Shown piece after piece: positions 1-64,000 of a DNA stretch of 64,000 nt. Position 1 is the stretch's first letter. Each line of letters begins with the position of its first letter. The notes below the pieces were generated by a model, which saw nothing but the letters and a program-made list of their open reading frames with translations, did not search any database and was not told where the DNA came from. The translations under genes and the position numbers were made by a program. Source of the stretch: a virus; the IMG/VR virus record IMGVR_UViG_3300017971_007885, positions 1-64,000 of that record. One strand, given 5' to 3'.

Positions 1-237
1 CAGTTGTCGGGCGGTGAACGGGTGATCGCTGCCCTTGCGTGCCGGTTGGCCATAGCCAAGTACCGGGCCGATCTTGGCATGATGGTTTTGGATGAACCCA
101 CGATCCACTTGGATCCAAACAGTAAGCAGGGACTAGTAGAAGTTGTAGCGGCGTTGGGGTTGGGTCAGATTATCATTGTCTCACACGATGATGCCTTTAC
201 AACGGCGGCCACGAACGTGATAGAGGTAGGGCCATGA
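1..237 (+). CDS. SMC/Rad50-like ATPase, C-terminal end (partial)
   Basis: The reading frame is already open at base 1, so the gene begins outside the window and only the last 78 residues are seen. They hold the ABC signature LSGGER, a Walker B of the form MMVLDEPT followed by HLD (D-loop), and a switch histidine in IIIVSHDD. This order is that of the C-terminal ATPase lobe of SMC, Rad50 or SbcC proteins. In phages such proteins usually act with an Mre11/SbcD-type nuclease in recombination and DNA-end processing. The partner should lie to the left. The stop overlaps the next start (ATGA). Confidence 0.85.
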   Translation, partial: QLSGGERVIAALACRLAIAKYRADLGMMVLDEPTIHLDPNSKQGLVEVVAALGLGQIIIVSHDDAFTTAATNVIEVGP

Positions 238-953
238 GCGAACTAATGGAGTGGAAGCGTTGGGAAGTCCAGGGACGTGGTTTTGGCCCTAGACAGGTGA
301 TCGAAGCGCCAAGCAAGGGCGTGGCCATTGCTTATTACGAGTGCATGCATGCAATAGATTCTATCGATGATGTGGTTGAGTGTGTGCCCACAGATAGGCC
401 GCTTTATGGTTCCAAAGAAGACGTAAATCAAACTTTGGGCGGGGTCAATGCTTTGAAGGTCCGGGAACTCGATGCCCGCCACAATGCCCTTCTTGGGCTC
501 CAGAGGCGTTATGCTATTGCCTACAAGATAGCTCATGCTCTAGATCACAGCTTCAGCCATGGGCCGTATAAAGTGCTTTGGAAGGCGTTAGAAGTGGAAC
601 CGGACGAAAAACATGCGTTGCTTTGTGAGATTTATCCGGAAGGGCCAACGATTATCAAGCACTATTGGAATGGGAAGCGGTGGGTTATGGCGGGAACTTT
701 GTCCATTGTGGCCAAAGACGAAGGCGATCCACTCGGGCCGGTGCGCTATGGTTTCCCTGGAGTGTTTGAGTTGGCAGGTATCCCGGCGTTGCCTTTTATG
801 TGTCCACACGATCAGATTGTAGACAATGGGGGCAAGGGCCGGACGGTATACGTGCATCGGTGTGCTCAGTGCGGGAAGCTTTTTGCCAGAAGTATGATGG
901 CTCTTGTACCGGCGAAGTGTGGCCGGTGCTCTGAAAGGCGGATCACGTTATGA
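234..953 (+). CDS. Unknown protein with C-terminal zinc-ribbon motif
   Basis: A 239-residue protein starting at the ATG that overlaps the stop of the SMC-like gene. I do not recognise its main part. The last 40 residues contain CAQCGKLF and CGRC, two CxxC knuckles spaced as in a zinc ribbon that could bind nucleic acid or a partner. The tight overlap with both neighbours suggests translational coupling within the DNA-metabolism operon. Function unknown. Confidence 0.75.
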   Translation: MSELMEWKRWEVQGRGFGPRQVIEAPSKGVAIAYYECMHAIDSIDDVVECVPTDRPLYGSKEDVNQTLGGVNALKVRELDARHNALLGLQRRYAIAYKIAHALDHSFSHGPYKVLWKALEVEPDEKHALLCEIYPEGPTIIKHYWNGKRWVMAGTLSIVAKDEGDPLGPVRYGFPGVFELAGIPALPFMCPHDQIVDNGGKGRTVYVHRCAQCGKLFARSMMALVPAKCGRCSERRITL

Positions 954-1396
954 GGGCGGAACTCGAAGCGTTGCTTGATCGGGCGGTGGATTATCAAGAT
1001 GAGCCCATAGAGTGGGCCAGGGCGTGGGCTATGGCGGCCCAAATGCGCAATGTGCTATGCTATCGGGGATCGGAGATAGTCCGTTGGCATGAAGATTGGT
1101 ACAACGAGATCGAGATGTGGGGGGCAGATCGGGCCGGGCTGACAGTTGAGATTATCAAACAATGTGCACTTGAGGCTTTGACTGGGCGATCCGCTCCAGG
1201 TCGGAATTTTGGGCTAGAAGTGCGCTATGAAGCATGGTGGAATCATACGTGGGGGCTCCAGGGCTATAGGTCCATGTGTGAAGAGTTAGTGAATATGCAC
1301 CGTGATCTAGAGATCGGGTGTAAAGGGTTTGAGTCATATGATCAATGGTTGGCGGTGTTGCTGGAAGGCGCTCCGCCCCGAGAGTTGAGCCTGTAA
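950..1396 (+). CDS. Unknown tryptophan-rich protein
   Basis: A 148-residue protein coupled to the previous gene by an ATGA overlap. It is acidic and rich in tryptophan and tyrosine, with predicted helices and no membrane segment. No family recognised. Two copies of the ATTATCA heptamer lie near its start (990 and 1151) in two different reading frames, reading as DYQ and IIK. Confidence 0.7.
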   Translation: MRAELEALLDRAVDYQDEPIEWARAWAMAAQMRNVLCYRGSEIVRWHEDWYNEIEMWGADRAGLTVEIIKQCALEALTGRSAPGRNFGLEVRYEAWWNHTWGLQGYRSMCEELVNMHRDLEIGCKGFESYDQWLAVLLEGAPPRELSL

Positions 1397-1419
1397 CAGG
1401 CTAGAAAGCAGGATTATCA

Positions 1420-1620
1420 ATGTTTGGAAGTTGGAGCGAACAGGCAAAATGGGTGATTCAGTGTATCAAACGAGCGGTGCAACCGTATGGCCGGGACAAA
1501 TATGGCCGGGAATGGCGGGGGAAAGTGTGGCCCAAGATTGTAGAAGCCGGGCCGCCCGCCGATCTGACAGAAAAAGAGAGTAGGGCCGGGTATTGGGAAT
1601 TGGTTGCAGATCTGCCTTGA
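1420..1620 (+). CDS. Small unknown protein (66 aa)
   Basis: A short basic and aromatic protein that ends just before the promoter at 1617. The start region reads GCAGGATTATCAATG, so the recurrent ATTATCA heptamer sits exactly between a weak Shine-Dalgarno and the ATG. No family recognised. Codon use matches its neighbours. Confidence 0.6.
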   Translation: MFGSWSEQAKWVIQCIKRAVQPYGRDKYGREWRGKVWPKIVEAGPPADLTEKESRAGYWELVADLP

Positions 1621-1645
1621 CCGTGGGGATCTCTCGTGGTATACT
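1617..1645 (+). promoter_or_regulatory. Strong sigma70-type promoter
   Basis: TTGACC at 1617-1622, a 17-base spacer and TATACT at 1640-1645, with an extended -10 (TGG directly before TATACT). It lies in the gap before the small membrane protein at 1689 and would drive the following + strand operon. This is the best match to a bacterial sigma70 promoter I found in the window. Confidence 0.75.
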
Positions 1646-1661
1646 TGGATCAAGTTATACC
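1638..1661 (+). promoter_or_regulatory. Near-palindromic operator candidate
   Basis: A 24-base inverted repeat: left arm GGTATACTTG, right arm CAAGTTATACC with a one-base bulge, centred near 1650. It covers the -10 box and the likely transcription start of the promoter at 1617-1645, the classic position for a repressor site. No repressor is obvious next to it. Confidence 0.55.
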
Positions 1662-1688
1662 ACATCGGACAGAAGCTAGGAGCCAGCC

Positions 1689-1892
1689 ATGCCGGTTGAT
1701 CTTGCATCGTTCACGAGTGTATCAAGTTTTTTTGTTCTATTGTGGTTGTTGATTCTCCGGGTGTTGCCGGTGGATTGGCTGACCATCATGGGGCTTGTGA
1801 TCTTTGCGATCATCGGCATGGCTTCTAGCGATCAAATGAAAAGAGCGGAAGAACATGGACGAACCAGAAAAAAGTTTGATGCTCACAAGTGA
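1689..1892 (+). CDS. Small membrane protein with two hydrophobic segments
   Basis: A 67-residue protein: a short polar start, hydrophobic stretches at about residues 8-26 and 29-46, then a charged tail with KRAEEHGRTRKK. This pattern fits a small inner-membrane protein such as a class II holin, but such topologies are common and no family is recognised. It is the first gene after the promoter at 1617, preceded by AGGAGCC. The next gene starts inside its 3' end. Confidence 0.6.
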   Translation: MPVDLASFTSVSSFFVLLWLLILRVLPVDWLTIMGLVIFAIIGMASSDQMKRAEEHGRTRKKFDAHK

Positions 1893-2643
1893 GCTAGACA
1901 TATTATCAAACTGGGATGCAACCGCAACCAGGGCCAACGGGCTGGAACTATGTCAACGGTCCAGCACCTTGGTGACAGCGGCGGAACGAAGCGAAGATCA
2001 AACATTTCTTGTCTTTGCGTGGGCGTGCTATTCGTTTTATGAGACAAAAATACCCGGCACTGGGGGCAAGAAAAAATGGCAGTTGACCAGGATCATAGAT
2101 CCCAAAACGGGCGTGATCCCGCCCTATGCCGATAGTTGGGCAGAGTTTTGTACCCGGCACTTGCGCAAAGCTACAACCACGGTAAGCGGGTATAAATCTA
2201 TTTGGGATACGTATGTGGTCAAGCTGGAGATCGACGTAACAAGATTATCATTGGCCGGCAAAAGCAAGCTACTCGTGGCCCAGAAATTGATCAAAGACAT
2301 GTATCCGGGCGTGAACAAAGAGCTTATGGATAAGCTTCTTGATCCTGAAGTCTCACTAAAGGAACTGCAAGACTTGGTGCACAAATTGCGGCGCTTGATG
2401 GATGGCAAGGACGATCCGGAAGAAGAGGAAGAGCCCAAGGGTGCCTTCCAGGGGGATCAGCGTTACGACAAGGATATGGGGATCATTTACTGGACCGGAC
2501 ACTTTATATACAAAGATCGCAAGGTGCCCTTGAATGAGTTGACCTTTGATGTACTCGGGCCGGATGTGGTGGGAAAGGGTGTGCCTGAAGATCTTGTGAT
2601 CCCGCTTATGGATGCTATAGCCGAAGCGTTGGGGGGATCATGA
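1855..2643 (+). CDS. Unknown acidic protein (262 aa)
   Basis: Starts inside the end of the membrane-protein gene and runs into an ATGA overlap with the next gene. It is helical in its first 180 residues, has an acidic run (DDPEEEEEPKG) near residue 190 that looks like a linker, and a smaller C-terminal part. The region WAEFCTRHLRKATTTVSGYKS resembles phage proteins that bind DNA as small helical domains, but I cannot assign a family. Confidence 0.7.
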   Translation: MDEPEKSLMLTSELDILSNWDATATRANGLELCQRSSTLVTAAERSEDQTFLVFAWACYSFYETKIPGTGGKKKWQLTRIIDPKTGVIPPYADSWAEFCTRHLRKATTTVSGYKSIWDTYVVKLEIDVTRLSLAGKSKLLVAQKLIKDMYPGVNKELMDKLLDPEVSLKELQDLVHKLRRLMDGKDDPEEEEEPKGAFQGDQRYDKDMGIIYWTGHFIYKDRKVPLNELTFDVLGPDVVGKGVPEDLVIPLMDAIAEALGGS

Positions 2644-3515
2644 AGACAACGATCGGATGGACTGACCATAGTTTGAATCCGGGAATCTTTGGGTGCTCCC
2701 CTAAAGGGCCGGAGTGCTTGCACTGCTATGCCGCCAAGATGGCACATAGACAGGTTGCCATGGGCAATTATCCACAAGGGATCACCGAGAGAACGGCGGA
2801 AGGGGTCAAGTGGACCGGGAAAGTGATCTTGGGATGCCATGCTTACGTGGTGGATGCTTTTGCCAAGTTGCCCAAACAGAAGCGGGGGCGGGTGTTTGTA
2901 ACCAGTATGGCCGATCTTTTCCATTGGCAGGTCAACAGCACGTTTATCCTGAACGTGTACAAAGAGATGGCCGCCAGGCCACACTTGACTTTCATGGTGC
3001 TCACCAAGAGGCCAGATCATTTACTCGAATTTTGGCAAGCCCTGAGAGTATGGGACGGTGGCAAGTATTCCGAGTTGCCCAACGTGTACTATGGTATAAC
3101 CGGTGGCACCCAAGGTACCTTTACCGAACGGTGGGCGCTCTTGCGCCAGGTGGAAGCGCCCCGGTATTTTGTGAGCCTGGAGCCGTTATTATCAAGCGTG
3201 GTACTGCCTTCCGACTTGCTCAATCTCGGGGACCGGGTACAAGTGATCTGGGGCGGTGAACAGGACGCCAGGGCCAGAGTGATGAAGCCGGTGGATGCCA
3301 GGGCGATCCGGGATCAACTTGAGGGAACGGGGATCAAGCGTTACTTCAAGCAATGGGGAACGTTCTTGCCCGCCAGCCAGATGATCCCCGGCGTGCATAC
3401 GAGCTTTACCGACTTGGCACCAGGCGGCGATAACACTTTTATCAAAGTAACTAAGGCCGGGCAAAGCGATCTTCTTGATGGGGTGACCTATCATGAGCAT
3501 TTGGACCTTGCGTAA
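2640..3515 (+). CDS. Phage gp37/gp68-family protein (DUF5131)
   Basis: The opening IGWTDHSLNPGIFGCSPKGP and the C-x6-C-x2-C cluster (C19, C26, C29) are typical of the gp37/gp68 phage family, whose folds resemble radical SAM enzymes. Further family blocks are visible: VFVTSMADLFH, TFMVLTKRP, and YFVSLEPLL followed by VIWGGE. The length (291 residues) is usual. The substrate of the family is not known to me; a cofactor-dependent modification of nucleic acid or nucleotide is a reasonable guess. Confidence 0.85.
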   Translation: MKTTIGWTDHSLNPGIFGCSPKGPECLHCYAAKMAHRQVAMGNYPQGITERTAEGVKWTGKVILGCHAYVVDAFAKLPKQKRGRVFVTSMADLFHWQVNSTFILNVYKEMAARPHLTFMVLTKRPDHLLEFWQALRVWDGGKYSELPNVYYGITGGTQGTFTERWALLRQVEAPRYFVSLEPLLSSVVLPSDLLNLGDRVQVIWGGEQDARARVMKPVDARAIRDQLEGTGIKRYFKQWGTFLPASQMIPGVHTSFTDLAPGGDNTFIKVTKAGQSDLLDGVTYHEHLDLA

Positions 3516-3787
3516 TGGCTCAGTTTATACGGATTGCAACGGATGAAGATCGGAAACGTGTTGCACAATTTGAATTGCGTTTTGCAAGGAATAGGGAAAT
3601 AGAGCCGGTGCTTTGGATTTCAACTTTGCAATCTTGGTTTGATGGGTTTATAGAAGATGCTCCAGAACCAACACAACAAGACAGAAGGGCATATGTAGCA
3701 GGTATGAAACGAGCACTCCAGTGTAAAGATGCTACTGGGATAAGTGGAAAGTATGTTGTAGGTAAGGAGTTGGCCAGTGAAAGCTAA
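3515..3787 (+). CDS. Small unknown protein (90 aa)
   Basis: Starts at an ATG overlapping the previous TAA. Basic N-terminal helix, then a tryptophan- and acid-rich middle. No family recognised. Base composition is slightly more AT-rich than the flanking genes. It overlaps the GTG start of the resolvase gene. Confidence 0.6.
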   Translation: MAQFIRIATDEDRKRVAQFELRFARNREIEPVLWISTLQSWFDGFIEDAPEPTQQDRRAYVAGMKRALQCKDATGISGKYVVGKELASES

Positions 3788-4283
3788 TCCGCCTATGGCT
3801 GAAGGGCCGTTTATCTATCGTTTTGAGATCGTTGGCCAACCGCCCCGGAAGAGCAATAACCGGGTGATCCGGTGGGTGTATCGGAGCAAGAGCGATCCAA
3901 AGCGCAAAACCCATGGGCCAATGAGGCCGATCGTTGCCAAGTCGGATGAAGCCATAGCGTGGGTCAATGAGGCTATAGAGCAGGTGCCGGAAGACTTCAA
4001 GCTTATGCTTGGGAGCCTGGAAGAGCCCTTGGGAATCACGTTCTTTATCACCTATCGGAATGAAAGGCCGGATCTGTCGGCTGAATTGATATGTGATATG
4101 CTCCAAGATGCTGGAATGCTCAAAGATGACCGGTATCTTAGGGAAAAACATCTATACTGGTACAAGAACAAAGAACGGCAAGGGGTCAAGATTCTATTAT
4201 TTTCAAGCCTGGACGATCCGATCTTGATACAGGTCCGGGATCTCTTCCTTGATTGTCTGGAAGATAGAAATGGGAGCATGTAA
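3777..4283 (+). CDS. RusA-like Holliday junction resolvase
   Basis: The C-terminal half has the RusA layout: RPDLSAEL (acidic residue after RPD), then DMLQDAGMLKDDRYLREKHLYWYKNKERQGVKI, matching the family pattern of a conserved D, a helix, DD, a basic stretch and a final GV-I strand. The N-terminal FEIVGQPPRKSNN fits the first strand and basic loop. RusA enzymes are dimeric metal-dependent nucleases that cut four-way junctions. The GTG start at 3777 follows AAGGAG by seven bases and overlaps the previous gene; an ATG at 3795 is the alternative. Confidence 0.75.
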   Translation: MKANPPMAEGPFIYRFEIVGQPPRKSNNRVIRWVYRSKSDPKRKTHGPMRPIVAKSDEAIAWVNEAIEQVPEDFKLMLGSLEEPLGITFFITYRNERPDLSAELICDMLQDAGMLKDDRYLREKHLYWYKNKERQGVKILLFSSLDDPILIQVRDLFLDCLEDRNGSM

Positions 4284-4284
4284 G

Positions 4285-5292
4285 ATGGAAATAACACTTG
4301 TTGGAATTGATTTTGGTCGTGGGGGAACCAAGGCCGTGGTGTCTCGGGATGTGCGCACATGCTTCCCTTCAGTGGTGGCCAGGGACGTGGAACGGCGCTA
4401 TGGAGATCTCTTGACGCCCCTGGATGCTAATGGGTGTGTGCACGTTCAGATTATCAATGAATTTGGGACACGCCAGATCGAACGCCTTGTGGGCAAAACG
4501 GCTATAGACCAAAACCCACTTGCCAGGGCGGAACTTGCCCAACAGCGTGATCCGGATGATGTGATCGCTCTTGTGGCAGAAGCGTTTTACAAGCTTGGAG
4601 TTGTGGGGCCGGCCAAATTGGTCGTGGGCGCTCCGATCGATTATTACAAGCCGATCCGGGACAATCGCACCTATCACGATTTGTTGATCGGTAACTGGAC
4701 GATCAACGGCCATGAAGTACAGGTGTTGGATGTAGTTGTGTTGCCTGAAGCCGTGGGCACGTTTTATTCTTTGGCCCTGGACTTGGACGGCAATCCCAAA
4801 AACCTGGACCTGCTTAGAGGCGATCATGCAGTAGTAGACGTGGGCATGTTTACCACGGATGTGGTATGGTTTAGAGATTCACGATTCATAGAGCCAAGGT
4901 CGTTTTCTCGCCAGTTTGGCGTACATGCTATCTTGACGGCACTCAAGGCGCATATGCTCAACGAGCACGGCCAGGATGTGAGTTATTTCCGGCTAGATGG
5001 GCCGCTCCGGGATGGCAAAGCCGGACTTGGAGAAAACACGATCGATTTTGGCCCAGTGATCAACCAGGCGGCGGAAGTGTTGGCAGAATCGATCATATCC
5101 GAACTGCGATCGGCGTGGCGTGATGTGATGGGGTTGCGATCCGTGCACATTTGCGGCGGTGGCTCATATTACACATGGCAGTATTTTCAAGATGAGTACG
5201 GGGATATTGCCAGGCCGGTGCAAGATGCTGAATGGTCAAATGCCATGGGATTCCGGGCTTTTGCACCGTACAAATTCAGGAGGGCTGCATGA
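4285..5292 (+). CDS. ParM/StbA-like actin-family ATPase
   Basis: The fold signature of actin-like ATPases is clear: phosphate-1 loop VGIDFGRGGTKAV at residues 6-18, phosphate-2 loop AVVDVGMFTTDVVWF near residue 184, and an adenosine-site motif VHICGGGSYY near residue 300. Plasmid ParM and Alp proteins polymerise to push DNA copies apart. The ATG at 4285 follows GGGAG. The next gene, overlapping by four bases, encodes a likely ribbon-helix-helix adaptor, so the pair resembles a type II partition operon. Confidence 0.8.
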   Translation: MEITLVGIDFGRGGTKAVVSRDVRTCFPSVVARDVERRYGDLLTPLDANGCVHVQIINEFGTRQIERLVGKTAIDQNPLARAELAQQRDPDDVIALVAEAFYKLGVVGPAKLVVGAPIDYYKPIRDNRTYHDLLIGNWTINGHEVQVLDVVVLPEAVGTFYSLALDLDGNPKNLDLLRGDHAVVDVGMFTTDVVWFRDSRFIEPRSFSRQFGVHAILTALKAHMLNEHGQDVSYFRLDGPLRDGKAGLGENTIDFGPVINQAAEVLAESIISELRSAWRDVMGLRSVHICGGGSYYTWQYFQDEYGDIARPVQDAEWSNAMGFRAFAPYKFRRAA

Positions 5293-5696
5293 AGGGATAT
5301 AGAACCCGGTTTGCCAAGGGGATGGATGATCCTGTTTTGAATGCGTTGGCCACGGGGCGTACCAAAAGTGCATGGTTGGCCAATGCGCTGGAAGCGTTTT
5401 TTCAAGCCTTCGGGCCGGAAGACCTTGGCGAATTGAGCTCAGAACGATACCAAGTTATTGCGTATAATGCCAGGTTGCCCAAGTGGGCGGTAGCTTATCT
5501 GGAGCGGGCAAACAATCATCGATCTGAATTGGTCCGGGCGGCGGCGTGGTTTTATCTCGGGCAACAATCCATGTCTTTTGATCTGAATAAGCTCTTGGCA
5601 GAAATGAAGCGAGTCATCGATCCAGATTTAACGCCCCAGGAACCTATAACCAGTGAAGATCAAGCACTTGTCGAAACACTAACGAGCCAATTTTAG
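5289..5696 (+). CDS. Ribbon-helix-helix protein, possible ParR adaptor
   Basis: 135 residues from the ATG at 5289, preceded by a strong AGGAGG and overlapping the ParM-like gene. Residues 1-40 read YRTRFAKGMDDPVLNALATGRTKSAWLANAL, the beta-strand then two helices pattern of RHH DNA-binding proteins, where the strand (residues 3-8) would contact DNA. ParR proteins are RHH dimers that bind a centromere and cap the ParM filament through the C-terminal tail. The placement directly after ParM supports that role; it remains inference. Confidence 0.65.
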   Translation: MKGYRTRFAKGMDDPVLNALATGRTKSAWLANALEAFFQAFGPEDLGELSSERYQVIAYNARLPKWAVAYLERANNHRSELVRAAAWFYLGQQSMSFDLNKLLAEMKRVIDPDLTPQEPITSEDQALVETLTSQF

Positions 5697-5716
5697 TTAG
5701 AAGGGAATTGGGAAAA

Positions 5717-6586
5717 ATGAAGTTGATCGCGTTTGACTTGGAGATCGCAAAACCCATGGTAGATGGGGTGGAATGGTCGGAGCAAAGGCCATTGGGGATA
5801 TCTTGTGCCGCTACCTTAACCAGTGAAGGCCAGATGCGACATTGGCACAACGGCCAGAACTTGACGATAGGCGGCAATTTCGCCTTTGGTAACAAGATGA
5901 ATCCGGGCCAGGTGCATCAATTGGTGGCCTATTTGCAGGACTTTATCAATCGGGGCTATTACGTGGTGACCTGGAACGGGCTTGGTTTTGACTTTGACGT
6001 GTTGGCGGAAGAGTGCAAAGATCGAACGTGGGCCATGCAGGTCGGCAAAATGGCCATGGGTGCACATATCGATCCGGGCTTCCAGATGGTTTGTCAAAAG
6101 GGATATATGATCGGGCTGGAAAAAGCGGCCAAGGGGCTCCGGGTGGAAGGCAAAACCAAGGGCATGCATGGGGCGTTGGCTCCCCTTTTGTGGTCCGGTG
6201 ACCTATCGACAGCAAGCCCAGAGCAGTTGGAAGATATCGCTGGATTTTTTGAGGGCGGCCCGCCCGATCGCTTTGCCGGAAGCAGGTCCGCACAAGCCCT
6301 ATGCCTGGAATATGTGGGTCAGGATGTGCAAGCCACGATGAACGTGTACACAGCGTTGGTCGAGCAAAAAGAAGTGTGGTGGATAACTGCCAAAGGTACG
6401 ATATGCCGGAAGCCGTGGAAGCCGATTATCAAGACCGATCCATATGACCGGCTTTTGACCGTGGAAGAGGCGCTACGGATCGATGAGCCCAATACCTCAT
6501 GGATGTCGGATCCCCGCCCACGGGGTGAATATTTTGGGTGGGTGAAAACGTTACAACAGATGCCCGAGCGTGTGATCACGCTCTAG
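5717..6586 (+). CDS. DEDD-family 3'-5' exonuclease (RNase H-like fold)
   Basis: Exo I FDLEIA (D and E near residues 6-8), exo II TWNGLGFDFDVL near residue 88, and exo III YVGQDVQAT near residue 203 match the DEDD acidic residues of DnaQ-like exonucleases. The long insert between exo II and III is seen in many phage forms. It probably trims 3' ends in replication or repair. The ATG at 5717 follows an AAGGGA; a TTG at 5708 is the alternative. The C-terminal 90 residues add a basic tail of unknown role. Confidence 0.75.
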   Translation: MKLIAFDLEIAKPMVDGVEWSEQRPLGISCAATLTSEGQMRHWHNGQNLTIGGNFAFGNKMNPGQVHQLVAYLQDFINRGYYVVTWNGLGFDFDVLAEECKDRTWAMQVGKMAMGAHIDPGFQMVCQKGYMIGLEKAAKGLRVEGKTKGMHGALAPLLWSGDLSTASPEQLEDIAGFFEGGPPDRFAGSRSAQALCLEYVGQDVQATMNVYTALVEQKEVWWITAKGTICRKPWKPIIKTDPYDRLLTVEEALRIDEPNTSWMSDPRPRGEYFGWVKTLQQMPERVITL

Positions 6587-6600
6587 AGAGGAAAGGAGCA

Positions 6601-6750
6601 GTGTCCAGGAACGAAAAGATTCAAGAGTTTTTGCGCGTGTTGTGGGCCATCGTGACCTTACAGGGAACCCCGTGGGGGCTCCTGCGGGCGTGGCTTGACG
6701 TGGCCAGTGGTACCTATCCGGTGGATGATCAAGCCGAAGCAATGGCATAG
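6601..6750 (+). CDS. Small protein (49 aa), GTG start
   Basis: An AGGAAAGGAGCAGTG sequence places a strong ribosome-binding site five bases before the GTG at 6601, deciding the start. The product has an N-terminal amphipathic helix (EKIQEFLRVLWAIVTLQ) and an acidic tail. No family known. The stop is followed by about 40 bases holding an ATTATCA copy (6762). Confidence 0.55.
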   Translation: MSRNEKIQEFLRVLWAIVTLQGTPWGLLRAWLDVASGTYPVDDQAEAMA

Positions 6751-6791
6751 GCACGAGCCGGATTATCATTCAGTGAAGGGAGTATGTATCT

Positions 6792-7187
6792 ATGGAAGGG
6801 AATTTGCTTTTTGGGTTTGACCTGTTTGCGATCGTGTTGGCGATCTGGAAGTTGATCACAACGGAACTTTTCCCCAAGTTGTCAGAACGGTGGAAGCGTG
6901 CGATCTTGGCGTTTTTGATGACCGGGGTTACCGTTTTGATCGGGCTCCAGACCATGGGCCTCATCTTTCCGCCAGAATCACAGCCGGTTGTAACCCTTGT
7001 TTTGACGGCGATCATGGCATTCTTGGCCACTATGGGCTATAGTGCGGAAGTGATCGGCGTGGTCAATGCCACAGTGGACTTGGTGCGTTTTGCGGCGATC
7101 CAAAAGATTGCCGAACCCAGTATGATGGCAAAGGGTACGGAAGAGACGGTGCTAAAGCGCATGATCCGCTATCGGTTGCACAAGTGA
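6792..7187 (+). CDS. Holin-like membrane protein
   Basis: 131 residues with three hydrophobic stretches (about residues 4-24, 36-60 and 64-92) and a basic, charged tail ending RMIRYRLHK. Size, three predicted membrane helices and basic tail match a class I holin, which would pore the inner membrane for lysis, but no lysin is adjacent. The stop is overlapped by a GTG that opens a tagged protein in another frame. Confidence 0.6.
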   Translation: MEGNLLFGFDLFAIVLAIWKLITTELFPKLSERWKRAILAFLMTGVTVLIGLQTMGLIFPPESQPVVTLVLTAIMAFLATMGYSAEVIGVVNATVDLVRFAAIQKIAEPSMMAKGTEETVLKRMIRYRLHK

Positions 7188-7489
7188 CCGGCTCCGGCAA
7201 TTGGGGCCATCAGGGCCGCCCCGGACAACGGGGCGGCTCCATCCCACGGACTGAAGTGCACCCTATCTTCCGGTATGCTCAAGAACGATTATCAAAGCCG
7301 CCGCCGTGGCCGGACGTGATCGTGCTCAAGTCGGGGCTAAAAGTGCCGGTATGCCGGTGTGATGAAGTGTCAGAAGGCGTGATCTTGGTGGAAAATTGGC
7401 GGCTCATGGGTGCAATGTGGGATTTTAAGATGCTTATGCATGAACTTTGTGGGCCGTGTCCAGAAGAAAGGCAATGGACGAAATGTTAG
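7184..7489 (+). CDS. Small protein opening with the SGN capsid-type tag
   Basis: The GTG at 7184 overlaps the stop of the holin-like gene (GTGA). The product begins almost directly with the shared tag: GSGNWGHQGRPGQRGGS at residues 3-19, without the AWFxGW motif seen in the other tagged proteins. The remaining 80 residues have paired cysteines (CRCDE, CGPCPEE) that could bind metal. The tag may instead be a C-terminal extension of the holin-like protein reached by frameshift; I saw no slippery site. Confidence 0.55.
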   Translation: MTGSGNWGHQGRPGQRGGSIPRTEVHPIFRYAQERLSKPPPWPDVIVLKSGLKVPVCRCDEVSEGVILVENWRLMGAMWDFKMLMHELCGPCPEERQWTKC

Positions 7490-7953
7490 AGTTTAGGAGT
7501 GATCGGGGGAAAGAGTGGGCCGCCAGGGCTCATCCAAGCCTAGTTGTTGCCGTGAATCGCCAAGTGGGCGAATTTTGGCGGCGTAATGATTTGAGGCTGG
7601 CACGTGAGGACTGCTCTTCTGCGATGTCTTCTCAAGAAGCCGAAAGCGAGATTCCGGAAGGAGCCATGCCTATCTCGGACATATCCAGGATTTTAGGGAT
7701 GGATCGTGCCACTTTGGCCAGGTGGGTCCGGGCGGGGGATCTTCCGTTGGCCGGCCGGTTTATGGTGAAGCGTAGTAGCCGGATTCATCATCAAGAGGTT
7801 TTTACGTGGCCGGGGTTGGTTGTGCAAGAGATTATCACTCGGAATGCAACCAGGACCGGGCGGACCAAAGAAATCATATGGATCGGTGAAGCGGCGTTGG
7901 CGGATAAGGGATATACTCCATGGCTAGAAGCGGCGGATCTATGTCTGGATTAG
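7474..7953 (+). CDS. Helix-turn-helix DNA-binding protein
   Basis: 159 residues from the ATG at 7474 (AAGG upstream). Residues 66-105 read MPISDISRILGMDRATLARWVRAGDLPLAGR, a helix-turn-helix then a turn as in MerR- or excisionase-type winged domains. The N-terminal part is charged and unassigned. It lies just before the two DNA methyltransferases and may regulate them or the phage switch. It overlaps both neighbours. Confidence 0.6.
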   Translation: MDEMLEFRSDRGKEWAARAHPSLVVAVNRQVGEFWRRNDLRLAREDCSSAMSSQEAESEIPEGAMPISDISRILGMDRATLARWVRAGDLPLAGRFMVKRSSRIHHQEVFTWPGLVVQEIITRNATRTGRTKEIIWIGEAALADKGYTPWLEAADLCLD

Positions 7954-8531
7954 GTGTGCACGGGTTGTCTCTAAGCGGGAACTGGGAAACTCCGCCAAAG
8001 ATGGTAACGGATCTTGCCCCACTTTTCCCGTGGGATCTTGACGTATGCTCTTTGTGGCCCACGATAGCACCCAAGTTTTACACACCTTGGGACGATGGAT
8101 TATCATTGCCCTGGAAAGGTCTGTGCTTCATGAATCCGCCCTATGGCCGGAAGCGATTGATCGATCGGTGGATGGCCAAAGCTAGGGCGGAAGGGTGCAA
8201 ACTGGGCACCACGGTGGTATGCTTGATTCCGGCGCGTACTAGCACCACATGGTGGCAAGATAACGTGCCTTATGCCAGTATGGTAACGTTTATCCGGGGG
8301 CGGCTCCATTTTGTGCTTCGGGAACACTTTGCCCGTAAAGAAAACGGGGTTTTTGTGCGGGTGCCCACCAAGCAGGGGCCGGCGGGCTTTCCAAGCGCCT
8401 TTGTCGTGTTCGGTGATCTGGAGCGAGAGCAGATTATCAAGCTTGACAGCTATGGCTATACAGATATGTCAATTCTTGATGTTGGCGGCATGTGTGATTG
8501 GCTTTCTTGGGTAAAAAGAGAGTGGAAATGA
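7920..8531 (+). CDS. Phage DNA N6-adenine methyltransferase (Dam family)
   Basis: SGNWETPPKMVTDLAPLFPWDLDVCS is the opening of phage Dam-type enzymes (the S-x-x-W-x-TP start), and FMNPPYGRKRLIDRW carries the catalytic NPPY at residues 72-75. The later VCLIPARTSTTWWQDNV block is also typical. It would methylate adenine using SAM, shielding phage DNA from host enzymes. Length (203) is usual. An alternative start is the ATG at 7941. A second methyltransferase follows at once. Confidence 0.85.
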   Translation: MARSGGSMSGLGVHGLSLSGNWETPPKMVTDLAPLFPWDLDVCSLWPTIAPKFYTPWDDGLSLPWKGLCFMNPPYGRKRLIDRWMAKARAEGCKLGTTVVCLIPARTSTTWWQDNVPYASMVTFIRGRLHFVLREHFARKENGVFVRVPTKQGPAGFPSAFVVFGDLEREQIIKLDSYGYTDMSILDVGGMCDWLSWVKREWK

Positions 8532-10423
8532 ACAATTGGCAGGTGCTTCCGGGGCACGTTTTGGAGTGGTTGCGAAAGTTGGCGGCGGGTAGTGTCAATC
8601 TGATTTTCACGAGTCCGCCATATTGGGCCTTGAGGGATTACGGGCTTCCGCCTTCAGTGTGGGGCGGCGATCCGAGTTGTAACCACGTATGGGGCGATCT
8701 TGTGCCGGGGGCGCATCCAAACCAGGTTGCCCAAACCAATACCCGACATTCAGACGCGGCGGCCAATGGCCAAATGGCCAAACGGGGCCAATTCTGTCAA
8801 AAGTGCGGGGCATGGTTGGGTTGTCTGGGGCTGGAGCCCGATCTAGACATGTTTATCAATCATTTGGTTGAGATCTTCAGGGAAGCACGGCGGGTGCTAC
8901 ATCCAAGCGGTACGCTCTGGGTGAACTTGGGGGATTCTTATGTAAGCAATCCTATAAGTGCCGGTGGTAAAAATGAGATCCGAACCGACGATCAAACAGG
9001 TGGCTTTCAAAGGGGGCATTCTAGGCGTGTGACCAGTCGTGGCAATGGGTTGAAGCCCAAAGACTTGATCGGAGTGCCATGGCGGTTGGCGTTGGCGCTC
9101 CAGGCGGATGGTTGGTGGCTAAGATCAGACATAGTGTGGTGCAAAGGTCTGGACCGGTCAGAGCAGGAGCTAGAGGCACAAGCGGAAGTGGAAGCGGCGC
9201 TTGCCATGGTGCGCCAGGCGGCCGGCGGAAGTCTCTTTGGATTATCAAAGCCACTAGATCAGGCTCTGAAACGGGCGGAAAAGGCTGTGGAACGGCTCTT
9301 TATGGTTGGGGCGACAATGCCCGAGAGTGTTAAGGATCGGGTCACCGCAAGCCATGAATACCTCTTTGTGTTTGCCAAGAGCAAAAAGTATCATTGGGAT
9401 AGGCATGCGATCCGGGTGTTGCCAAAACAGTGTAGTGTAGAACGGCGCTTGTATGGGCGGAGTGGCGATCACAAGCATACGGAAGGGGCTCCGGGCCAAA
9501 TGCCACATTCCTTTTTGATGGAAACAGAGATTGGTCAGGGACTGGATAACATGAATTCAGGGGGCCGCAATGCAAGAACGGTGTGGCGTGTGCAAGCCGA
9601 AGGTCACAAGCCCTTCATTTTGCCCGATGGTGAAGAGGTTGCCCACTTTGCCAGTTTCCCGAGAGCGTTGGCGGCCAGGGGGATCCAGGCCGGTACCTCA
9701 GAGCATGGGTGTTGTGCCACGTGCGGCGCTCCATTCAAACGGATTATCAAACCATCCGCCGCTTATGCCGAACTGCTAGGCCAGGACTGGGCAGATTATG
9801 AGCAGGACGCCAAAGAGGGCCGGGGTCATTCTGTAAGCAATCAACGAACCCAAAAGCGTGGGCCGGCGGCCACGGCGGAATACGAAACAACAGGTTGGGA
9901 ACCTACATGTAGGTGCCATGGCGCTCCAGAACCGGGGTTGGTGCCGTGCAAAAAGTGCAAGGGGACCGGGCAAAACCGGAAAGGCAAGAAGCGCCACGAT
10001 GATCATATGCCGGAAGAAGGCCAAAGGGAAAGTAAAAGCCGAGGCCATATCGGGAACTTGGGCAAGAATTCCATGGAGATCTTGGACGATCCATGCCCCA
10101 AGTGCAACGGTGCCGGACAGGTCCAGGGATGGGTATGGAACGAAGAGATTATCAAGGCGTGGCCGCTGAAAAGGCCAGTTGTGCTTGACACCTTTGCGGG
10201 AACAGGGCAAACGTTGCTTGCCGGGCTGGATCTCGGATGTGACGTGATCGGCATTGACTTGTCAGAAAGGTACGCCAGATTATCAAATGCCAGGTGTGAA
10301 GCGTGGCCGGAAGCGTTGCCCGAAAAAGGCAATGCCCGAGAAGAGAACGAAGCAGAAGCAATCCAACTAGAACTTGAACTAATGCGGGACGCTTCAGATT
10401 TTGAAGAGTTGGGGCTTCACTAA
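8528..10423 (+). CDS. Beta-class DNA methyltransferase with inserted zinc knuckles
   Basis: Residues 22-38 (SVNLIFTSPPYWALRDYG) carry motif IV SPPY, and the far C-terminal half carries motif I, DTFAGTGQTLLAGLDLGCDVIGIDLSERYA. This circular order (IV before I) is that of beta-class N4-cytosine or N6-adenine enzymes. At 641 residues it is long for the family. The middle holds three cysteine clusters: CCATCGAPF, CKKCKGTGQ and CPKCNGAGQ, the last two like the DnaJ zinc knuckles CxxCxGxG. These may form a target-recognition or partner domain. Confidence 0.85.
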   Translation: MNNWQVLPGHVLEWLRKLAAGSVNLIFTSPPYWALRDYGLPPSVWGGDPSCNHVWGDLVPGAHPNQVAQTNTRHSDAAANGQMAKRGQFCQKCGAWLGCLGLEPDLDMFINHLVEIFREARRVLHPSGTLWVNLGDSYVSNPISAGGKNEIRTDDQTGGFQRGHSRRVTSRGNGLKPKDLIGVPWRLALALQADGWWLRSDIVWCKGLDRSEQELEAQAEVEAALAMVRQAAGGSLFGLSKPLDQALKRAEKAVERLFMVGATMPESVKDRVTASHEYLFVFAKSKKYHWDRHAIRVLPKQCSVERRLYGRSGDHKHTEGAPGQMPHSFLMETEIGQGLDNMNSGGRNARTVWRVQAEGHKPFILPDGEEVAHFASFPRALAARGIQAGTSEHGCCATCGAPFKRIIKPSAAYAELLGQDWADYEQDAKEGRGHSVSNQRTQKRGPAATAEYETTGWEPTCRCHGAPEPGLVPCKKCKGTGQNRKGKKRHDDHMPEEGQRESKSRGHIGNLGKNSMEILDDPCPKCNGAGQVQGWVWNEEIIKAWPLKRPVVLDTFAGTGQTLLAGLDLGCDVIGIDLSERYARLSNARCEAWPEALPEKGNAREENEAEAIQLELELMRDASDFEELGLH

Positions 10424-10426
10424 CTC

Positions 10427-10455
10427 TTCCAAAGCGACCAAAACCATGGTATAAT
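10427..10455 (+). promoter_or_regulatory. Promoter of the tagged-protease array
   Basis: An extended -10, ATGGTATAAT with the hexamer TATAAT at 10450-10455, and a weak TTCCAA 17 bases upstream. Fourteen bases around the -10 (CCATGGTATAATGG) recur exactly at 42364-42377. It lies in the only gap before the protease array. Confidence 0.65.
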
Positions 10456-10464
10456 GGAGTATAC

Positions 10465-10494
10465 AACGTGATCTTTAGTTTTTGCGCAAAAACT
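10465..10494 (+). promoter_or_regulatory. Leader hairpin upstream of the protease array
   Basis: The perfect 18-base palindrome AGTTTTTGCGCAAAAACT (10477-10494) is followed at once by GAGG and the ATG at 10507. It would lie at the 5' end of the message from the promoter at 10450. Related elements occur at 22028-22050 and 33983-34030. It could stabilise the 5' end or control ribosome access. Confidence 0.5.
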
Positions 10495-10506
10495 GAGGTA
10501 TGAATA

Positions 10507-11709
10507 ATGGATAGACAAGCACGAAGGGCGTGGTTTGGCGGTTGGGTCGTGTTACGCTCCCTTGTGGAAAAGGGATCGGATACGTCTGGAAACTACTTCC
10601 ACAAGGGCATTCCTGGACAACGGGGCGGCTCTTTGCCAGGCGGCGGCCATAGAACGTTAGGCATATCCAGCATTAGCACGGAAGATGAAAAGCGGACTGC
10701 CATTGCCCACCACAGGCGGATGATGGCCAAAAAACGGGCTATGAAGAAGAAAAAGCCCACCCCCAAGCCGAAACCCAAACCGAAACCAAAACCAAAGCCC
10801 AAGCCAGCGATCGATCCAAACGATCCCGAGGCGATCATGGCGGCATTACTCGAAGGCACCAAAGGTCTTCAGGACCAACGGGAAAGTCTTCAATCTACAA
10901 TAGATCAACTAGACAAAGACATGGAGAAGTATCAAGAAGAATACGTGATGCCGATATCACGGCAGATGTGGAGTGCGGGATATAGAAGCCAAGAGTGGGA
11001 AAAACTTGCCAAAGAGATGGAGCCTCACAACGAAAAAATGGAGCAGATGCGCCAGGCCAAATATGCCGCTTTGCGTGAAAAAGGAGAGATTGAAACCCAA
11101 TTACGTGAAGATGGTCTAAAGTACCTGGAAGTGCCCAAGAGTCAGCAAAGCACGGTGCAATTGGATTTTGGCCGGTTGCGCAAAGGCAAGGCAGAAGCGC
11201 AAGCCGGGTTAGATATCTTTAATCGTTTGTGTGGTACCGGTACCGTGAACGGCAAAGTGGCGGGTGTGGCACGGACTTCTAGTAGAAGGGCGCATTATGT
11301 GCCCAATGCATTGGGGAAACTTGGCGTAAAAGAGCCTGGAAAAGTGGGATTATCAACCAAGAGCGGCAAAACCACGATGCTCCACGAGTTGGGCCATTGG
11401 TTTGAGGATAACGATCCCGAAGCACAAAGAAAGGCTTATGCTTTTTTGGACCGGAGAACCAAAGGAGAGCGCCCCCAACGGCTATCAAGGCTCATGCCCA
11501 ATTATCGGTTTAGTCGAAGAGAAGTTGCCAGGCCAGATCAGTTTATGAGTGCCTATGCTGGAAAAGTGTACGAATACGGAAGGCTTGGCCGGTACGCAAC
11601 CGAGATCATATCTATGGGGCTAGAAACGATGTTCACCGATCCGGTTGGAATGGCCAGGGAAGATCCGGATTATATGGGCTTTATGTTGAGCCTACTTAGG
11701 GGAAAATAA
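10507..11709 (+). CDS. Tagged zinc metalloprotease paralog 1
   Basis: 400 residues in four parts. An N-terminal AWFGGWVVLR; the tag TSGNYFHKGIPGQRGGS at about residues 25-41; a lysine-proline run (KPTPKPKPKPKPK) near residue 85 leading into charged coiled-coil helices; and a C-terminal zincin domain with HELGH at residues 293-297 and a likely third ligand E366 in ATEIISMGLE. HExxH proteases use the glutamate and a zinc ion to cut peptide bonds. It heads an array of six such genes. No signal peptide is seen, so entry through the capsid or action in the infected cell is more likely than export. Confidence 0.75.
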   Translation: MDRQARRAWFGGWVVLRSLVEKGSDTSGNYFHKGIPGQRGGSLPGGGHRTLGISSISTEDEKRTAIAHHRRMMAKKRAMKKKKPTPKPKPKPKPKPKPKPAIDPNDPEAIMAALLEGTKGLQDQRESLQSTIDQLDKDMEKYQEEYVMPISRQMWSAGYRSQEWEKLAKEMEPHNEKMEQMRQAKYAALREKGEIETQLREDGLKYLEVPKSQQSTVQLDFGRLRKGKAEAQAGLDIFNRLCGTGTVNGKVAGVARTSSRRAHYVPNALGKLGVKEPGKVGLSTKSGKTTMLHELGHWFEDNDPEAQRKAYAFLDRRTKGERPQRLSRLMPNYRFSRREVARPDQFMSAYAGKVYEYGRLGRYATEIISMGLETMFTDPVGMAREDPDYMGFMLSLLRGK

Positions 11710-11710
11710 G

Positions 11711-11974
11711 ATGATAGCTGTTGAGTTTATGCCAGGAGCGGCGGGCGAAATCGAGAAAGAGAAACTTGTAGCCGTGATCGATGGCTGGAAGTGGGCCAGC
11801 AAAAGCAAAAAGCTGGAAGATTACTTGAATGCGATGCTTGATCCGGATGGCCCAAGCGGTGCCGATCCACAACCGGAACGGACGGCGGTGGATATGGCGA
11901 TCAAAACACTCGGTGGTGGTAAGATTATCAAAGAAGACCAAGGCCCACCCCCGCCGGCCGGGGCCGTGCTATAG
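11711..11974 (+). CDS. Small array partner protein, copy 1 (87 aa)
   Basis: One base after the protease stop. It shares with three later genes the pattern VAVIdGWkWAS, a helix, LDPDGPSG, PqP, A-x-x-AI, GGGKIIK. All four sit directly after a protease gene, suggesting a dedicated partner: inhibitor or immunity protein, chaperone or second subunit. No catalytic motif or membrane segment. The conserved KIIK is encoded through the ATTATCA heptamer (11924). Confidence 0.7.
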   Translation: MIAVEFMPGAAGEIEKEKLVAVIDGWKWASKSKKLEDYLNAMLDPDGPSGADPQPERTAVDMAIKTLGGGKIIKEDQGPPPPAGAVL

Positions 11975-11983
11975 GAGCAGGTC

Positions 11984-13135
11984 ATGCGCACCGTGCAAGC
12001 GAGCAAGCAAGCCTTATACGCCTACCTTTTGGCCGCCTTGGTGGCCAAGGGATCGTCCACGTCTGGGAACTGGGGCCACAAGGGCGTGAAGGGAAGGCGG
12101 GGCGGGTCGGCTCCAGGCGGGGGCCATACTCAACTTGGGATCACGGGTACCACTTCACCGGGCGGCAAAGAGAAGATTATCAATCTTTACCGGAGGCAAC
12201 AAGCCGAAAAAAAGAAACCCACGGCGGAACAGGCACGGAACAAAATAGCCAGGATAGAAAGTGCTACCCAGGCCAAGATCGACAAGCTGAAGGCCAAACA
12301 GAAGGCCATCTTACAGGCGCGTGAAGATTACATGGACGATCATGGCCTAGAAGACCTTTACGATCGGTATAGGATTGCCAGGAGAGCGGAAGGGGCTGAA
12401 TCCGATCCGGACGTGATCGCTATGCGTGAAGAGATCGACCAACATGATGCGAACTTGAGCGACATGTGGGATGAACACCAAGCACTTGGCAAAGAGCAAC
12501 GGGCTCTTGAGAACGGCGCGAGAGAAGCAACCATGAAGGTGTTGGAAGTGCCCAAAGATCAACAAGCCAAGGTGCAATTGAGGACCAAAGATCCGACGAT
12601 CGAGAAAACAGCACAAAAGGGGTTGGATATTTTCAACCGGTTGTATGGTCGTGGTACTATGGATGGTACTGCGGTGACCGTGGATACTCATAACAGGTCA
12701 AGGGCCGGGTACGATCCCCTTGTACTCGGAGGAACAGGCCGGATCTTGCTTTACTCTTCAGGGCCGGGCATACTGACTTCAACATCTAGCGCCACATCTA
12801 TGCTTCATGAGATGGGTCATTGGTTGGAAGAGCGAGATCATGGCGTGTTCCAAAAGGCCAAAGCGTTCTTGTTGAGCAGGACGCAAAAAGATCCGGCTCA
12901 GAAAATGGCCGATCTAAAGCCGGATCGTGGGTATGCAGAATACGAAATCACAAGGCCGGACAGGTTTATAGATCCCTACGTTGGCCGGGCTTATGTCGAA
13001 CCAGGGGTGGGACACTATGCCACGGAAATAGTGTCTATGGGGATGGAACTCTTTTTTACCGATCCGGGCCAGTTTGCCAGGGACGATCCGGGCCACTTTG
13101 ACTTTATATACAACCTCATGAGGGATAGGCCATGA
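11984..13135 (+). CDS. Tagged zinc metalloprotease paralog 2
   Basis: 383 residues. The AWF motif has decayed (ALYAYLLAALVAKG) but the tag STSGNWGHKGVKGRRGGS is intact at about residues 24-41. A lysine/glutamate-rich helical stalk spans about 60-190. The zincin domain has HEMGH at 275-279 and the likely third ligand E348 in ATEIVSMGME. The domain start (GLDIFNRLYGRGTMDG) is common to the family. No small partner follows: the next protease start overlaps its stop. AGGAGC precedes the ATG. Confidence 0.75.
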   Translation: MRTVQASKQALYAYLLAALVAKGSSTSGNWGHKGVKGRRGGSAPGGGHTQLGITGTTSPGGKEKIINLYRRQQAEKKKPTAEQARNKIARIESATQAKIDKLKAKQKAILQAREDYMDDHGLEDLYDRYRIARRAEGAESDPDVIAMREEIDQHDANLSDMWDEHQALGKEQRALENGAREATMKVLEVPKDQQAKVQLRTKDPTIEKTAQKGLDIFNRLYGRGTMDGTAVTVDTHNRSRAGYDPLVLGGTGRILLYSSGPGILTSTSSATSMLHEMGHWLEERDHGVFQKAKAFLLSRTQKDPAQKMADLKPDRGYAEYEITRPDRFIDPYVGRAYVEPGVGHYATEIVSMGMELFFTDPGQFARDDPGHFDFIYNLMRDRP

Positions 13136-14280
13136 TCGATTATCATTCAAGGACAACGGCACTTGGTCCTAGACTGCGCTCCAAGTACAGGGCATGGTTT
13201 TTGGGATGGTGGGTGCTTGACGCTCCGGATGTGGTTGGTAAGGGATCGTCCAAGTCGGGCAATTGGAGGCACAAGGGCCGCAAGGGACAACGGGGCGGCT
13301 CCCTTCCAGGGGCTGGACATGGCGCGATCGGGGTGATGATAGGCGATACTCCAGAGCGAGTGGATGAGCAGATCCGAAGGCATAAAGAGGCCCAGGCGAG
13401 TGCTAAAGAGGCCAAGCGGGCACGGGCCAAAATGCTCCGGGACGTGGCTCCGATTATCAAACAAATATCAGCGGCCAAGGCCAGGGCGGCGGCTCTGGAC
13501 AAGCAACGATCCGAATTGACCACGGAACATCTTATGCCGCTTTATGACCAGATGCAGGAACTCAGAAGGGCCGGGCAACAAGATAGCGCCGAATACGCGG
13601 CGCTTCAGGAACAGGCCAAGCCCTATGAAGCACAAAAAGCCCAATTATTCAAGGGCTCTAGCTCAGAGCTAAACTATGCCAAAAACTTACAATTGGAGTT
13701 GCGAAACAAGGCGGTTGAAAGTCTATCCGTGCCTGAAGGGCAACGGGCCAACTTTAACTTAGACATTCAGCCGGGCAAAGACCTGGAAGATACGGTGGGC
13801 GTGGGTGCGCAAGTCTTCAGCCAATTGGTGGGCACCGGTACCATGGACGGCAAAACTTTGAAAGTGGTGGAAACGAACAAAAGCCGGGCCTCTTACAACG
13901 ATGGTACCAAAACCGCTTCTTTAACATCCTACTCCAAAACGGCTTCTGTGGTGCACGAGATGGGCCATTGGTGGGAAGATCACGACAAGCAAGCTTTTGG
14001 GAAGGCGCTTGCATTTTGGGAACGGCGCACCAAGCGGGAAAGCTTCCAACAACTAAACAAGATCTTTCCTCATGAAGGGTATCCCGATCACGAAGTCACC
14101 AAGCCGGACAAATTCATGGATCCCTACTCGGGCAAGGTGTACACAGAGGCGGGCAAGGGGATCACGGCTACGGAAATCCTGTCCGTGGGACTGGAAAAGA
14201 TGTATACCCATCCCGTGGCCTTTGCCAGGAACGATCCGGATTACTTTGACTTTATGTATAGCACACTGAGAGGTAAGTAA
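13132..14280 (+). CDS. Tagged zinc metalloprotease paralog 3
   Basis: 382 residues. The N terminus carries RLRSKYRAWFLGWWVLD, encoded partly by the dispersed 33-base repeat (13158-13190), then SKSGNWRHKGRKGQRGGS. A long coiled-coil stalk follows, with HEMGH at 275-279 and E348 in ATEILSVGLE. The gene overlaps its predecessor (ATGA) and is followed one base later by a small partner. The zinc ligands are all present, so activity is expected. Confidence 0.75.
   Translation: MIDYHSRTTALGPRLRSKYRAWFLGWWVLDAPDVVGKGSSKSGNWRHKGRKGQRGGSLPGAGHGAIGVMIGDTPERVDEQIRRHKEAQASAKEAKRARAKMLRDVAPIIKQISAAKARAAALDKQRSELTTEHLMPLYDQMQELRRAGQQDSAEYAALQEQAKPYEAQKAQLFKGSSSELNYAKNLQLELRNKAVESLSVPEGQRANFNLDIQPGKDLEDTVGVGAQVFSQLVGTGTMDGKTLKVVETNKSRASYNDGTKTASLTSYSKTASVVHEMGHWWEDHDKQAFGKALAFWERRTKRESFQQLNKIFPHEGYPDHEVTKPDKFMDPYSGKVYTEAGKGITATEILSVGLEKMYTHPVAFARNDPDYFDFMYSTLRGK
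13158..13190 (+). repeat. Dispersed 33-base repeat, single coding copy
   Basis: A single copy, differing at a few positions, of the unit tandemly repeated at 14565-14663. It encodes the residues just before AWFLGW. Related copies lie near 19313, 21102, 21236 and 36704. Confidence 0.6.
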
Positions 14281-14281
14281 C

Positions 14282-14542
14282 ATGGTTGCTGTAGAATTCC
14301 CTTTTGGCTGGAGCGATAAAACCCAGAAGCCGGGCACCGTGGCCGTGATCAAAGATTGGCGGTGGGCAAGCGAAGATGAAGCCTTTGAAGCTGTTTTGAA
14401 CGCTACGCTTGATCCGGACGGCCCAAGCGGCTCCATTCCCCAACCCGACCTATGGGCGGCTAACCAGGCGATCGAGCAGTTTGGCGGCAAGATTATCAAA
14501 CAGGAATTGCCCGAGTACCCGCCCAAGGGGATGATCCTATGA
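14282..14542 (+). CDS. Small array partner protein, copy 2 (86 aa)
   Basis: Follows paralog 3 after one base and overlaps paralog 4. Aligns with the 11711 protein over its full length: TVAVIKDWRWAS, LDPDGPSGSIPQPD, FGGKIIKQE. More acidic in the middle (EDEAFEAVLNATLD). Role inferred only from strict neighbourhood with the proteases. Confidence 0.7.
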   Translation: MVAVEFPFGWSDKTQKPGTVAVIKDWRWASEDEAFEAVLNATLDPDGPSGSIPQPDLWAANQAIEQFGGKIIKQELPEYPPKGMIL

Positions 14543-15783
14543 TTTCCAGAACCAGGAACGGCAGGGCACTTAGTCCTGAACTGCGCTCCAAGTACAGGGC
14601 ACTTAGTCCTGAACTGCGCTCCAAGTACAGGGCACTTAGTCCTGAACTGCGCTCCAAGTACAGGGCATGGTATTATGGTTGGCGTGTGGTACAACGGGGA
14701 TCGTCCAGGTCCGGAAACTGGGGCCATAAAGGCGTAAAGGGAAGGCGCGGGGGAAGTGCTCCGGGCGGCGGCCATAGGGTGATCGGCATTGGCCCAGAGG
14801 CTGAAGACTGGATGGTTGACACGGCTCTTTTAGAGTATCGCAAAGAGCGGGCCGAAAGAGCGGCCAGGAAAAAGAAGGGAGAAGGGCCAGAGCTCCGGCG
14901 CAAACTTGCTAAACAAGCTGAACAACAAGAAGCCAGGATCAAGGCTTATGGTGATGCAGCGGAAGCCGCATGGGAAACGATGAAGGGCCATGAGACGGCC
15001 ATGAATTCAGCGGCTAGAAACATCAAGTACATCAGGGAGCAAGGGCTATCCGAAGGGGCGCTTGAGGCGCAACGAGAAGTGTACTTTGCCGAGAAGGCGG
15101 AAGTGGAAAAATACTTGGGCATGTATCGGGAGTGGCGGGAAAAAGAATATGAACTTGGAAGAGAAAAGAATGCTGCCCAGATGGAACTTTTAGCCGTGCC
15201 CAAAGACCAACAAGCCAACGTCAAGCTGACCACCAAGATCCGCAAAGGTCGAGCGGAAGCCCAAGAAGGGCTTGATGCCTTTAACAAGCTTTGTGGAACC
15301 GGGACCGTGAACGGCCAAAAGGTGGAAGTGAAGCGCACCAATAGAAGCCGATCGTTTTACCGGGACAAGCTGACACGTACTTATGCCGGCTTTGGTGCCG
15401 GGGGCAAAGATATGACCGTGACGGTGGGCGGTGAAGTGCACTTGTCCAGTTGGAGCAGTGCAAGGACGATGATCCACGAGATGGGCCATTGGTTGGAAAA
15501 TCGAGATCCCAAGATCGCCAAGCGGGTCCAAAGCTTCCTTGCCAGGCGAACCAGGGGCGAAACGGCACAAAAACTATCTGTGCTAACCGGAGATTCAGCC
15601 TATAAAGCTTACGAAGTGGCCAAGCCCGACAAGTTCATGGATGCCTATGTGGGAAAGGTGTACGGCACCGGCTCCGAAGTGATCTCGATGGGACTGCAAT
15701 ACATGTTTAGTGGGGCGGCCAAGTTCGCAAAGCAAGATCCTGATTTCTTTGACTTTATGATCTCAGTGCTCAGAGGACAGTAA
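14539..15783 (+). CDS. Tagged zinc metalloprotease paralog 4
   Basis: 414 residues, the longest of the array because an 11-residue unit (ALSPELRSKYR) is repeated three times in its first 45 residues, just before AWYYGWRVVQ. Then SRSGNWGHKGVKGRRGGS, a charged stalk, HEMGH at 313-317 and a likely ligand E380 in GSEVISMGLQ. The usual YATE before this glutamate is replaced by TGSE, with a short deletion. Otherwise the domain is intact. Confidence 0.75.
   Translation: MISRTRNGRALSPELRSKYRALSPELRSKYRALSPELRSKYRAWYYGWRVVQRGSSRSGNWGHKGVKGRRGGSAPGGGHRVIGIGPEAEDWMVDTALLEYRKERAERAARKKKGEGPELRRKLAKQAEQQEARIKAYGDAAEAAWETMKGHETAMNSAARNIKYIREQGLSEGALEAQREVYFAEKAEVEKYLGMYREWREKEYELGREKNAAQMELLAVPKDQQANVKLTTKIRKGRAEAQEGLDAFNKLCGTGTVNGQKVEVKRTNRSRSFYRDKLTRTYAGFGAGGKDMTVTVGGEVHLSSWSSARTMIHEMGHWLENRDPKIAKRVQSFLARRTRGETAQKLSVLTGDSAYKAYEVAKPDKFMDAYVGKVYGTGSEVISMGLQYMFSGAAKFAKQDPDFFDFMISVLRGQ
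14565..14663 (+). repeat. Three tandem 33-base repeats inside a protease gene
   Basis: Three exact copies (14565-14597, 14598-14630, 14631-14663) in frame, each encoding an 11-residue unit. The same unit occurs once in paralog 3 and in the tagged zincin at 36690, so the expansion is local and probably recent. Confidence 0.9.
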
Positions 15784-15784
15784 A

Positions 15785-16045
15785 ATGATAGGCGTGCGCT
15801 TTGATGGACCATTATCAATCGAAGGGAAAAAGACCGGGCGGGTGGCCGTGATCAACGGTTGGCAGTGGGCAAGCAATGACAAAGCTTTTGAAGCCGCTCT
15901 GAATGCCGATCTTGATCCACAAGGGCCGGGCGGTGAAGTGCCCGATCCAGATATGCAAGCGGCGCAAGCGGCGATCAAACGATGGGGCGGTAAGATTATC
16001 ATTCACGAACCAAGGCCATATCCGCCCAAGGATGCCAAACTATGA
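15785..16045 (+). CDS. Small array partner protein, copy 3 (86 aa)
   Basis: One base after paralog 4, overlapping paralog 5. Pattern RVAVINGWQWAS, LDPQGPGGEVPDPD, WGGKIIIHE. It carries two ATTATCA copies (15811, 15995). The conserved LDP-GP-G loop suggests a structural turn or metal site. Function unknown. Confidence 0.7.
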   Translation: MIGVRFDGPLSIEGKKTGRVAVINGWQWASNDKAFEAALNADLDPQGPGGEVPDPDMQAAQAAIKRWGGKIIIHEPRPYPPKDAKL

Positions 16046-17139
16046 ATGAAGCAATCGGATGGTTTCATGGATGGTGGACAGTCCAGAGCCGGGGATCTCG
16101 CACATCGGGCAATTATGGCCACAAGGGCCGGAAGGGCCAACGCGGCGGATCGCTTCCAGGGGCCGGGCATACCACCATTGGCGTGACGCCGGCCATGTCC
16201 AAAGAAGAGATCGCGCAAGCCATTGACGCCCACCAAGAGGCCAGGGCCAAAGAAAAGGGCAAGATGGGACCGCTTATCCGCAAACGGTTGGAAAAAGTGG
16301 ATGCCAAGTATGAAGCCAGGGCTCTAGCACTCATGCAGGAGAATGGAGAGCTTAACTTTTCTCTCAGATTGCACCAAGACGAAATCACAAACCTGTACGA
16401 TATGCGGGAAAGGGTCAGGAAGCAGGGGGCGGGCCAAGCGTCGATCGACTTTTGGAGCGATCAGATAGAAAAAACATCCGCCAAGGGTGAAGTTATGTTC
16501 AACCGCTCCATTGAAGTGAGTCAGGAACTGCATGGCTTGCGCCAGGAACAACGACAAGCCATGCTTGATGTTCTCTCGGTACCCAAAAGCCAGCAAGCTA
16601 ACGTGACTATGGATACCCGGATCCGGCTCAACCGGGAAGGCGTGCAAAAGGGCGTAGATGCCTTTAACCAACTGGTAGGCACCGGTACCGTGGATGGCCA
16701 GAAGGTCAGCGTGGGGCGGACCAACGATAGAAGGGCTGCCTATGTGCCGATCGGCTCCCCCAAGAACTCGGGCCGGGTAGTATTATCAAAGGGCGATAGC
16801 GCCACGACGATGCTTCACGAGATGGGCCATTGGTTGGAAGACCGAGATCCCAAGATACACCAAAAAGCCCTTGCCTTCCTGGACCGGCGCACCAAGGGCG
16901 AAACGGCACAAAAACTTTCGATACTCACCCGCAATTCCAACTATAAAGACCGAGAGATCGCCAAGCCGGACAAATTCATGACGCCCTATTCAGGCAAGAT
17001 TTACGAACACAGCACAGCAGGACGCTATGCAACCGAGATCATTTCTATGGGGCTCCAGCATATGTATGTGGAAGCGGCCACGTTCGCAAAGCGAGATCCA
17101 GATTTCTTTGATTTTATGATCTCGGTGTTGAGGGACTAG
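16042..17139 (+). CDS. Tagged zinc metalloprotease paralog 5
   Basis: 365 residues, the shortest of the array. IGWFHGWWTVQ, tag TSGNYGHKGRKGQRGGS at about 20-36, a coiled-coil stalk, then HEMGH at 259-263 and E332 in ATEIISMGLQ. The block TGTVDGQKVSVGRTNDRRAAY is closest to paralog 4, as is KGETAQKLSIL, so these two may be the latest duplicates. Confidence 0.75.
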   Translation: MNEAIGWFHGWWTVQSRGSRTSGNYGHKGRKGQRGGSLPGAGHTTIGVTPAMSKEEIAQAIDAHQEARAKEKGKMGPLIRKRLEKVDAKYEARALALMQENGELNFSLRLHQDEITNLYDMRERVRKQGAGQASIDFWSDQIEKTSAKGEVMFNRSIEVSQELHGLRQEQRQAMLDVLSVPKSQQANVTMDTRIRLNREGVQKGVDAFNQLVGTGTVDGQKVSVGRTNDRRAAYVPIGSPKNSGRVVLSKGDSATTMLHEMGHWLEDRDPKIHQKALAFLDRRTKGETAQKLSILTRNSNYKDREIAKPDKFMTPYSGKIYEHSTAGRYATEIISMGLQHMYVEAATFAKRDPDFFDFMISVLRD

Positions 17140-17142
17140 ACT

Positions 17143-17400
17143 ATGATTGCCGTACACTTTCCTTTGGTATTCAAGGGCGATAAAACCAGGGCCGGACACG
17201 TGGCCGTGATCGACGGCTATAAGTGGGCCAGCAAACACCAGATGCTAGAAGACCTTTTGAACTCGAAACTTGATCCCGATGGACCACGGGGCGACGATCC
17301 CAACCCAGATGCCACGGCGGCACAAGCGGCAATCAAGCTTTGGGGCGGTGAGATTATCAAACAAAAGGCCAAACCAGAACCCCAAGGGGTGATCCAATGA
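17143..17400 (+). CDS. Small array partner protein, copy 4 (85 aa)
   Basis: Three bases after paralog 5, overlapping paralog 6. HVAVIDGYKWAS, LDPDGPRGDDPNPD, WGGEIIKQK. Same length and pattern as the other three copies. Nothing indicates a membrane location. Confidence 0.7.
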   Translation: MIAVHFPLVFKGDKTRAGHVAVIDGYKWASKHQMLEDLLNSKLDPDGPRGDDPNPDATAAQAAIKLWGGEIIKQKAKPEPQGVIQ

Positions 17401-18557
17401 ACCAAAGACAGGCAGGAGCGTGGTATCTCGGGTGGTTGGCGGTAAGGCCCACCGGGGTGGCCAAGGGCGTAGTCCTTGAACGAACGATCAAGGGATCCAG
17501 CAAGTCTGGGAACTGGGGCCACAAGGGCGTAAAGGGTAGACGTGGCGGTAGTGCTCCAGGGGCTGGACACGGTGCGATCGGGATAACCCCGGCCATGTCA
17601 CAAGAAGAGATTCAAACGGCGGTGGATGCGCAACGAGCCAGGACGGCGGCCAAAAAGAAACCGGCCACAGCCAAGGCTGCCAGGCGTGCGATTATCAAAC
17701 AAGATGATGCTTTGCGGGCCAAAGAACAGGCGTTGCGCCAGGCCCAAGAAGAATACATAAAAGAGCTTACAGCTTTTCGGGAAGAGTACACAAGCCCACT
17801 TATCAAACAAAAACTAGAGTTGTACGAAAAGGGTTACAGGCCAGGCGATCCCGAGATGGAAGGGGTGGAAGCTGAATTATCCAGGTACCGGGGGAAACTA
17901 GATGACATGTGGGCGGAACACGCCAGGCAGTCAACCGAAATCAAGGCTATCATGGACCAACGAAAAGAAGCCGCCCTTCAGGCTCTGGAACTGCCCAAAG
18001 ACCAACAGGCTGAAGTGGAACTTGATTTTGGAAACTTGCGCAAGGGCAAAACAGAGGCGCAAGCGGGCGTGGATGCCTTTAACCGGCTAGTGAGCAACCG
18101 GCTGGAAATGGACAACGAAGTGGAAGTCACACGCACCCAAGACAGCAGGGCATTCTATACGCCCTTTGGCTATAGCATAAATCCCGGTACCATCGGACTG
18201 GCAACCACTTCAGGCCGCACAAGTATGCTTCACGAGTTGGGTCATTGGCTGGAAGATCGAGATCGAAGCGTGCACACCAAAGCCCTGAATTTTCTCAACC
18301 GGAGAACGGCCGGCGAAAGCGCGATCAAGATGCGAGATGCCAGGCCAGGTATGGGCTACGACGATTACGAAATAACCAAAGTGGACCAATTTTCCAGGCC
18401 GTACATGGGCAAAGTCTATCAGTCTAAAAGCCGGGGCCACTATGCAACCGAGATCGTTTCTATGGGACTGGAAGAGCTTTACAAGGACGCCGCCAGCTTT
18501 GCCAGAAAAGATCCGGATTACTTTGACTTTATGTATAGCCTACTGAGGGGACAATAA
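17397..18557 (+). CDS. Tagged zinc metalloprotease paralog 6
   Basis: 386 residues. GAWYLGWLAVR at 6-16, tag SKSGNWGHKGVKGRRGGS at about 34-51, charged stalk, HELGH at 279-283 and E352 in ATEIVSMGLE. The substrate-side loop differs (VSNRLEMDNEVEV replaces the usual LVGTGTVDGQKV), which may alter specificity. Last member of the array; no small partner follows. Confidence 0.75.
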   Translation: MNQRQAGAWYLGWLAVRPTGVAKGVVLERTIKGSSKSGNWGHKGVKGRRGGSAPGAGHGAIGITPAMSQEEIQTAVDAQRARTAAKKKPATAKAARRAIIKQDDALRAKEQALRQAQEEYIKELTAFREEYTSPLIKQKLELYEKGYRPGDPEMEGVEAELSRYRGKLDDMWAEHARQSTEIKAIMDQRKEAALQALELPKDQQAEVELDFGNLRKGKTEAQAGVDAFNRLVSNRLEMDNEVEVTRTQDSRAFYTPFGYSINPGTIGLATTSGRTSMLHELGHWLEDRDRSVHTKALNFLNRRTAGESAIKMRDARPGMGYDDYEITKVDQFSRPYMGKVYQSKSRGHYATEIVSMGLEELYKDAASFARKDPDYFDFMYSLLRGQ

Positions 18558-18561
18558 CCAC

Positions 18562-19092
18562 ATGTCTAAGGCCAAAAAACGCAAGCCGGACAGCGACACC
18601 ACTATACTGGAGAAGGTGGACGAAAAGAAGACACATGAACCCACACCCAGACCACCGATCCGGGTGCTAATATGCGGCTCCAGAACCTGGACCGACGAAG
18701 ATGCGATCTTGGCTCAAATCTTCACCCTGCCACACGAGTCGATTATCATTCACGGTGCCCACCCAGAAGGCGCGGATGCCATTGCCCGCAAGTGGGCGGA
18801 ATACCTGGACTATAAACAAGAACCCTATCCAGCCGATTGGCCACGATATGGCAACCAGGCCGGTCCGATCCGCAATACCCAGATGCTCAAAGAGGGCAAG
18901 CCTATGGTCGTGTGGGCCTTTACCCATGAACTGTATGGCGGTGGCAGTGAAACCCACTGCGTGGCGGATATGGTAAACAAGGCCAGGCGGGCCAAGGTAA
19001 AGGTAAAACTTTTTGGATGCCAAGAACCAACCCAACTTGACTTCTTTTCCGTTGCCAACGAATCTACTCAGATACGGAACCTTGCCTTGTAG
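18562..19092 (+). CDS. SLOG-fold protein (DUF2493/YpsA-like)
   Basis: After a charged 30-residue start, IRVLICGSRTWTDEDAI, IIHGAHPEGADAIARKWAE and GNQAGPIRNTQML match the SLOG Rossmann-like nucleotide-binding fold of the DUF2493 group. Such proteins bind nucleotides or NAD-derived ligands; some act in signalling or defence. The conserved glycine, the GA-x-GAD helix and RN-x-x-M are all present. It lies four bases after the protease array and may be co-transcribed. Confidence 0.75.
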   Translation: MSKAKKRKPDSDTTILEKVDEKKTHEPTPRPPIRVLICGSRTWTDEDAILAQIFTLPHESIIIHGAHPEGADAIARKWAEYLDYKQEPYPADWPRYGNQAGPIRNTQMLKEGKPMVVWAFTHELYGGGSETHCVADMVNKARRAKVKVKLFGCQEPTQLDFFSVANESTQIRNLAL

Positions 19093-19165
19093 AGGCTCCA
19101 ACTCGGGATTATCATTCAATCCGATCTGATAAGCGAGCAAGATGCTCTAGAAACGATCGCCAACC

Positions 19166-19597
19166 GTGATAGACTATGACGATTGCGCCCCACCGGGCGG
19201 ACACTGTACAGGTTTTTTTACCCCTATAGACGTATACTTGGTGAATCCCCGCAACGTAGTGCCCACCACGGCTAACTTTCATGCCATGGCCACATTCGAT
19301 CTTTGCCTATTGGATCCTTGTCCTGAACCGCAAGCCCAAGTACAGGGTTGCAAACTAAAACACGGACAGGTCACCCTTTACCGTTGGGCACATGGCATAA
19401 TCGTGGAACTAGTCAATTATATGCCTATCTCGCAGCATAGCGGGTCCGGACGCTCTGAGCAAGATATACCTAGCTGGATGGGCTCAAACTCGGAAGAGTG
19501 GGATCGGCTCCTATTCACGGCCATAGACCAATTGTGCAAACGGCAAGGATTATCATTCGCCGGAATGCTGGAAAGCAGGAGGTTTTTACTATCATGA
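19166..19597 (+). CDS. Unknown cysteine-containing protein (start uncertain)
   Basis: Up to 143 residues from a GTG at 19166 without a clear ribosome-binding site; an internal ATG at 19284 would give a shorter product. No family recognised. A degenerate copy of the dispersed repeat (about 19313-19345) lies within it, encoding PCPEPQAQVQG. The end overlaps the next start. Confidence 0.45.
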   Translation: MIDYDDCAPPGGHCTGFFTPIDVYLVNPRNVVPTTANFHAMATFDLCLLDPCPEPQAQVQGCKLKHGQVTLYRWAHGIIVELVNYMPISQHSGSGRSEQDIPSWMGSNSEEWDRLLFTAIDQLCKRQGLSFAGMLESRRFLLS

Positions 19598-19878
19598 ATT
19601 GCCCTGAGTGTGGGCGCTTTATGACACTGACAATTGCCTTTGAGGTTACACCGGCCCAGGATGTATGGAACTGCGCTTATTGGTGGATATGCAACAACGA
19701 ATTGCACTTTTACCAGGCGGATCCCATACCCGCCCCAGAGTATCAATGGTTGTGGAATTGTGAAGGCATACCGGCCACGGCACTCCAAGCGTGGCCAGAG
19801 CTATACCAGGAATACAACCAGATGTGGGCCAGATTGCCCAAATCTATCCAAAAACATTATCAAAAGGTCCACCTATGA
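19594..19878 (+). CDS. Small zinc-binding-type protein (94 aa)
   Basis: Begins MNCPECGRFM, a CxxC knuckle, with further cysteines in VWNCAYWWICNN. The ATG at 19594 follows AGGAGG. This resembles small phage proteins with a single zinc ribbon. Function unknown. Confidence 0.6.
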   Translation: MNCPECGRFMTLTIAFEVTPAQDVWNCAYWWICNNELHFYQADPIPAPEYQWLWNCEGIPATALQAWPELYQEYNQMWARLPKSIQKHYQKVHL

Positions 19879-20198
19879 GCAAAACAACCAAGACCGTTAC
19901 TAGGCCAGCCCGCCCACTCGCCAGGATCGACGTGCCCAACCTTGTTATGTACCTGCGAGAGTATAACACGGATGAACTCCAGGCGTATTATGCCATCTTT
20001 AACACGTGCGTGGATCGGCTCCTAGATAGATCTAAAGATCACCGGCTCCGGAGAGATGTAAGACGCAAAGCACACGAAAGACTAAAGAAAACACGCAAAA
20101 AACGCAACCAGATCCGGGCTACCCTACTAGCTAGAGGGGCCAACCTGGAGCCCGAGCCGGAAGAATGGGAAGAAGACCATGCCAATACTACCCAATGA
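19875..20198 (+). CDS. Small basic protein (107 aa)
   Basis: Overlaps the previous stop (ATGA). The middle is strongly basic (RLRRDVRRKAHERLKKTRKKRNQIRATL) and predicted helical; the end is acidic. The charge suggests nucleic-acid binding. No family known. Confidence 0.6.
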   Translation: MSKTTKTVTRPARPLARIDVPNLVMYLREYNTDELQAYYAIFNTCVDRLLDRSKDHRLRRDVRRKAHERLKKTRKKRNQIRATLLARGANLEPEPEEWEEDHANTTQ

Positions 20199-20778
20199 AG
20201 AGCCTTACGTGTGTGATGGAGCAAGACACGATCCAGCCGGTATAGAACACCGGGGCTACTATAGACCAATGTTGTATGATGGAGAACCGGGGCGGATACT
20301 CATGCGGGGGGTGGGGGTATGGATCAAGGCCCAAGCGATGCGAACCACAGGGACGATCTTTGCATGGCAACAAAAACCATCATTCCCTTCATGGCTGTAT
20401 GTGGCTATGGGCCAAGTGCGAGAACTGGAAGACCTTTGTGGCTCCCAGTCCACAGACATTATCATGACAATGAACTGCATTGTACAGATTCCCGTGGCCA
20501 GCGCCGTGGTGCAACGGATAGGCATTGACCAAACCATAAACGAGATCAAGAGAGCCAGCCAGGTCATTGTAACACACCCGAGACATGAACCCAGACAAGG
20601 CAAGCCCGGAGCAATGGATATCTTGGCCATCTATCGCACCGACTTTTTGAACGTGTGGGATGATGTCAAAGTGGCACCCTTTTATAGGCAGTTTGGAGCC
20701 ATGGGGGACGTTCCAGAAGGCCATATTTGCTTTTGCGGCTATCCACTATATGGCGGCACCTACAAGGAAGACTGCTAA
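20179..20778 (+). CDS. Unknown protein (199 aa)
   Basis: Starts inside the previous gene and ends at the start of the next. Mixed alpha/beta composition; the end has CFCGYPLYGG, a possible metal knuckle. Not recognised. Confidence 0.6.
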   Translation: MPILPNEEPYVCDGARHDPAGIEHRGYYRPMLYDGEPGRILMRGVGVWIKAQAMRTTGTIFAWQQKPSFPSWLYVAMGQVRELEDLCGSQSTDIIMTMNCIVQIPVASAVVQRIGIDQTINEIKRASQVIVTHPRHEPRQGKPGAMDILAIYRTDFLNVWDDVKVAPFYRQFGAMGDVPEGHICFCGYPLYGGTYKEDC

Positions 20779-21089
20779 TGTCCATTGATCCGGATCTGTT
20801 TGCCCAGATGGAAACTATGTATGGGATTATCAAAGCCGATCCCAGATGGGGCGGCTCATACTGCATTGGCGTATGCCCAGAACTCAAAGAAGCCGCCTTT
20901 GCCGACATAACAGAACTAACCCTTTGCGGAGATACACTCTCGATCCTTGTCAGTGACCAAATTGTAAATGTGACCGATGGACAAGGCAACAAACATAGCG
21001 ATCTGTGGATCTGTAGGCTCCCGCCAGTACAAGACACTGATACGCCAGTACAAAACACTGATACGCCAGTACAAGACACTGGACAATGA
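20778..21089 (+). CDS. Small protein with C-terminal heptapeptide repeats
   Basis: 103 residues. The main part is unassigned; the tail is built from a 21-base tandem repeat encoding about three copies of TPVQDTD. The start overlaps the previous stop. Confidence 0.6.
   Translation: MSIDPDLFAQMETMYGIIKADPRWGGSYCIGVCPELKEAAFADITELTLCGDTLSILVSDQIVNVTDGQGNKHSDLWICRLPPVQDTDTPVQNTDTPVQDTGQ
21023..21082 (+). repeat. 21-base tandem repeat, about three copies
   Basis: Unit GCCAGTACAAGACACTGATAC, nearly exact at 21023-21043 and 21044-21064, then a partial copy. In frame at the 3' end of the 20778 gene, where it encodes the heptapeptide tail. Confidence 0.85.
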
Positions 21090-21508
21090 AACTTTACCCG
21101 TGGCACTCCAAGTCCTGGACTCGTAGTACAGGGCACTCCAGTGATTTCCAAAGACCGGCGCAATGGGGGGACTTGGCAGGTGCTTTGTTTGAAGCATCTA
21201 TGGCCAGCGATGAAGGGGCATATATCGAGATCGATGGCACCCCAAGTCCTGGACTTGTAGTACAGGGCACATGCCAAGAAGAACCATCTTCCTTCTTTAG
21301 AACCCTGGAGCAGGTCACCAGAGCCATAGAACGGCGGGCGGCTAACGTGAACTTGGAACTTATACCAGATCCAACCGTGGTACTGCCAAGACGTATCTTT
21401 GACCAAATCATAGCGGCGAGCTTTGGCGTGCCGACTGATATCCTGTACTCGGAACGTAGCCCAGGATCAAGTATGCTCATAACAGAACAGGAAAGGACAA
21501 ACCCATGA
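21086..21508 (+). CDS. Unknown protein carrying two dispersed-repeat copies
   Basis: 140 residues. Its first 60 codons contain two copies of the dispersed repeat (21102-21131, 21236-21265). They are translated in different frames, giving HSKSWTRSTGHSS and GTPSPGLVVQGT, so the repeat acts at DNA level rather than as a protein motif. The second half looks like a normal helical protein. Confidence 0.55.
   Translation: MKLYPWHSKSWTRSTGHSSDFQRPAQWGDLAGALFEASMASDEGAYIEIDGTPSPGLVVQGTCQEEPSSFFRTLEQVTRAIERRAANVNLELIPDPTVVLPRRIFDQIIAASFGVPTDILYSERSPGSSMLITEQERTNP
21102..21265 (+). repeat. Two dispersed-repeat copies
   Basis: Copies at 21102-21131 and 21236-21265, each running from GGCAC through AGTCCTGGACT to GTAGTACAGGGC. 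The second contains the perfect palindrome CAAGTCCTGGACTTG. Related to the copies at 13158, 14565, 19313 and 36704. Confidence 0.75.
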
Positions 21509-21693
21509 TGGCTGAAACTAAACCGATGTACGACGAATGCGCTTATGAACTCGGATGCAAAGCACGAGCAGATAACCAATCTCTTGATGCGTGCACTTAT
21601 CCAGATGGACACCTTGCCGACTCCTGGAAGGCCGGGTGGCACGACATGAACCGAACGCTACAAGAACAGAACCAGGCCAGTAAAGGACACTGA
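21505..21693 (+). CDS. Rmf-like small protein
   Basis: 62 residues with the spacing AYELGCKARADN-x5-CTYP-x8-WKAGWHDM, which resembles ribosome modulation factor (AY-x-x-G-x-x-A, CPY, W-x-x-GW). Rmf binds the ribosome near the anti-Shine-Dalgarno region and causes pairing of idle ribosomes. Phage copies with this pattern are known but their role is unclear. ATGA overlap with the previous gene. Confidence 0.55.
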   Translation: MMAETKPMYDECAYELGCKARADNQSLDACTYPDGHLADSWKAGWHDMNRTLQEQNQASKGH

Positions 21694-21694
21694 C

Positions 21695-22021
21695 ATGTCT
21701 AGACAACCGTACCAGGATTTTACACCAGAAGAATACTATACCATCCAACTCGCTACCTTTGGCGCTCAAGTGCTCCAAATCGTGGCCAATGCCAAAGCCG
21801 ACAAAGAACACCGGGGCCAAAAAGCCTACCATGAAGCCCAACGGCTTATCCCTCACCTTCCAAGAATCAAAAACCATCTTTACCGGACCGTGAGCGTGGC
21901 CATAGGCGGAGCCACCGATTCAAGCCAAGATGTTCTACAATGCGTACTTTGCCAAGCTAAATTCAGACGCAACCAGGAACGCCACTTGCCCAGTTGCCCA
22001 TATGGCCCAATGGCAACATAA
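21695..22021 (+). CDS. Small protein with C-terminal zinc finger
   Basis: 108 residues; the last 30 hold CVLCQAKFRRNQERHLPSC, a C2HC-type finger. The first part is helical. Starts one base after the previous stop. Could bind DNA or RNA. Confidence 0.6.
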   Translation: MSRQPYQDFTPEEYYTIQLATFGAQVLQIVANAKADKEHRGQKAYHEAQRLIPHLPRIKNHLYRTVSVAIGGATDSSQDVLQCVLCQAKFRRNQERHLPSCPYGPMAT

Positions 22022-22022
22022 T
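21994..22022 (+). promoter_or_regulatory. Possible promoter with leader hairpin element
   Basis: TTGCCC, a 17-base spacer and CATAAT end six bases before an ACGTGA-type element like that at 10465. Weaker than the promoter at 1617 because the -10 lacks the first T. Its place directly before the leader hairpin supports it. Confidence 0.4.
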
Positions 22023-22027
22023 AACCA

Positions 22028-22050
22028 CGTGAACTTTTGCGGCAAAAACT
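22028..22050 (+). promoter_or_regulatory. Leader hairpin element, second copy
   Basis: TTTTGC and GCAAAA arms separated by one G, ending CAAAAACT then AGGG. It shares ACGTGA, CTTT and GCAAAAACT with the element at 10465-10494. It lies 80 bases before the start at 22130. Confidence 0.45.
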
Positions 22051-22129
22051 AGGGCCATTTTGGACCATAACTGTAGACATATCACCATGCTGTGCGATCA
22101 AAAGATCGTTCCAAACCTGTAGAGGTAGA

Positions 22130-22660
22130 ATGTCACCACAAAGCATAAATAACGGCAATAGAGAACATTGCTCCGGTCATCCCAGAAGCATAAATAACGG
22201 CAATAGAGAACATTGGTTGGGGATTATCATTCATCTAGATGCCCATGTCTACAAACTGGCATGGCAAAAGCTATATGGTAACCCACGGCAGTATAACCCA
22301 TTGCCCAAACTTGCCGATCCCACGATCACTAAAGCCTATCATGACGCCAAACACAAAATCATGCTCAATGAACTGTATGGCGTAAGAGGCTTTCCGGCAT
22401 TAGAACCCAAACCCACATACAACCAAGTAACCAATGCCCTACAAGCAAGCATAGCAGGGATACAAGCTTTCTATACCGCTATAGGGAATGCCATGATCCC
22501 GACCATGGAACGAATGACAGCTTCCTTTACTCACTTTGCCCAAAACCTCAACCAATGGGCCAATAACCCACTTGATATCAGAAGCCCAAGCCAAGAAACC
22601 ATAGACACGATCTTGGCCATGGCACCCGAAGAACCGGAGCAAACCCATGACAGGCCGTGA
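22130..22660 (+). CDS. Unknown protein with duplicated N-terminal nonapeptide
   Basis: 177 residues from the ATG at 22130 (AGAGG upstream). SINNGNREH occurs twice near the start through a direct repeat. The rest is helical (residues 95-150 amphipathic). A longer TTG start at 22037 would run through the leader hairpin and is less likely. Confidence 0.5.
   Translation: MSPQSINNGNREHCSGHPRSINNGNREHWLGIIIHLDAHVYKLAWQKLYGNPRQYNPLPKLADPTITKAYHDAKHKIMLNELYGVRGFPALEPKPTYNQVTNALQASIAGIQAFYTAIGNAMIPTMERMTASFTHFAQNLNQWANNPLDIRSPSQETIDTILAMAPEEPEQTHDRP
22141..22215 (+). repeat. 30-base direct repeat, two copies
   Basis: The 30 bases at 22141-22170 recur exactly at 22186-22215, a 45-base period. They lie at the start of the 22130 gene and encode SINNGNREH in frame. 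Confidence 0.9.
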
Positions 22661-23675
22661 TATTCTAGTGCTATGCCAATATCATCCCCAATTCCAAGAC
22701 TTTCGCCGCAAGTGGGAACTCGATTACGCCATGCGCCAACGTGCCCACTTTTACGAACCAGATCAAATGGCCGATCGCTTCGATCTGTCCTACTATCCAT
22801 GCCCCGATCGCTTCGATCTGTCCTACTATCCATGCCCCGATCGCTTCGATCTGTCCTACTATCCATGCCCCGATCGCCTTCACTTTTACCGTGGACACGC
22901 CCAACAGGTAAATGGTCGGATTGTAAACATCATTGCCCAAACCGGGACATGGTATCAAAGAAGGCACATTCATGATGAACTACTTGAAATCAGGCACTCT
23001 TGCCCAGAAGCAGAATGGATCAATGACACACAACCCCTTCACGTGTTTGCTATCAATGAAGCAGACTTTAGGGATTACTGCAATAGCCGTTTCTTGAACC
23101 CAAACGATGGCCATGAAGCTGTTTTTGTGTCGCCAGATTCTAGCCTATCGCCGGAAACATTCCATCAACGTTTCCCCATGGCACACTTTGACATGACTTA
23201 CCACTATCTGACCTCTGACAGACGCTCAACCCAATATGCTATGCGAGATTCCAGAAACACCCAAACAATACCCATGTTCGACAGCGATGGCCCAACGACA
23301 TGGGTCAATGTGCCAGGGGATACGCCAAGACCATCCATAGATGACATGATCGATGCCATGCGGGCAGGGGTCCAGGCTGTACAAGATACCCCATGGGGTT
23401 GGACTTCCTCTATAGAATGGCCCGAGTGGATAGAAACCCAAGATCGCGCATTTCTAGAAGGGCAGTTTCATACCCATACCCACATGAAGCACGTATGCAT
23501 AGAGATGCTAGAAGAGGTACACATGGGACGCACATGGGACTACTTTGCACAACGCAAAAGCCTTGCTCATTTGACGTGCTATCTTATGCACACACACAAG
23601 GTCAAAGTGTTATTGGCCAAGCACTGGGCTAAATCCTATCTGGACCTGTATAGGCTATGTGGGGGGCACTCATGA
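22647..23675 (+). CDS. Unknown protein with three 11-residue repeats
   Basis: 342 residues. Residues 42-76 are three exact copies of a unit of the form DRFDLSYYPCP. The rest is rich in histidine and aromatic residues. No family recognised. It lacks the ATTATCA heptamer, as does the whole stretch to 27.3 kb. Confidence 0.55.
   Translation: MTGRDILVLCQYHPQFQDFRRKWELDYAMRQRAHFYEPDQMADRFDLSYYPCPDRFDLSYYPCPDRFDLSYYPCPDRLHFYRGHAQQVNGRIVNIIAQTGTWYQRRHIHDELLEIRHSCPEAEWINDTQPLHVFAINEADFRDYCNSRFLNPNDGHEAVFVSPDSSLSPETFHQRFPMAHFDMTYHYLTSDRRSTQYAMRDSRNTQTIPMFDSDGPTTWVNVPGDTPRPSIDDMIDAMRAGVQAVQDTPWGWTSSIEWPEWIETQDRAFLEGQFHTHTHMKHVCIEMLEEVHMGRTWDYFAQRKSLAHLTCYLMHTHKVKVLLAKHWAKSYLDLYRLCGGHS
22771..22877 (+). 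repeat. 33-base tandem repeat, three copies and a remnant
   Basis: Copies at 22771-22803, 22804-22836 and 22837-22869, then the first bases of a fourth. In frame. The unit differs from the 33-base repeat at 14565. There are no unique spacers, so this is not a CRISPR array. Confidence 0.9.
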
Positions 23676-24082
23676 GCATGTATGCTACAAGGGGGGGCAT
23701 ACAGGCCCACGCTCTAAACACTAGTCCACGAGATGAAGGCTATGTGCATTTCTGTCAAGTGTTTGAGCATATATGTCACACGTGGCCAGAGGCTGACCGT
23801 ATACGTGAGAGTTTTGGTCTAGAGCGTATCTATACAGAGCTACAGGCACATCCCTTTGCTGTGGTACTAGAGGCTCACATAAGGCGTACCGTAAAGGACT
23901 ATAGAGGCAGAACTATCAGGATGACATGGGAACTGTGTACGCTACTCATGATAGAGCGCAAGATCACGTGTGTGGATGTGGCCATGGAGCTATTGCATAC
24001 TATCATCCATATGTGGCTATTGTGTGGGGTACCTGAAGAGCTAGATCCTAGTGTTGAGGTTGTACGTAGGGAGCCTACGTGA
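23672..24082 (+). CDS. Unknown protein (136 aa)
   Basis: ATGA overlap with the previous gene. Helical, histidine- and cysteine-rich (FCQVFEHICHTW). Last gene before the gap where GC skew changes. Not recognised. Confidence 0.5.
   Translation: MSMYATRGGIQAHALNTSPRDEGYVHFCQVFEHICHTWPEADRIRESFGLERIYTELQAHPFAVVLEAHIRRTVKDYRGRTIRMTWELCTLLMIERKITCVDVAMELLHTIIHMWLLCGVPEELDPSVEVVRREPT
24064..24080 (+). repeat. Inverted repeat at the end of the left gene block
   Basis: ACGTAGG, GAG, CCTACGT: seven-base perfect arms with a three-base loop at the 3' end of the 23672 gene. No T-run follows, so a protein site is more likely than a terminator. Confidence 0.5.
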
Positions 24083-24515
24083 GGATTCCCACAGGGCCAC
24101 ACATACGGGGGCGTGTGCGTGCCCACTCCGCCCCATCATCGGCTCTTATATGCAGCATGGGGTGCCTAATCCTATGTCTAAAAGCCTATGTCTAGCAACA
24201 CATGTTATACGACATAGAAACGTGCACCCCCCTATACACAAATATACGCAAGGCTGCAAGCAGAAAGCGGGGCAAAATGACCACGGATCGCAAAAAAAAT
24301 TACTAGGCCGGAAGGTCCAAGGTATTCCTTCGGGCCGGATGATCGATTTTTTACATGCTACAGTGATTGAAAGGACGGTGCTCTATGGAAGTATGGCATT
24401 GGTTGGACTTTTACGGGTGGGCGGACGGCTGAAAGGGGTTGGTTGTGGGTGGCTTGGTGAACGTGTCGGAATGCGAAGGCAATGGGGCTTAGTGGGTATC
24501 AGGTAGGAAGGCAAT
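24083..24515 (+). other. Gene-poor gap, candidate replication origin region
   Basis: About 430 bases without a convincing gene. It holds a direct repeat CCTATGTCTA (24171-24180, 24185-24194), an inverted partner GACATAG (24211-24217), C-rich runs, an A8 run, a hairpin and a T6 run. Sampled base counts show C above G on the left (18.5-24 kb) and G far above C on the right (24.5-28 kb). That sign change from negative to positive is what a replication origin gives. Confidence 0.45.
24306..24352 (+). terminator. Possible bidirectional terminator
   Basis: GGCCGGAAGG (24306-24315) pairs with CCTTCGGGCC (24327-24336) with one mismatch. T6 follows ten bases later at 24347-24352, and an A8 run precedes the stem, so it could act on both strands. 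The gap between stem and T-run weakens the call. Confidence 0.4.
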
Positions 24516-24800
24516 TTGAGTAATATGGTAAACTGTGTTGTATGTCAAAAGGTGCTTTTAGGTGGGATTGACACGTTTGGATCGTATGATATGCCGATGT
24601 GTTGGGAGCACTTTAGTGAATTAAATGGGCAGGGTGGATCTTGTTATGGGCTTGCGCCGCATGTTCATGATTTGAGCCGAACGGGATCGATTATTGGTTC
24701 TACAGTTTTCACGGGTGAAGAGGATAGCAGGTTTGTGGCCGATCTTGATGCTCCGGGGTTGGGGGTTTGGATATGGTCAACGGCAAGAGGGTGGCGATAG
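24516..24800 (+). CDS. Small cysteine-containing protein
   Basis: 94 residues. The TTG at 24516 lies five bases after AGGAAGG; the ATG at 24525 is the alternative. CVVCQK and CWEHF near the start suggest a treble-clef or similar zinc site. First gene of the G-rich block. The end overlaps the radical SAM gene. Confidence 0.5.
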   Translation: MSNMVNCVVCQKVLLGGIDTFGSYDMPMCWEHFSELNGQGGSCYGLAPHVHDLSRTGSIIGSTVFTGEEDSRFVADLDAPGLGVWIWSTARGWR

Positions 24801-25738
24801 TGGTGGAAAGGGTAAAGGGATTGTGGCAGGTGGATGGCACGTTGCCCAACTTGGCTTTGATGAAGCTATCTAGTTGGTTGCGCTCTTTGGATTTTGTGCC
24901 GGTATTGCAACGGGTACCGGATCGGTTTACGGCTTACGCATCGGTGATCTTTACTGAGAACAGGCCACGGGTTGAGATGTGGCGGCGGGTGTATGATTTT
25001 GAGGTTGGGGGTAGTGGGTGGGATTTGGCGGGCAGGTTACCGGATGAAGTGGAAGGGTGCGTGCCGGATTACTCGCTTTACGGGATCGGCTATGCCATGG
25101 GGCGGTTGTCTGTGGGGTGTATCCGGGATTGTTCTTTTTGCATTGTGAGGCGGAAAGAGGGGGGATTGAGGCAGGTGGCCCAATTGGGGGACTTGGTACG
25201 CCCAGATAGCAGAAAATTGATGTTATTGGACAACAACTTGTTGGCATTGCCGGGTGTGGTGGGGATATTGGAAGAGATGATCGATCTGGGGTTGCGGGTT
25301 GCCTTCACTCAAGGGTTGGATATTCGGTTAGTGACGCCGGAAATAGCCGAGTTATTGGCCGGGGTGGATTATAGGGCGAACGATTTTAAGCACAAGCGGC
25401 TATTTTTTGCCTTTGATGATATTGGTTTAGAAGAGCGGGTGCGGGCGGGCATTGATCTTTTACTCGGGGCCGGGTTGGATCCGGATACTTTGTCTTTTTA
25501 CGTGTTGGTTGGCTATGATTCTGATTTTGGTTCGGACGTGGCCCGGTGTGAGATATTGCGGGGGTATGGGATCAAGCCTTATGTGATGCGATATCGGAAG
25601 GCTCCGGATTTGAACGCATTGGCCAGGTGGGCGAATGCTTCGCGTGGGTTGTGGCGCATGCCCTTTTCCGAGTATACCCGGACTGAGAGGGTGAAGGTTG
25701 GGGAAGGGCAGGGCTGTTTATTTTCAATAGATGTTTGA
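24773..25738 (+). CDS. Radical SAM protein
   Basis: C116-x3-C120-x2-C123 in SVGCIRDCSFCIVRRKEG is the radical SAM cluster site, followed by a TIM-barrel-like series: LMLLDNNLLALPG, AFTQGLDIRLV, LFFAFDD, LSFYVLVGYDSD. The N-terminal 100 residues resemble a cobalamin-binding-type domain in position, but the histidine loop is not visible. Radical SAM enzymes make a 5'-deoxyadenosyl radical for methylation, thiolation or rearrangement. The substrate cannot be told. Host-derived genes of this sort are often acquired by phages. Confidence 0.8.
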   Translation: MVNGKRVAIVVERVKGLWQVDGTLPNLALMKLSSWLRSLDFVPVLQRVPDRFTAYASVIFTENRPRVEMWRRVYDFEVGGSGWDLAGRLPDEVEGCVPDYSLYGIGYAMGRLSVGCIRDCSFCIVRRKEGGLRQVAQLGDLVRPDSRKLMLLDNNLLALPGVVGILEEMIDLGLRVAFTQGLDIRLVTPEIAELLAGVDYRANDFKHKRLFFAFDDIGLEERVRAGIDLLLGAGLDPDTLSFYVLVGYDSDFGSDVARCEILRGYGIKPYVMRYRKAPDLNALARWANASRGLWRMPFSEYTRTERVKVGEGQGCLFSIDV

Positions 25739-25759
25739 TTGTAAGTAAAGGAGAAAGCG

Positions 25760-26035
25760 ATGGGCAAGAAAGAGAAGCGGTATAGTTCAACCGTTGTTGA
25801 CAGTATGGTAGCGAATGAAGCAAGAAAAGGATCGGATAGTTGTTACGCTTTACCGTGGCCTGATTGGCGTTCGGCTTTTGGTGAGCGAGAGCGGCGATTG
25901 ATCGAGAATTGCCAGGTGTATGCTCAGAACGATCCGGCTGGAATGCCTGGGCATGCATTAGCTTTGATCGTTTCCCAGTTTGCCGACATTTTGGATCAGG
26001 ATAGGGCGAAGTCTAGAAAGCTAAGTGATCAGTAG
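25760..26035 (+). CDS. Small unknown protein (91 aa)
   Basis: Preceded by AAAGGAGAAAGCG before the ATG. Basic start, then a tryptophan-rich middle and a helical end. No family known. Confidence 0.55.
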   Translation: MGKKEKRYSSTVVDSMVANEARKGSDSCYALPWPDWRSAFGERERRLIENCQVYAQNDPAGMPGHALALIVSQFADILDQDRAKSRKLSDQ

Positions 26036-26059
26036 TTTAGTTAGAAATGGCAAAGCAAG

Positions 26060-26344
26060 ATGAAAAGCTGGAGGGATGTTAGCATAATTTTGTTGGTAGC
26101 GGTGTTTTGTACTACATGTGCCGCTCCCACCCCGATCGTGGTCAATGAGCGGGGCACGCCATACCCGATTTTGCAGGTCACCCAGATGGAAGGGAACGTG
26201 AAGCGGGTGATTGATCGGCAAGCGTGTGTGGTGCTCTGGGTTCACAACTATAACAGTGGGGGTGGTGTGGCGGTGTTGCCGGTTGATCAAACGGCTTTGA
26301 ATGTGCCCGAGTGTAATCGGGATAGAGGGAACAGTCATGAATAG
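26060..26344 (+). CDS. Putative lipoprotein (possible outer spanin)
   Basis: Residues 9-22 are hydrophobic and end in VFCTTCAAPTP, which fits a lipobox-like cleavage site before C20 with a proline-rich mature start. Mature part about 75 residues. Phage lipoproteins of this size can be outer spanins that fuse membranes in lysis, or superinfection-exclusion proteins. No inner spanin was recognised beside it. Confidence 0.55.
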   Translation: MKSWRDVSIILLVAVFCTTCAAPTPIVVNERGTPYPILQVTQMEGNVKRVIDRQACVVLWVHNYNSGGGVAVLPVDQTALNVPECNRDRGNSHE

Positions 26345-26750
26345 GAAAAAAGATGTGGATACGGTCATGGGGGTTGAGTTATTGGCTGACCTGGAGAAGC
26401 GGACAGGTCGGGAAGGGGCGTTTCAGTGTAACTATGATGAGGATCGGGCCACGTGTCGGGCGCTCATAGAATGGGTGGGGGTAGATCGGTGGTCGTGGGA
26501 GCGGTTGCGGTTATTGCTTAACTATGTGCATGAGCGGGGGATCCGGTTGGGGGCGGAGCGGTCTAGGGCGGCGATTATGGGGCAGGTATTGGGTGGGTCG
26601 GTGCATCGGGAATTCACCTTGTGGGGTCGTGATTTGACCGGGCTGGACATGGAAGAGTTGCAAGCCTTCTACAATGGGGAGTCGAAGCGGGGACTTGAGC
26701 ATGGGCTTGCCGGGTTTTTGTTGGTGAAGGGGGATCGGGATGGATCTTGA
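26337..26750 (+). CDS. Unknown protein (137 aa)
   Basis: Starts at the ATG at 26337 after AGAGGG, overlapping the lipoprotein stop. Helical and charged, with many arginines. It overlaps the next gene. Not recognised. Confidence 0.5.
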   Translation: MNRKKDVDTVMGVELLADLEKRTGREGAFQCNYDEDRATCRALIEWVGVDRWSWERLRLLLNYVHERGIRLGAERSRAAIMGQVLGGSVHREFTLWGRDLTGLDMEELQAFYNGESKRGLEHGLAGFLLVKGDRDGS

Positions 26751-27210
26751 AGTGATGGGTGGATGGTTACAGTTGGAACATGGGGTGGACGTGCATAGTG
26801 TGGAACATGCGTGGGAAGGGTTGCGGGTAGATGTGCCCATGGGTTGCACCTACGTATTAGCCGGGCAGTTAGCCGCTCCTGAGAAAACTTTAGGTCACAA
26901 GTGGTCCTTTTACATCGTGGCCGGTCAATCTTTTTTGCCCGATCGTTTTACTAGGGGTGATCTAGAGCTTGTGCGGTTAGACATGATATTGAAGGGCCGT
27001 TTCAGCATTAGTCATGATTTGCTGGACTTGGCCAACAGGTTACTAGCGGATGCTTTGGTGTTTGCCGGGTCCGGGATATTTTCAAGGGGCAAGAAGGAAG
27101 AGTGGACCAGGATGGTCAGGGGCTACTTGAGGCGGGCCGGGGTTGAGATACCGGAACCGAACCCCACGATCGAGGACATAAGGGAGGGAGGCGGTTGGGA
27201 TGGTGGATAA
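26740..27210 (+). CDS. Unknown protein (156 aa)
   Basis: Coupled by overlap to both neighbours. Alpha/beta composition; ends in a glycine-rich tail. No motif that identifies it. Confidence 0.5.
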   Translation: MDLEVMGGWLQLEHGVDVHSVEHAWEGLRVDVPMGCTYVLAGQLAAPEKTLGHKWSFYIVAGQSFLPDRFTRGDLELVRLDMILKGRFSISHDLLDLANRLLADALVFAGSGIFSRGKKEEWTRMVRGYLRRAGVEIPEPNPTIEDIREGGGWDGG

Positions 27211-27346
27211 GTGGTGTTTGCCATATGCTGAAGATATGAACTATTGGAAGACTGGCAAGAGTGGGCCGGATGTGTGGATGGAGCGGGCCAAGGTTGAGAT
27301 TATCAAGGCGGGTTGGGTTGTGCTCCAGCAAGCCCACGTTGAATGA
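27200..27346 (+). CDS. Small phage protein (48 aa), possibly truncated
   Basis: The ATG at 27200 is preceded by AAGGGAGGGAGG. It reads CLPYAEDMNYWKTG then PDVWMERAKVEIIKAGWVVL, a pattern I recall from longer phage proteins (YAEDxxYW, PDxWxERAxxEI). A coding-like stretch follows in another frame (27318-27431), so this copy may be frameshifted. Confidence 0.5.
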   Translation: MVDKWCLPYAEDMNYWKTGKSGPDVWMERAKVEIIKAGWVVLQQAHVE

Positions 27347-27431
27347 AGCGGATGGCAAAAGGTGGGGGCCGGGTGCTCCATATGAGGCTTTTAGGCGGAG
27401 TTGCGAGAACATCATAAGGATGTGGCGATGA
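27318..27431 (+). pseudogene. Possible frameshifted tail of the 27200 gene
   Basis: An open frame without ATG (TTG at 27318 or 27339) whose text, ADGKRWGPGAPYEAFRRSC, looks protein-like. It overlaps the next ATG at 27428. Either a tiny gene with a TTG start or the displaced end of the 27200 protein. Confidence 0.3.
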
Positions 27432-27604
27432 TCGAGCGAATTTGGTTTGTGGCATTGGGGGTTATGATCGGCCAGGTGCCGTGGATCGTGTCTATCGCTT
27501 GTGCGTTGTTTTGGCTTTGGCGGCGGCGGTGGCAGGTTGCGTTTTTGGCGGACGTATGTCGTCAACTGATGGTGTGGTTAAAAGAAGATCTTGACACGAT
27601 ATAG
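27428..27604 (+). CDS. Small membrane protein (58 aa)
   Basis: ATG at 27428 just before the TGA of the upstream frame. Residues 4-33 are hydrophobic and probably cross the membrane, followed by WRRRW, a basic anchor. Lysis-related or unknown. Confidence 0.5.
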   Translation: MIERIWFVALGVMIGQVPWIVSIACALFWLWRRRWQVAFLADVCRQLMVWLKEDLDTI

Positions 27605-27614
27605 GGGGATGGTG

Positions 27615-27803
27615 ATGGTACTGGAAAAGATCATGGTGGTTATTGTGTACATCTTTGGCATTTCCGGCATGTATGATGTATGTTACTATGAAGCGGACAT
27701 GCCCAGAGGGGTGGCGCTCTTGTTTGCCTTGGTGTGGCCCATGGGATTGCCGATTTTGGGCGTGTTGTTGCTTATATCTCGGGTAGAGAGGCGGCACTTT
27801 TGA
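27615..27803 (+). CDS. Small membrane protein (62 aa)
   Basis: AGGGGG six bases before the ATG at 27615. Two hydrophobic segments, about residues 5-20 and 33-56, with a charged loop between. Basic end RVERRHF. A holin or antiholin is possible given the SleB-like hydrolase 1.7 kb on. Confidence 0.5.
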   Translation: MVLEKIMVVIVYIFGISGMYDVCYYEADMPRGVALLFALVWPMGLPILGVLLLISRVERRHF

Positions 27804-28120
27804 TGTTCTTTGAGATTGTTTGTCAGTACCACATCTTTCAGGATAAGGTTAGGGCGTTGGCCGGGTTTACGGGAGTGCTTCCGCCCCTGGAGTACCCACG
27901 GGTGCGCTATGAGGATGCCAGGCGGTTAGGATGGTGGCAGACAAGCAACCGGATATTTAGTCAGGATGGAAGATTGGTGTGGATATGCCCTGATTGTGCG
28001 CGGTGGCTTGACGATTACGAGGGCCGTGGACCGTTATGGCAAGCCAGCCGTGGCCTTTTTTACCCGTGGCAAGCCGACACTGGGCGGTTTATGGGTCCGG
28101 ATTATCAATGCGGGGCTTGA
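27803..28120 (+). CDS. Unknown protein with CxxC (105 aa)
   Basis: Starts at the last base of the previous gene's stop. Contains VWICPDCARWLDD, a single CxxC, and aromatic stretches. The stop falls in the first unit of the 27-base tandem repeat. Confidence 0.5.
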   Translation: MFFEIVCQYHIFQDKVRALAGFTGVLPPLEYPRVRYEDARRLGWWQTSNRIFSQDGRLVWICPDCARWLDDYEGRGPLWQASRGLFYPWQADTGRFMGPDYQCGA

Positions 28121-28223
28121 TCTGGGGATACAGGGGCTTGATCCTGGATTGGAGATACAGGGGCTTGATCCTGGATTGGAGATACAGGGGCTTGATCCTG
28201 GATTGGAGATACAGGGGCTTGAT
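28112..28223 (+). repeat. 27-base tandem repeat between genes
   Basis: Three exact 27-base units (28133-28159, 28160-28186, 28187-28213) flanked by a short variant and a partial unit. Each reads from GGGGCTTGATCC to GGAGATACA and loosely resembles the dispersed repeat (CTTGATCCTG and TACAGGG). The last partial unit provides the -35 of the promoter at 28219. Confidence 0.9.
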
Positions 28224-28247
28224 TGATGGGTCATTCCATGGTACAAT
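28219..28247 (+). promoter_or_regulatory. Promoter with extended -10
   Basis: TTGATT (28219-28224), 17-base spacer, TACAAT (28242-28247), preceded by TGG as in the other putative promoters. It lies between the tandem repeat and the 28281 gene. Confidence 0.6.
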
Positions 28248-28280
28248 AGAGACAATCAAGAGCAACGGAAAGTGTGGTGT

Positions 28281-28481
28281 ATGGAAGATCAACTAAAGAG
28301 CATGTTTGATGAGATTCAAGAAGAACAGTTGGTTGAGCTAGAGGCGATGGCTAGGGCGTTATTGGCCAAAGCTGAAGACATGGGGCTTGATTCCATGTCG
28401 ATTTCATGGACCAGGGGGGAAAAGCAACAAGAGCGGGTCTATTACTGGAACCGTCCGGGCCTAGAAACCTTGGAACTGTGA
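28281..28481 (+). CDS. Small acidic helical protein (66 aa)
   Basis: First gene after the promoter at 28219. Residues 1-36 form an acidic amphipathic helix (DEIQEEQLVELEAMARALLAKAED). Unknown. Overlaps the GTG start of the next gene. Confidence 0.5.
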   Translation: MEDQLKSMFDEIQEEQLVELEAMARALLAKAEDMGLDSMSISWTRGEKQQERVYYWNRPGLETLEL

Positions 28482-29449
28482 AGGGCGCAAAGAGGGTTGA
28501 GCGTTGGCAGTTGGCACAACGGCGATCTTTGAACCTGGATCAAAAGATCATCATGTCAACGAAGCGTATAAGGGCGTGGCATGAATGGTTTGATGGCCAG
28601 GTGCACGTATCGTTCTCGGGCGGGTTGGATAGCACTGTTTTGCTTCACTTGGTACGCTCTATCTATCCGGATGTGCCCGCCGTATTTTCAAACACGGGCC
28701 TGGAGTACCCGGAGAACGTGCGTTTTGCCCGTGGCACTGAGAACGTGCATGAGGTTAGGCCGGACAAGAATTTTAGGCGGGTGATCGATGAGTACGGTTA
28801 CCCGGTTGTGAGTAAAAAGATTGCCCAGTATCTTCATGAAGTGCGTATGGCGGGCGATCGCCAAACGGCTACAAAGCGGCTCCGGCTGACCGGCATTCGA
28901 TCGGACGGCACTTTTAGTAAGATGGCCAAGATCCCGGACAAGTGGCTTTACTTGGTAGATGCGCCGTTCAAGATCTCGCATCGGTGTTGCCATTGGCTCA
29001 AGAAACGGCCACTTAGACAGGCTTCAAAGCGGTTTGGGTATCCGTTTGTGGGCACTCGGGCGGATGAATCGAACGAGCGGGAATTAGTGTATCTACAGCT
29101 TGGGTGCAATGCTTACGATACAAAAGCGCCCAGATCCACGCCATTGGCCTTTTGGTTGGACAAGGACATAAAAGAGTACATCAACTTTTTCAATCTGTCC
29201 TATTCGCCTTTGTACGATATGGGTTATGACCGGAGCGGGTGCATGTTTTGCTGTTTTGGCGTGCACTTGGAGAAATATCCGAACCGGTTTCAGAAAATGC
29301 AGAAAACACATCCAAAATGGTGGGACGTGTGCATAAACCGGCTTGGGGTGGGCCGGGTACTGGAGCATATAAACGTGCCTTTTGAGATGCAGGATCAACA
29401 GCTTTCATTTTTTGAACCCAACTATGCCAGGTTAGAAGTGCGGGTATAG
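28478..29449 (+). CDS. PAPS reductase-like PP-loop protein
   Basis: SFSGGLDSTVLLHLV (residues 45-59) is the PP-loop that binds a nucleotide pyrophosphate. NTGLEYPE and the cysteine-rich C-terminal GCMFCCFGVHLEKYPNRF block are typical of phage PAPS-reductase/DndC-like proteins. Some members act in DNA phosphorothioate or other sulfur modification. The GTG at 28478 keeps the family's usual helix before the PP-loop; an ATG at 28553 would remove it. A sulfotransferase, which uses PAPS, lies at 34045. Confidence 0.8.
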   Translation: MKGAKRVERWQLAQRRSLNLDQKIIMSTKRIRAWHEWFDGQVHVSFSGGLDSTVLLHLVRSIYPDVPAVFSNTGLEYPENVRFARGTENVHEVRPDKNFRRVIDEYGYPVVSKKIAQYLHEVRMAGDRQTATKRLRLTGIRSDGTFSKMAKIPDKWLYLVDAPFKISHRCCHWLKKRPLRQASKRFGYPFVGTRADESNERELVYLQLGCNAYDTKAPRSTPLAFWLDKDIKEYINFFNLSYSPLYDMGYDRSGCMFCCFGVHLEKYPNRFQKMQKTHPKWWDVCINRLGVGRVLEHINVPFEMQDQQLSFFEPNYARLEVRV

Positions 29450-29459
29450 GCTTCAAGCC

Positions 29460-29882
29460 ATGGCTATCAGGATCGTGTTGCTTCTTTTACTTGCCGGGAT
29501 CACTCGGGATCAATACGAGCTTGCGCGGATGCTGGATGGTGAAGCCTACGATTGCACGGATAGCTTTTGCCACGAAGCGGCCACATCTTTGATTGACACG
29601 GTATACAACCGGTTGGATCTGGGATGGTGTACCACGGTCAAGGGATGCCTGTTAGCCGGATATTGGGGTTACCTGGAAGCGCCGGAGATTCCCAGTGTGT
29701 GGGCGGTTGAGGCGGCCAAGGATTATCAAAGGTCAGATCGGCGGATCGTGTTTGCTTTCTCGGGTTGTGATTGTGATCGGCTCCAGTTGGATCGGGATTT
29801 GGCTTTGGTTGAGGCTGGACCGTTCTTCTTTTATGGGAATGAGATCGTGCTAGATGGTGGATCGCAACGTGGCGATCCTTAG
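29460..29882 (+). CDS. SleB/CwlJ-like cell-wall hydrolase with signal sequence
   Basis: 140 residues. A hydrophobic start (IRIVLLLLLAGIT) may be an export signal. ARMLDGEAYDC with a candidate catalytic glutamate, then AATSLIDTVYNRLDLG and AVEAAKDYQ follow the pattern of the SleB/CwlJ family (EA, VA-x-VI-x-NR). The family cuts peptidoglycan. It is shorter than most; four cysteines suggest disulfides. Best candidate for an endolysin or virion muralytic enzyme here. Confidence 0.55.
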   Translation: MAIRIVLLLLLAGITRDQYELARMLDGEAYDCTDSFCHEAATSLIDTVYNRLDLGWCTTVKGCLLAGYWGYLEAPEIPSVWAVEAAKDYQRSDRRIVFAFSGCDCDRLQLDRDLALVEAGPFFFYGNEIVLDGGSQRGDP

Positions 29883-29893
29883 TTTGTCGTAAT

Positions 29894-29954
29894 GGCGGGC
29901 ACTGTCAGGGACACCGGGCACCCCCCCTAACCCGATGATCGCCGGGTGCCCGCC
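29894..29954 (+). promoter_or_regulatory. Mutually exclusive hairpins before the terminase genes
   Basis: GTGCCCGCC (29946-29954) can pair with GGCGGGCAC (29894-29902), while GGGTGCCC (29944-29951) can pair with GGGCACCC (29916-29923). Both cannot form at once. No T-run follows, so it may be a switch or partial terminator before the small terminase. Confidence 0.45.
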
Positions 29955-29982
29955 TTACTTAGTAAGCAGTGAGGTATGCTGC

Positions 29983-30567
29983 ATGGTTGCAAAAGGGAGC
30001 CATCTATCTGAAGAGCACAAAAAAAAGCTGTCCGTAGCCTTGCGGGGCAATATGAACCGGCTGGATCACGGGGGCCGTTCTAGCCAGATTAAGGCCGTAC
30101 AACCGGTCAAGTGTGATCAAAACTGTGTACTTTGGGACAAATGCCCCAAAAAGATCGAAACGGGATTATCAATTTGTCCGATGAATCAGGAATTCATGGC
30201 CCTTGCGGACACATTGGCCAATGATGCTTTCTACGACCACCACGCCCTTGCCACGTTTTTATCCAGAGTGCTCCAGGTCCAGGGCACCCGCTTCAGCCGG
30301 GCCGCCTTTATAGAGCAGATGGAAGGCGGGGGCGATTTGGATCCCGAGATCACCAAGTTGGGCCAGGCCGTGGCCGGTGACTTGATGCGATTGGCCAGGT
30401 TAGTAGGCCACGACAAGACGGATCCCAAAACCGTGATTGACGCCAGGCAGGTCCACATACATGAGGGGTTGAACGGGAAGGAACGGGGGCGGGTTCTGGA
30501 GATCATTGCTCAGTTGCGTGAAGTGCATCCGGCGCTTGCAGAATCGATCCTTGAGGAAATTGGCTAA
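29983..30567 (+). CDS. Putative small terminase subunit
   Basis: 194 residues from the ATG at 29983 (GAGG upstream; an ATG at 29935 lies inside the hairpin region). Basic start, a four-cysteine cluster (CDQNCVLWDKCPKK...C) and a helical C-terminal half with a charged tail. It sits two genes before the large terminase, where the small subunit is usual. Small terminases form rings that recognise packaging sites. Assigned by position more than by motif. Confidence 0.55.
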   Translation: MVAKGSHLSEEHKKKLSVALRGNMNRLDHGGRSSQIKAVQPVKCDQNCVLWDKCPKKIETGLSICPMNQEFMALADTLANDAFYDHHALATFLSRVLQVQGTRFSRAAFIEQMEGGGDLDPEITKLGQAVAGDLMRLARLVGHDKTDPKTVIDARQVHIHEGLNGKERGRVLEIIAQLREVHPALAESILEEIG

Positions 30568-32360
30568 TGAGACAATACATACATGGCCTACACGAGCCGG
30601 GGGGCGAACACTTGATGGTCACGAACCCCGGTTTTTTGCTTTTTACCCACGAGTTGGGTCGGGATCCGGGCAACCATAACGGTTTCGACTATACGCCGTG
30701 GACTTCTCAGGGCTTCCAGGTCATTGCCAGGCTCAACCACGGCTATGGGGCGGCCGGCACGATCCCGCTTCCGGCCTACTATGCCGACTTTGCCCAGAGG
30801 GTGCAAAACTTTGCGGCCAACAGCGTGGGGTGTTACCGGTGGATCATTGGCAATGAGCCAAACCACTCACAGGAGCGTCCAGAAGGCCAACCTATTAGGC
30901 CCGCCCAATATGCCGAGTGCTTCAACATGTGCGCCGATGGGATATTATCAATCGGTGGCTATTGGGATGACATCGTGATCCCGGCTCCGGTGGCCGTGTG
31001 GAATGTTGAGACGACCTATCCGGAGAATCCTTCCGGTGATTGGATCAAGTATTTTACTGACCAATTGGCCGGCTGTGATGAAGCTTTGGTGGGCGGCATA
31101 GCCCTTCACACCTACACCCACGGCAGTGATCCCCTTTTGATCGTGTCAGAGCAGACCATGGATCCCCCCTACCAAGATCGCCGGTACCACTTCCGGGCTT
31201 ACCGGGACTTTATGGCCGTTGTGCCCGATCACTTGGCCAGCCGTCCCGTTTACATCACCGAGACAAACCAGAACGGGCCGTGGTTGAATCAAAACAACGG
31301 TTGGATTCAGGCTGCCATGGCTGAAGTGGATGGGTGGAACCAGGTCAACGATCAGGTGATAGAAGCGTGTATTTGTTACCGGTGGCCACGGTATGACCAA
31401 TGGTACATGGATGGTCTTGGCGGGGTCATGCAGGGTTTTCAAGAAGCGGCGGATTTGGGTTATTATGTTGAAGTGAATGGAGATGGAACGATGCCAGATG
31501 AAGAGTGGGTACGAATATACTTGAACGAGTGCACGAACTTTTACGATCAAGATGGTGTTCCGGAGCAGACGATCCCGGTTGGCACCAGGCTTCACTATCG
31601 CCATCGCCTTGAGGGTCAACCGCCAGGGTATTTTCCACGCCCCGAGTTGGATTTGAAGGACCAAGACCTTGGGCATACCGAGTACCACAGCCCACCGAGG
31701 GCGGCAAGCGGTTTGTATATCAGTGCCGAAGGGCAATTTGCATGGGTCACGGACCGGATTCCGGTCACGCCTGGAAAGAAATTGAGGGCTATTATCAAGT
31801 ACATGCACATTTTCCACGAGGGTGGTCAAAATGGTGGTGGTGGTGCTCAACCGGGCATTGTGATGGGTGATGGTCCATTCGGCGGCGAGAACTATATTTG
31901 GCCGGTGAACGAAGACAGCCCATTTGACGATCCCAACATCGTTTATGGACCTTGGCGATCTTCGAGGATCGGAGCGAGCGACTATCTACAGGATCGTGGT
32001 TGGGCGGATCTGGTTGTGGACGATGTTCAGCACGGGGTCAACTTTGTGCGGCTTATTGTTCGGTGCCATTCTGATGTTCAATCATCGTGTGTTTTTCACA
32101 TAGATGACCTGGAGCTATTCATGCTCACAGACGACGATCCGGGCTTGCCCCCCGATCCGCCGGCCGGTGGTGGGGAATGCGATCCGATCTCCAGCGGTGT
32201 GGCAGATTTGGCGTTGGTTATGGCCAAGTCGTTGCTTTTGTTTTCCGACACGGCCAAGGAAGCGGCCAAGCTTTTTCACAACTTGGTGGATGAGTGGATG
32301 CCGGATGCATCCCCTTCTTTTCTTCAGCGAGTAACCCGGTTTTTTACTAGGAAGGGGTAG
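30567..32360 (+). CDS. Glycoside hydrolase-fold protein in the packaging module
   Basis: 597 residues. The first 300 form a (beta/alpha)8-type glycosidase: IGNEPNH gives the likely acid/base E97 and YITETNQNG the nucleophile E232, the clan GH-A spacing of GH5/GH39-like enzymes. Residues 360-520 look like a beta-sandwich carbohydrate-binding domain. A proline/glycine linker leads to a C-terminal helix (residues 545-590). No signal peptide. It starts at the small terminase stop and may be a virion depolymerase. Confidence 0.7.
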   Translation: MRQYIHGLHEPGGEHLMVTNPGFLLFTHELGRDPGNHNGFDYTPWTSQGFQVIARLNHGYGAAGTIPLPAYYADFAQRVQNFAANSVGCYRWIIGNEPNHSQERPEGQPIRPAQYAECFNMCADGILSIGGYWDDIVIPAPVAVWNVETTYPENPSGDWIKYFTDQLAGCDEALVGGIALHTYTHGSDPLLIVSEQTMDPPYQDRRYHFRAYRDFMAVVPDHLASRPVYITETNQNGPWLNQNNGWIQAAMAEVDGWNQVNDQVIEACICYRWPRYDQWYMDGLGGVMQGFQEAADLGYYVEVNGDGTMPDEEWVRIYLNECTNFYDQDGVPEQTIPVGTRLHYRHRLEGQPPGYFPRPELDLKDQDLGHTEYHSPPRAASGLYISAEGQFAWVTDRIPVTPGKKLRAIIKYMHIFHEGGQNGGGGAQPGIVMGDGPFGGENYIWPVNEDSPFDDPNIVYGPWRSSRIGASDYLQDRGWADLVVDDVQHGVNFVRLIVRCHSDVQSSCVFHIDDLELFMLTDDDPGLPPDPPAGGGECDPISSGVADLALVMAKSLLLFSDTAKEAAKLFHNLVDEWMPDASPSFLQRVTRFFTRKG

Positions 32361-33779
32361 ATGGGTGCAGCGGATCTTGCTCCAAAAAACAAAGATGAGT
32401 TGCACAGTTGGATCAAGGCGTATCTTGGGCTTCACATTCCCAGAGTGCCGGTCTATCCTGGATCTTGCGCACCGTTCGATCTAATCTCGGATATCTATTT
32501 TAGGCGGGTACAAAGGGCGCTTGTATTGGCGTGCCGGGGCGGTGGGAAAACGCTCAATTTTTCATTACTCAACCTGCTACGTTCCAAGTTTCACGAGCGA
32601 TCGGGAACCGGCCATTTTGCAGCGGTGGAAGCACAAGGCGATTGGGGCATGTCCTATCTGAAGACGTGGCTCCAAAAGTCCTATCTTGCCCGTGATATCG
32701 TGAAGGATTACACGGATTACGTGGAGTGGGCCAACGGCTCATGGGTGCGCCGGGGCTCTGGGTACGCTACGAGGGGCGTTACTGCTTCCCACCCCAACCG
32801 ATTGGTGATAGATGAGGTGGACCTTTGGACGCCGGAGCAGTTTGAAACGGCTCAATTTATGGTGTCCGGGACCAAAGAGCATCCGCCCGAGACGTTGATC
32901 GCGTCTACCGCTTACACGGCACATGGCATGATGCTGTCCACATTGCTCCCACAGGCCAAGAAGCGCAATTTTAAGCTTTACCGGTGGACTGTCTTTGAGA
33001 CGTTGGAGCAGTGCCGCAAATGTCGGAAGGCCAAGTGCCCACTTTATCAATGGGAGCATCCACGGACAGGCCAGAAGGCGGCGCTATGTGGGGGTCGGGC
33101 ACTGCACAGTGATGGTTACGTGCCTTTGGACGTGGCCATAGATGAATACTACCGCACCGATGCGGATACTTACCTTGTCCAGAAGCTTCTAGCGGCTCCA
33201 GAGCGTCAACATTTGATCTATCCCAGATTTTTGCCCGATCTTCACGCTCCAGGGCCACCCCCGGAAGACGTAAAGCGGTATGGCCAATACGGGATCGGGG
33301 TTGACTGGGGGTTTGATCATCCCTTGGTGTTTACCGTCTTTGCCGAAATGCCCAACGGGGTGTACTGGGGCATAGAAGAGCATGGGGAACGGTTTGCGAC
33401 TCCGGATCGTGAGGTCGAGATAGCCAAGGATTTTCAAGCCAAGTACGGGGTGGAAGTGCCTTTTTATTGTGGCAAGGATCAACCCAAGAGCATCCAGGCA
33501 TTCTATGAGGCCGGGCTTGTCGTGATCCCCAACTTGGTAGATCGGCGGGACGATGGGCACCGTTATGTCAGGCGGCTTATGGATCCCAACAAGGGGCCGC
33601 TTTTGTACCTTGATCCGGATGAGATGCCCGCCACGGTGCACCAACTTGGGGCTATCCATCGGAACGATCGGGGCAAAGAAGTGCTCAAGGACAACGATTT
33701 TGCCGACTCTAGCCGCCACGTTCTTGCTTCAGCGCAAGAGGCCGGGGGCATTCAGGCGGGCGGGGGATTTATGGTATGA
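32361..33779 (+). CDS. terL: Terminase large subunit
   Basis: Walker A ACRGGGKT at residues 57-64, Walker B RLVIDEVD with D151-E152, and the RNase H-like nuclease start GIGVDWGFDHP with D315. A cysteine pair (CRKCRKAKC) lies at the hinge. The 472 residues are normal. The enzyme pumps DNA into the prohead and cuts it. The downstream acidic residues lie near LYLDPDEMP and DNDFADSSRH. Confidence 0.9.
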   Translation: MGAADLAPKNKDELHSWIKAYLGLHIPRVPVYPGSCAPFDLISDIYFRRVQRALVLACRGGGKTLNFSLLNLLRSKFHERSGTGHFAAVEAQGDWGMSYLKTWLQKSYLARDIVKDYTDYVEWANGSWVRRGSGYATRGVTASHPNRLVIDEVDLWTPEQFETAQFMVSGTKEHPPETLIASTAYTAHGMMLSTLLPQAKKRNFKLYRWTVFETLEQCRKCRKAKCPLYQWEHPRTGQKAALCGGRALHSDGYVPLDVAIDEYYRTDADTYLVQKLLAAPERQHLIYPRFLPDLHAPGPPPEDVKRYGQYGIGVDWGFDHPLVFTVFAEMPNGVYWGIEEHGERFATPDREVEIAKDFQAKYGVEVPFYCGKDQPKSIQAFYEAGLVVIPNLVDRRDDGHRYVRRLMDPNKGPLLYLDPDEMPATVHQLGAIHRNDRGKEVLKDNDFADSSRHVLASAQEAGGIQAGGGFMV

Positions 33780-33973
33780 AGATCAAGGTTACTTTGGAAT
33801 TGGACGTGCCGGAAAACGTGGCCAGGGCTATCCAGGAAGCAAAGCAGTACGATCCGAACTTTCTGGAAGTGTTCGCTCTTTTATCAATCCAAGAGTTGGC
33901 GGCGGAATACGATTTTGCGCTTGCCAATACGCCGGCCAGTCTCGATCCAAGCGGACCACAGCTAGAGCCATGA
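33776..33973 (+). CDS. Small protein (65 aa)
   Basis: ATGA overlap with the terminase gene. One strand (KIKVTLELDVP) then a helix, an RHH-like start in outline. Unknown; may be a small regulator. Confidence 0.5.
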   Translation: MKIKVTLELDVPENVARAIQEAKQYDPNFLEVFALLSIQELAAEYDFALANTPASLDPSGPQLEP

Positions 33974-33982
33974 CGTATGGCC

Positions 33983-34030
33983 AAGTTTTTGTGCACTAGT
34001 CCTTGGGACCAGTACCAAGGGCAAAAACCT
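33983..34030 (+). promoter_or_regulatory. Structured leader with two helices
   Basis: GTTTTTG (33985-33991) pairs with CAAAAAC (34022-34028) and CCTTGG (34001-34006) pairs with CCAAGG (34015-34020). The outer helix and the following CCTAGAGG repeat the element seen at 10477 and 22031, here with an inner arm inserted. It stands directly before the start of the sulfotransferase gene. Confidence 0.5.
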
Positions 34031-34044
34031 AGAGGTACAGTCAA

Positions 34045-34785
34045 ATGCCAGCTACGCCGGGGATCATTTTAACTGACTATCGGACCGGGGGATCGTTTCT
34101 ATCCTTGTGCCTGGACTCGCATCCGTTGATCTTTTGTCTCAGGGGCGAGCCGTTGGCCAGGCGATCCGGGCTGTACCGTTATTTTCCGAACTTGGATCCG
34201 GAGCAGGTGCTTCAATACATCTTTCGGACCGAGTTTTGCGAATTGGCCATGTGCAAGATCGTCTACCGCCAGGCCGGTCCGAAGGTTTGGAAGTATCTTG
34301 TTGCGCAAAAGGGCATAAAGGTGGTACACTTGGTGCGGCGCAACGAATTAAGGGCCGCATGTTCTTTTCTTTTTCAAAAGGCCGTGCTCCAGGGCAAAGC
34401 AGAGCATCCCCACCCACTCCACCACTTCAATCGCAAGCCCACTCAACCGAAGCCGATCCGGCTTGATCCACATGTGATCTTGGACCTTTGCCGGGATCGG
34501 ATCCGGGCCAGAAAGGCCGCTTACAGCCAGATAGATAAGCATAACTTGTCTGCAAAAGTAGTCTACTATGAGCATATGTGCGGCGGAGAAGAGATCGAGG
34601 CGCTACCGGAAAGTCTGAATGAAGAGTTGTGCCGTTTCTTGGATCTGCCATATTATCAAATGGCCGCCCCGTTCTTGCATCGGGTCAATGCACAATTCCC
34701 CTTGTCCGAGTTGATCAAGAATTGGCGACAGGTGAAGGCATTGATCAGGGAAACGGAATTTGGCCACTATCTGGAAGGTGAATAA
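34045..34785 (+). CDS. Sulfotransferase
   Basis: TDYRTGGSFLSL at residues 10-21 fits the 5'-phosphosulfate-binding loop and HLVRRNELRAACS at 95-107 the 3'-phosphate site of PAPS-dependent sulfotransferases (Stf0-like group). It would move sulfate from PAPS to a hydroxyl, perhaps on a glycan. The 246-residue length is usual. Sulfotransferases are rare in phages; here one is placed with a methyltransferase in the head module. Confidence 0.75.
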   Translation: MPATPGIILTDYRTGGSFLSLCLDSHPLIFCLRGEPLARRSGLYRYFPNLDPEQVLQYIFRTEFCELAMCKIVYRQAGPKVWKYLVAQKGIKVVHLVRRNELRAACSFLFQKAVLQGKAEHPHPLHHFNRKPTQPKPIRLDPHVILDLCRDRIRARKAAYSQIDKHNLSAKVVYYEHMCGGEEIEALPESLNEELCRFLDLPYYQMAAPFLHRVNAQFPLSELIKNWRQVKALIRETEFGHYLEGE

Positions 34786-35486
34786 TGTACATCAACGAAG
34801 TTGATCTTGCCAAGCTCACCGTGCGCGTGGAAGGATCTCCGGGCTCCATTCTATCATTCTTTACCGGGGCGTATCCCGAGTTATACATGCCGCTCCAGCG
34901 CATGCATGGGATCAAGAGCCAGGTTGGTTTACATCAGGCGTGTGCTCTTGTTTTGCTTGCCCGCCAGTTTGCCGGAAAAGAGGCGGCGATCTTAAACATC
35001 GGATGTGCTTTTGGCTATAGCACGGCTTGCCTTGCGGAAGGAGCTCCAGACGCTGACATTGTAAGCCTGGATGTGGCTCCAAAGCGGATCAAGCTTGCAA
35101 AGAAGGCGCTTGTCAGGTATCCCAACGTGAAAGTGCTTCAGATAGCATCTTGGGACTTCTTTTTGCCCAATGCCGGCCGGTTGTGGGATATGATCTTTGT
35201 GGATGGATGCCATAGGGCGATCTGGAAGGATATGCCATTTTACAACACGGTCAGGCCGGGCGGGCTTTTTATGTCCCACGATTACATACCGGCCCGCTTT
35301 CCCTTTGTGGTGGAAGCGTTGGACAGCCTCAAGGAGCAGTTTGGCCGCCTTTATGATGTGCGGATCTACGACGATCGGGGATGTGGCGTGGTCGGCATGG
35401 TCAGACAAGAAGGCGAAATGTGGCAGATGCCAAAGGGTTATCAATGGACAGAAGAAGCGGTGCGTGGTTTCAAGGGTGGCTTGTAA
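34785..35486 (+). CDS. Class I SAM-dependent methyltransferase
   Basis: LNIGCAFGYSTACLAE (about residues 70-85) is the SAM-binding loop; VSLDVAPK has the acidic residue at D96; DMIFVDGCH resembles the O-methyltransferase strand 4. Likely acts on a sugar or small molecule rather than DNA. It starts at the last base of the sulfotransferase stop, suggesting joint action. Confidence 0.7.
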   Translation: MYINEVDLAKLTVRVEGSPGSILSFFTGAYPELYMPLQRMHGIKSQVGLHQACALVLLARQFAGKEAAILNIGCAFGYSTACLAEGAPDADIVSLDVAPKRIKLAKKALVRYPNVKVLQIASWDFFLPNAGRLWDMIFVDGCHRAIWKDMPFYNTVRPGGLFMSHDYIPARFPFVVEALDSLKEQFGRLYDVRIYDDRGCGVVGMVRQEGEMWQMPKGYQWTEEAVRGFKGGL

Positions 35487-35977
35487 CCAAAAAGGGGGCG
35501 GATACATCCGGAAATTGGCGGCATAGAGGCACGCCGGGAAGCGTTGGCGGATCGTTGCCAGGTGGTGGCCACGGATTGATCGGCATTGGAGCAGATACCC
35601 CGCCGGCCATGGCCAGTGATTTGGTGCACGAATACCGGAAAAATCAGGTGCGCAAGCGAGAGCTTGAAGAAAAGATGCGCAAAGCAGAAAGGGCGAAGCC
35701 GGGCGAAGCGCCGGCCGGAGAACCCAAGGGCCAGTTACCACCCGAAATCACTCAAAAAGAATCCAAGTTCACGGCCAAGGATCTGCGGGGGCTCAACAGG
35801 GAATGGGGCCACAAGATCCGGCAGTGGAAGCGCCGGGTGGATCAAGTTGTGGTATGGCTGAAAGGGGGCTGGATCGGCAGACCTGAAGTAAAAAGCCGGA
35901 TCGGGGCCATAAGGCAGGTCATGCAAGCGGCGCAAGAAAGACATGACAAGAAGATGAAGGAGTTTATGGCCAAATGA
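35444..35977 (+). CDS. Tagged head-module protein A
   Basis: 177 residues from the ATG at 35444. It begins GAWFQGWLVTKKGAD, then TSGNWRHRGTPGSVGGS. The rest is charged and helical with no enzyme motif. The start overlaps the end of the methyltransferase gene by 43 bases. Probably an internal or scaffold-associated head protein. Confidence 0.65.
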   Translation: MDRRSGAWFQGWLVTKKGADTSGNWRHRGTPGSVGGSLPGGGHGLIGIGADTPPAMASDLVHEYRKNQVRKRELEEKMRKAERAKPGEAPAGEPKGQLPPEITQKESKFTAKDLRGLNREWGHKIRQWKRRVDQVVVWLKGGWIGRPEVKSRIGAIRQVMQAAQERHDKKMKEFMAK

Positions 35978-36693
35978 ATAGCATACAGGCTTGGTTTAAT
36001 GGTTGGGTGGTCACAAAGGCCCATGGTCCTTTGGCCCATGGACAAAAGGGCTCCGACACGTCCGGGAATTGGCTCCACAAGGGTCGTAGAGGGAAAAGGG
36101 GCGGATCTTTGCCGGGCGGGGGCCATAAAACGCTAGGAATCGCCTCAGACGCTACGCCAGCGGAGATCAAGGATGAAGTGGCTGCCAGGCGTGAAGAGCG
36201 AAAGGACAAAAAGCCGGACCAGGGGCCGCCGATCGCGCCGGGCAAGTATATCCGGGCCAAAGCGGGCGTGTCTGGGGGAAAGGTCGTCAAGGAGATAGAC
36301 TATCTGGGCACAAAAGACGCTTACTTGGTCCAGATCCGCAATGGGGATCTCGTGGCATTTTCCAAGAAAGTGCCCCATGAAGAGATAAGCAAGGATCAAG
36401 CGATCCGCCAGGGTTTTGAAGCGCCAAAGGCCCATAAGCCCAGTCCGCCGCCCAAGAAATTGCCCAAGGGCGCATCATTTTACGCTCAGACGACAACCCA
36501 ACTTGGAAAGGAATTTGCCCACAAGATCCGATTGGTTCAGGGGGCCGTGAATAGGTTACAGGCCAGATTATCAAGCGGCAAGGGCAAAACGGCCAATATA
36601 GAGCGGGATCTTAGGCGATATGCCAGGCTGGCTACAGCCATTCGAGAAGAGTATAACCGATTGCTTGATGAGTTTTCAGGGGCCGGGGTATGA
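35974..36693 (+). CDS. Tagged head-module protein B
   Basis: 239 residues: QAWFNGWVVTK, an alanine/histidine spacer, TSGNWLHKGRRGKRGGS, then a small beta-rich domain (DYLGTKDAYLVQIRNGDLVAFSKKVP) and a C-terminal helix pair. No HExxH. The domain with YLVQIRNGDLVAFS is echoed in the next gene (ATYQWIGTSGKKFVAFSQ), so B and C share a second module. Confidence 0.65.
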   Translation: MNSIQAWFNGWVVTKAHGPLAHGQKGSDTSGNWLHKGRRGKRGGSLPGGGHKTLGIASDATPAEIKDEVAARREERKDKKPDQGPPIAPGKYIRAKAGVSGGKVVKEIDYLGTKDAYLVQIRNGDLVAFSKKVPHEEISKDQAIRQGFEAPKAHKPSPPPKKLPKGASFYAQTTTQLGKEFAHKIRLVQGAVNRLQARLSSGKGKTANIERDLRRYARLATAIREEYNRLLDEFSGAGV

Positions 36694-37727
36694 ACCAAAG
36701 AGCGGCACTTGATCCTGAATCGTGTTCCAAGCACAGGGCTTGGTTTAATGGTTGGGTGGTCACCCAGAGGGGCGGGCCAGGCTCTGGTAACTGGGGCCAT
36801 AAGGGGCGGAAGGGGCAACGGGGTGGATCGTTGGCCAAGACAGGCGGGGCCGCCTTTGCCCTTTACCGGTACATGCGCAAAAAGAAGGCCGGATTATCAA
36901 GCCCCGCCGCCAAAGCCGTGATCGATGGGATCAAGGCCCAGAGGCCGGATGCCACGGATGCCGGGATCGAGATGTATCTAGACACGATGGGTATGGACCG
37001 TGAAAAGTTCGACTATTATGGCGAAAAGTTGGGCTTGGATGTGGATGCGCTCCGGGATCCGTTTTTTGCCGAGATAGGCGAAACAGACAAGGCCATGGAA
37101 CGGCTCAAGATGCAGATCCAGGACAAGGCAACCTATCAATGGATCGGCACGAGTGGCAAAAAGTTTGTGGCCTTTTCTCAGGAAACGCCAGATGATATAT
37201 GGGAAAAGGTCAAAACGCCGGTAGGGACCACTTCAGCCGATGCGATCGACAAGCTGAAGAGCCAGGGGATCAAGGTCAATATACAGGGTGACGTAAAAGA
37301 AGAGCGGTTGCATCGGGAGTTATCGCAATTATCCAACTTGCTTCAGGAAAAGCCCATTCTGCAAAAGATCTTTACTTCCCAAGGGGGCCGGGTAGACTAC
37401 CGGGAAAGGCCGCCCCACAAGCCAACGGCTTCAGCTTCTTATGAATTTGACAAGATCGTGGTGTGGGCTGGAGAAGACGACTTTCCCAACTTTCCCAACG
37501 TATGGGCTCACGAGATAGGCCATGCGACGGCCAAAATGGCCAGTGTCAAGGATATGGCCAAAGTGTTTGGCCGGGGTCGTCACGTAAGCGCCTATGCCTG
37601 GACTAACTTCCAAGAGGACTTTGCGGAAACATTCACAAGCGTGATCTTTGGGGACCAGAAAGCCCAGAGTTTTGCAGGTCCGGACAAGGTTGGTTTTATC
37701 AATGACCTATTGGCGAGGGTACAATGA
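36690..37727 (+). CDS. Tagged zincin metalloprotease of a second type
   Basis: 345 residues: HRAWFNGWVVTQ, GSGNWGHKGRKGQRGGS, a helical middle with the FVAFSQE domain, and a C-terminal zincin with WAHEIGHA (H274, E275, H278). Ligand three is probably E309 or E313 in EDFAETF. This arrangement differs from the 10-18 kb family (ATEIxSMGLE) and is closer to the ED-x-x-E zincins. It starts with a diverged dispersed-repeat copy. Confidence 0.7.
   Translation: MNQRAALDPESCSKHRAWFNGWVVTQRGGPGSGNWGHKGRKGQRGGSLAKTGGAAFALYRYMRKKKAGLSSPAAKAVIDGIKAQRPDATDAGIEMYLDTMGMDREKFDYYGEKLGLDVDALRDPFFAEIGETDKAMERLKMQIQDKATYQWIGTSGKKFVAFSQETPDDIWEKVKTPVGTTSADAIDKLKSQGIKVNIQGDVKEERLHRELSQLSNLLQEKPILQKIFTSQGGRVDYRERPPHKPTASASYEFDKIVVWAGEDDFPNFPNVWAHEIGHATAKMASVKDMAKVFGRGRHVSAYAWTNFQEDFAETFTSVIFGDQKAQSFAGPDKVGFINDLLARVQ
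36704..36736 (+). repeat. Dispersed 33-base repeat, diverged coding copy
   Basis: A copy of the unit seen at 14565, with about seven changes, at the start of the second-type tagged zincin. It encodes residues just before AWFNGW. Confidence 0.55.
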
Positions 37728-37921
37728 CCACGGTGCGGATTATTCCATGCCAGGAACGTGGTTGCCGGTGGCTCCGAGATCCAAAAGGGCCATTGGACGA
37801 TCCGGTTTTTGTGTGTTACGCATTTCCGAACGGGATACCCGAAGAGATCCTAAACGGCAAAAACGATCACACAAAGCCCTATCCGGGCGATGATGGTTTT
37901 ATGTTCCAGGCGGAAGAGTAG
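37724..37921 (+). CDS. Small phage protein (65 aa) with conserved pattern
   Basis: CQERGCRWLRDP, CYAFPNGIPEEI, NDHTKPYPGDDG. I recall this AFPNGIPxxI-x-G-x-x-DH-x-x-PxPGD pattern from small phage head-module proteins of unknown role. The cysteines may bind metal. Its end overlaps the - strand gene. Confidence 0.6.
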   Translation: MTTVRIIPCQERGCRWLRDPKGPLDDPVFVCYAFPNGIPEEILNGKNDHTKPYPGDDGFMFQAEE

Positions 37922-38199
37922 TGCTTGATCGATTGGCGTATTTCTTCCACCCATTCCTTGGCGTTGACCTGGACGCCGGTCAGATCGAGCGAGTTGGACA
38001 CGACGAATAGACCATATAGGGTTTGGATCACAGATTCGATTTGATCGGCTGAATAGGCGGCCAATGCCGGGCCGATCTCTCGGGCAAGGCGCATGTTGCG
38101 CTCTTTGCGTGTGACTGCTACACTGGGGAAATAAAAAGAATGTGCCCCCGGCGCTTTCAGTGCTTCACGCATCTTTGACACGTATTCTTGCAGTTTCAT
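37879..38199 (-). CDS. Only convincing - strand gene (106 aa)
   Basis: Preceded on its strand by GAAGGGAGCACAC before the ATG and a TATAAT promoter. Basic first half (VTRKERNMRLAREIG) and a helical second half. It opposes all other genes and converges with the 37724 gene. A regulator expressed in another state (for example lysogeny) is possible. No DNA-binding motif is certain. Confidence 0.6.
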   Translation of the reverse strand: MKLQEYVSKMREALKAPGAHSFYFPSVAVTRKERNMRLAREIGPALAAYSADQIESVIQTLYGLFVVSNSLDLTGVQVNAKEWVEEIRQSIKHYSSAWNIKPSSPG

Positions 38200-38221
38200 G
38201 TGTGCTCCCTTCTATAAGGGA

Positions 38222-38251
38222 ATTATACCATGAAAAATGGATAAAGGTAAA
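38222..38251 (-). promoter_or_regulatory. Promoter for the - strand gene
   Basis: Read on the - strand: TTTACC, an 18-base spacer, TGG then TATAAT (complement of 38222-38227). It shares CATGGTATAAT with the + strand promoters at 10450 and 42370. It lies in the 55-base divergent gap before the portal gene. Confidence 0.6.
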
Positions 38252-38254
38252 ACT

Positions 38255-40492
38255 ATGGAGCCCAGATCAAACGATCAATTGGCCACGATGGCCAAAAAAG
38301 AATCATTGGCCCTTGCCCAAAAGGCCAGTGCGCCAAAATCATCGATCCAGCTTCGAGTAACCGATCCGGCAAAGTTGGCCGGCGGTTGGAGTTCGGGCTT
38401 GACCAATTTTGTGAACCTCTTGGCCGGTCAAGATCAAGGGTGCCCGCCATGGTCGTGCCCATTGCGCCGGGCTGACTATTTGGAATCGGTTTGGCGTAAT
38501 GATAGCCGTCTATCAGGTGTGATCTTTACGATGGTTTCACGGATCGCTTCACTGGGGTGGGCCATTGTGGGGCCGATCAAGAAATTAAGACGTTGGTACG
38601 ATATGCTTGCGTGGGCAGATGAAGAGGGATGGACTCAGTTTATCAAACTGTTTTTTGCCGACTATCTGACCACGGATGAAGGCGGGATTCTGGAAACAAC
38701 CCGGAGCTTTTATCCCCGTGGTCCGCTCGTTTCTTTGTGGAATATGGACGCCAGGCACGCCATACCGGGACCGGTCACGTTGCCCGCAAAAACTGAAGTG
38801 GCCGGAAAGAGCACCAAGATGAAGTCTTGGCCGCTTATTTTCAAAGATCAAGATCATTGGAAGGGACTCAAGAAAGGGCAATTTTTGCGCGTGGCCTCAC
38901 TTCCGACCACGGACCAATTCAGACGGCGCATGGGGTTCTGTTTTATGTCTAGAATCTTGCGCTATGCCGCTCTAGCCGATGCCATGCTAAAGTTTCAAGA
39001 AGAGCGGGTGTCAAACTTGCCCCCAGAGGGGATCGCCACGATCTCAGGACTAACCAGGCCACAGGTCGAGAAGGCCATGCAGGAATACACCCTTCAGCGC
39101 AAACAAAAAAACCAGTTGACATGGCCGGGCGTGCTTTGGTTGGTATCCAATACCTATGGTCAGGAATGCAAGGTAGCTTTTACAAGCTTTCGCCAGGTGT
39201 GGGAAAACTTTAGTGATCGGGAAGCAAACGAGGTTTTTTCTAAAGTCGTGGCACTGGATGCCGGGATCGATGTATCCGAGATATGGCAAGTGGAATTCCA
39301 CGGGGCAACAAAGGCCGCTTCTTGGCTCCAGCACAAAAAGAGCTTGGGCAAGGGATCGGCTGAATTTATCGTGGAATTCGAGCGATGGATCGCCAGGAAC
39401 ACGCCTCAAGATATCGCTTTCCGCTTTGACACGCCGGACGACGAACAGGACGTGACGCATGAGCGGATCCGGCAAATGCGAATTAAAAACATCAAGGAGC
39501 TTTGGGTACCGCCTCAAGGACAAGAAGAAGGACTGCTTACAAAAGAACAAGCTCTTGAGTTATTGGCCATGGAGCAGGTTATACCCAACTATATGGCCGC
39601 CCCAACTATAAGCACGGTGACTGACATTATCAAAAGCAACACAGGGGGGACCATTGGCCGGATGCACTTTCCTTCAGGGGCTATCGAGATTGACCGGCCA
39701 TATTGGCAACTTGATGCCACGATGCTGACAGCCGCCGATCTTGACCTGGAGCCGGTCAACCGGAATGATCCGGGGATCGATGCCTTGCTAGATGAAGCAT
39801 CCCCAGAGTTGGCCACTCAACTAATCCCGATCGTCAAGCGGTGGGAAGACCTGAACGAGCGACTTAGGAGAGTGCTTGATCTATGGCAAAGGGATATAAT
39901 AAGCGAGTTGGAAGGCAACCCGGATATTTTGGCAGATCCAAACTACTGGAGCGGATGGGGCGATCAAATCTCAGATGCTCTTATGCCCGCCTTTTATCAA
40001 TCGGCACTCGAAGGCGGCATGAGTGTACTATCTCAACCCGGTCTAGATGTAAGCTTTGATCGGGTCAATCAAGTGGCCAGGCAGGTAGCACAAGAAGAGA
40101 TGTTTGGCATGGTCAGCTTGACAGGCAATGAAAGCATAGTGCGATCACGCCGGGAACTGCTTGATCAAGTGCGCAAGGACTTGGCCACGGAAAAGATCGC
40201 TTGGACAGATGTGGAAGGGCGGCTTGCCCCCTACTTTGGAGCGGGCCGGGCACGTATGATTGCCGTGTCCGAGAACACCGATCTATGGGCCGGGGCTCAG
40301 TTACGAACGGCCACGGGTGCAGGGCTCACGGAAAAGAGGTCTATCCGGGCTGACATTGGCCGGGTATGCCCAACCCACATATGTGACGATGCGCAAGCGG
40401 CGGGGTGGGTGCCGATCGATGAAGAGATCGTGCCGGGTCATAAGCGCCCAAGATACCATCCTATGTGCTATTGTTTCACTCAATACCGCTAA
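38255..40492 (+). CDS. Portal protein with C-terminal MuF-like region
   Basis: About 745 residues. The first 450 match large phage portals (WRNDSRLSGVIFTMVSRIASLGW; FCFMSRILRYAALADAMLKFQEERVS). The end, SENTDLWAGAQLRTATGAG then CPTHICDDAQAAGWVPIDE and HPMCYCFTQYR, is the MuF minor-head domain, so portal and MuF are fused. The portal ring is the DNA entry point. Start chosen at 38255 for AAAGG upstream; 38237 is possible. Confidence 0.8.
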   Translation: MEPRSNDQLATMAKKESLALAQKASAPKSSIQLRVTDPAKLAGGWSSGLTNFVNLLAGQDQGCPPWSCPLRRADYLESVWRNDSRLSGVIFTMVSRIASLGWAIVGPIKKLRRWYDMLAWADEEGWTQFIKLFFADYLTTDEGGILETTRSFYPRGPLVSLWNMDARHAIPGPVTLPAKTEVAGKSTKMKSWPLIFKDQDHWKGLKKGQFLRVASLPTTDQFRRRMGFCFMSRILRYAALADAMLKFQEERVSNLPPEGIATISGLTRPQVEKAMQEYTLQRKQKNQLTWPGVLWLVSNTYGQECKVAFTSFRQVWENFSDREANEVFSKVVALDAGIDVSEIWQVEFHGATKAASWLQHKKSLGKGSAEFIVEFERWIARNTPQDIAFRFDTPDDEQDVTHERIRQMRIKNIKELWVPPQGQEEGLLTKEQALELLAMEQVIPNYMAAPTISTVTDIIKSNTGGTIGRMHFPSGAIEIDRPYWQLDATMLTAADLDLEPVNRNDPGIDALLDEASPELATQLIPIVKRWEDLNERLRRVLDLWQRDIISELEGNPDILADPNYWSGWGDQISDALMPAFYQSALEGGMSVLSQPGLDVSFDRVNQVARQVAQEEMFGMVSLTGNESIVRSRRELLDQVRKDLATEKIAWTDVEGRLAPYFGAGRARMIAVSENTDLWAGAQLRTATGAGLTEKRSIRADIGRVCPTHICDDAQAAGWVPIDEEIVPGHKRPRYHPMCYCFTQYR

Positions 40493-40512
40493 GCATCATA
40501 GAAAGATTGTCA

Positions 40513-41517
40513 ATGCCTAGAAAAGCAACTAGAATACAAAAAGTCTGTAAAGTTTGCGGTGAACCATTTGAAGTGCTCCCAAGTAGAGCCAAGAAGCGGT
40601 TTTGCTCCAAGTCATGCGCCGCCAAAGTAAACCGCAAGACTAAAAATCCAGTGTTTGTAAAGTGTCAACAATGTGGCGTAGAATTCCAGGTGCCACCAAG
40701 TAGAAGAGATGCCAAGTTTTGTTCCAAAGAGTGCTATGGAGAATCCAAGAAGGGCATAGTGCCGGATGTAAAAGGCAAGCATTGGTGGAATTCGGAGCCG
40801 GTCACTTTGGAATGTGAGCAGTGCCACGCACCGTTTCAGGTGCCAGAATCACGGAAAGGCACGGCGCGTTTTTGCACAAAAACATGTGCCGATCTTTGGA
40901 GAGTAGGCCGGGATAGACCAGAAATGAAGCGCCAGGTCCAGGTAACTTGTGAACAGTGCGGCAAGACATTTTCAATCAATGCCGCCCAAACAGAACGGCG
41001 CTTTTGTTCTCGGGGTTGTCGTGCTCTATGGCTTGGTGAACTGCAAGCGGGCCAGGATCATCCAGGTTACAACAGTGAAGAGCGGGCTTGTTTGCAGTGC
41101 GGGAAGCCGATCCAGGTAACCAAGGGGTACAGAGAAAAGGGATGGGGTCAGTTTTGCAACCGGCAATGCCAGGCGCTCTATCAAGTGGGAGCCAATAGCC
41201 CGGCATGGAAGGGCGGCTTGTCTTTTGAGCCGTATCCCCCCGAGTTTAACGATCGGCTGAAGCGCCCGGTGTGGGCACGGGATCGGGGTATTTGCCGGTG
41301 TGGATGTGGCCAACCCGGTGCCGATGTGCACCATGTGGACTATGACAAGGAAAACAACAGCTTGGGCAACTTGGTGCTTTTGGCCAAGTCATGCCACGGC
41401 AAAACGAACTTCAACCGGGAGCACTGGACGGCATTTTTCCAGGCCCAACAAGAGGGATTATCAAATGCCATACCCAAACGAGCACGCCGCAAGGCTCAAC
41501 AACCCGGACAAGTATAA
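40513..41517 (+). CDS. HNH endonuclease with repeated zinc knuckles
   Basis: 334 residues. Five CxxC...C..C knuckle units of the type CKVCGEPFEV-x-FCSKSC fill residues 10-230. The C-terminal end has RGICRCGCGQPGADVHHVDYDKENNSLGNLVLLAKSCH, an HNH nuclease with the central HH. Free-standing HNH genes in phages are often homing elements. It lies between portal and a head gene and overlaps the latter by 53 bases. Confidence 0.8.
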   Translation: MPRKATRIQKVCKVCGEPFEVLPSRAKKRFCSKSCAAKVNRKTKNPVFVKCQQCGVEFQVPPSRRDAKFCSKECYGESKKGIVPDVKGKHWWNSEPVTLECEQCHAPFQVPESRKGTARFCTKTCADLWRVGRDRPEMKRQVQVTCEQCGKTFSINAAQTERRFCSRGCRALWLGELQAGQDHPGYNSEERACLQCGKPIQVTKGYREKGWGQFCNRQCQALYQVGANSPAWKGGLSFEPYPPEFNDRLKRPVWARDRGICRCGCGQPGADVHHVDYDKENNSLGNLVLLAKSCHGKTNFNREHWTAFFQAQQEGLSNAIPKRARRKAQQPGQV

Positions 41518-41767
41518 GCGAGTGCGCCGGGTCAATAACAAATTTGGTCCAGGGATCCATGCCATCTTTGGCTTTACGGGTTCAAAGCAGGACGGCGGTG
41601 GTGAACTGCAAGCAATCCGCTTTGATCGCTCCAAGTATACACCCAAACAGGCACGGAAGTGGCTCAAAGAGCACGATTACAAGGCTATGCTGGAAGAGGC
41701 CACAAAACCAAAGGCCGCTCCGGTCAAGAAGAGCGCATGGTTTATGGGTTGGCACGTAACCCGATAG
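41465..41767 (+). CDS. Head-associated protein ending in AWFxGW
   Basis: 101 residues. MPYPNEHAARL, then a small domain (ELQAIRFDRSKYTPKQARKWLKEHDY) that I recall from phage prohead-protease and scaffold regions. It ends KKSAWFMGWHVTR, the motif that opens the tagged proteins. The ATG follows AGAGGGATTATCAA, with the heptamer between the ribosome-binding site and the start. Confidence 0.65.
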   Translation: MPYPNEHAARLNNPDKYKRVRRVNNKFGPGIHAIFGFTGSKQDGGGELQAIRFDRSKYTPKQARKWLKEHDYKAMLEEATKPKAAPVKKSAWFMGWHVTR

Positions 41768-41777
41768 GGGATTATCA

Positions 41778-42278
41778 ATGGCTTGGGACGTGATCGATGA
41801 AGGGCAAGAATACGAGATTGATCTTGATGAATTCGACGTGGCGATCGGGAAGGCGCTCCAGAGAGCGGCCAACGTGGTCCGCACCCCTTTGGCTACGCCG
41901 CCCACCAAAAAGCCAGGGGAAAAACACCTTGCCGGGCCATTGCCAGGCGGATTTTACACGAACCGCCAACGAAAGTTTGTGCTTGCCGGGATCCGGAGCG
42001 GGGCCATCAAGGTGCCTTATCTCAGGACTGGAAACTTGCCACGATCTTGGTCTATCTCAGATCCCGAGAAGGATGGCAAGGATCTGACCGTTACCATCTT
42101 TTCGGATATTACAGAAGCGCCATATAATGAGTGGGTCCAGCAGGACAACAGAGCGGCAAAGCGCCGCCAGGTGCCCATGCATAAGGATTGGCCGGTGCCC
42201 AACGATGTAGCAGATAGGAACGAGAAAAAAGTAAGCCAGATCCTGGAAGACGAAATGAAGCATTGGGGCGGTGCATAA
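41778..42278 (+). CDS. Putative head-completion or neck protein (gp10-like)
   Basis: 166 residues. LRTGNLPRSWSISDPEKDGKDLTVTIFSDITEAPYNEWVQ resembles HK97 gp10-type proteins that join head and tail. Position in the head module agrees. AGGGGATTATCA stands before the ATG. Confidence 0.5.
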   Translation: MAWDVIDEGQEYEIDLDEFDVAIGKALQRAANVVRTPLATPPTKKPGEKHLAGPLPGGFYTNRQRKFVLAGIRSGAIKVPYLRTGNLPRSWSISDPEKDGKDLTVTIFSDITEAPYNEWVQQDNRAAKRRQVPMHKDWPVPNDVADRNEKKVSQILEDEMKHWGGA

Positions 42279-42481
42279 TGGCGGACACTAGAAAAACCGT
42301 CCGGCTTGGCCCGGAAGAGATGCAGCTTATACAGAAACTTAGGGTATTGCGGCGGAGCGATATCCATGGTATAATGGTAGTTAAATGGGAGCCATCGGCT
42401 CTTTCTATAGTCACGAAGACAGGCCAGATCGTTACCTACGAGTGCGGGAAACGCCGCACATCCGGAAACGGCACTATCTGA
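42278..42481 (+). CDS. Small protein (67 aa)
   Basis: Overlaps the previous stop by one base. A short basic helix region and a beta hairpin. Its second half contains an internal promoter (42347-42375) and overlaps a 41-codon frame (42385-42510). Unknown. Confidence 0.45.
   Translation: MADTRKTVRLGPEEMQLIQKLRVLRRSDIHGIMVVKWEPSALSIVTKTGQIVTYECGKRRTSGNGTI
42347..42375 (+). promoter_or_regulatory. Internal promoter with extended -10
   Basis: TTGCGG, 17-base spacer, TATAAT at 42370-42375 with TGG before it. Fourteen bases around the -10 equal those at 10444-10457. A strong terminator begins 138 bases later, so it may make a short RNA. Confidence 0.6.
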
Positions 42482-42512
42482 CCACCCAACCGGATCGGTA
42501 TAGCCGATGACG

Positions 42513-42546
42513 CGGGCATGCGCTTTACGGGCGCATGCCCGTTTTT
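42513..42546 (+). terminator. Rho-independent terminator
   Basis: Perfect 11-base stem CGGGCATGCGC (42513-42523) with GCGCATGCCCG (42531-42541), seven-base loop, then TTTTT. The clearest terminator in the window. It ends transcription from the internal promoter and from the head genes upstream. Confidence 0.85.
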
Positions 42547-42568
42547 GCGTTTTGGGAGCAGGTGCATA

Positions 42569-43147
42569 ATGCAACACGGCAGGGCCATGGTGGCATTCTT
42601 TTTGCCCCAGTACGCGAGTGAACAACTGGACTCATTCAAGGAGCACTTTCCGCCAGGCTCTGAAGTGACGCCGCTTCAGGATTATCATATCACCTTGGCC
42701 TATATGCCGGAAGTCAAGGATAAAGAGCTTTTGCGTGAAGTAGTCCGGGGGTTTGCACAAAACGAGCACCCAATATCCGGACAGATCGGTGGTATCGGGC
42801 GTTTTGCCCACGATGAAAAGGGTACAAACCCATTTTACACGTCTTTTGATGCTCCAGTGTTGCCAGGCTTCCGCCAAAGGCTAGTAGAAAAGCTTGGCCA
42901 ATACGGCATTGCGGTTTCAGAATTGCACGGCTTTATTCCACATTGCACCATGGCCTACATTCCAGCCAACACACACAACCCGGCCCTTGTGGTGCCATAT
43001 ATCGGGGTCACTTTTGATTGCATTTGGTTAGCATCCGACGATGATCGGGAACGGTTTCCGTTGGTATCCACGACGATGGAGCTAAAAAAAAGACTCGGGC
43101 CAAGAGCAAAAGCCCTTGCAGGAGTGATAGAGTATGCCAAGTCCTAG
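42569..43147 (+). CDS. 2H phosphoesterase (LigT/2'-5' RNA ligase-like)
   Basis: Two HxT motifs, H40-I-T42 in DYHITLAYM and H125-C-T127 in IPHCTMAYI, with the family spacing. 2H enzymes cut 2',3'- or 2',5'-linked nucleotides. Phage members can destroy cyclic-oligonucleotide defence signals, so a counter-defence role is plausible. GGAGCAGG precedes the ATG at 42569. Confidence 0.8.
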   Translation: MQHGRAMVAFFLPQYASEQLDSFKEHFPPGSEVTPLQDYHITLAYMPEVKDKELLREVVRGFAQNEHPISGQIGGIGRFAHDEKGTNPFYTSFDAPVLPGFRQRLVEKLGQYGIAVSELHGFIPHCTMAYIPANTHNPALVVPYIGVTFDCIWLASDDDRERFPLVSTTMELKKRLGPRAKALAGVIEYAKS

Positions 43148-43577
43148 TAAGCCATGGTTAGCAAGAGTGCTTGTAGCAATCGAGCAATTATCTGGTGCGA
43201 TCGGGGGCGGAAGCGGATCCGCGATCGGGGTGAATCTGGAAGATATCATTGGTGCGGATGCCAATGCCAACTTTGTGGATGAGCCGGCGGCCAACACAGC
43301 GGCGGTTGTGACATTGGCCGCTCCAGGTGCCGGAGTACGTAACGTGATCGGTGTGATTGGTTGGTCCTATGATGGTGAACCGGCCAATGGTTCTTTAACA
43401 ATTGCATCCGGGGGAGCCGACTTTTTCAAGATCGACATAACAACCAGTGGGCCGGGCTTCTATCCTTTTTTGCCCCGCCCCTTGCGTCTTCCAGCGGGCC
43501 AGGCCGTGACGATCACCCTATCGGCGGCAGGAGTTGGGATCAGCGGGATTGTCAATACCCATGCCTGGACAGAGTAG
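43134..43577 (+). CDS. Putative virion decoration protein
   Basis: 147 residues. After a short helical start and a glycine/serine loop, the text is beta-rich and alternates small residues (GVRNVIGVIGWSYDGEPANGSLTIASGGADFFKIDITTSG), like decoration or fibre-base proteins. AGGAG precedes the start, which overlaps the previous gene. Confidence 0.5.
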   Translation: MPSPSKPWLARVLVAIEQLSGAIGGGSGSAIGVNLEDIIGADANANFVDEPAANTAAVVTLAAPGAGVRNVIGVIGWSYDGEPANGSLTIASGGADFFKIDITTSGPGFYPFLPRPLRLPAGQAVTITLSAAGVGISGIVNTHAWTE

Positions 43578-43586
43578 GGTGGAAGA

Positions 43587-43829
43587 ATGGTTATTCGCTA
43601 TTGGTGGCTTGCAAGACTCATTCAAGCACTTTCTATTTTCGGGCGTTGCGGGACTATTGGCGTATTGCTTGACCTGGATCATGTGTTGGTTCTCTTACTC
43701 GAAGGGAAGCCCCTCACGTGGGAGAACCTTTGCACGAATTCAGGCAGACCGTTCCATATCCCGGCTGTGTTGGTCAGCGGCGGTGTTTTTTGCATTTCTT
43801 GTGCATTGCGTACAGGACGGGCTAATTAG
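43587..43829 (+). CDS. Small membrane-associated protein (80 aa)
   Basis: IRYWWLARLIQALSIFGRCGTIGVLLDLDHVLVLLL and RPFHIPAVLVSGGVF give two hydrophobic stretches with an internal DLDH. I recall small phage proteins with this DLDH plus HIP pattern. An overlapping frame (43534-43833) is less convincing. GTGGAAG precedes the ATG. Confidence 0.5.
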   Translation: MVIRYWWLARLIQALSIFGRCGTIGVLLDLDHVLVLLLEGKPLTWENLCTNSGRPFHIPAVLVSGGVFCISCALRTGRAN

Positions 43830-45503
43830 ATGAGCTTATCACTGACAGGGATGCAAGGTCTTCATGGCCTCATAGGTAGAGTGCGGTGGTTGTTGCGGGA
43901 TGACTTTTGCGACACGAGAGCGGCCGGCGCTGTCGATGGCACCCCGGCCACGCCTGGACCTGGAACGAGAACGGTGGTTGACACGGGCAATCACATGTCT
44001 GTGAATGGAGATTTTTTGACCACAGATGGGTCCGTTGCAACAGGAGATCCACGATGCTACTACAATGTTGTGTTTACTAGACAGGCCGGTCTAGTAGCTC
44101 TTTGTGATATTGAAACGAATTCACGGATCTATTTTGGATTTGATAGTGGCGTCGGGGCAGAGCCAGATCTAGCCGCCTTGTCGTTTAACGGAACGCCTCT
44201 TTTTGCTTGGGATGGTGGAGTGGCACGCCAGGTTGGAACCATAGTTCTTGGTGCAAAGTATAAACTGGGCATTGTGTTGCGCACATCAGGGCTGTACTGT
44301 TTCATCAAAGGACAAGCATTCACACATTGGACACTATTGTGGTTCAGTGCCGCAAATAATACAGCAAATTTGTATCTAGGGGCTTGTGGACGAACAGGCA
44401 CACTGGATAGTGATTTTATCCGTGTCCCAGACGCCCTATGGCTCCCAAACCCGCTTGCCCATGACTCTTTCACTCGTGCCAACGGGCCGCTAGGATCAAC
44501 GGAAGATACAGGGCCAGATGGACAACCGTCAACGATCAGGGTGTGGCAGTTGGGTGGGGCGACATGGGCCGTGAGTGCAAATGAAGCCGTCAACACGCCA
44601 ACGTTGGGATCGGAAGAATTGACCAACGGTAACTTTACAGCCTGGACCGGGGATGATCCGGATAATTGGTCCGTTTTACTTGAGGATGTGAACAACTATG
44701 TCACCGAAAATCCGGCCAACAACGCACAAGTTGTGTCGGACGGATCAGCAGGTGTCAATCTCCGGCAGTCTTGCATGGGCGAAGGGTGGTTTCGCATTCA
44801 AGCGGTCGTTTCTGCACATGCCGTTGGCGGGCTTAAAATCTACAACACTGATGGGGAATGGATTTTTCAAAGCGGAAAACCCAATGCGGTTGGAACGTGG
44901 GAGAGTAGCCAATACAACAGCGGTGTAGGAATGTCGCTCATCGTCCAGGCGGCGGCGGCCTGTGATATCACGCTTGATAGTGTCAGCGTGAAACGGCTGA
45001 CCACAAAAGAGCTATTCTCAGCCGTGCAAGTAGCAACGGCAGATGTACTTGCCAGTGTCGAGATTGACGCAATGCCAGTTTCAGGAACTGAATATGCCCA
45101 GGCCGGCCTTATGCTCAACCTTGACGATCCGGACAACCCGCAAAACTATGTGTTAGTCCTTATGGATACAGCACCGTTGTCACTCGGATTTGTGCGAATT
45201 CACAAGTGGGTAGCCGGGGTGAGGACGAATGTTGCAAACACAAGTGTTGCTTATGTACCCGGCGCAACGCTTGTAGCCGTTAAGGATGGCACATCCTATT
45301 CAGTGTACTATAACAACTCGCTCGTAGGAACGACACAGACCATTGCTGATGCCGGGATTATCAATAACACGTTACACGGCATGTTCAGCACGCACGAAGA
45401 CAACCAGTTAGACAACTTTCAGGTGTTCGCTCGTGGAACAGGTAACGAGTACAACCGGCTGGATGCGTGGTCATTTGACGGCAATTGTGCTGCCTGTGTT
45501 TGA
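43830..45503 (+). CDS. Receptor-binding/fibre-type beta-rich protein
   Basis: 557 residues, beta-rich throughout. Two lectin-like domains are suggested: residues 60-200 and 340-540, the latter with LDDPDNPQNYVLVLMDTAPLSLGFVRIHKWVAG, like laminin-G or concanavalin folds. It lies before the beta-helix appendage. The TGA stop at 45501 is followed in frame by a coding-like 22-codon extension ending at 45569. Confidence 0.6.
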   Translation: MSLSLTGMQGLHGLIGRVRWLLRDDFCDTRAAGAVDGTPATPGPGTRTVVDTGNHMSVNGDFLTTDGSVATGDPRCYYNVVFTRQAGLVALCDIETNSRIYFGFDSGVGAEPDLAALSFNGTPLFAWDGGVARQVGTIVLGAKYKLGIVLRTSGLYCFIKGQAFTHWTLLWFSAANNTANLYLGACGRTGTLDSDFIRVPDALWLPNPLAHDSFTRANGPLGSTEDTGPDGQPSTIRVWQLGGATWAVSANEAVNTPTLGSEELTNGNFTAWTGDDPDNWSVLLEDVNNYVTENPANNAQVVSDGSAGVNLRQSCMGEGWFRIQAVVSAHAVGGLKIYNTDGEWIFQSGKPNAVGTWESSQYNSGVGMSLIVQAAAACDITLDSVSVKRLTTKELFSAVQVATADVLASVEIDAMPVSGTEYAQAGLMLNLDDPDNPQNYVLVLMDTAPLSLGFVRIHKWVAGVRTNVANTSVAYVPGATLVAVKDGTSYSVYYNNSLVGTTQTIADAGIINNTLHGMFSTHEDNQLDNFQVFARGTGNEYNRLDAWSFDGNCAACV

Positions 45504-45569
45504 CTGCTTTTAATGGAATCAGGCGATTTCCTACTACTCGAAAGCGGGGACAAGATTTTATTGGAGTAA
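45504..45569 (+). CDS. In-frame readthrough extension or tiny peptide
   Basis: Same frame as the fibre gene after its TGA. Reads LLL then MESGDFLLLESGDKILLE and TAA. An ATG at 45513 could start an 18-residue peptide. The repeated SGD-x-LLLE is a strand motif typical of appendage tips. The TGA is followed by CTG, a context that can be leaky. Its last codons carry the GGAG of the next gene. Confidence 0.4.
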   Translation: MLLMESGDFLLLESGDKILLE

Positions 45570-45573
45570 AACG

Positions 45574-47745
45574 ATGCCCGACACAAAGATATCAAATTTG
45601 ACACCGTTGGCTACCGCCGTTAAAGGTGACGTGCTCCCGATCGTCAACGGGGGCGCAACCAAAAAGATCACGGTTGAAGACTTGTTGCGTTACGAGAACG
45701 TGATCACGGTTGCCAAAAGCGGGCCGGCGGACTATACAACTATTGAAGCGGCTCTTGCTGTAGCGGCGGCTCGTGATGTGATCATGGTTGCGCCGGGTAT
45801 CTATTCTGAAAACAACCCTTTGACCGTGCCCGATCAGGTCACGATCATGGCACTCGGGGAGCAGAACACAACCCGGATAGAAGCAGCCAATGCCAACCAG
45901 GATCTGTTCACGAGTGCTAACTTTTTTATCGTCACGGGCTTTTCTATTGCCGATGTAGCTGGAACTGGTTGGATCATTGACGTAAACGCCGCCGATGCCG
46001 TGATTTTTGAGGACTGTGTTGTCTATGAGTGTGAGCAGGGATTCAGAACGTCTCACGTGTCCGCCACGCTGACCTTGGGCAATATATTCTTTTTGACCTT
46101 GGGCGTTACCAAGACCGATCCGTGCGTTCGGAACAACGCCGGAAACATCACCGTTGCCGGTGGGCGTATTGGCGTAGGCTCTTTGATCGGTTGCGTTTTC
46201 AATGTGGACGGCGCAAATGCGATCACCACCGTGCTTCACTTTCTGACATTTGAAACCACCGTTGACTATGTTGTGGTAGCTGACAACGGGGCACGCTCTG
46301 TTTTTACCGGGTGTTCGTTTGTGGGAATGAACGATGCGGCTTCTTTGGCCGGTGGAAGCGATACGCGATTTGTCGCCACGTCTGTCTTTTTGGCCGGGAA
46401 TGATGCGATCCGAATTGAAAACAGCGGAGCCAACACAAACTTTGTAGGCCAAGGGATCACGGTTGAGTCAACGACTCGCTACGATCTCAACATTTTGAGT
46501 GCAACGGGTACAGTATCGGGGTTTGGACAGTCTGCGCTTGATCAGATGAACTTTGTTACGGGAGCGCAGTTTACAGCCAGCTTTGTGGACTTGAAAGAGG
46601 ACGACGAAGGGCTGAATGTCGTTGGGGAACTTCACGTTGGCATACCGGAACTTGGCGCAGAATCGGTTATGGGCCAGGGCGATAGTTACACACGTGGTAT
46701 GCTTGTCTACACTTATAATCCAGCCGGGCCGGTGTGGGCTGATGTTAGTGTCGCCGCCCGATCTGCTTCCGGGTCCACATTCACATTTCCGGCAGTGGCG
46801 GCAAATAACGCGATCTATGTTGCTTCCAGCTTGGCGGATGCTTCGGACTATTTGCACCACGATGGAATCAAGGCCAGCATTACAACCGCCGCCGTTTTGG
46901 GTGGTGGGTCGATCGTGGTCGAATACTGGAACGGGGCGGCCTGGGTGCCCATTGATCACATGTCCACGCTATCAAATGCCCCCTATACTCAGTATGGAAA
47001 GAATATCTTTGAGCGGACAGGCTCCGAACAAATCCGCTATCCGTTGGCCTTTGTATCGTCTTGGACCAAAAACGATCCAGTGACGCCGGCCATTGGCACA
47101 AATTACTTTTGGATGCGTTTCCGGGTTGTAGGCGGGATTACCACGGCACCGATCTTTGAGCAATTCAAGCTACACACCGATCGCTTTGAGGTTAACGCTG
47201 ATGGCGTCACGGAGTATTTTGGCCATGCCCGCTATCCGCAAGATTTGAGACTAGACTATCGGGAACTAAGCGGCTTTTCTCCAGGCAATCAGAATGTTGC
47301 TTATGGAACCGGGGTCACGTTTGTTTATATCAATAACAAGTTTGTAGATGGCAAAAAGGACGGATTTGGTGTTTACGTGACCATTCCGACAGGTATCGAC
47401 ACAAGTTTGCCACTCCGCTTTGCCTGGAACTGGTATGCAGACACGGCCAATGCCGGGGATGTGGAATTTACTGTAGAAGATATACAGCTTGAGGTAGGTG
47501 ATCTGATAGATGGCACGGCCGGCACCACAACTTATACCACGGTTGAGACTGTCGGGGCTGGAACCAGATACGTTTTCCGCCAGTCTTACCTTGACCTGGA
47601 TATCTCGGATTTGGTGCCTGGGGAAGCCGTGGCCATCGCTCTTTATCGTGATGCAACAGCACCCAATGATCCGCCTGATACACTAAACGGTGATGTTGTG
47701 ATCTTTGGTGATATCCGGGCGATCGGTTACTTTTGGCGGCCATGA
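45574..47745 (+). CDS. Beta-helix tail or head appendage (tailspike-like)
   Basis: 723 residues. A short start of the DTKISNLTPLATAVKGDVLPIV type, often seen as the attachment part of phage appendages. Then residues 45-330 form a parallel beta-helix (TVAKSGPADYTTIEAALAVAA, then repeated strands such as VIFEDCVVYECEQGF). Beyond 380 are beta-sandwich domains. Such spikes bind or cut surface glycans. No catalytic residues could be fixed. Confidence 0.7.
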   Translation: MPDTKISNLTPLATAVKGDVLPIVNGGATKKITVEDLLRYENVITVAKSGPADYTTIEAALAVAAARDVIMVAPGIYSENNPLTVPDQVTIMALGEQNTTRIEAANANQDLFTSANFFIVTGFSIADVAGTGWIIDVNAADAVIFEDCVVYECEQGFRTSHVSATLTLGNIFFLTLGVTKTDPCVRNNAGNITVAGGRIGVGSLIGCVFNVDGANAITTVLHFLTFETTVDYVVVADNGARSVFTGCSFVGMNDAASLAGGSDTRFVATSVFLAGNDAIRIENSGANTNFVGQGITVESTTRYDLNILSATGTVSGFGQSALDQMNFVTGAQFTASFVDLKEDDEGLNVVGELHVGIPELGAESVMGQGDSYTRGMLVYTYNPAGPVWADVSVAARSASGSTFTFPAVAANNAIYVASSLADASDYLHHDGIKASITTAAVLGGGSIVVEYWNGAAWVPIDHMSTLSNAPYTQYGKNIFERTGSEQIRYPLAFVSSWTKNDPVTPAIGTNYFWMRFRVVGGITTAPIFEQFKLHTDRFEVNADGVTEYFGHARYPQDLRLDYRELSGFSPGNQNVAYGTGVTFVYINNKFVDGKKDGFGVYVTIPTGIDTSLPLRFAWNWYADTANAGDVEFTVEDIQLEVGDLIDGTAGTTTYTTVETVGAGTRYVFRQSYLDLDISDLVPGEAVAIALYRDATAPNDPPDTLNGDVVIFGDIRAIGYFWRP

Positions 47746-48962
47746 TGACTCAAAATCAACTTGTTTTTTCAAACCAACCCGATTCATCGATCTTTGTTTG
47801 GAAGGCAATGGGAGATCGGTGGTATGTGGCCATCGTTTCAAAGGCAACCACGGACCGGGTTGGCGAACTGGTTACAATCAAGGGAATGGACTTTGCGATC
47901 GACGTTGCAAAGCGGCACAATTATCATTCCGGGCTCTACATCGAACATGCGGTGCCATGGACACGCATAGGGCGATCGGTGCGCGAAATGCGAATTGGAA
48001 AGCTGTGGATCGAGATCGGGAAGTTTTATAAGAACCCATTAGCAAAACTAGCCTATAAGGCATTGCAAAAGGCCAAAGACGGCGCGATTAGGTTGAGCGT
48101 GGGCTTCTTAACGCCAGCAAAGCAACGGAAACTTGGCGTATATACAAAGCTTTTGAAGTTTGACACGAGTTTGGTGCTTAAACCGGCTCACCCAGAAACA
48201 CACATCATAGTGGGAGGTAACAAAATGAGTGATCTAATGCAACGGGTCTTGAAACTGCTTGGCCCTGAGAATCCGGAAGAGGAAGAACAGGCCATGGCAA
48301 TGCTCAAGGAGTTGTTCACCGGATCGAAGTCCATGGACGGTGATCTTGCCTTAGTGGGGAAGGCCGGAAAAGGCAAGGACGACGACGACAAGAGCGGTTT
48401 CCCGGCTTTTCTGAAGAAAGTCAAAGCCGGGGACAAAGAATTGTTTGGCATGCTGGAAAAGATGGCTGAAGAGATGCCCGACAATGAAGCTCTGAAAAAG
48501 GCTTGTGCGACGATGAAGAAACGCATGAGCGAATACCCGGCCATCGAAGAGAAGCAGGAACCGCCCCCGGAAGAGGAAGAGGAAGAAGAAGAGGCAGTGG
48601 CCGCCAAAACAAAGAGCGGTGAAGGGGTCGAGACTCTGCTTACCGCTGTAGCGGAGATCGTGGACGCCAGGCTTGTCCCGATCACGGAAGCCCTTGCCGG
48701 ATTATCAAGCACGCCGGGCCAGGTCGTGGAACTGACCGAACGGGTCAAGAACTTGGAAGCCGGGGACCAGGCGGCGGAAGTGATCGCAGCTTTGGTCAAG
48801 CGGTTGCCTGACATGGCTTTTGCTCAGTCCACCCGGCCATCCGACGATGCTGAAGACGTTGGCGACACGGCGGACTTGATCGAAGAGCTTCAGAAACGGC
48901 TTGACTTTGGCGACGATGAACCACAGCACCCACTTGCGCATTTTATTGGCGCGGGCGAGTAG
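47742..48962 (+). CDS. Prohead protease fused to scaffold
   Basis: Residues 1-160 fit the HK97-type (U35) prohead protease: VSKATTDRVGELV, candidate H69 in YIEHAVPW and S119 in IRLSVGF. Residues 165-406 are acidic, coiled-coil and low in complexity (EEEEEEEE), as scaffolds are. After assembly the protease removes the scaffold and may cut tagged proteins. The start overlaps the spike stop. Confidence 0.75.
   Translation: MMTQNQLVFSNQPDSSIFVWKAMGDRWYVAIVSKATTDRVGELVTIKGMDFAIDVAKRHNYHSGLYIEHAVPWTRIGRSVREMRIGKLWIEIGKFYKNPLAKLAYKALQKAKDGAIRLSVGFLTPAKQRKLGVYTKLLKFDTSLVLKPAHPETHIIVGGNKMSDLMQRVLKLLGPENPEEEEQAMAMLKELFTGSKSMDGDLALVGKAGKGKDDDDKSGFPAFLKKVKAGDKELFGMLEKMAEEMPDNEALKKACATMKKRMSEYPAIEEKQEPPPEEEEEEEEAVAAKTKSGEGVETLLTAVAEIVDARLVPITEALAGLSSTPGQVVELTERVKNLEAGDQAAEVIAALVKRLPDMAFAQSTRPSDDAEDVGDTADLIEELQKRLDFGDDEPQHPLAHFIGAGE
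48225..48962 (+). CDS. Scaffold protein from an internal in-frame start
   Basis: GGGAGGT lies eight bases before an ATG at 48225, exactly in frame at codon 162 of the protease-scaffold gene and at the domain border. This would yield the scaffold alone (245 residues), as lambda Nu3 is made within gene C. The same GGAGGTAACAA leader precedes the capsid gene. Confidence 0.65.
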   Translation: MSDLMQRVLKLLGPENPEEEEQAMAMLKELFTGSKSMDGDLALVGKAGKGKDDDDKSGFPAFLKKVKAGDKELFGMLEKMAEEMPDNEALKKACATMKKRMSEYPAIEEKQEPPPEEEEEEEEAVAAKTKSGEGVETLLTAVAEIVDARLVPITEALAGLSSTPGQVVELTERVKNLEAGDQAAEVIAALVKRLPDMAFAQSTRPSDDAEDVGDTADLIEELQKRLDFGDDEPQHPLAHFIGAGE

Positions 48963-49026
48963 CCAACCCATTCTAGTGCACGATTGCACGGAATGAAACC
49001 CAGAAACACATTTTGGAGGTAACAAG

Positions 49027-50472
49027 ATGGATCAAAACACATTATCAATGCTTGTCCGGTTGGCTGAATCGGGCCAGTCAGAAACCCTACTGAACCTCTT
49101 GGGCAATGACATGGGCGGTGTGGCTGTGCGCCGGAAAGCACTCACCAACACTCTTTTGTACGGCAATGGTGGGTTGTTTACCGTTTGTGCGGATGACAAC
49201 TTGATCAACGCATCGGTGAACGATGATGGCATTTGTGCCGTTATTCCCTGGAAGCCCACCACGGCGGATGTGCGCCGCCAACCCGTGATCACGGCGATCG
49301 GACACTTGGGCGGCTACGCTCAACCAACCGATCAGTGTGGCGATCCCCCGGTCAGCGATTGGCGGGGGTGTGAACTCGAATGGTGCATTGGCCGCATCCG
49401 TGGCCGATCCCCCGAGTATGACCGGCTGGATCTTGGCACCCGATGGTGCGAGAAATACCCGATCTTTCGCACCTTTGGTAGTTTGACCGTGGGCGGGCAA
49501 ACGATCGCTCCCACTGGCACCCAGATCCAGAATGATGCAGAGTGGGGAGCCGTGGCCGCCGCCATCCAGGTCCGCCAGGTGCTTGGACGCTGGATCTATA
49601 CTGGCAACCGGTCCACAAACCGGAACATGTTCGATGGGTTCCAGATCCTGATCAACACCGGTTATACCGATGTTCAGAGCCGGATCCCGTGCCCCGCCGT
49701 TGACTCGAAGATCGAGGACTTTGAAAGCGACTGCATCAGCGACGAAACGAGCGGCAAGAACATCTATGCCTACCTGGAAGCCGTTGTGCAACGGATCATC
49801 CAGAGGGCACGCCAGGCCGGTCTAGGCCGTCCCAAAGCGGAAGATATGGTGCTTGTGATGCGCACCGAGATGGCAGAAGCCTTGTATGAGTATTGGGCTT
49901 GCCAGATCGGGCCGTGCTCCACCACGCTCCCAGTGGCTGGAACGGCAACCAACCAAGTGCAGTTTGTGTCTTCCGACTGGGCACGCCAGTTTGCCGATGA
50001 CCTACGCCGCCGTGAAGTGCTCTTGGTGCACGGTATGTACATCCCGGTTGTGACCGACGATTACATGCCCTTTACCAATGGAGCAGGGGTCAATAACCGG
50101 ATCTCGGATATCTACATCTTGACGCTTCAGATCTCGGGGCTGCCCAACGTTTACGGTGAATTCCAGGACTTCCGGGCGGGCGTGGGTGACTCGATCACCG
50201 GCTTCAATGAAGAACTTTACGGTGGTCAGCCAACCGATGAGGGCCGCTTTTACGTATGGCAAGAGCGAACCAACACTTGCTTTGACGTGAGGCTTGCCGT
50301 GAAACCACGCTTGGTTGTGGCTATGCCCTTCCTTTGTGGCCGGGTATCCAACGTTTGCGTGACGCCGCTTAACCCGCCGTTGTCGAGCTATCCGCCAGAT
50401 GGTAGCCCGTATTACCCCGATGGTGGCGCTTACGATGCCACGTATGACGCCGGGGACTGCGTGTATAGCTAG
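49027..50472 (+). CDS. Major capsid protein
   Basis: 481 residues, directly after the scaffold with a strong GGAGGTAACAAG leader. Mixed beta/alpha text, WGAVAAAIQVRQVLGRW and a long helix (NIYAYLEAVVQRIIQRARQ) like the HK97 spine helix, then LVMRTEMAEALYEYW and PVVTDDYMP near the A-domain. No N-terminal delta domain, since the scaffold is separate. Ten or more cysteines are unusual for a capsid protein. Confidence 0.75.
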   Translation: MDQNTLSMLVRLAESGQSETLLNLLGNDMGGVAVRRKALTNTLLYGNGGLFTVCADDNLINASVNDDGICAVIPWKPTTADVRRQPVITAIGHLGGYAQPTDQCGDPPVSDWRGCELEWCIGRIRGRSPEYDRLDLGTRWCEKYPIFRTFGSLTVGGQTIAPTGTQIQNDAEWGAVAAAIQVRQVLGRWIYTGNRSTNRNMFDGFQILINTGYTDVQSRIPCPAVDSKIEDFESDCISDETSGKNIYAYLEAVVQRIIQRARQAGLGRPKAEDMVLVMRTEMAEALYEYWACQIGPCSTTLPVAGTATNQVQFVSSDWARQFADDLRRREVLLVHGMYIPVVTDDYMPFTNGAGVNNRISDIYILTLQISGLPNVYGEFQDFRAGVGDSITGFNEELYGGQPTDEGRFYVWQERTNTCFDVRLAVKPRLVVAMPFLCGRVSNVCVTPLNPPLSSYPPDGSPYYPDGGAYDATYDAGDCVYS

Positions 50473-50485
50473 AAGGGCGGCTTGA

Positions 50486-51334
50486 ATGAGCCGGAGTGAT
50501 AGGGGAAGCCCTTCCGGGGCTTCCCCCACTGTACACCTTGTGGGCAAGCGAGATCCGTGGATCTTAGGCAGGTATGCCGATATCTTGACCGGGCGGCTTG
50601 GTTGGTCAATCGGAGAACGTCCAAAAACGGACGTGGCCTTGAACCTCTTTTGGCCTTACTTGTCGATCATGGTCGGGGATCCGCTCCCACAGACCAAGAA
50701 CGCCGCTTTTTTCACGCACCTTGAAGAAGCGGAAAGAGGCCGTACCCAGTCAAAAATAAACCGATGGCATAACGCGGCTCAAGTGGTGGACCTGCGGATC
50801 TGCATGACTGCCAAATACAGGGAGATCTTGGCTCCCCATGGGCCAACGGTGCACGTGCCGGTACCCATAGAAGAGCAGTTTGCGCCCTGCAAATTGCGGG
50901 TGGGTGTGGCCGGGAAGGTGTATGATTTATCTCGCAAGGGTGAAGACCTGGTGCGGCAATTGGTCAACACCAAAGAATTTGACGTGATCGGGGCCGGAGA
51001 AGGATGGCCGTGCCCCACAAAGTTTTACAAGTGGGCGGATATGCCCAAATTTTATCAATCGCTTGATGTGTTCCTGGTTACGTCTGAAGTGGAAGGCGGG
51101 CCGGTAACGATGCTAGAGGCGCTTAGATGTGGCGTGCCGGTTGTGGCTCCGGCACACGTGGGAATGGTGGATGAATTCCAGGTGGCCACATACAAGCGGG
51201 GCAATTTTCAATCAATGCTTGCCCGGCTCCGGACCTTCCAGTTGGGAAGGATAAAGCGATATCAGAGCGTGGCCAATAGAACGGTGGAAAACTTTGCGCA
51301 AGCCTGTCAACAAGCCATCGAACGGGTATGCTAA
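50486..51334 (+). CDS. Glycosyltransferase, GT-B (GT4-like)
   Basis: 282 residues. VFLVTSEVEGGPVTMLEALRCGVPVVAPAHVG is the donor-binding EGG-x5-EA-x-x-CG-x-P block of GT4 enzymes. The N-terminal half is short and atypical. First of three glycosyltransferases placed after the capsid gene, so capsid or tail glycosylation is likely. AGAAGGGCGG precedes the ATG. Confidence 0.75.
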   Translation: MSRSDRGSPSGASPTVHLVGKRDPWILGRYADILTGRLGWSIGERPKTDVALNLFWPYLSIMVGDPLPQTKNAAFFTHLEEAERGRTQSKINRWHNAAQVVDLRICMTAKYREILAPHGPTVHVPVPIEEQFAPCKLRVGVAGKVYDLSRKGEDLVRQLVNTKEFDVIGAGEGWPCPTKFYKWADMPKFYQSLDVFLVTSEVEGGPVTMLEALRCGVPVVAPAHVGMVDEFQVATYKRGNFQSMLARLRTFQLGRIKRYQSVANRTVENFAQACQQAIERVC

Positions 51335-51344
51335 CACAGGGGCC

Positions 51345-51983
51345 ATGTTTGTGGCTTATGGTCAGAAAGCGATCCAATGTTTCTATGATTGTGCGGAATC
51401 GCTCCGAGTGCATCACCCGGATATGCCTATAGTGGTGATCGGGGATCAATCAATCGTTTTCCCGAATTGCACGTGCCTACAGGAGCCAAGCACCGATATC
51501 GGAGCCAGAAGCATCAAGACTCAGATTTGGCGGTATGTACCCGATGGTTGGACATATGCGCTATACATGGATGTTGACACACTTGTATTGAAACCGCTAG
51601 ATCGTTTCTTGCAACCATTGCTTGACGGTTGGGAACTGGTTATGGTCCGGGATGAGTTGGCGGATGTAGTGGATCGGTGCCGACTCAAGAACAATGAAGA
51701 AAAGCAACACATCAAGAACGCTTTTGGGACCGGGGAACTAGTCCAGTTTGCGGGCGGTTTGTTTTCTTGGCGTATATGCCCAACAGTGCAACGTTTTTTC
51801 GAGATATGGCATGCAGAGTGGGGCCGTTTCAGCTTCAGGGATCAAGGGGCTTTGGTGCGGGCCTTGGCACTTACGCCGGTCAAACTTTGGCCACTCGGAT
51901 GGGCGGCCAATGCTTCCAAACGAGAGCATGCGATCGAAGTATGGCATATACACGGCAAGGCCAGAATGGCAGGTGCTCAATGA
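51345..51983 (+). CDS. Glycosyltransferase, GT-A (GT8-like)
   Basis: 212 residues from the ATG at 51345 (AGGGG upstream). YALYMDVDTLVLKPLDRFL has the DxD metal motif (residues 76-78) with the following PL, and QFAGGLFSW and WHIHGKA fit the GT8 layout. Transfers a sugar from a nucleotide donor. Ends overlapping the tagged protein start. Confidence 0.75.
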   Translation: MFVAYGQKAIQCFYDCAESLRVHHPDMPIVVIGDQSIVFPNCTCLQEPSTDIGARSIKTQIWRYVPDGWTYALYMDVDTLVLKPLDRFLQPLLDGWELVMVRDELADVVDRCRLKNNEEKQHIKNAFGTGELVQFAGGLFSWRICPTVQRFFEIWHAEWGRFSFRDQGALVRALALTPVKLWPLGWAANASKREHAIEVWHIHGKARMAGAQ

Positions 51984-52999
51984 CTTGGTTACAAGCATGG
52001 ATTATCAATCAAGATCCGGTTGCCCAGTTGGCCGTAGCGGAAAAAGGTGGGCCGGGCTCCGGGAACTGGGGACACGCCGGAGTAAAGGGCACTCGTGGCG
52101 GATCTGCTCCTAAACGGGGCAAAGGTGCGGCCATGTCTTTGGCTACTGGCAAGGATTGGGAAGAGCGCCAGATGCAAACCATAGAAGATGCTTACTTGGC
52201 AGATGCTGAAGATAGTTCCAAGCGACTTTATCAAGCCGCCGTGAAGGGTGGCAAGCTGTCTACCAAAGAACAAAGAAAGGATGCCCTGAAGAGCTACAAA
52301 GCACTCAAAGAATTAGACCGGCATAGCATGTATGAGCCGATGGATGACTATCCGGCTATGTCGGAAGCCCTTGCCTATACTGTTAGTCATGGCAGTTTGA
52401 AACAAGCAAGGGCCAACTTCCAAGAAATTGCCGATCTGTTGGTAGATCCAAAACGTAAAGAAGAAGAAGAGTGGAAAGTGCACCGGGTGGATGCCATAAC
52501 ACGGGCCAGGGGTGAACGAGTGCCGGGCCTAAAGAAACAAGCAAAGCCAAAGCCGGTTGAGGTAGTAAAGCCGTCCGGACCGGAAGCAAAAAAGATCTTG
52601 GATGCCAAACCGGTCACGGATGACTATTATATAAACCGCCCAGTAAGCCGGAGAACGATCGGGGGCGGGGTAACAAGCGAATGGCAGAAGGTCAAGGCCA
52701 AGCCGGTTAAGGTAGCGGGCTATGAAGATCAAGATTTTTTCATTCACCGGCCATTGGGCTCCAGAAAAAGCGGTTGGACTATCTCAGAAGGCCGCACCGG
52801 TACATCACTTGTTTTACAATACGGCGGCACTCAGGCCAAAGCCATCCGAAAGCTTACGACTATACTGGACAAAATAAAGAAAGCAGGGCGGACCACGTTT
52901 CAGAACAAAATAACCAGTGCCGTGAACGCCAGTACACAAAGAGGTCAGCCTTTGCAATCGCCCCGCTATGGCGGAACAGGGCCAATATATAGGGGCTAG
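51980..52999 (+). CDS. Tagged protein C within the glycosylation cluster
   Basis: 339 residues from the ATG at 51980. LQAWIINQ replaces AWFxGW; the tag GPGSGNWGHAGVKGTRGGS is at about 25-43. Then charged helices, and two copies of a repeated block (YYINRPVSRRTIGGG and FFIHRPLGSRKSGW). No HExxH. A basic C terminus. May be an internal virion protein. Confidence 0.65.
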   Translation: MTWLQAWIINQDPVAQLAVAEKGGPGSGNWGHAGVKGTRGGSAPKRGKGAAMSLATGKDWEERQMQTIEDAYLADAEDSSKRLYQAAVKGGKLSTKEQRKDALKSYKALKELDRHSMYEPMDDYPAMSEALAYTVSHGSLKQARANFQEIADLLVDPKRKEEEEWKVHRVDAITRARGERVPGLKKQAKPKPVEVVKPSGPEAKKILDAKPVTDDYYINRPVSRRTIGGGVTSEWQKVKAKPVKVAGYEDQDFFIHRPLGSRKSGWTISEGRTGTSLVLQYGGTQAKAIRKLTTILDKIKKAGRTTFQNKITSAVNASTQRGQPLQSPRYGGTGPIYRG

Positions 53000-53013
53000 A
53001 AGGGATACTTGAC

Positions 53014-53466
53014 GTGAAGCTACAACTTGGGGCCGGGGACCGGCCACGTCAAGGGTACATTAACAGCGATATTATCAAACTGCCAGGGATCCAGGTGATT
53101 CACGATCTGAATGTGCTTCCATGGCCCTGGGAAGATGGGAAATTTGAAGAGATCCTATCTTTGGCTGTGTTTGAACACTTGTGGCTCAGACTGGACACGA
53201 GTATAGAAGAGTGTTGGCGGCTCCTGAAGCCGGACGGCTTGCTTATTTTCAAAGTGCCAGATTGCAATTCCCCCACAGTGGCGGATGATCCACAACACAT
53301 TCATAGGGGATGGAGCAACCGGACTTTTGACTTCTTCGATCCGACTCGGGGCGAATATGGCAAGCGGGGCCAGATGTATGGATATCATCCATGGTCCGTT
53401 CTCTCGATCAAGCCGATAGCCAACGGGAATTCTTGGATGGTGCGCATGCGGAAGGTTGGGCAATGA
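53014..53466 (+). CDS. SAM-dependent methyltransferase (short)
   Basis: 150 residues, GTG start. LQLGAGDRPRQGYINSDI is motif I plus the acidic residue, SLAVFEHLW the EHL segment, LLKPDGLLIFKVP the late strand. Resembles methyltransferases linked to sugar pathways. It sits between glycosyltransferases. Confidence 0.7.
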   Translation: MKLQLGAGDRPRQGYINSDIIKLPGIQVIHDLNVLPWPWEDGKFEEILSLAVFEHLWLRLDTSIEECWRLLKPDGLLIFKVPDCNSPTVADDPQHIHRGWSNRTFDFFDPTRGEYGKRGQMYGYHPWSVLSIKPIANGNSWMVRMRKVGQ

Positions 53467-54590
53467 GACAAACGATCTATAGATCGGGGACAAACAAAAT
53501 AGAGACGCCAAATCAAATATCCACGCCCACGCGCCAGGTGCCCTATGTTATGCCGCTTCACTATCCAGAAGTGATCTTGGACTGCTACAATGAAGGCGAT
53601 CAGGCACTTTTCATGTTTCCAGAAGCGTGGCTTGCCCCAGAGTATTGCAAGTTGGGCTTTAGGGTCTTGGCTCAAGGGTATGACATAGTTGTGCCGCTCC
53701 GGGAACATCAAGAAGAGCCGGTCATGTATGCCGGGCTTCTATGGATGGCCTTCAGCGATCCGGTAAAGGCGTTCTTGAGAGACTGGGCATTAAAGAGCCA
53801 GGAGCTTTATCCGTGGCGAGCCTTTCATGATGCGCTTTATGAGAGCGGGATCCGGGTATGGTATGCGCCGGCCACGTGGTGGAAGCAACCGACCTATGCC
53901 GGTATGGCCGTGATCATTCCTTGCTACAACCATGAAGAATTCTTGCTTGAAGCGGTAAACTCTGCGCTCCGGGCCAGGGCCGATCAGATTATCATTGTAG
54001 ACGATGGATCTCCGGGGGATGTGCTTGGGGCGCTTGCACCATTGATCAATCGAAGGAAAGCGCCGATCTTTGTGCTCAAGCAGGAAAACAAAGGCTTGCC
54101 CGCCGCCAGAAATGCCGGGATCCGGGCCACGACTATGCAGCATTGCATTGCTCTGGATGCTGACGATCGAATCTCGGATCATTACATTGCCAGGGCGAAA
54201 AAGGCGATCATCAAACACACATGGCTATATAGCAATGTCGAGCTTTTTGGTGACGCTCAGAGGGTGGTCAAGCCTAAAGTCAACAGGGCTTCGATGCGTG
54301 CAATGCAACCGACCAATGCCACTACAGTGGTTCCAAAGCACGCATGGCAGTTTGTGGGCGGGTACGATGAAACGATAGGTGGCTTTGAATCGTGGGACTT
54401 TTTATCAAGGCTCATACAGGCCAATTGGACACCACGCAAATTCACGGGCGTGGCCTACTATCGGAAACGGAACGGTGAAGGCATGTTGGCGGAAAAGGTT
54501 TTTGCTGACAAGCCAACTTACTTCAAGGGTTTGATAGATCGCAACCCGGTCTATTTCCGGGGTGCCTTCAAAGAGCACTTGCGTGAATAA
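53463..54590 (+). CDS. Family 2 glycosyltransferase with extra N-terminal domain
   Basis: 375 residues from the ATG at 53463. The GT2 domain starts near residue 148: AVIIPCYNHEEFLLEAVNSAL, IIIVDDGSPGD (180-183), KQENKGLPAARNAGI, LDADDRI (231-236). The first 145 residues are a separate alpha/beta region. It overlaps the methyltransferase (ATGA). Confidence 0.8.
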   Translation: MRQTIYRSGTNKIETPNQISTPTRQVPYVMPLHYPEVILDCYNEGDQALFMFPEAWLAPEYCKLGFRVLAQGYDIVVPLREHQEEPVMYAGLLWMAFSDPVKAFLRDWALKSQELYPWRAFHDALYESGIRVWYAPATWWKQPTYAGMAVIIPCYNHEEFLLEAVNSALRARADQIIIVDDGSPGDVLGALAPLINRRKAPIFVLKQENKGLPAARNAGIRATTMQHCIALDADDRISDHYIARAKKAIIKHTWLYSNVELFGDAQRVVKPKVNRASMRAMQPTNATTVVPKHAWQFVGGYDETIGGFESWDFLSRLIQANWTPRKFTGVAYYRKRNGEGMLAEKVFADKPTYFKGLIDRNPVYFRGAFKEHLRE

Positions 54591-54610
54591 CGCTAGAAAG
54601 CAGGTCCAGA

Positions 54611-55156
54611 ATGGAACAAAGTACACGGATGGGGTTGGTTGAGTACATAGGAGCCAAGACGGCTTCTTTCTCAGTAGCCTATAACCCAACTCAGGGCCGG
54701 ACCGTGAACCGGATGTGGGCGGCCATTGGTAACGATCAATCGCCCATGATCAAACAAAGAAGGTGGTTGCCGGAGCCAGAGGCACGATTTTACAACGCTT
54801 TTGCGGACTTTAGGCTTTTGCGATGGGGATCGAGCGTTTCAACCGAACCGGTCAGAACGCCGGTGGTTACTGCATTCTCGGAGCCGATTCCGGAACCGCA
54901 AGCCCTTCCTTTGCACGTGCTTTTACAACAGCAAAGAGATGCAATGATGGCCGTTGCCCCGGCCGGCGCGATCGTGACCAAGGACATAGAAGAGATCGGG
55001 CCGCAATATCTCATGTCAAAATCTGGAACTGTTCACAGGCCAGAATGCTCTTCAGCCAAGAGGATCAAAACGCCGGTAGAATTCCATACGATGGAAGACG
55101 TAACCGCCGATCCGAACTTCAAAAAGTTTCATAGTTGTTGTGAGGGATTAACGTAA
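54611..55156 (+). CDS. Head-tail region protein with metal-binding end
   Basis: 181 residues. The end VHRPECSSAKRI-x20-FHSCC resembles the N-terminal zinc site of Ada-like and other phage proteins. The N-terminal part has tryptophans and prolines. Position is that of a connector protein. AGCAGG precedes the ATG. Confidence 0.5.
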   Translation: MEQSTRMGLVEYIGAKTASFSVAYNPTQGRTVNRMWAAIGNDQSPMIKQRRWLPEPEARFYNAFADFRLLRWGSSVSTEPVRTPVVTAFSEPIPEPQALPLHVLLQQQRDAMMAVAPAGAIVTKDIEEIGPQYLMSKSGTVHRPECSSAKRIKTPVEFHTMEDVTADPNFKKFHSCCEGLT

Positions 55157-55164
55157 TGGGTTGA

Positions 55165-55395
55165 GGGTGCCCAACTCGGACGGGTCCGAGCAGAACCAGG
55201 CCACGGCGGATTTTCAAACCAGATCCAACGTGGAAGCAGATCCTGTACATCGGTGGGCGTGCGGGCACGTTTACCGTGCCGGGAGGATATACCGGCCAAG
55301 ATTACGCTATTTGTCCAAATACGCTTATACCAGTGCACCCACGGGACATGCCTTTTTTTGAGGGTAGGCCAAGGGAGTATAAAACAGTATGGTGA
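55165..55395 (+). CDS. Coding-like frame without a normal start codon
   Basis: Open between TGA (55162) and TGA (55393), overlapping the next ATG. The text PTWKQILYIGGRAGTFTVPG and PNTLIPVHPRDMPFFEGRPR looks like the small phage connector-region protein with a (I/V)-x-YTG-x-R-x-G-x-F start. There is no ATG, GTG or TTG in frame; ATT at 55210 is possible. A TTG frame (55161-55361) overlaps it. Non-standard start, frameshift or sequence error. Confidence 0.45.
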   Translation, partial: GCPTRTGPSRTRPRRIFKPDPTWKQILYIGGRAGTFTVPGGYTGQDYAICPNTLIPVHPRDMPFFEGRPREYKTVW

Positions 55396-56594
55396 ATCCA
55401 AGTCCGTTTTATGCGCCGGGCTTTATCGCTCCAGGTATCGCACCGGTGCCGATCTCACTAACTGAATACATCCAAACCACAGGGATCAACGAATATCTAT
55501 TCTATGGCGTGAAACGGGGCGCTTACGTGCCGGAAAGTACCCAATTTTACGACTTTTGGGATCGCCAGATGATTTATCAATACCTGCGGGCGGCGGAGCG
55601 CCAGATCGAGAACAAGATCCGGGTCCACCTTACCCCTACTTGGGCGGATGAAGACGGCGAAGAAGTGATCGTGGCAGATATGCGCGGCTATGTCTCAACA
55701 TCGGGCCGCTCTGGGTACTATGCATGGCACGATTTTGCAGGTGCGTGGCCCTGGAGTGGGAGCGGATCGTACTATTACAACCCAACAAGCTTGGACTGGA
55801 AGGCATTTATCCAGGCCGGGCAAAGAAAAACTTCTGTATACGCCGCCCATGCCACGGTTTCATATGGCGGTGACTGGGCAAAAGTGACCGTTCCAAGTGG
55901 CGGGGTGGGCTCCAAGGACGAAATACGGGTATTTTATGCCGATGGCACCCATACCTATGGGCCAGAGCCGTCCAAGATCAAAGTGGGACCGAACAACATT
56001 ATCATTACATGGCCAAAGGTCCGGATGGTTAAGCCAGAACTGAGCACCAGGCACAACTTGCCGGTGGACTTTGACGATAACAACAACTTTGTGGAAACGA
56101 TCACAGTGGCCCGAGAGTACAACGATCCAAGTGTTCAAGCCGTGGTCAGAACACGCCGGAACTGCAATACAACCGCATGCCAGGAGAGCACGGAAACAGC
56201 TTGTATCTTTCCTTCAGAACGGGAACTTGGTTATGTGGCCATCTATCCGGCTTGCTATGGCGGTGGACAGTGGCGGCGGCGGACGGCATTCCAGGGAATC
56301 CCAGATGTGGCGTTTCTGCATTATCAATCAGGGCTGAAGACCTTGCCGCCAGGGTGGGATCAAGCGATCATCCGCCTTGCTCACACGATTATGCCAGAAG
56401 CACCATGTCCGACAGGTCACCAACCCCAAGATCGTTTCTGGAGCAGGGACCGGAACATGAGCCATTCACAAACCCGAGAGCGGATCAATTGTCCGTGGGG
56501 GCTAATGGATGGGGCGTGGTACTCCTGGATGTTTTTCGAGGAACAAGAGCAGAATTATAGCAAAGGGGGTGGTTTACTTGCCTTCAGAGGATAA
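55389..56594 (+). CDS. Neck/connector-region protein (401 aa)
   Basis: Begins at 55389 overlapping the previous stop. Residues 50-85 form a helical block (FWDRQMIYQYLRAAERQIENKI) like adaptor proteins that bind under the portal; the following 200 residues are beta-rich. A cysteine cluster (RRNCNTTACQESTETACIF) is near residue 265. Assigned by position. Confidence 0.5.
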   Translation: MVNPSPFYAPGFIAPGIAPVPISLTEYIQTTGINEYLFYGVKRGAYVPESTQFYDFWDRQMIYQYLRAAERQIENKIRVHLTPTWADEDGEEVIVADMRGYVSTSGRSGYYAWHDFAGAWPWSGSGSYYYNPTSLDWKAFIQAGQRKTSVYAAHATVSYGGDWAKVTVPSGGVGSKDEIRVFYADGTHTYGPEPSKIKVGPNNIIITWPKVRMVKPELSTRHNLPVDFDDNNNFVETITVAREYNDPSVQAVVRTRRNCNTTACQESTETACIFPSERELGYVAIYPACYGGGQWRRRTAFQGIPDVAFLHYQSGLKTLPPGWDQAIIRLAHTIMPEAPCPTGHQPQDRFWSRDRNMSHSQTRERINCPWGLMDGAWYSWMFFEEQEQNYSKGGGLLAFRG

Positions 56595-56907
56595 ACAGAT
56601 CGTATTTTTCGATCCTAGAAACTACCGGAGAGGCAATCCCAATGTGATCTTGTTTCATAGCAACCGCTTCTTGATCTTGCCCTTATCTGAGGTAGCCATA
56701 GCTGAAGATGGTATTTTGTCCGTTGATCAAGTCAACTTGGCTTGTGCATTTGATGTAACCCCAGACTTGCCGCCCCGAGTGGTGGGAAGCGCGTGGAAAC
56801 ATCACATTGTTTTCAATACAGAAGTAGATCCAGTGTGGGCCGTAGGTGTAGCCCGATCGTGTGACCTATCCGCAAGTGAGATTGTGGACAAATTCATGGA
56901 GGTATAA
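56578..56907 (+). CDS. Head-tail joining-type protein
   Basis: 109 residues. The TTG at 56578 lies eight bases after AAGGGGG; a GTG at 56569 is less well spaced. Beta-rich, YRRGNPNVILFHSNRFLILPLSEVAIAEDGIL. Directly before the tail-tube gene, the usual place for tail terminator or completion proteins. Confidence 0.5.
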   Translation: MPSEDKQIVFFDPRNYRRGNPNVILFHSNRFLILPLSEVAIAEDGILSVDQVNLACAFDVTPDLPPRVVGSAWKHHIVFNTEVDPVWAVGVARSCDLSASEIVDKFMEV

Positions 56908-56910
56908 GAA

Positions 56911-58410
56911 ATGTCAACAACCGTTGATCAAACAACTATCCAAAGGGGGTTTCAAACCCCATTCCTAAAGATCCATCCTTCCATCGATCCATACGAGTAC
57001 ACGGGCGATTGTTCACGGCTTCAAGGCGTAACAAAACCCCTTGGCGATGTGGAACACACGGAATGTATGGATGCAACCCAGGCCACGGGCTTCCGGGAAG
57101 ACTCGGAGATCGTCTCACGGCCAGGATCCACCACGGGCACCATGGTGATGAAGAAGAGTATTGTCAATGCGATCAAGGCTGAACTCTGGGCAGATTGCAG
57201 ATGGAACATTGACATTAGGCTTCAGCTAGAGGGTACCGGCTCCAGGTCCGATCAAATGAACTGGAACGCAATCGATCGGTATATCCGGTCCAAGTACACC
57301 GAGTATGCTACTGACGACGAAACGGTATACACTCGGGACGATCAAGGCGAAGTCTTGATCACGATGCCCTTTAGTGCGCCGCCTTTGTCGTTTTACAACA
57401 TCCGCAAGCTGGATGCCCAATTGATCGATACTGACAAGGCCGGAAACATCACATGTATAACGTGGCTTGCCCATGAAGAGTGCCCCAGTGTCAACGGGCC
57501 GGCCGTGGGGTGCAAGATGGCTGTGGGAACGGCTGACATCGGTGGTAACCCACAGGTAGGATTATCAAGCGACGGTGGCCAAACCTGGACTTGGTTTACC
57601 TTTGATGGCACGAACAACACGCCAACGTGGACCAACCCGATTACTGGAATCAGCGGGATCGATGACTTGATCGTGGTGGTCAGTGCGGCGGAAGGGTCAC
57701 ATGCGTATTCCACAGACGGCGGAACCACGTGGGCGGAAGTCACGCTTGCCGACTATGCCGCCAATGCCCCCCAGGCCGTGGTAGTGCAATCGCCTACAGC
57801 TATATGGATTGCCGGTGCCAACGGGTATATCTGGTTCTCGGATGACGGCGCTGTAACAGCAACCACGGCGGACGGTGGGAACCCCGGTGTGGTCACGTCA
57901 AGCAACCTGCTCCGGATCAAGGCGCTATCCGATCGCTTTATCATTGCCGTGGGTGCATCCAATGCCATCGTAAAATCTGAGAACGGCGGCGAAACCTGGA
58001 GCCTGGTTACAGGGCCGGCGGCTCAAGCGGCGGTGCAAGCCAATTCGATCGCAATGTGGGATCAAAACATTTGGCTTGTGGTCTATGAAGACGGCGAGGC
58101 TTACTGGACCGACGATGCCGGAACAACCTGGACCGAGGATACCCAGATCACAGACAAGGCTTTGACGGCGCTCAACGATGTTGCCGTGCATAAAGCGGAA
58201 CGGTATGTGATGGTGGGTGAAGACGGCGATGGTAACGGGATCATTTTGGACAACATCCACGGTGCCCCCGGCAAGTGGGCAGAAATCGCAGAGCCGTCCG
58301 ATGTGCAGGAGCTTTTCCAGGTGATCACGTGTGATCAAAACCTTTGGGTAGCAACCGGCGAAGTCACCTATGTGGGTGCCGAAGGCGCGATCGTTCGAGC
58401 GGTGGCCTAA
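56911..58410 (+). CDS. Tail-tube protein with Asp-box (BNR) propeller domain
   Basis: 499 residues. The first 190 are tail-tube-like (GDVEHTECMDATQATGF; GTMVMKKSIVNAIKAELWADC). From about 205 the repeats LSSDGGQTW, STDGGTTW, SENGGETW and TDDAGTTW are Asp-boxes that mark a beta-propeller, as in sialidases and photosystem assembly factors. The tube would be studded with propellers. GGAGG precedes the ATG. Confidence 0.7.
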   Translation: MSTTVDQTTIQRGFQTPFLKIHPSIDPYEYTGDCSRLQGVTKPLGDVEHTECMDATQATGFREDSEIVSRPGSTTGTMVMKKSIVNAIKAELWADCRWNIDIRLQLEGTGSRSDQMNWNAIDRYIRSKYTEYATDDETVYTRDDQGEVLITMPFSAPPLSFYNIRKLDAQLIDTDKAGNITCITWLAHEECPSVNGPAVGCKMAVGTADIGGNPQVGLSSDGGQTWTWFTFDGTNNTPTWTNPITGISGIDDLIVVVSAAEGSHAYSTDGGTTWAEVTLADYAANAPQAVVVQSPTAIWIAGANGYIWFSDDGAVTATTADGGNPGVVTSSNLLRIKALSDRFIIAVGASNAIVKSENGGETWSLVTGPAAQAAVQANSIAMWDQNIWLVVYEDGEAYWTDDAGTTWTEDTQITDKALTALNDVAVHKAERYVMVGEDGDGNGIILDNIHGAPGKWAEIAEPSDVQELFQVITCDQNLWVATGEVTYVGAEGAIVRAVA

Positions 58411-58432
58411 GTCCACCTAGAAACGGGAACCA

Positions 58433-58987
58433 ATGTTAGTATCAGAAGCTGAAGCGATCTTGGATGATTTTCAATCGATCGTCAAGTTGTCGTGCGGCGC
58501 GATCGTACTATGCAAAAAAGTGCCGGGATTTTTGCTCCGGGCCTTCCAGCGTAGCCACGTGGAACCAAAACCGCCCAAGAAACCGGTAAAAGTCTTGGGC
58601 GGCATGACAACGATGGAAGAAGATCCAGAGGATCCAGCGTATAAACAAACGATGGACGACTGGACAGCAAAAACAGGCTTTGACTTCCTGGAGATCGCCA
58701 TGGATTATATGGATCTCCTGGACGAAACAAAAGAGCAAGCGACGATCCGGGAACAAAGGCTTGATCGGTACGGCATGGAAAATATCACGCCAAACAGGAT
58801 GGACGTGTTTATATTTTCTGAACAAACAGAAGATACCAATGCCGAGTACATCAAGCTTTTGTGCGATGAAGTCATGCGGTTGAGTACAATTACGCCCCCG
58901 GAGGTGGCTGAAGCCAAGGGCAATTTTCGATCTTCGATGGATGAATCTGCCAGTAACGGATCTCCAGATGCCGAGGACGCATCTTAG
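58433..58987 (+). CDS. Tail assembly chaperone (G-like)
   Basis: 184 residues between the tail-tube gene and the tape measure, the standard place of the tail chaperone. Helical, acidic. A second frame (58941-59180) overlaps its 3' end, as in G/T pairs made by frameshifting. The shift needed here is +1 (or -2); I saw no classic slippery heptamer. Confidence 0.6.
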   Translation: MLVSEAEAILDDFQSIVKLSCGAIVLCKKVPGFLLRAFQRSHVEPKPPKKPVKVLGGMTTMEEDPEDPAYKQTMDDWTAKTGFDFLEIAMDYMDLLDETKEQATIREQRLDRYGMENITPNRMDVFIFSEQTEDTNAEYIKLLCDEVMRLSTITPPEVAEAKGNFRSSMDESASNGSPDAEDAS

Positions 58988-59180
58988 TTATGGCCCTGAA
59001 GGGAAAAGCACTTGGCTTTTGTGTCCGGAACTCTTGAGATGGGAGATCGCCAGGTTTGAAGGTTACCGGCTAGATGAATTTGACGATCTTCCGGGTCCAG
59101 AACAGTCCCGTTGTGCCGCCCGGTTTGAAGTCTACCAGATCAAGGAACGATTACTAGCCGGAGGGTTGCATGGCGGATAA
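58941..59180 (+). CDS. Tail chaperone T-like overlapping frame
   Basis: Open to 59180 in the +1 frame relative to the upstream gene. The text after residue 17 (YGPEGKSTWLLCPELLRWEIARFEGYRLDE) looks coding. No ribosome-binding site stands before the ATG at 58941, which favours frameshifting or coupling. Confidence 0.55.
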   Translation: MNLPVTDLQMPRTHLSYGPEGKSTWLLCPELLRWEIARFEGYRLDEFDDLPGPEQSRCAARFEVYQIKERLLAGGLHGG

Positions 59181-59210
59181 TGTGCAACCCTTTTTTCACA
59201 TGAGGTAGCC

Positions 59211-59666
59211 ATGAAACGATCGCAATGGTACGGATGGCCAAAAAAGAGGGCGCTTTATAGCCAGGGCGAAGGGCCAGGCGGTGAATGTGTATGCCCAGAG
59301 TGCGGCGCAAAGAAGCCGCATGAAGCAGGGACGCCATGCACAGATGTGCCGTGCCCAAAGTGCGGTACAAAGATGGTCCGGGAAGGGGCGATTATCAACA
59401 AGGCCGCCTATAGCCGGAGCAGGTGCATGATGTGCGACAATCCCCCCCAGATAGATGCCAGGTGGGCGGATGGCCGGGGGCGGGCATGGTTTTGCATCCC
59501 CCACTTCCTAGAGTGGACGCAAAAAGAGCCACGAGAGATCGTACAAGCATGGTTTATCAAAGATGGCCAAGCACCCAAAACTTTGAAGGATCATCCAGGG
59601 GCTAGACTCGGTACAGAGCCGGCCAAGATAGCAAATCGGGCCAGGGAGTTAGCACATGGCGGATAA
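59211..59666 (+). CDS. Zinc-ribbon protein before the tape measure
   Basis: 151 residues. CVCPECGAKKPHEAGTPCTDVPCPKCGTKMVREG has CxxC-x10-14-CxxC knuckles, and CMMCDNPP a further pair. I recall this KPH-x-x-G-x-PC-x-x-x-x-CPxCGTxM pattern in other phages. GAGGTAGCC precedes the ATG. The end overlaps the tape measure start. Confidence 0.6.
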   Translation: MKRSQWYGWPKKRALYSQGEGPGGECVCPECGAKKPHEAGTPCTDVPCPKCGTKMVREGAIINKAAYSRSRCMMCDNPPQIDARWADGRGRAWFCIPHFLEWTQKEPREIVQAWFIKDGQAPKTLKDHPGARLGTEPAKIANRARELAHGG

Positions 59667-62600
59667 AATGCGCAAACTTGGGCTAAAAGTGGCGCTTGCC
59701 GGGCTCCAGTCCTACCGATCCGGCATTCAGTCTATCAACAAAGACAACGCCGCAACCAGGCAATCAATGGAAGACGTGGCCCAAGGGAGCCAAAAACTAG
59801 ACTTGGGCATGGCCGCCTTGACCGGCGGAATGCAAGCCCTTGCCGCAAAGGGGATCGAAGTGCTTCTTGGCGGACTGAAGAGGTTGGGCAAAGAGATCTA
59901 TGGCATGGCCTCAGAAGCCGGTGTGGTGGCCGGGCTAAAAGGAGCCTTTGAAGGACTGTCCGCTTCTGTGGGCCTAACCGGTGCAGAAATGCTACAAAAG
60001 TTCAGGGTGGCCACGGGTGGCATGGTGACCATGAAAGATGCTATGATGAGTTTTAACAAGGCCGCCCAGTTGATTAGCACTGATTTTGCCACAATGATCC
60101 CCGATGCTATGGGGCACCTATCCAAGGTGTCTCGGTCAACCGGGGCCAGTCTGGACTATTTGCTTGACTCCTTGGTGATCGGTATTGGCCGCCTATCTCC
60201 TATGATCCTGGACAACTTGAGTATCCAGGTGTCCCTTGCCGAAGCCTCACAACGAGCCGCCGACATGTTTGGCGTGAACACCAAGGCATTATCAAAACAG
60301 CAAAAGCAATTGGGCATGGCCAATATCGTTATGGAAAAGTTGGCCATCAATACGGCGCATATGCCAGGCGTAACCGGCACAACCACGGCACAAATGGCTG
60401 CATTGGGTACAACCTTGAAAGACGTGCGAACAGAGATCGGCCTTCGCTTTTTGCCGGTGTTGAGCGAATGGATGGGCATTGCCAACGCTCTAGCCACTGA
60501 GTTTATGCCAAAACTCATTCCAGCGGCTGAAAAGGTATCTAATGCAGTCATGGGAATGATGACTTGGTTTCAAAAGTTGGTTCCTGTACAGAAAATTGTG
60601 GCCGGTTTATCTGAAGCTTTTGATGCTTTCGTGACCGGGATGCAAACGGCGCTTGCTCCGGCTCTAGAAGTCTGGGGGAACTGGACCGGGATTATCAAAG
60701 CTTACATTGAAAGCATCGTCAATATTTTGACCGGTGGTGGACTGGGGAAGGTGTTTGAAGAACTGCCAGGCAAGATCGAAGCCGCTTTTGCGGTGATCGG
60801 GCCAATAATTGAAGAGGTAACCAAGTACCTGACTTATTTCTTCAGAGTGGCCAGAGATGTTTTTGCAGGAGTTGAAGCCCTTTTGAAGGGGGACACAGAG
60901 CGGGCAACCAAATTTTTTACAAAAGCCTTCAACACAGCCATAGCCACGGTGATCGCCCTATTCAAGCGGCTTGGTGCTCAAGTGATCGAGTGGGGCAAAA
61001 GTCTGATTGCATCCTACAGTAAAGGGATCATTGAAGGGATCAAAGCCTATCTATCCGCCGCTCTTCAATCTGTAGCCAACTTTATCAAATCATTTATGGC
61101 TCCAGGGAGCCCGCCCAAGTTTTTGCCGGATATTGGCACGTGGGGTGCCGGGGCAATGAATGAGTACATCAAGGGCATGGAGCATGCCGATTTTGGTATG
61201 CTGTCTAGTTTTACATCCCAATTCAAAACCGAACTTTCAGGCTTGATCCAGGCCGGTGATTTGGATGCTTCTGCTTTTGCAGATACGTTTTTTGAGCTAC
61301 GTGGCACCGTCATGAAGGTCATGGATGACTTCAAAAAAACCGGCAAGGTTGCAGCGGGGGCATTGGATCCGTTACGCAAAAACTTGGGCAAGACCGGGGA
61401 AGCTTTGGCTGAATTGATCGAGAAACAACTTGCCTTTTCCGCTCTGGATAAGCAGATCGAAGAGCTAGAAAAAGGCTTCAGTGAAGCAATGGATGGAATC
61501 AGCAAAAAGTTCGAGGGCTTGACGGATCAAGAAGAAGCCTTGAATGATGCCTTGATGCCTTTTATCAAAAACCTGGAAAAGCTACGCGCTCAAGAAGTCG
61601 TTGAACTTGACGAATTGAGAGAGATGTTAGACGCCGGAGAAATTGGGCTTGAAGAGTACGAAGATCGGGTCAAGGCTGTAAAAGATCAAACCAGGGAAGC
61701 CGAAAAAGCCTATAATGTGAAGCGAGCAGAGCAGGTAAAATCACGCCAAAATATTCAGGAGCAAAAAGAGGCACTTCAGGACCAGGCCAAAACGCTTCAA
61801 GATGAACGGCGAGAGAAACTAAAAGCTCTTGCTGAAGAAAGAAAAGCTTTGGCTGAAGGGATCACGGCGCTTCAGGACCGGCTTGCGTTCCACCGTGAAA
61901 CGTTGGGCGTGATGAAACAACAAGACCAATTGTTAAAAAAGATGGCTGAAAGGATGCCCAAGGTTGGCGTGGGGGCCGGCCCTAAAGTGGACGGCATGCC
62001 AGCTTTACCAAAGGTTGAAGATTTGCTTGGTGAAGACATGCCCACCGTGCTTGAATCTGTTGACGACTTTAGGAAACGGATGGAAGATCTAGGTAGTCTT
62101 GAGATCGAACCGTTTGATCTCGGGGAACTTTTGCCCGATGTGGAAACAACAAAACGTGAAGTTTCCGCTTGGTTCTCTGCATCTTTGGCCGGCATACAAA
62201 CGGCGGCACAAAATTCGCCTATTGCTCAATGGATCCTGGATGCATTTTTCGTAAAACTCCCTGAAGTAATAAAGGGAATTAGCACGTGGATGGAAAGCAA
62301 TTTTCCTATGGCCTTTTATATGGTACCAAAAATCTTGGAAGAAGTTTTCTCTGGAGATTTTCAAGGTGCCTTGCAATTGGCTATTGATTGGTTCGAGTGG
62401 TTCAAAAGCTATATTGCTATCTGGTGGGCAATGGAGATTGAGCCTAAACTGAAACCATTCAAAGAGTGGTGGGAAAAAACTTGGCCGATCTTGCAAGCGA
62501 TTGCAGTCACGGCATGGAAAGTGATCAGTGATGTTGTCTCGGCGGCGGTGAAAGTGATCGTGGATGATGTTTGGCCAAAACTCCAAGAAGCATGGGATAA

Positions 62601-63717
62601 TTTGAGCGAAGCCCTTGGACTTGGACAGATCACATGGGAAGATACTTGGTATGCGATCAAAACAGCCGTGATGGTGGTCGGGGCCGTTATCGGTGCGGTC
62701 ATTTTGGGAGTGGTGGCCGTGATCGTGGGGCTGGCCAACGCGATCGCTTCCGCTGCACAGACGATCACTAGTGCGATGAGAAACACTAAGGAAGGGTGGA
62801 TCAAAATTTGGGCCGCCATAACAACGTCACTCGAACTTGCCAAAAAGTTCATCTTGGCGATTATCAAAGGTGATTTTGCCCTTGCTTGGGAAACTATGAA
62901 GCAGGGACTCGTAGCAACAAAAATATTCTGGGAAGGTGTTTGGTTGGCCATCAAGGGCGCTTTTGAAGCTTCAATTGGGCTTATTTTGTCGATCATTGGC
63001 GGATTCGTCGAAGGCATAATTGACTTCTTTACTAACCTGTACAAAGACTTGATCGGTGAATCTATCATCACTGATATGCTAACCGATATCTGGACCGCTT
63101 TCACCAAAACGTTCACGGATATTTTGGAGAAGGCGGGGGAATTTGTAACGGGTGTGATTGACTTTTTCAAAGGGCTATTGACTGACCTTGTTGGCGATGA
63201 TGGCACCGTGACCAACATGGCCAAAAAAATCTATGATACGGTTGTCGGCGCTTTTAACGATATCATCAAAACAGCCGGTGAGATGGTGGAAAGCTTCAAG
63301 CAAGTTGGTATAGATATTTTCGCCGGAATTTGGGAAGGTCTAAAAGAAAAGTGGCAGGAAGTCAAAAAGTGGATCTTGGGCCGCTTCAGCAAATTAGGCA
63401 AAGACGTGGAAGACGAAATGGAGATCGAATCTCCAAGCAAGGTGTTCTCCAGAATTGGCGAAAAAATGGCTGAAGGTGTTGAAGTGGGCTTTGGTTTGGA
63501 AGGGCTGGAGAAGAAAGTGTCTATGAGCGTGGCTCCAGCGATCATGATGAGCAAAACCGCCCGACCAATAAGCACATCGAATACAAATAACAACGTTGAC
63601 AGATCGATAGATAGCAGAAACCAAAGCGTAAGCATGCCGGTGACAGTTGTTGATAGCCAGGTGTCGCTTGCTCAATTTAGAGAAACATTCAGACAAATGT
63701 TGACCGAGAGAGGGTAA
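59656..63717 (+). CDS. Tail tape measure protein
   Basis: 1353 residues, the longest gene. Residues 80-330 match the TP901-type tape measure core (TGAEMLQKFRVATGGMVTMKDAMMSFNKAAQL). Charged coiled coil spans 600-770; tryptophan-rich and hydrophobic helices at 830-1200 include a membrane-like stretch (VMVVGAVIGAVILGVVAVIVGLANAIA). Its length sets tail length; at about 1.5 angstrom per residue, near 200 nm. Confidence 0.85.
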   Translation: MADKMRKLGLKVALAGLQSYRSGIQSINKDNAATRQSMEDVAQGSQKLDLGMAALTGGMQALAAKGIEVLLGGLKRLGKEIYGMASEAGVVAGLKGAFEGLSASVGLTGAEMLQKFRVATGGMVTMKDAMMSFNKAAQLISTDFATMIPDAMGHLSKVSRSTGASLDYLLDSLVIGIGRLSPMILDNLSIQVSLAEASQRAADMFGVNTKALSKQQKQLGMANIVMEKLAINTAHMPGVTGTTTAQMAALGTTLKDVRTEIGLRFLPVLSEWMGIANALATEFMPKLIPAAEKVSNAVMGMMTWFQKLVPVQKIVAGLSEAFDAFVTGMQTALAPALEVWGNWTGIIKAYIESIVNILTGGGLGKVFEELPGKIEAAFAVIGPIIEEVTKYLTYFFRVARDVFAGVEALLKGDTERATKFFTKAFNTAIATVIALFKRLGAQVIEWGKSLIASYSKGIIEGIKAYLSAALQSVANFIKSFMAPGSPPKFLPDIGTWGAGAMNEYIKGMEHADFGMLSSFTSQFKTELSGLIQAGDLDASAFADTFFELRGTVMKVMDDFKKTGKVAAGALDPLRKNLGKTGEALAELIEKQLAFSALDKQIEELEKGFSEAMDGISKKFEGLTDQEEALNDALMPFIKNLEKLRAQEVVELDELREMLDAGEIGLEEYEDRVKAVKDQTREAEKAYNVKRAEQVKSRQNIQEQKEALQDQAKTLQDERREKLKALAEERKALAEGITALQDRLAFHRETLGVMKQQDQLLKKMAERMPKVGVGAGPKVDGMPALPKVEDLLGEDMPTVLESVDDFRKRMEDLGSLEIEPFDLGELLPDVETTKREVSAWFSASLAGIQTAAQNSPIAQWILDAFFVKLPEVIKGISTWMESNFPMAFYMVPKILEEVFSGDFQGALQLAIDWFEWFKSYIAIWWAMEIEPKLKPFKEWWEKTWPILQAIAVTAWKVISDVVSAAVKVIVDDVWPKLQEAWDNLSEALGLGQITWEDTWYAIKTAVMVVGAVIGAVILGVVAVIVGLANAIASAAQTITSAMRNTKEGWIKIWAAITTSLELAKKFILAIIKGDFALAWETMKQGLVATKIFWEGVWLAIKGAFEASIGLILSIIGGFVEGIIDFFTNLYKDLIGESIITDMLTDIWTAFTKTFTDILEKAGEFVTGVIDFFKGLLTDLVGDDGTVTNMAKKIYDTVVGAFNDIIKTAGEMVESFKQVGIDIFAGIWEGLKEKWQEVKKWILGRFSKLGKDVEDEMEIESPSKVFSRIGEKMAEGVEVGFGLEGLEKKVSMSVAPAIMMSKTARPISTSNTNNNVDRSIDSRNQSVSMPVTVVDSQVSLAQFRETFRQMLTERG

Positions 63718-63721
63718 AGAT

Positions 63722-64000
63722 ATGCCGTCAAACCCATATTCCGGAATGCCAAAGATGTGCTTGCTGTGCACAACTGCCCCCAACGGTAGGCCGATCGATC
63801 TTTTGAATGCTCGTGGCATTTGTATCACAAATCCGCCAGGCTGGACGCCGCAAATTACAACGTTGAAAGGTGGTGGGGTCCGGGTCGGATCGCAAACATT
63901 GGATGATGATTGGCTCGTGGCCGGTGCGTATGGAGCGGTAGGGGAAGCTTTTCCGGTCAGAATCAACGCGGCGGATACCGCTGCAAGGGTACAAGAACTC
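63722..64000 (+). CDS. Distal tail protein, partial
   Basis: The ATG at 63722 follows AGAGAGGGTAAAGAT; 93 codons run off the right edge. Beta-rich text (GICITNPPGWTPQITTLKGGGVRVGSQTL). The gene after the tape measure is usually the distal tail protein or a baseplate hub. Only the start is visible. Confidence 0.5.
   Translation, partial: MPSNPYSGMPKMCLLCTTAPNGRPIDLLNARGICITNPPGWTPQITTLKGGGVRVGSQTLDDDWLVAGAYGAVGEAFPVRINAADTAARVQEL

What the first reader, a model, noticed from the sequence alone, without database searches (positions are those of the whole stretch)
10507..18557. Array of six paralogous tagged metalloproteases in a phage
Six tandem genes share an N-terminal SGN tag, a coiled-coil stalk and a zincin domain with intact HExxH and a conserved ATEIxSMGLE-type glutamate. 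They form one operon behind a single promoter. Retaining six intact active sites while stalks and loops vary suggests diversification of targets, as in effector or toxin families. I infer that they are loaded into the head and ejected into the host, or that they act in capsid maturation.
Basis: partly seen in the sequence, partly recalled or inferred. Interest (0 to 1): 0.9.

Follow-up and report, generated by a model that had tools for sequence, protein, structure and literature searches.

The report
Tagged phage protease array with partners
A 100-kb environmental phage carries six related zinc-protease genes in a row, most followed by a small partner gene that probably restrains the protease; they share an address-like tag with several of the phage's other proteins and are homologous to protease domains fused to head proteins in other phages, so they are most likely packed in the virus head and ejected into the host.

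Summary
The six genes are real: intact HExxH and second Glu in all six, one tight operon with a plausible promoter. The zincin domain matches no Pfam or NCBIfam family but is homologous to the C-terminal domain of MuF minor head proteins (e.g. Flavobacterium, Bacillus, Lactococcus phages), where a small gene also usually follows. Of 93 non-redundant zincin genes with room downstream, 77 are followed at once by a 60-112-aa ORF; 45 of these end exactly in [IV][YF] (background 3 of 193). All 71 S-family hits touch a zincin gene, some on the opposite strand, as expected of an inhibitor/immunity gene. The SGN tag is on five further ORFs of this phage and, in scores of other phages, precedes or separates portal, MuF, ADP-ribosyltransferase and toxin domains. 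Zincins are multicopy in 11 of 16 tagged loci but 1 of 85 untagged. Best reading: MuF-type metallopeptidase effectors freed from MuF, addressed to the head by a portable tag, restrained by S, ejected with the DNA. Head loading, inhibition and targets are inferred. Capsid maturation is unlikely. New variant of a known kind; tag and S tail look undescribed.

The parts
10447..10455 (+). extended -10 promoter-like element TGGTATAAT
   Evidence: sequence; 4 such sites in the 64-kb window, 1.3 expected; weak -35, so missed by the sigma-70 scan
10478..10493 (.). 16-bp perfect palindrome GTTTTTGCGCAAAAAC, candidate operator
   Evidence: 14-bp core also at 76511, 87403, 94038 of the 100-kb record
10507..11709 (+). 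P1 tagged zincin
11711..11974 (+). S1 small partner (87 aa)
11984..13135 (+). P2 tagged zincin (no S after it)
13132..14280 (+). P3 tagged zincin
14282..14542 (+). S3 small partner (86 aa)
14539..15783 (+). P4 tagged zincin; N-terminus holds 3.2 perfect 33-bp repeats
15785..16045 (+). S4 small partner (86 aa)
16042..17139 (+). P5 tagged zincin
   Evidence: fold
17143..17400 (+). S5 small partner (85 aa)
   Evidence: fold
17397..18557 (+). P6 tagged zincin (no S after it)
   Evidence: fold
7184..7489 (+). short tagged ORF
35381..35977 (+). tagged ORF in the head module, downstream of the TerL-like gene
35974..36693 (+). tagged ORF in the head module
36690..37727 (+). tagged ORF with HEIGH: a different metallopeptidase-like protein (not matched by the P-family profile)
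51767..52999 (+). tagged ORF near glycosyltransferase-like genes

Best explanation
The array encodes six diversified head-cargo metallopeptidase effectors with cognate inhibitors. Each P protein = short N-terminal helix + disordered address tag + helical hairpin + zincin. The zincin is the same domain that other phages carry at the C-terminus of MuF minor head proteins (SHOWN). Here it is freed from MuF; the shared tag takes over MuF's job of bringing the enzyme into the prohead (INFERRED). S, translated right behind the protease, binds and blocks it in the producing cell, perhaps with its constrained C-terminal tail reaching the zinc site (S-zincin pairing SHOWN, inhibition INFERRED). On infection the proteases leave the head with the DNA, without S, and cut host proteins, most likely for takeover or counter-defence (INFERRED, targets unknown). 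Variable helical hairpins may set docking or substrate choice (INFERRED).
For: Zincin homology to MuF C-termini: PHROG_19443 'minor head protein' E 2e-11 to 2e-6; tblastn to Flavobacterium pippi8-1 gp28 (Phage_Mu_F), Bacillus BboS-125 gp68, Lactococcus 62503 gp31, Streptococcus prophages; L010-L013 terminase/portal/MuF-zincin order; BFVD 'phage head morphogenesis' fold matches. Intermediate: L099 has MuF-tag-helix-zincin followed by a free tag-helix-zincin and an S-like gene. Own genome has no Pfam MuF. Multicopy zincins: 11/16 tagged vs 1/85 untagged loci. S: 77/93 followed by a small ORF, 45/77 ending [IV][YF] vs 3/193 background, Fisher p 1e-26; 71/71 S hits within 160 bp of a zincin end, including convergent ones; independent S-motif scan: 4/4 true S genes with room sit next to a zincin; P/S co-divergence in the arrays r 0.79, 35/5040 permutations. 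Tag on portal, MuF, ADP-ribosyltransferase, Zeta toxin, Ntox50, CdiA_C proteins. Planktothrix PaV-LD zincin ORF081 is deposited as 'virion structural protein'. MuF toxins: 20% metallopeptidase, 89.4% followed by a small putative immunity ORF (PMC5576092).
Against: No virion proteomics of this phage; head loading is by association. The array lies ~20 kb from the terminase/portal region, beside a DNA methyltransferase gene. P2 and P6 have no S. S tails here end in VL, IL, KL, IQ, not IY/VY. The tag also occurs between domains of portal/MuF fusions already in the head, so it may be a processing site or linker rather than an address. MuF toxins are reported only from temperate phages, and no tyrosine integrase was found here (serine integrases not tested).
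Confidence: 0.6

Rival explanations
1. Processing proteases: the tag is a cleavage or linker motif, and the zincins (or the head maturation protease) cut tagged proteins to release cargo inside the head or cell, as proposed for metallopeptidase domains of polyvalent proteins.
For: The tag repeats up to five times between domains of one polypeptide; it sits at junctions in portal and MuF fusions; polyvalent-protein metallopeptidases are proposed to process their own chains (PMC5512222).
Against: Most MuF-zincins and the Cys-tagged zincins of PaV-LD-like phages occur without the SGN tag, and most tagged proteins do not belong to this zincin family (14 tagged ORFs match it, of 151 tag matches). 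Six divergent proteases for one conserved site is odd.
Confidence: 0.17
2. Early intracellular effectors or anti-defence proteases, expressed after entry and never packaged; S is a regulator or antitoxin.
For: Own promoter-like site and palindrome; location beside a DNA methyltransferase gene away from the head module.
Against: Same tag on ORFs inside the head module and on portal/MuF proteins elsewhere; homologous domain is physically fused to head proteins.
Confidence: 0.14
3. Capsid maturation or scaffold proteases.
For: Head association of the domain; weak Phage_scaffold match of the P1 helical region (E 0.03).
Against: Relatives encode separate ClpP/HK97-type head proteases; copy number 1-6; S partner; variable helical region.
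Confidence: 0.04

Closest known systems
MuF polymorphic toxins of temperate phages (Jamet 2017, PMC5576092), metallopeptidase subset
   Same: Homologous type of C-terminal peptidase domain on MuF minor head proteins; small ORF directly downstream; proposed head loading and ejection
   Different: No MuF domain on the P proteins or in this genome; N-terminal tag instead; six copies; no tyrosine integrase found
T4 internal proteins and Alt (capsid-targeted, injected)
   Same: Idea of a short N-terminal address that brings several unrelated effectors into the head
   Different: No homology tested or claimed; tag sequence unlike; no cleavage site known; no S partner in T4 (own knowledge)
Planktothrix phage PaV-LD ORF080/081/082 and relatives
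   Same: Two tandem free zincins followed by an S gene, near head genes; ORF081 deposited as virion structural protein
   Different: Different, cysteine-rich tag (shared there with ART-like proteins ORF079/085); fewer copies
Polyvalent-protein zincin metallopeptidases (Iyer 2017, PMC5512222)
   Same: HExxH peptidase domains in phage-delivered proteins
   Different: Homology to those families was not tested; those are proposed autoprocessing domains in giant polypeptides

Membership tests
Zincin/gluzincin metallopeptidase | HExxH plus downstream Glu, alpha/beta zincin fold | tested here: met
   Motifs invariant; HExxH on a helix, E352 at the start of a later helix. PDB fold matches weak: best 4l7a zinc metallopeptidase E 0.08, astacin E 0.65. 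Enzyme activity not shown
MuF polymorphic toxins | N-terminal MuF domain | tested here: not met
   No Phage_Mu_F in the P proteins or the 100-kb record
MuF polymorphic toxins | C-terminal effector domain shared with MuF proteins | tested here: met
MuF polymorphic toxins | small immunity gene directly downstream | tested here: inconclusive
   Small S gene present after 4 of 6; inhibition untested
MuF polymorphic toxins | carried by a temperate phage | tested here: inconclusive
   No tyrosine integrase in the record; record may be incomplete; serine integrases not tested
T4-type injected internal proteins | present inside the virion and ejected | not testable with these tools
   needs virion proteomics
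Head maturation protease | ClpP/HK97/S78-type protease fold next to the major capsid gene | tested here: not met
   Different fold and location; relatives have separate head proteases

The most novel reading that the evidence does not exclude
The SGNxGHxGRxGxxGGS tag is a portable head address used by many unrelated phages to bring a mixed arsenal (zincins, ADP-ribosyltransferases, toxin nucleases, NUDIX, topoisomerase IB) into the capsid as free or concatenated modules, independent of MuF; and S is a new family of zincin inhibitor whose C-terminal end plugs the active site.
Probability: 0.35. Interest if true: 0.88.

Novelty: new variant of a known kind. Interest (0 to 1): 0.72.

Why it matters
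It would turn the proposal that phages eject enzymes with their DNA into something testable by sequence: a recognisable tag marks candidate cargo in many uncultured phages, and the S genes offer specific inhibitors for an uncharacterised protease family. If the tag really addresses proteins to the head, it is a ready route for loading chosen proteins into phage capsids.

Tried and rejected
Pfam, NCBIfam and PDB sequence searches for the zincin: no family. tblastn with the bare tag: no match, probably low-complexity masking; replaced by a DNA pattern scan. AlphaFold pseudo-complex of P5 zincin + S5 through the single in-frame TAG: both domains confident (pLDDT 92, pTM 0.79) but coordinates and PAE are not returned, so the tail-in-active-site idea could not be checked; the alignment also misplaced the last ~33 zincin residues of many rows. 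First sigma-70 scan found no promoter; reading the sequence showed an extended -10. No held paper contains the tag string.

Full report
WHAT IS THERE. The window is the first 64 kb of a 100,482-bp virus record of a tailed phage: a terminase-like gene at 32361-33779, tape measure at 59656-63717, no Pfam MuF domain and no tyrosine integrase. At 10507-18557 six genes encode 365-414-aa paralogues, 35-46% identical. Order: P1-S1-P2-P3-S3-P4-S4-P5-S5-P6, then a gene resembling a 'GTP-binding domain' PHROG. Genes overlap by 4 bp or are 1-9 bp apart, each with a GA-rich ribosome-binding-like stretch. A perfect extended -10 and a 16-bp palindrome precede P1.

THE ENZYME. All six have HE[LM]GHW and [AG][TS]E[IV]xS[MV]G. 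In 96 non-redundant relatives HExxH is intact in 93/93 and the Glu in 95/95 readable cases. The viral scan partly selected for these motifs; the genome scan used patterns without HExxH. AlphaFold2 of P6 (pLDDT 88.7) gives N-terminal helix, disordered tag, long helical hairpin and a zincin-like domain. Solved-structure matches are weak but led by a zinc metallopeptidase. No Pfam, NCBIfam or PDB sequence family exists for it.

WHERE THE DOMAIN OCCURS. In isolated phages it is the C-terminal domain of MuF minor head proteins (Flavobacterium pippi8-1 gp28, Bacillus BboS-125 gp68, Lactococcus 62503 gp31, and Streptococcus prophages by similarity). In metagenomic L010-L013 it follows terminase and portal as MuF-zincin, in L012 as portal-MuF-zincin (MuF judged there by position and sequence pattern). 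L099 has MuF-tag-helix-zincin followed by a free tag-helix-zincin: an intermediate between the fused and the free form. Free zincins also occur in Planktothrix phage PaV-LD (ORF080, ORF081, then an S gene ORF082) with a different, cysteine-rich tag that is shared there with ART-like ORF079 and ORF085; the depositors call ORF081 'virion structural protein' and ORF085 'minor virion protein'. I recall that the PaV-LD paper (Gao et al. 2012) reported virion proteins by mass spectrometry, but it is not held and was not checked. Multicopy loci are 11 of 16 tagged against 1 of 85 untagged (some tagged loci are near-duplicates).

THE PARTNER. Of 96 non-redundant zincin genes, three lie at a contig end; 77 of the other 93 are followed within -36 to +90 bp by a 60-112-aa ORF. 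45 of the 77 end exactly in [IV][YF], against 3 of 193 other small ORFs in the same loci (Fisher p 1e-26). 47 of the 77 are recognised by one S profile; all 71 profile hits lie within 160 bp of a zincin end, and a few are convergent on the opposite strand. An independent scan of 2.9 million viral contigs for an S motif found 7 places, 5 of them true S genes; the four with room beside them all have a zincin next door, two convergent. Convergent copies argue against mere translational coupling and for a gene kept close because it is needed with the protease. Zincin and S distances correlate (r 0.48 over 47 pairs, 0 of 2000 permutations; r 0.79 within the two arrays, 35 of 5040); shared ancestry of the phages contributes to the first figure. 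A residue pattern fixed at the very C-terminus suggests that the free end is functional; a tail in the zinc cleft is my hypothesis.

THE TAG. It is on 11 ORFs of this phage, three of them in a row downstream of the terminase-like gene. A relative with a 97%-identical terminase (L201) has five tagged ORFs at that place, two of them extra, so this is a variable cassette. Among 62 tagged proteins Pfam finds portal (11 matches to two families), MuF (4), DUF2213 (5), ADP-ribosyltransferases (8 + 2), NUDIX, topoisomerase IB, Zeta toxin, Ntox50, Gln amidase, CdiA_C and others; PHROGs adds head maturation protease and Bxa ART. So the tag marks head proteins and effectors. Whether it is an address, a processing site or a linker is open; its N-terminal place in free cargo and its repetition before each module in fusions fit an address or a processing site.

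SELECTION. Between presumed orthologues in L009 (P3-P6) the zincin has w 0.07-0.27; the helical region is 23-67% identical with w 0.17-0.49 where measurable. P5 and its positional counterpart are only 59% identical in the zincin, so recombination among copies is likely.

MECHANISM AND STATUS. Shown: array, S genes, homology to head-fused zincins, tag distribution, S-zincin linkage. Inferred: head loading by the tag, S as inhibitor, ejection, host targets. Known background: MuF toxins include 20% metallopeptidases, and 89.4% are followed by small putative immunity genes (PMC5576092); a MuF ART toxin has two proven immunity proteins (PMC11699363). This array works like those but is not a MuF protein, because the MuF domain was tested and is absent.

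Noticed in passing
window 36690-37727; L201 10551-11681 and 11811-12869: Tagged proteins with a different HExGH-type metallopeptidase motif (HEIGH..EDFAE; HEYGH), not matched by the P-family profile: further types of tagged peptidase.
   Followed up: partly
L201 9725-10573: Tagged ORF with a ParB/sulfiredoxin-like segment (KHRAKAALEQGA), judged by eye, in the variable cassette.
   Followed up: no
window 14562-14667: 3.2 perfect 33-bp tandem repeats in frame at the P4 N-terminus (RALSPELRSKY); one related copy at the P3 N-terminus, 13173.
   Followed up: no
record 10478, 76511, 87403, 94038: Repeated perfect palindrome TTTTTGCGCAAAAA, a possible operator; one copy lies just before the array.
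   Followed up: partly
record 77531, 82358, 84377, 86399, 91195: Repeated GTTTCCTGACATGAAGCTGACA-type element in the right part of the genome.
   Followed up: no
L014 (Planktothrix PaV-LD) ORF078, 079, 080, 081, 085: An independent cysteine tag (CxxxxxYNCGxxCIxxxxxC) shared by zincins and ART-like proteins, analogous to the SGN tag.
   Followed up: partly
window 22771-22877: 3.2 perfect 33-bp tandem repeats inside ORF 22647-23675.
   Followed up: no
L012 4419-8837 and L099 3121-6537: Intein-like insertions in the portal-MuF and MuF proteins that carry the zincin, judged by eye.
   Followed up: no
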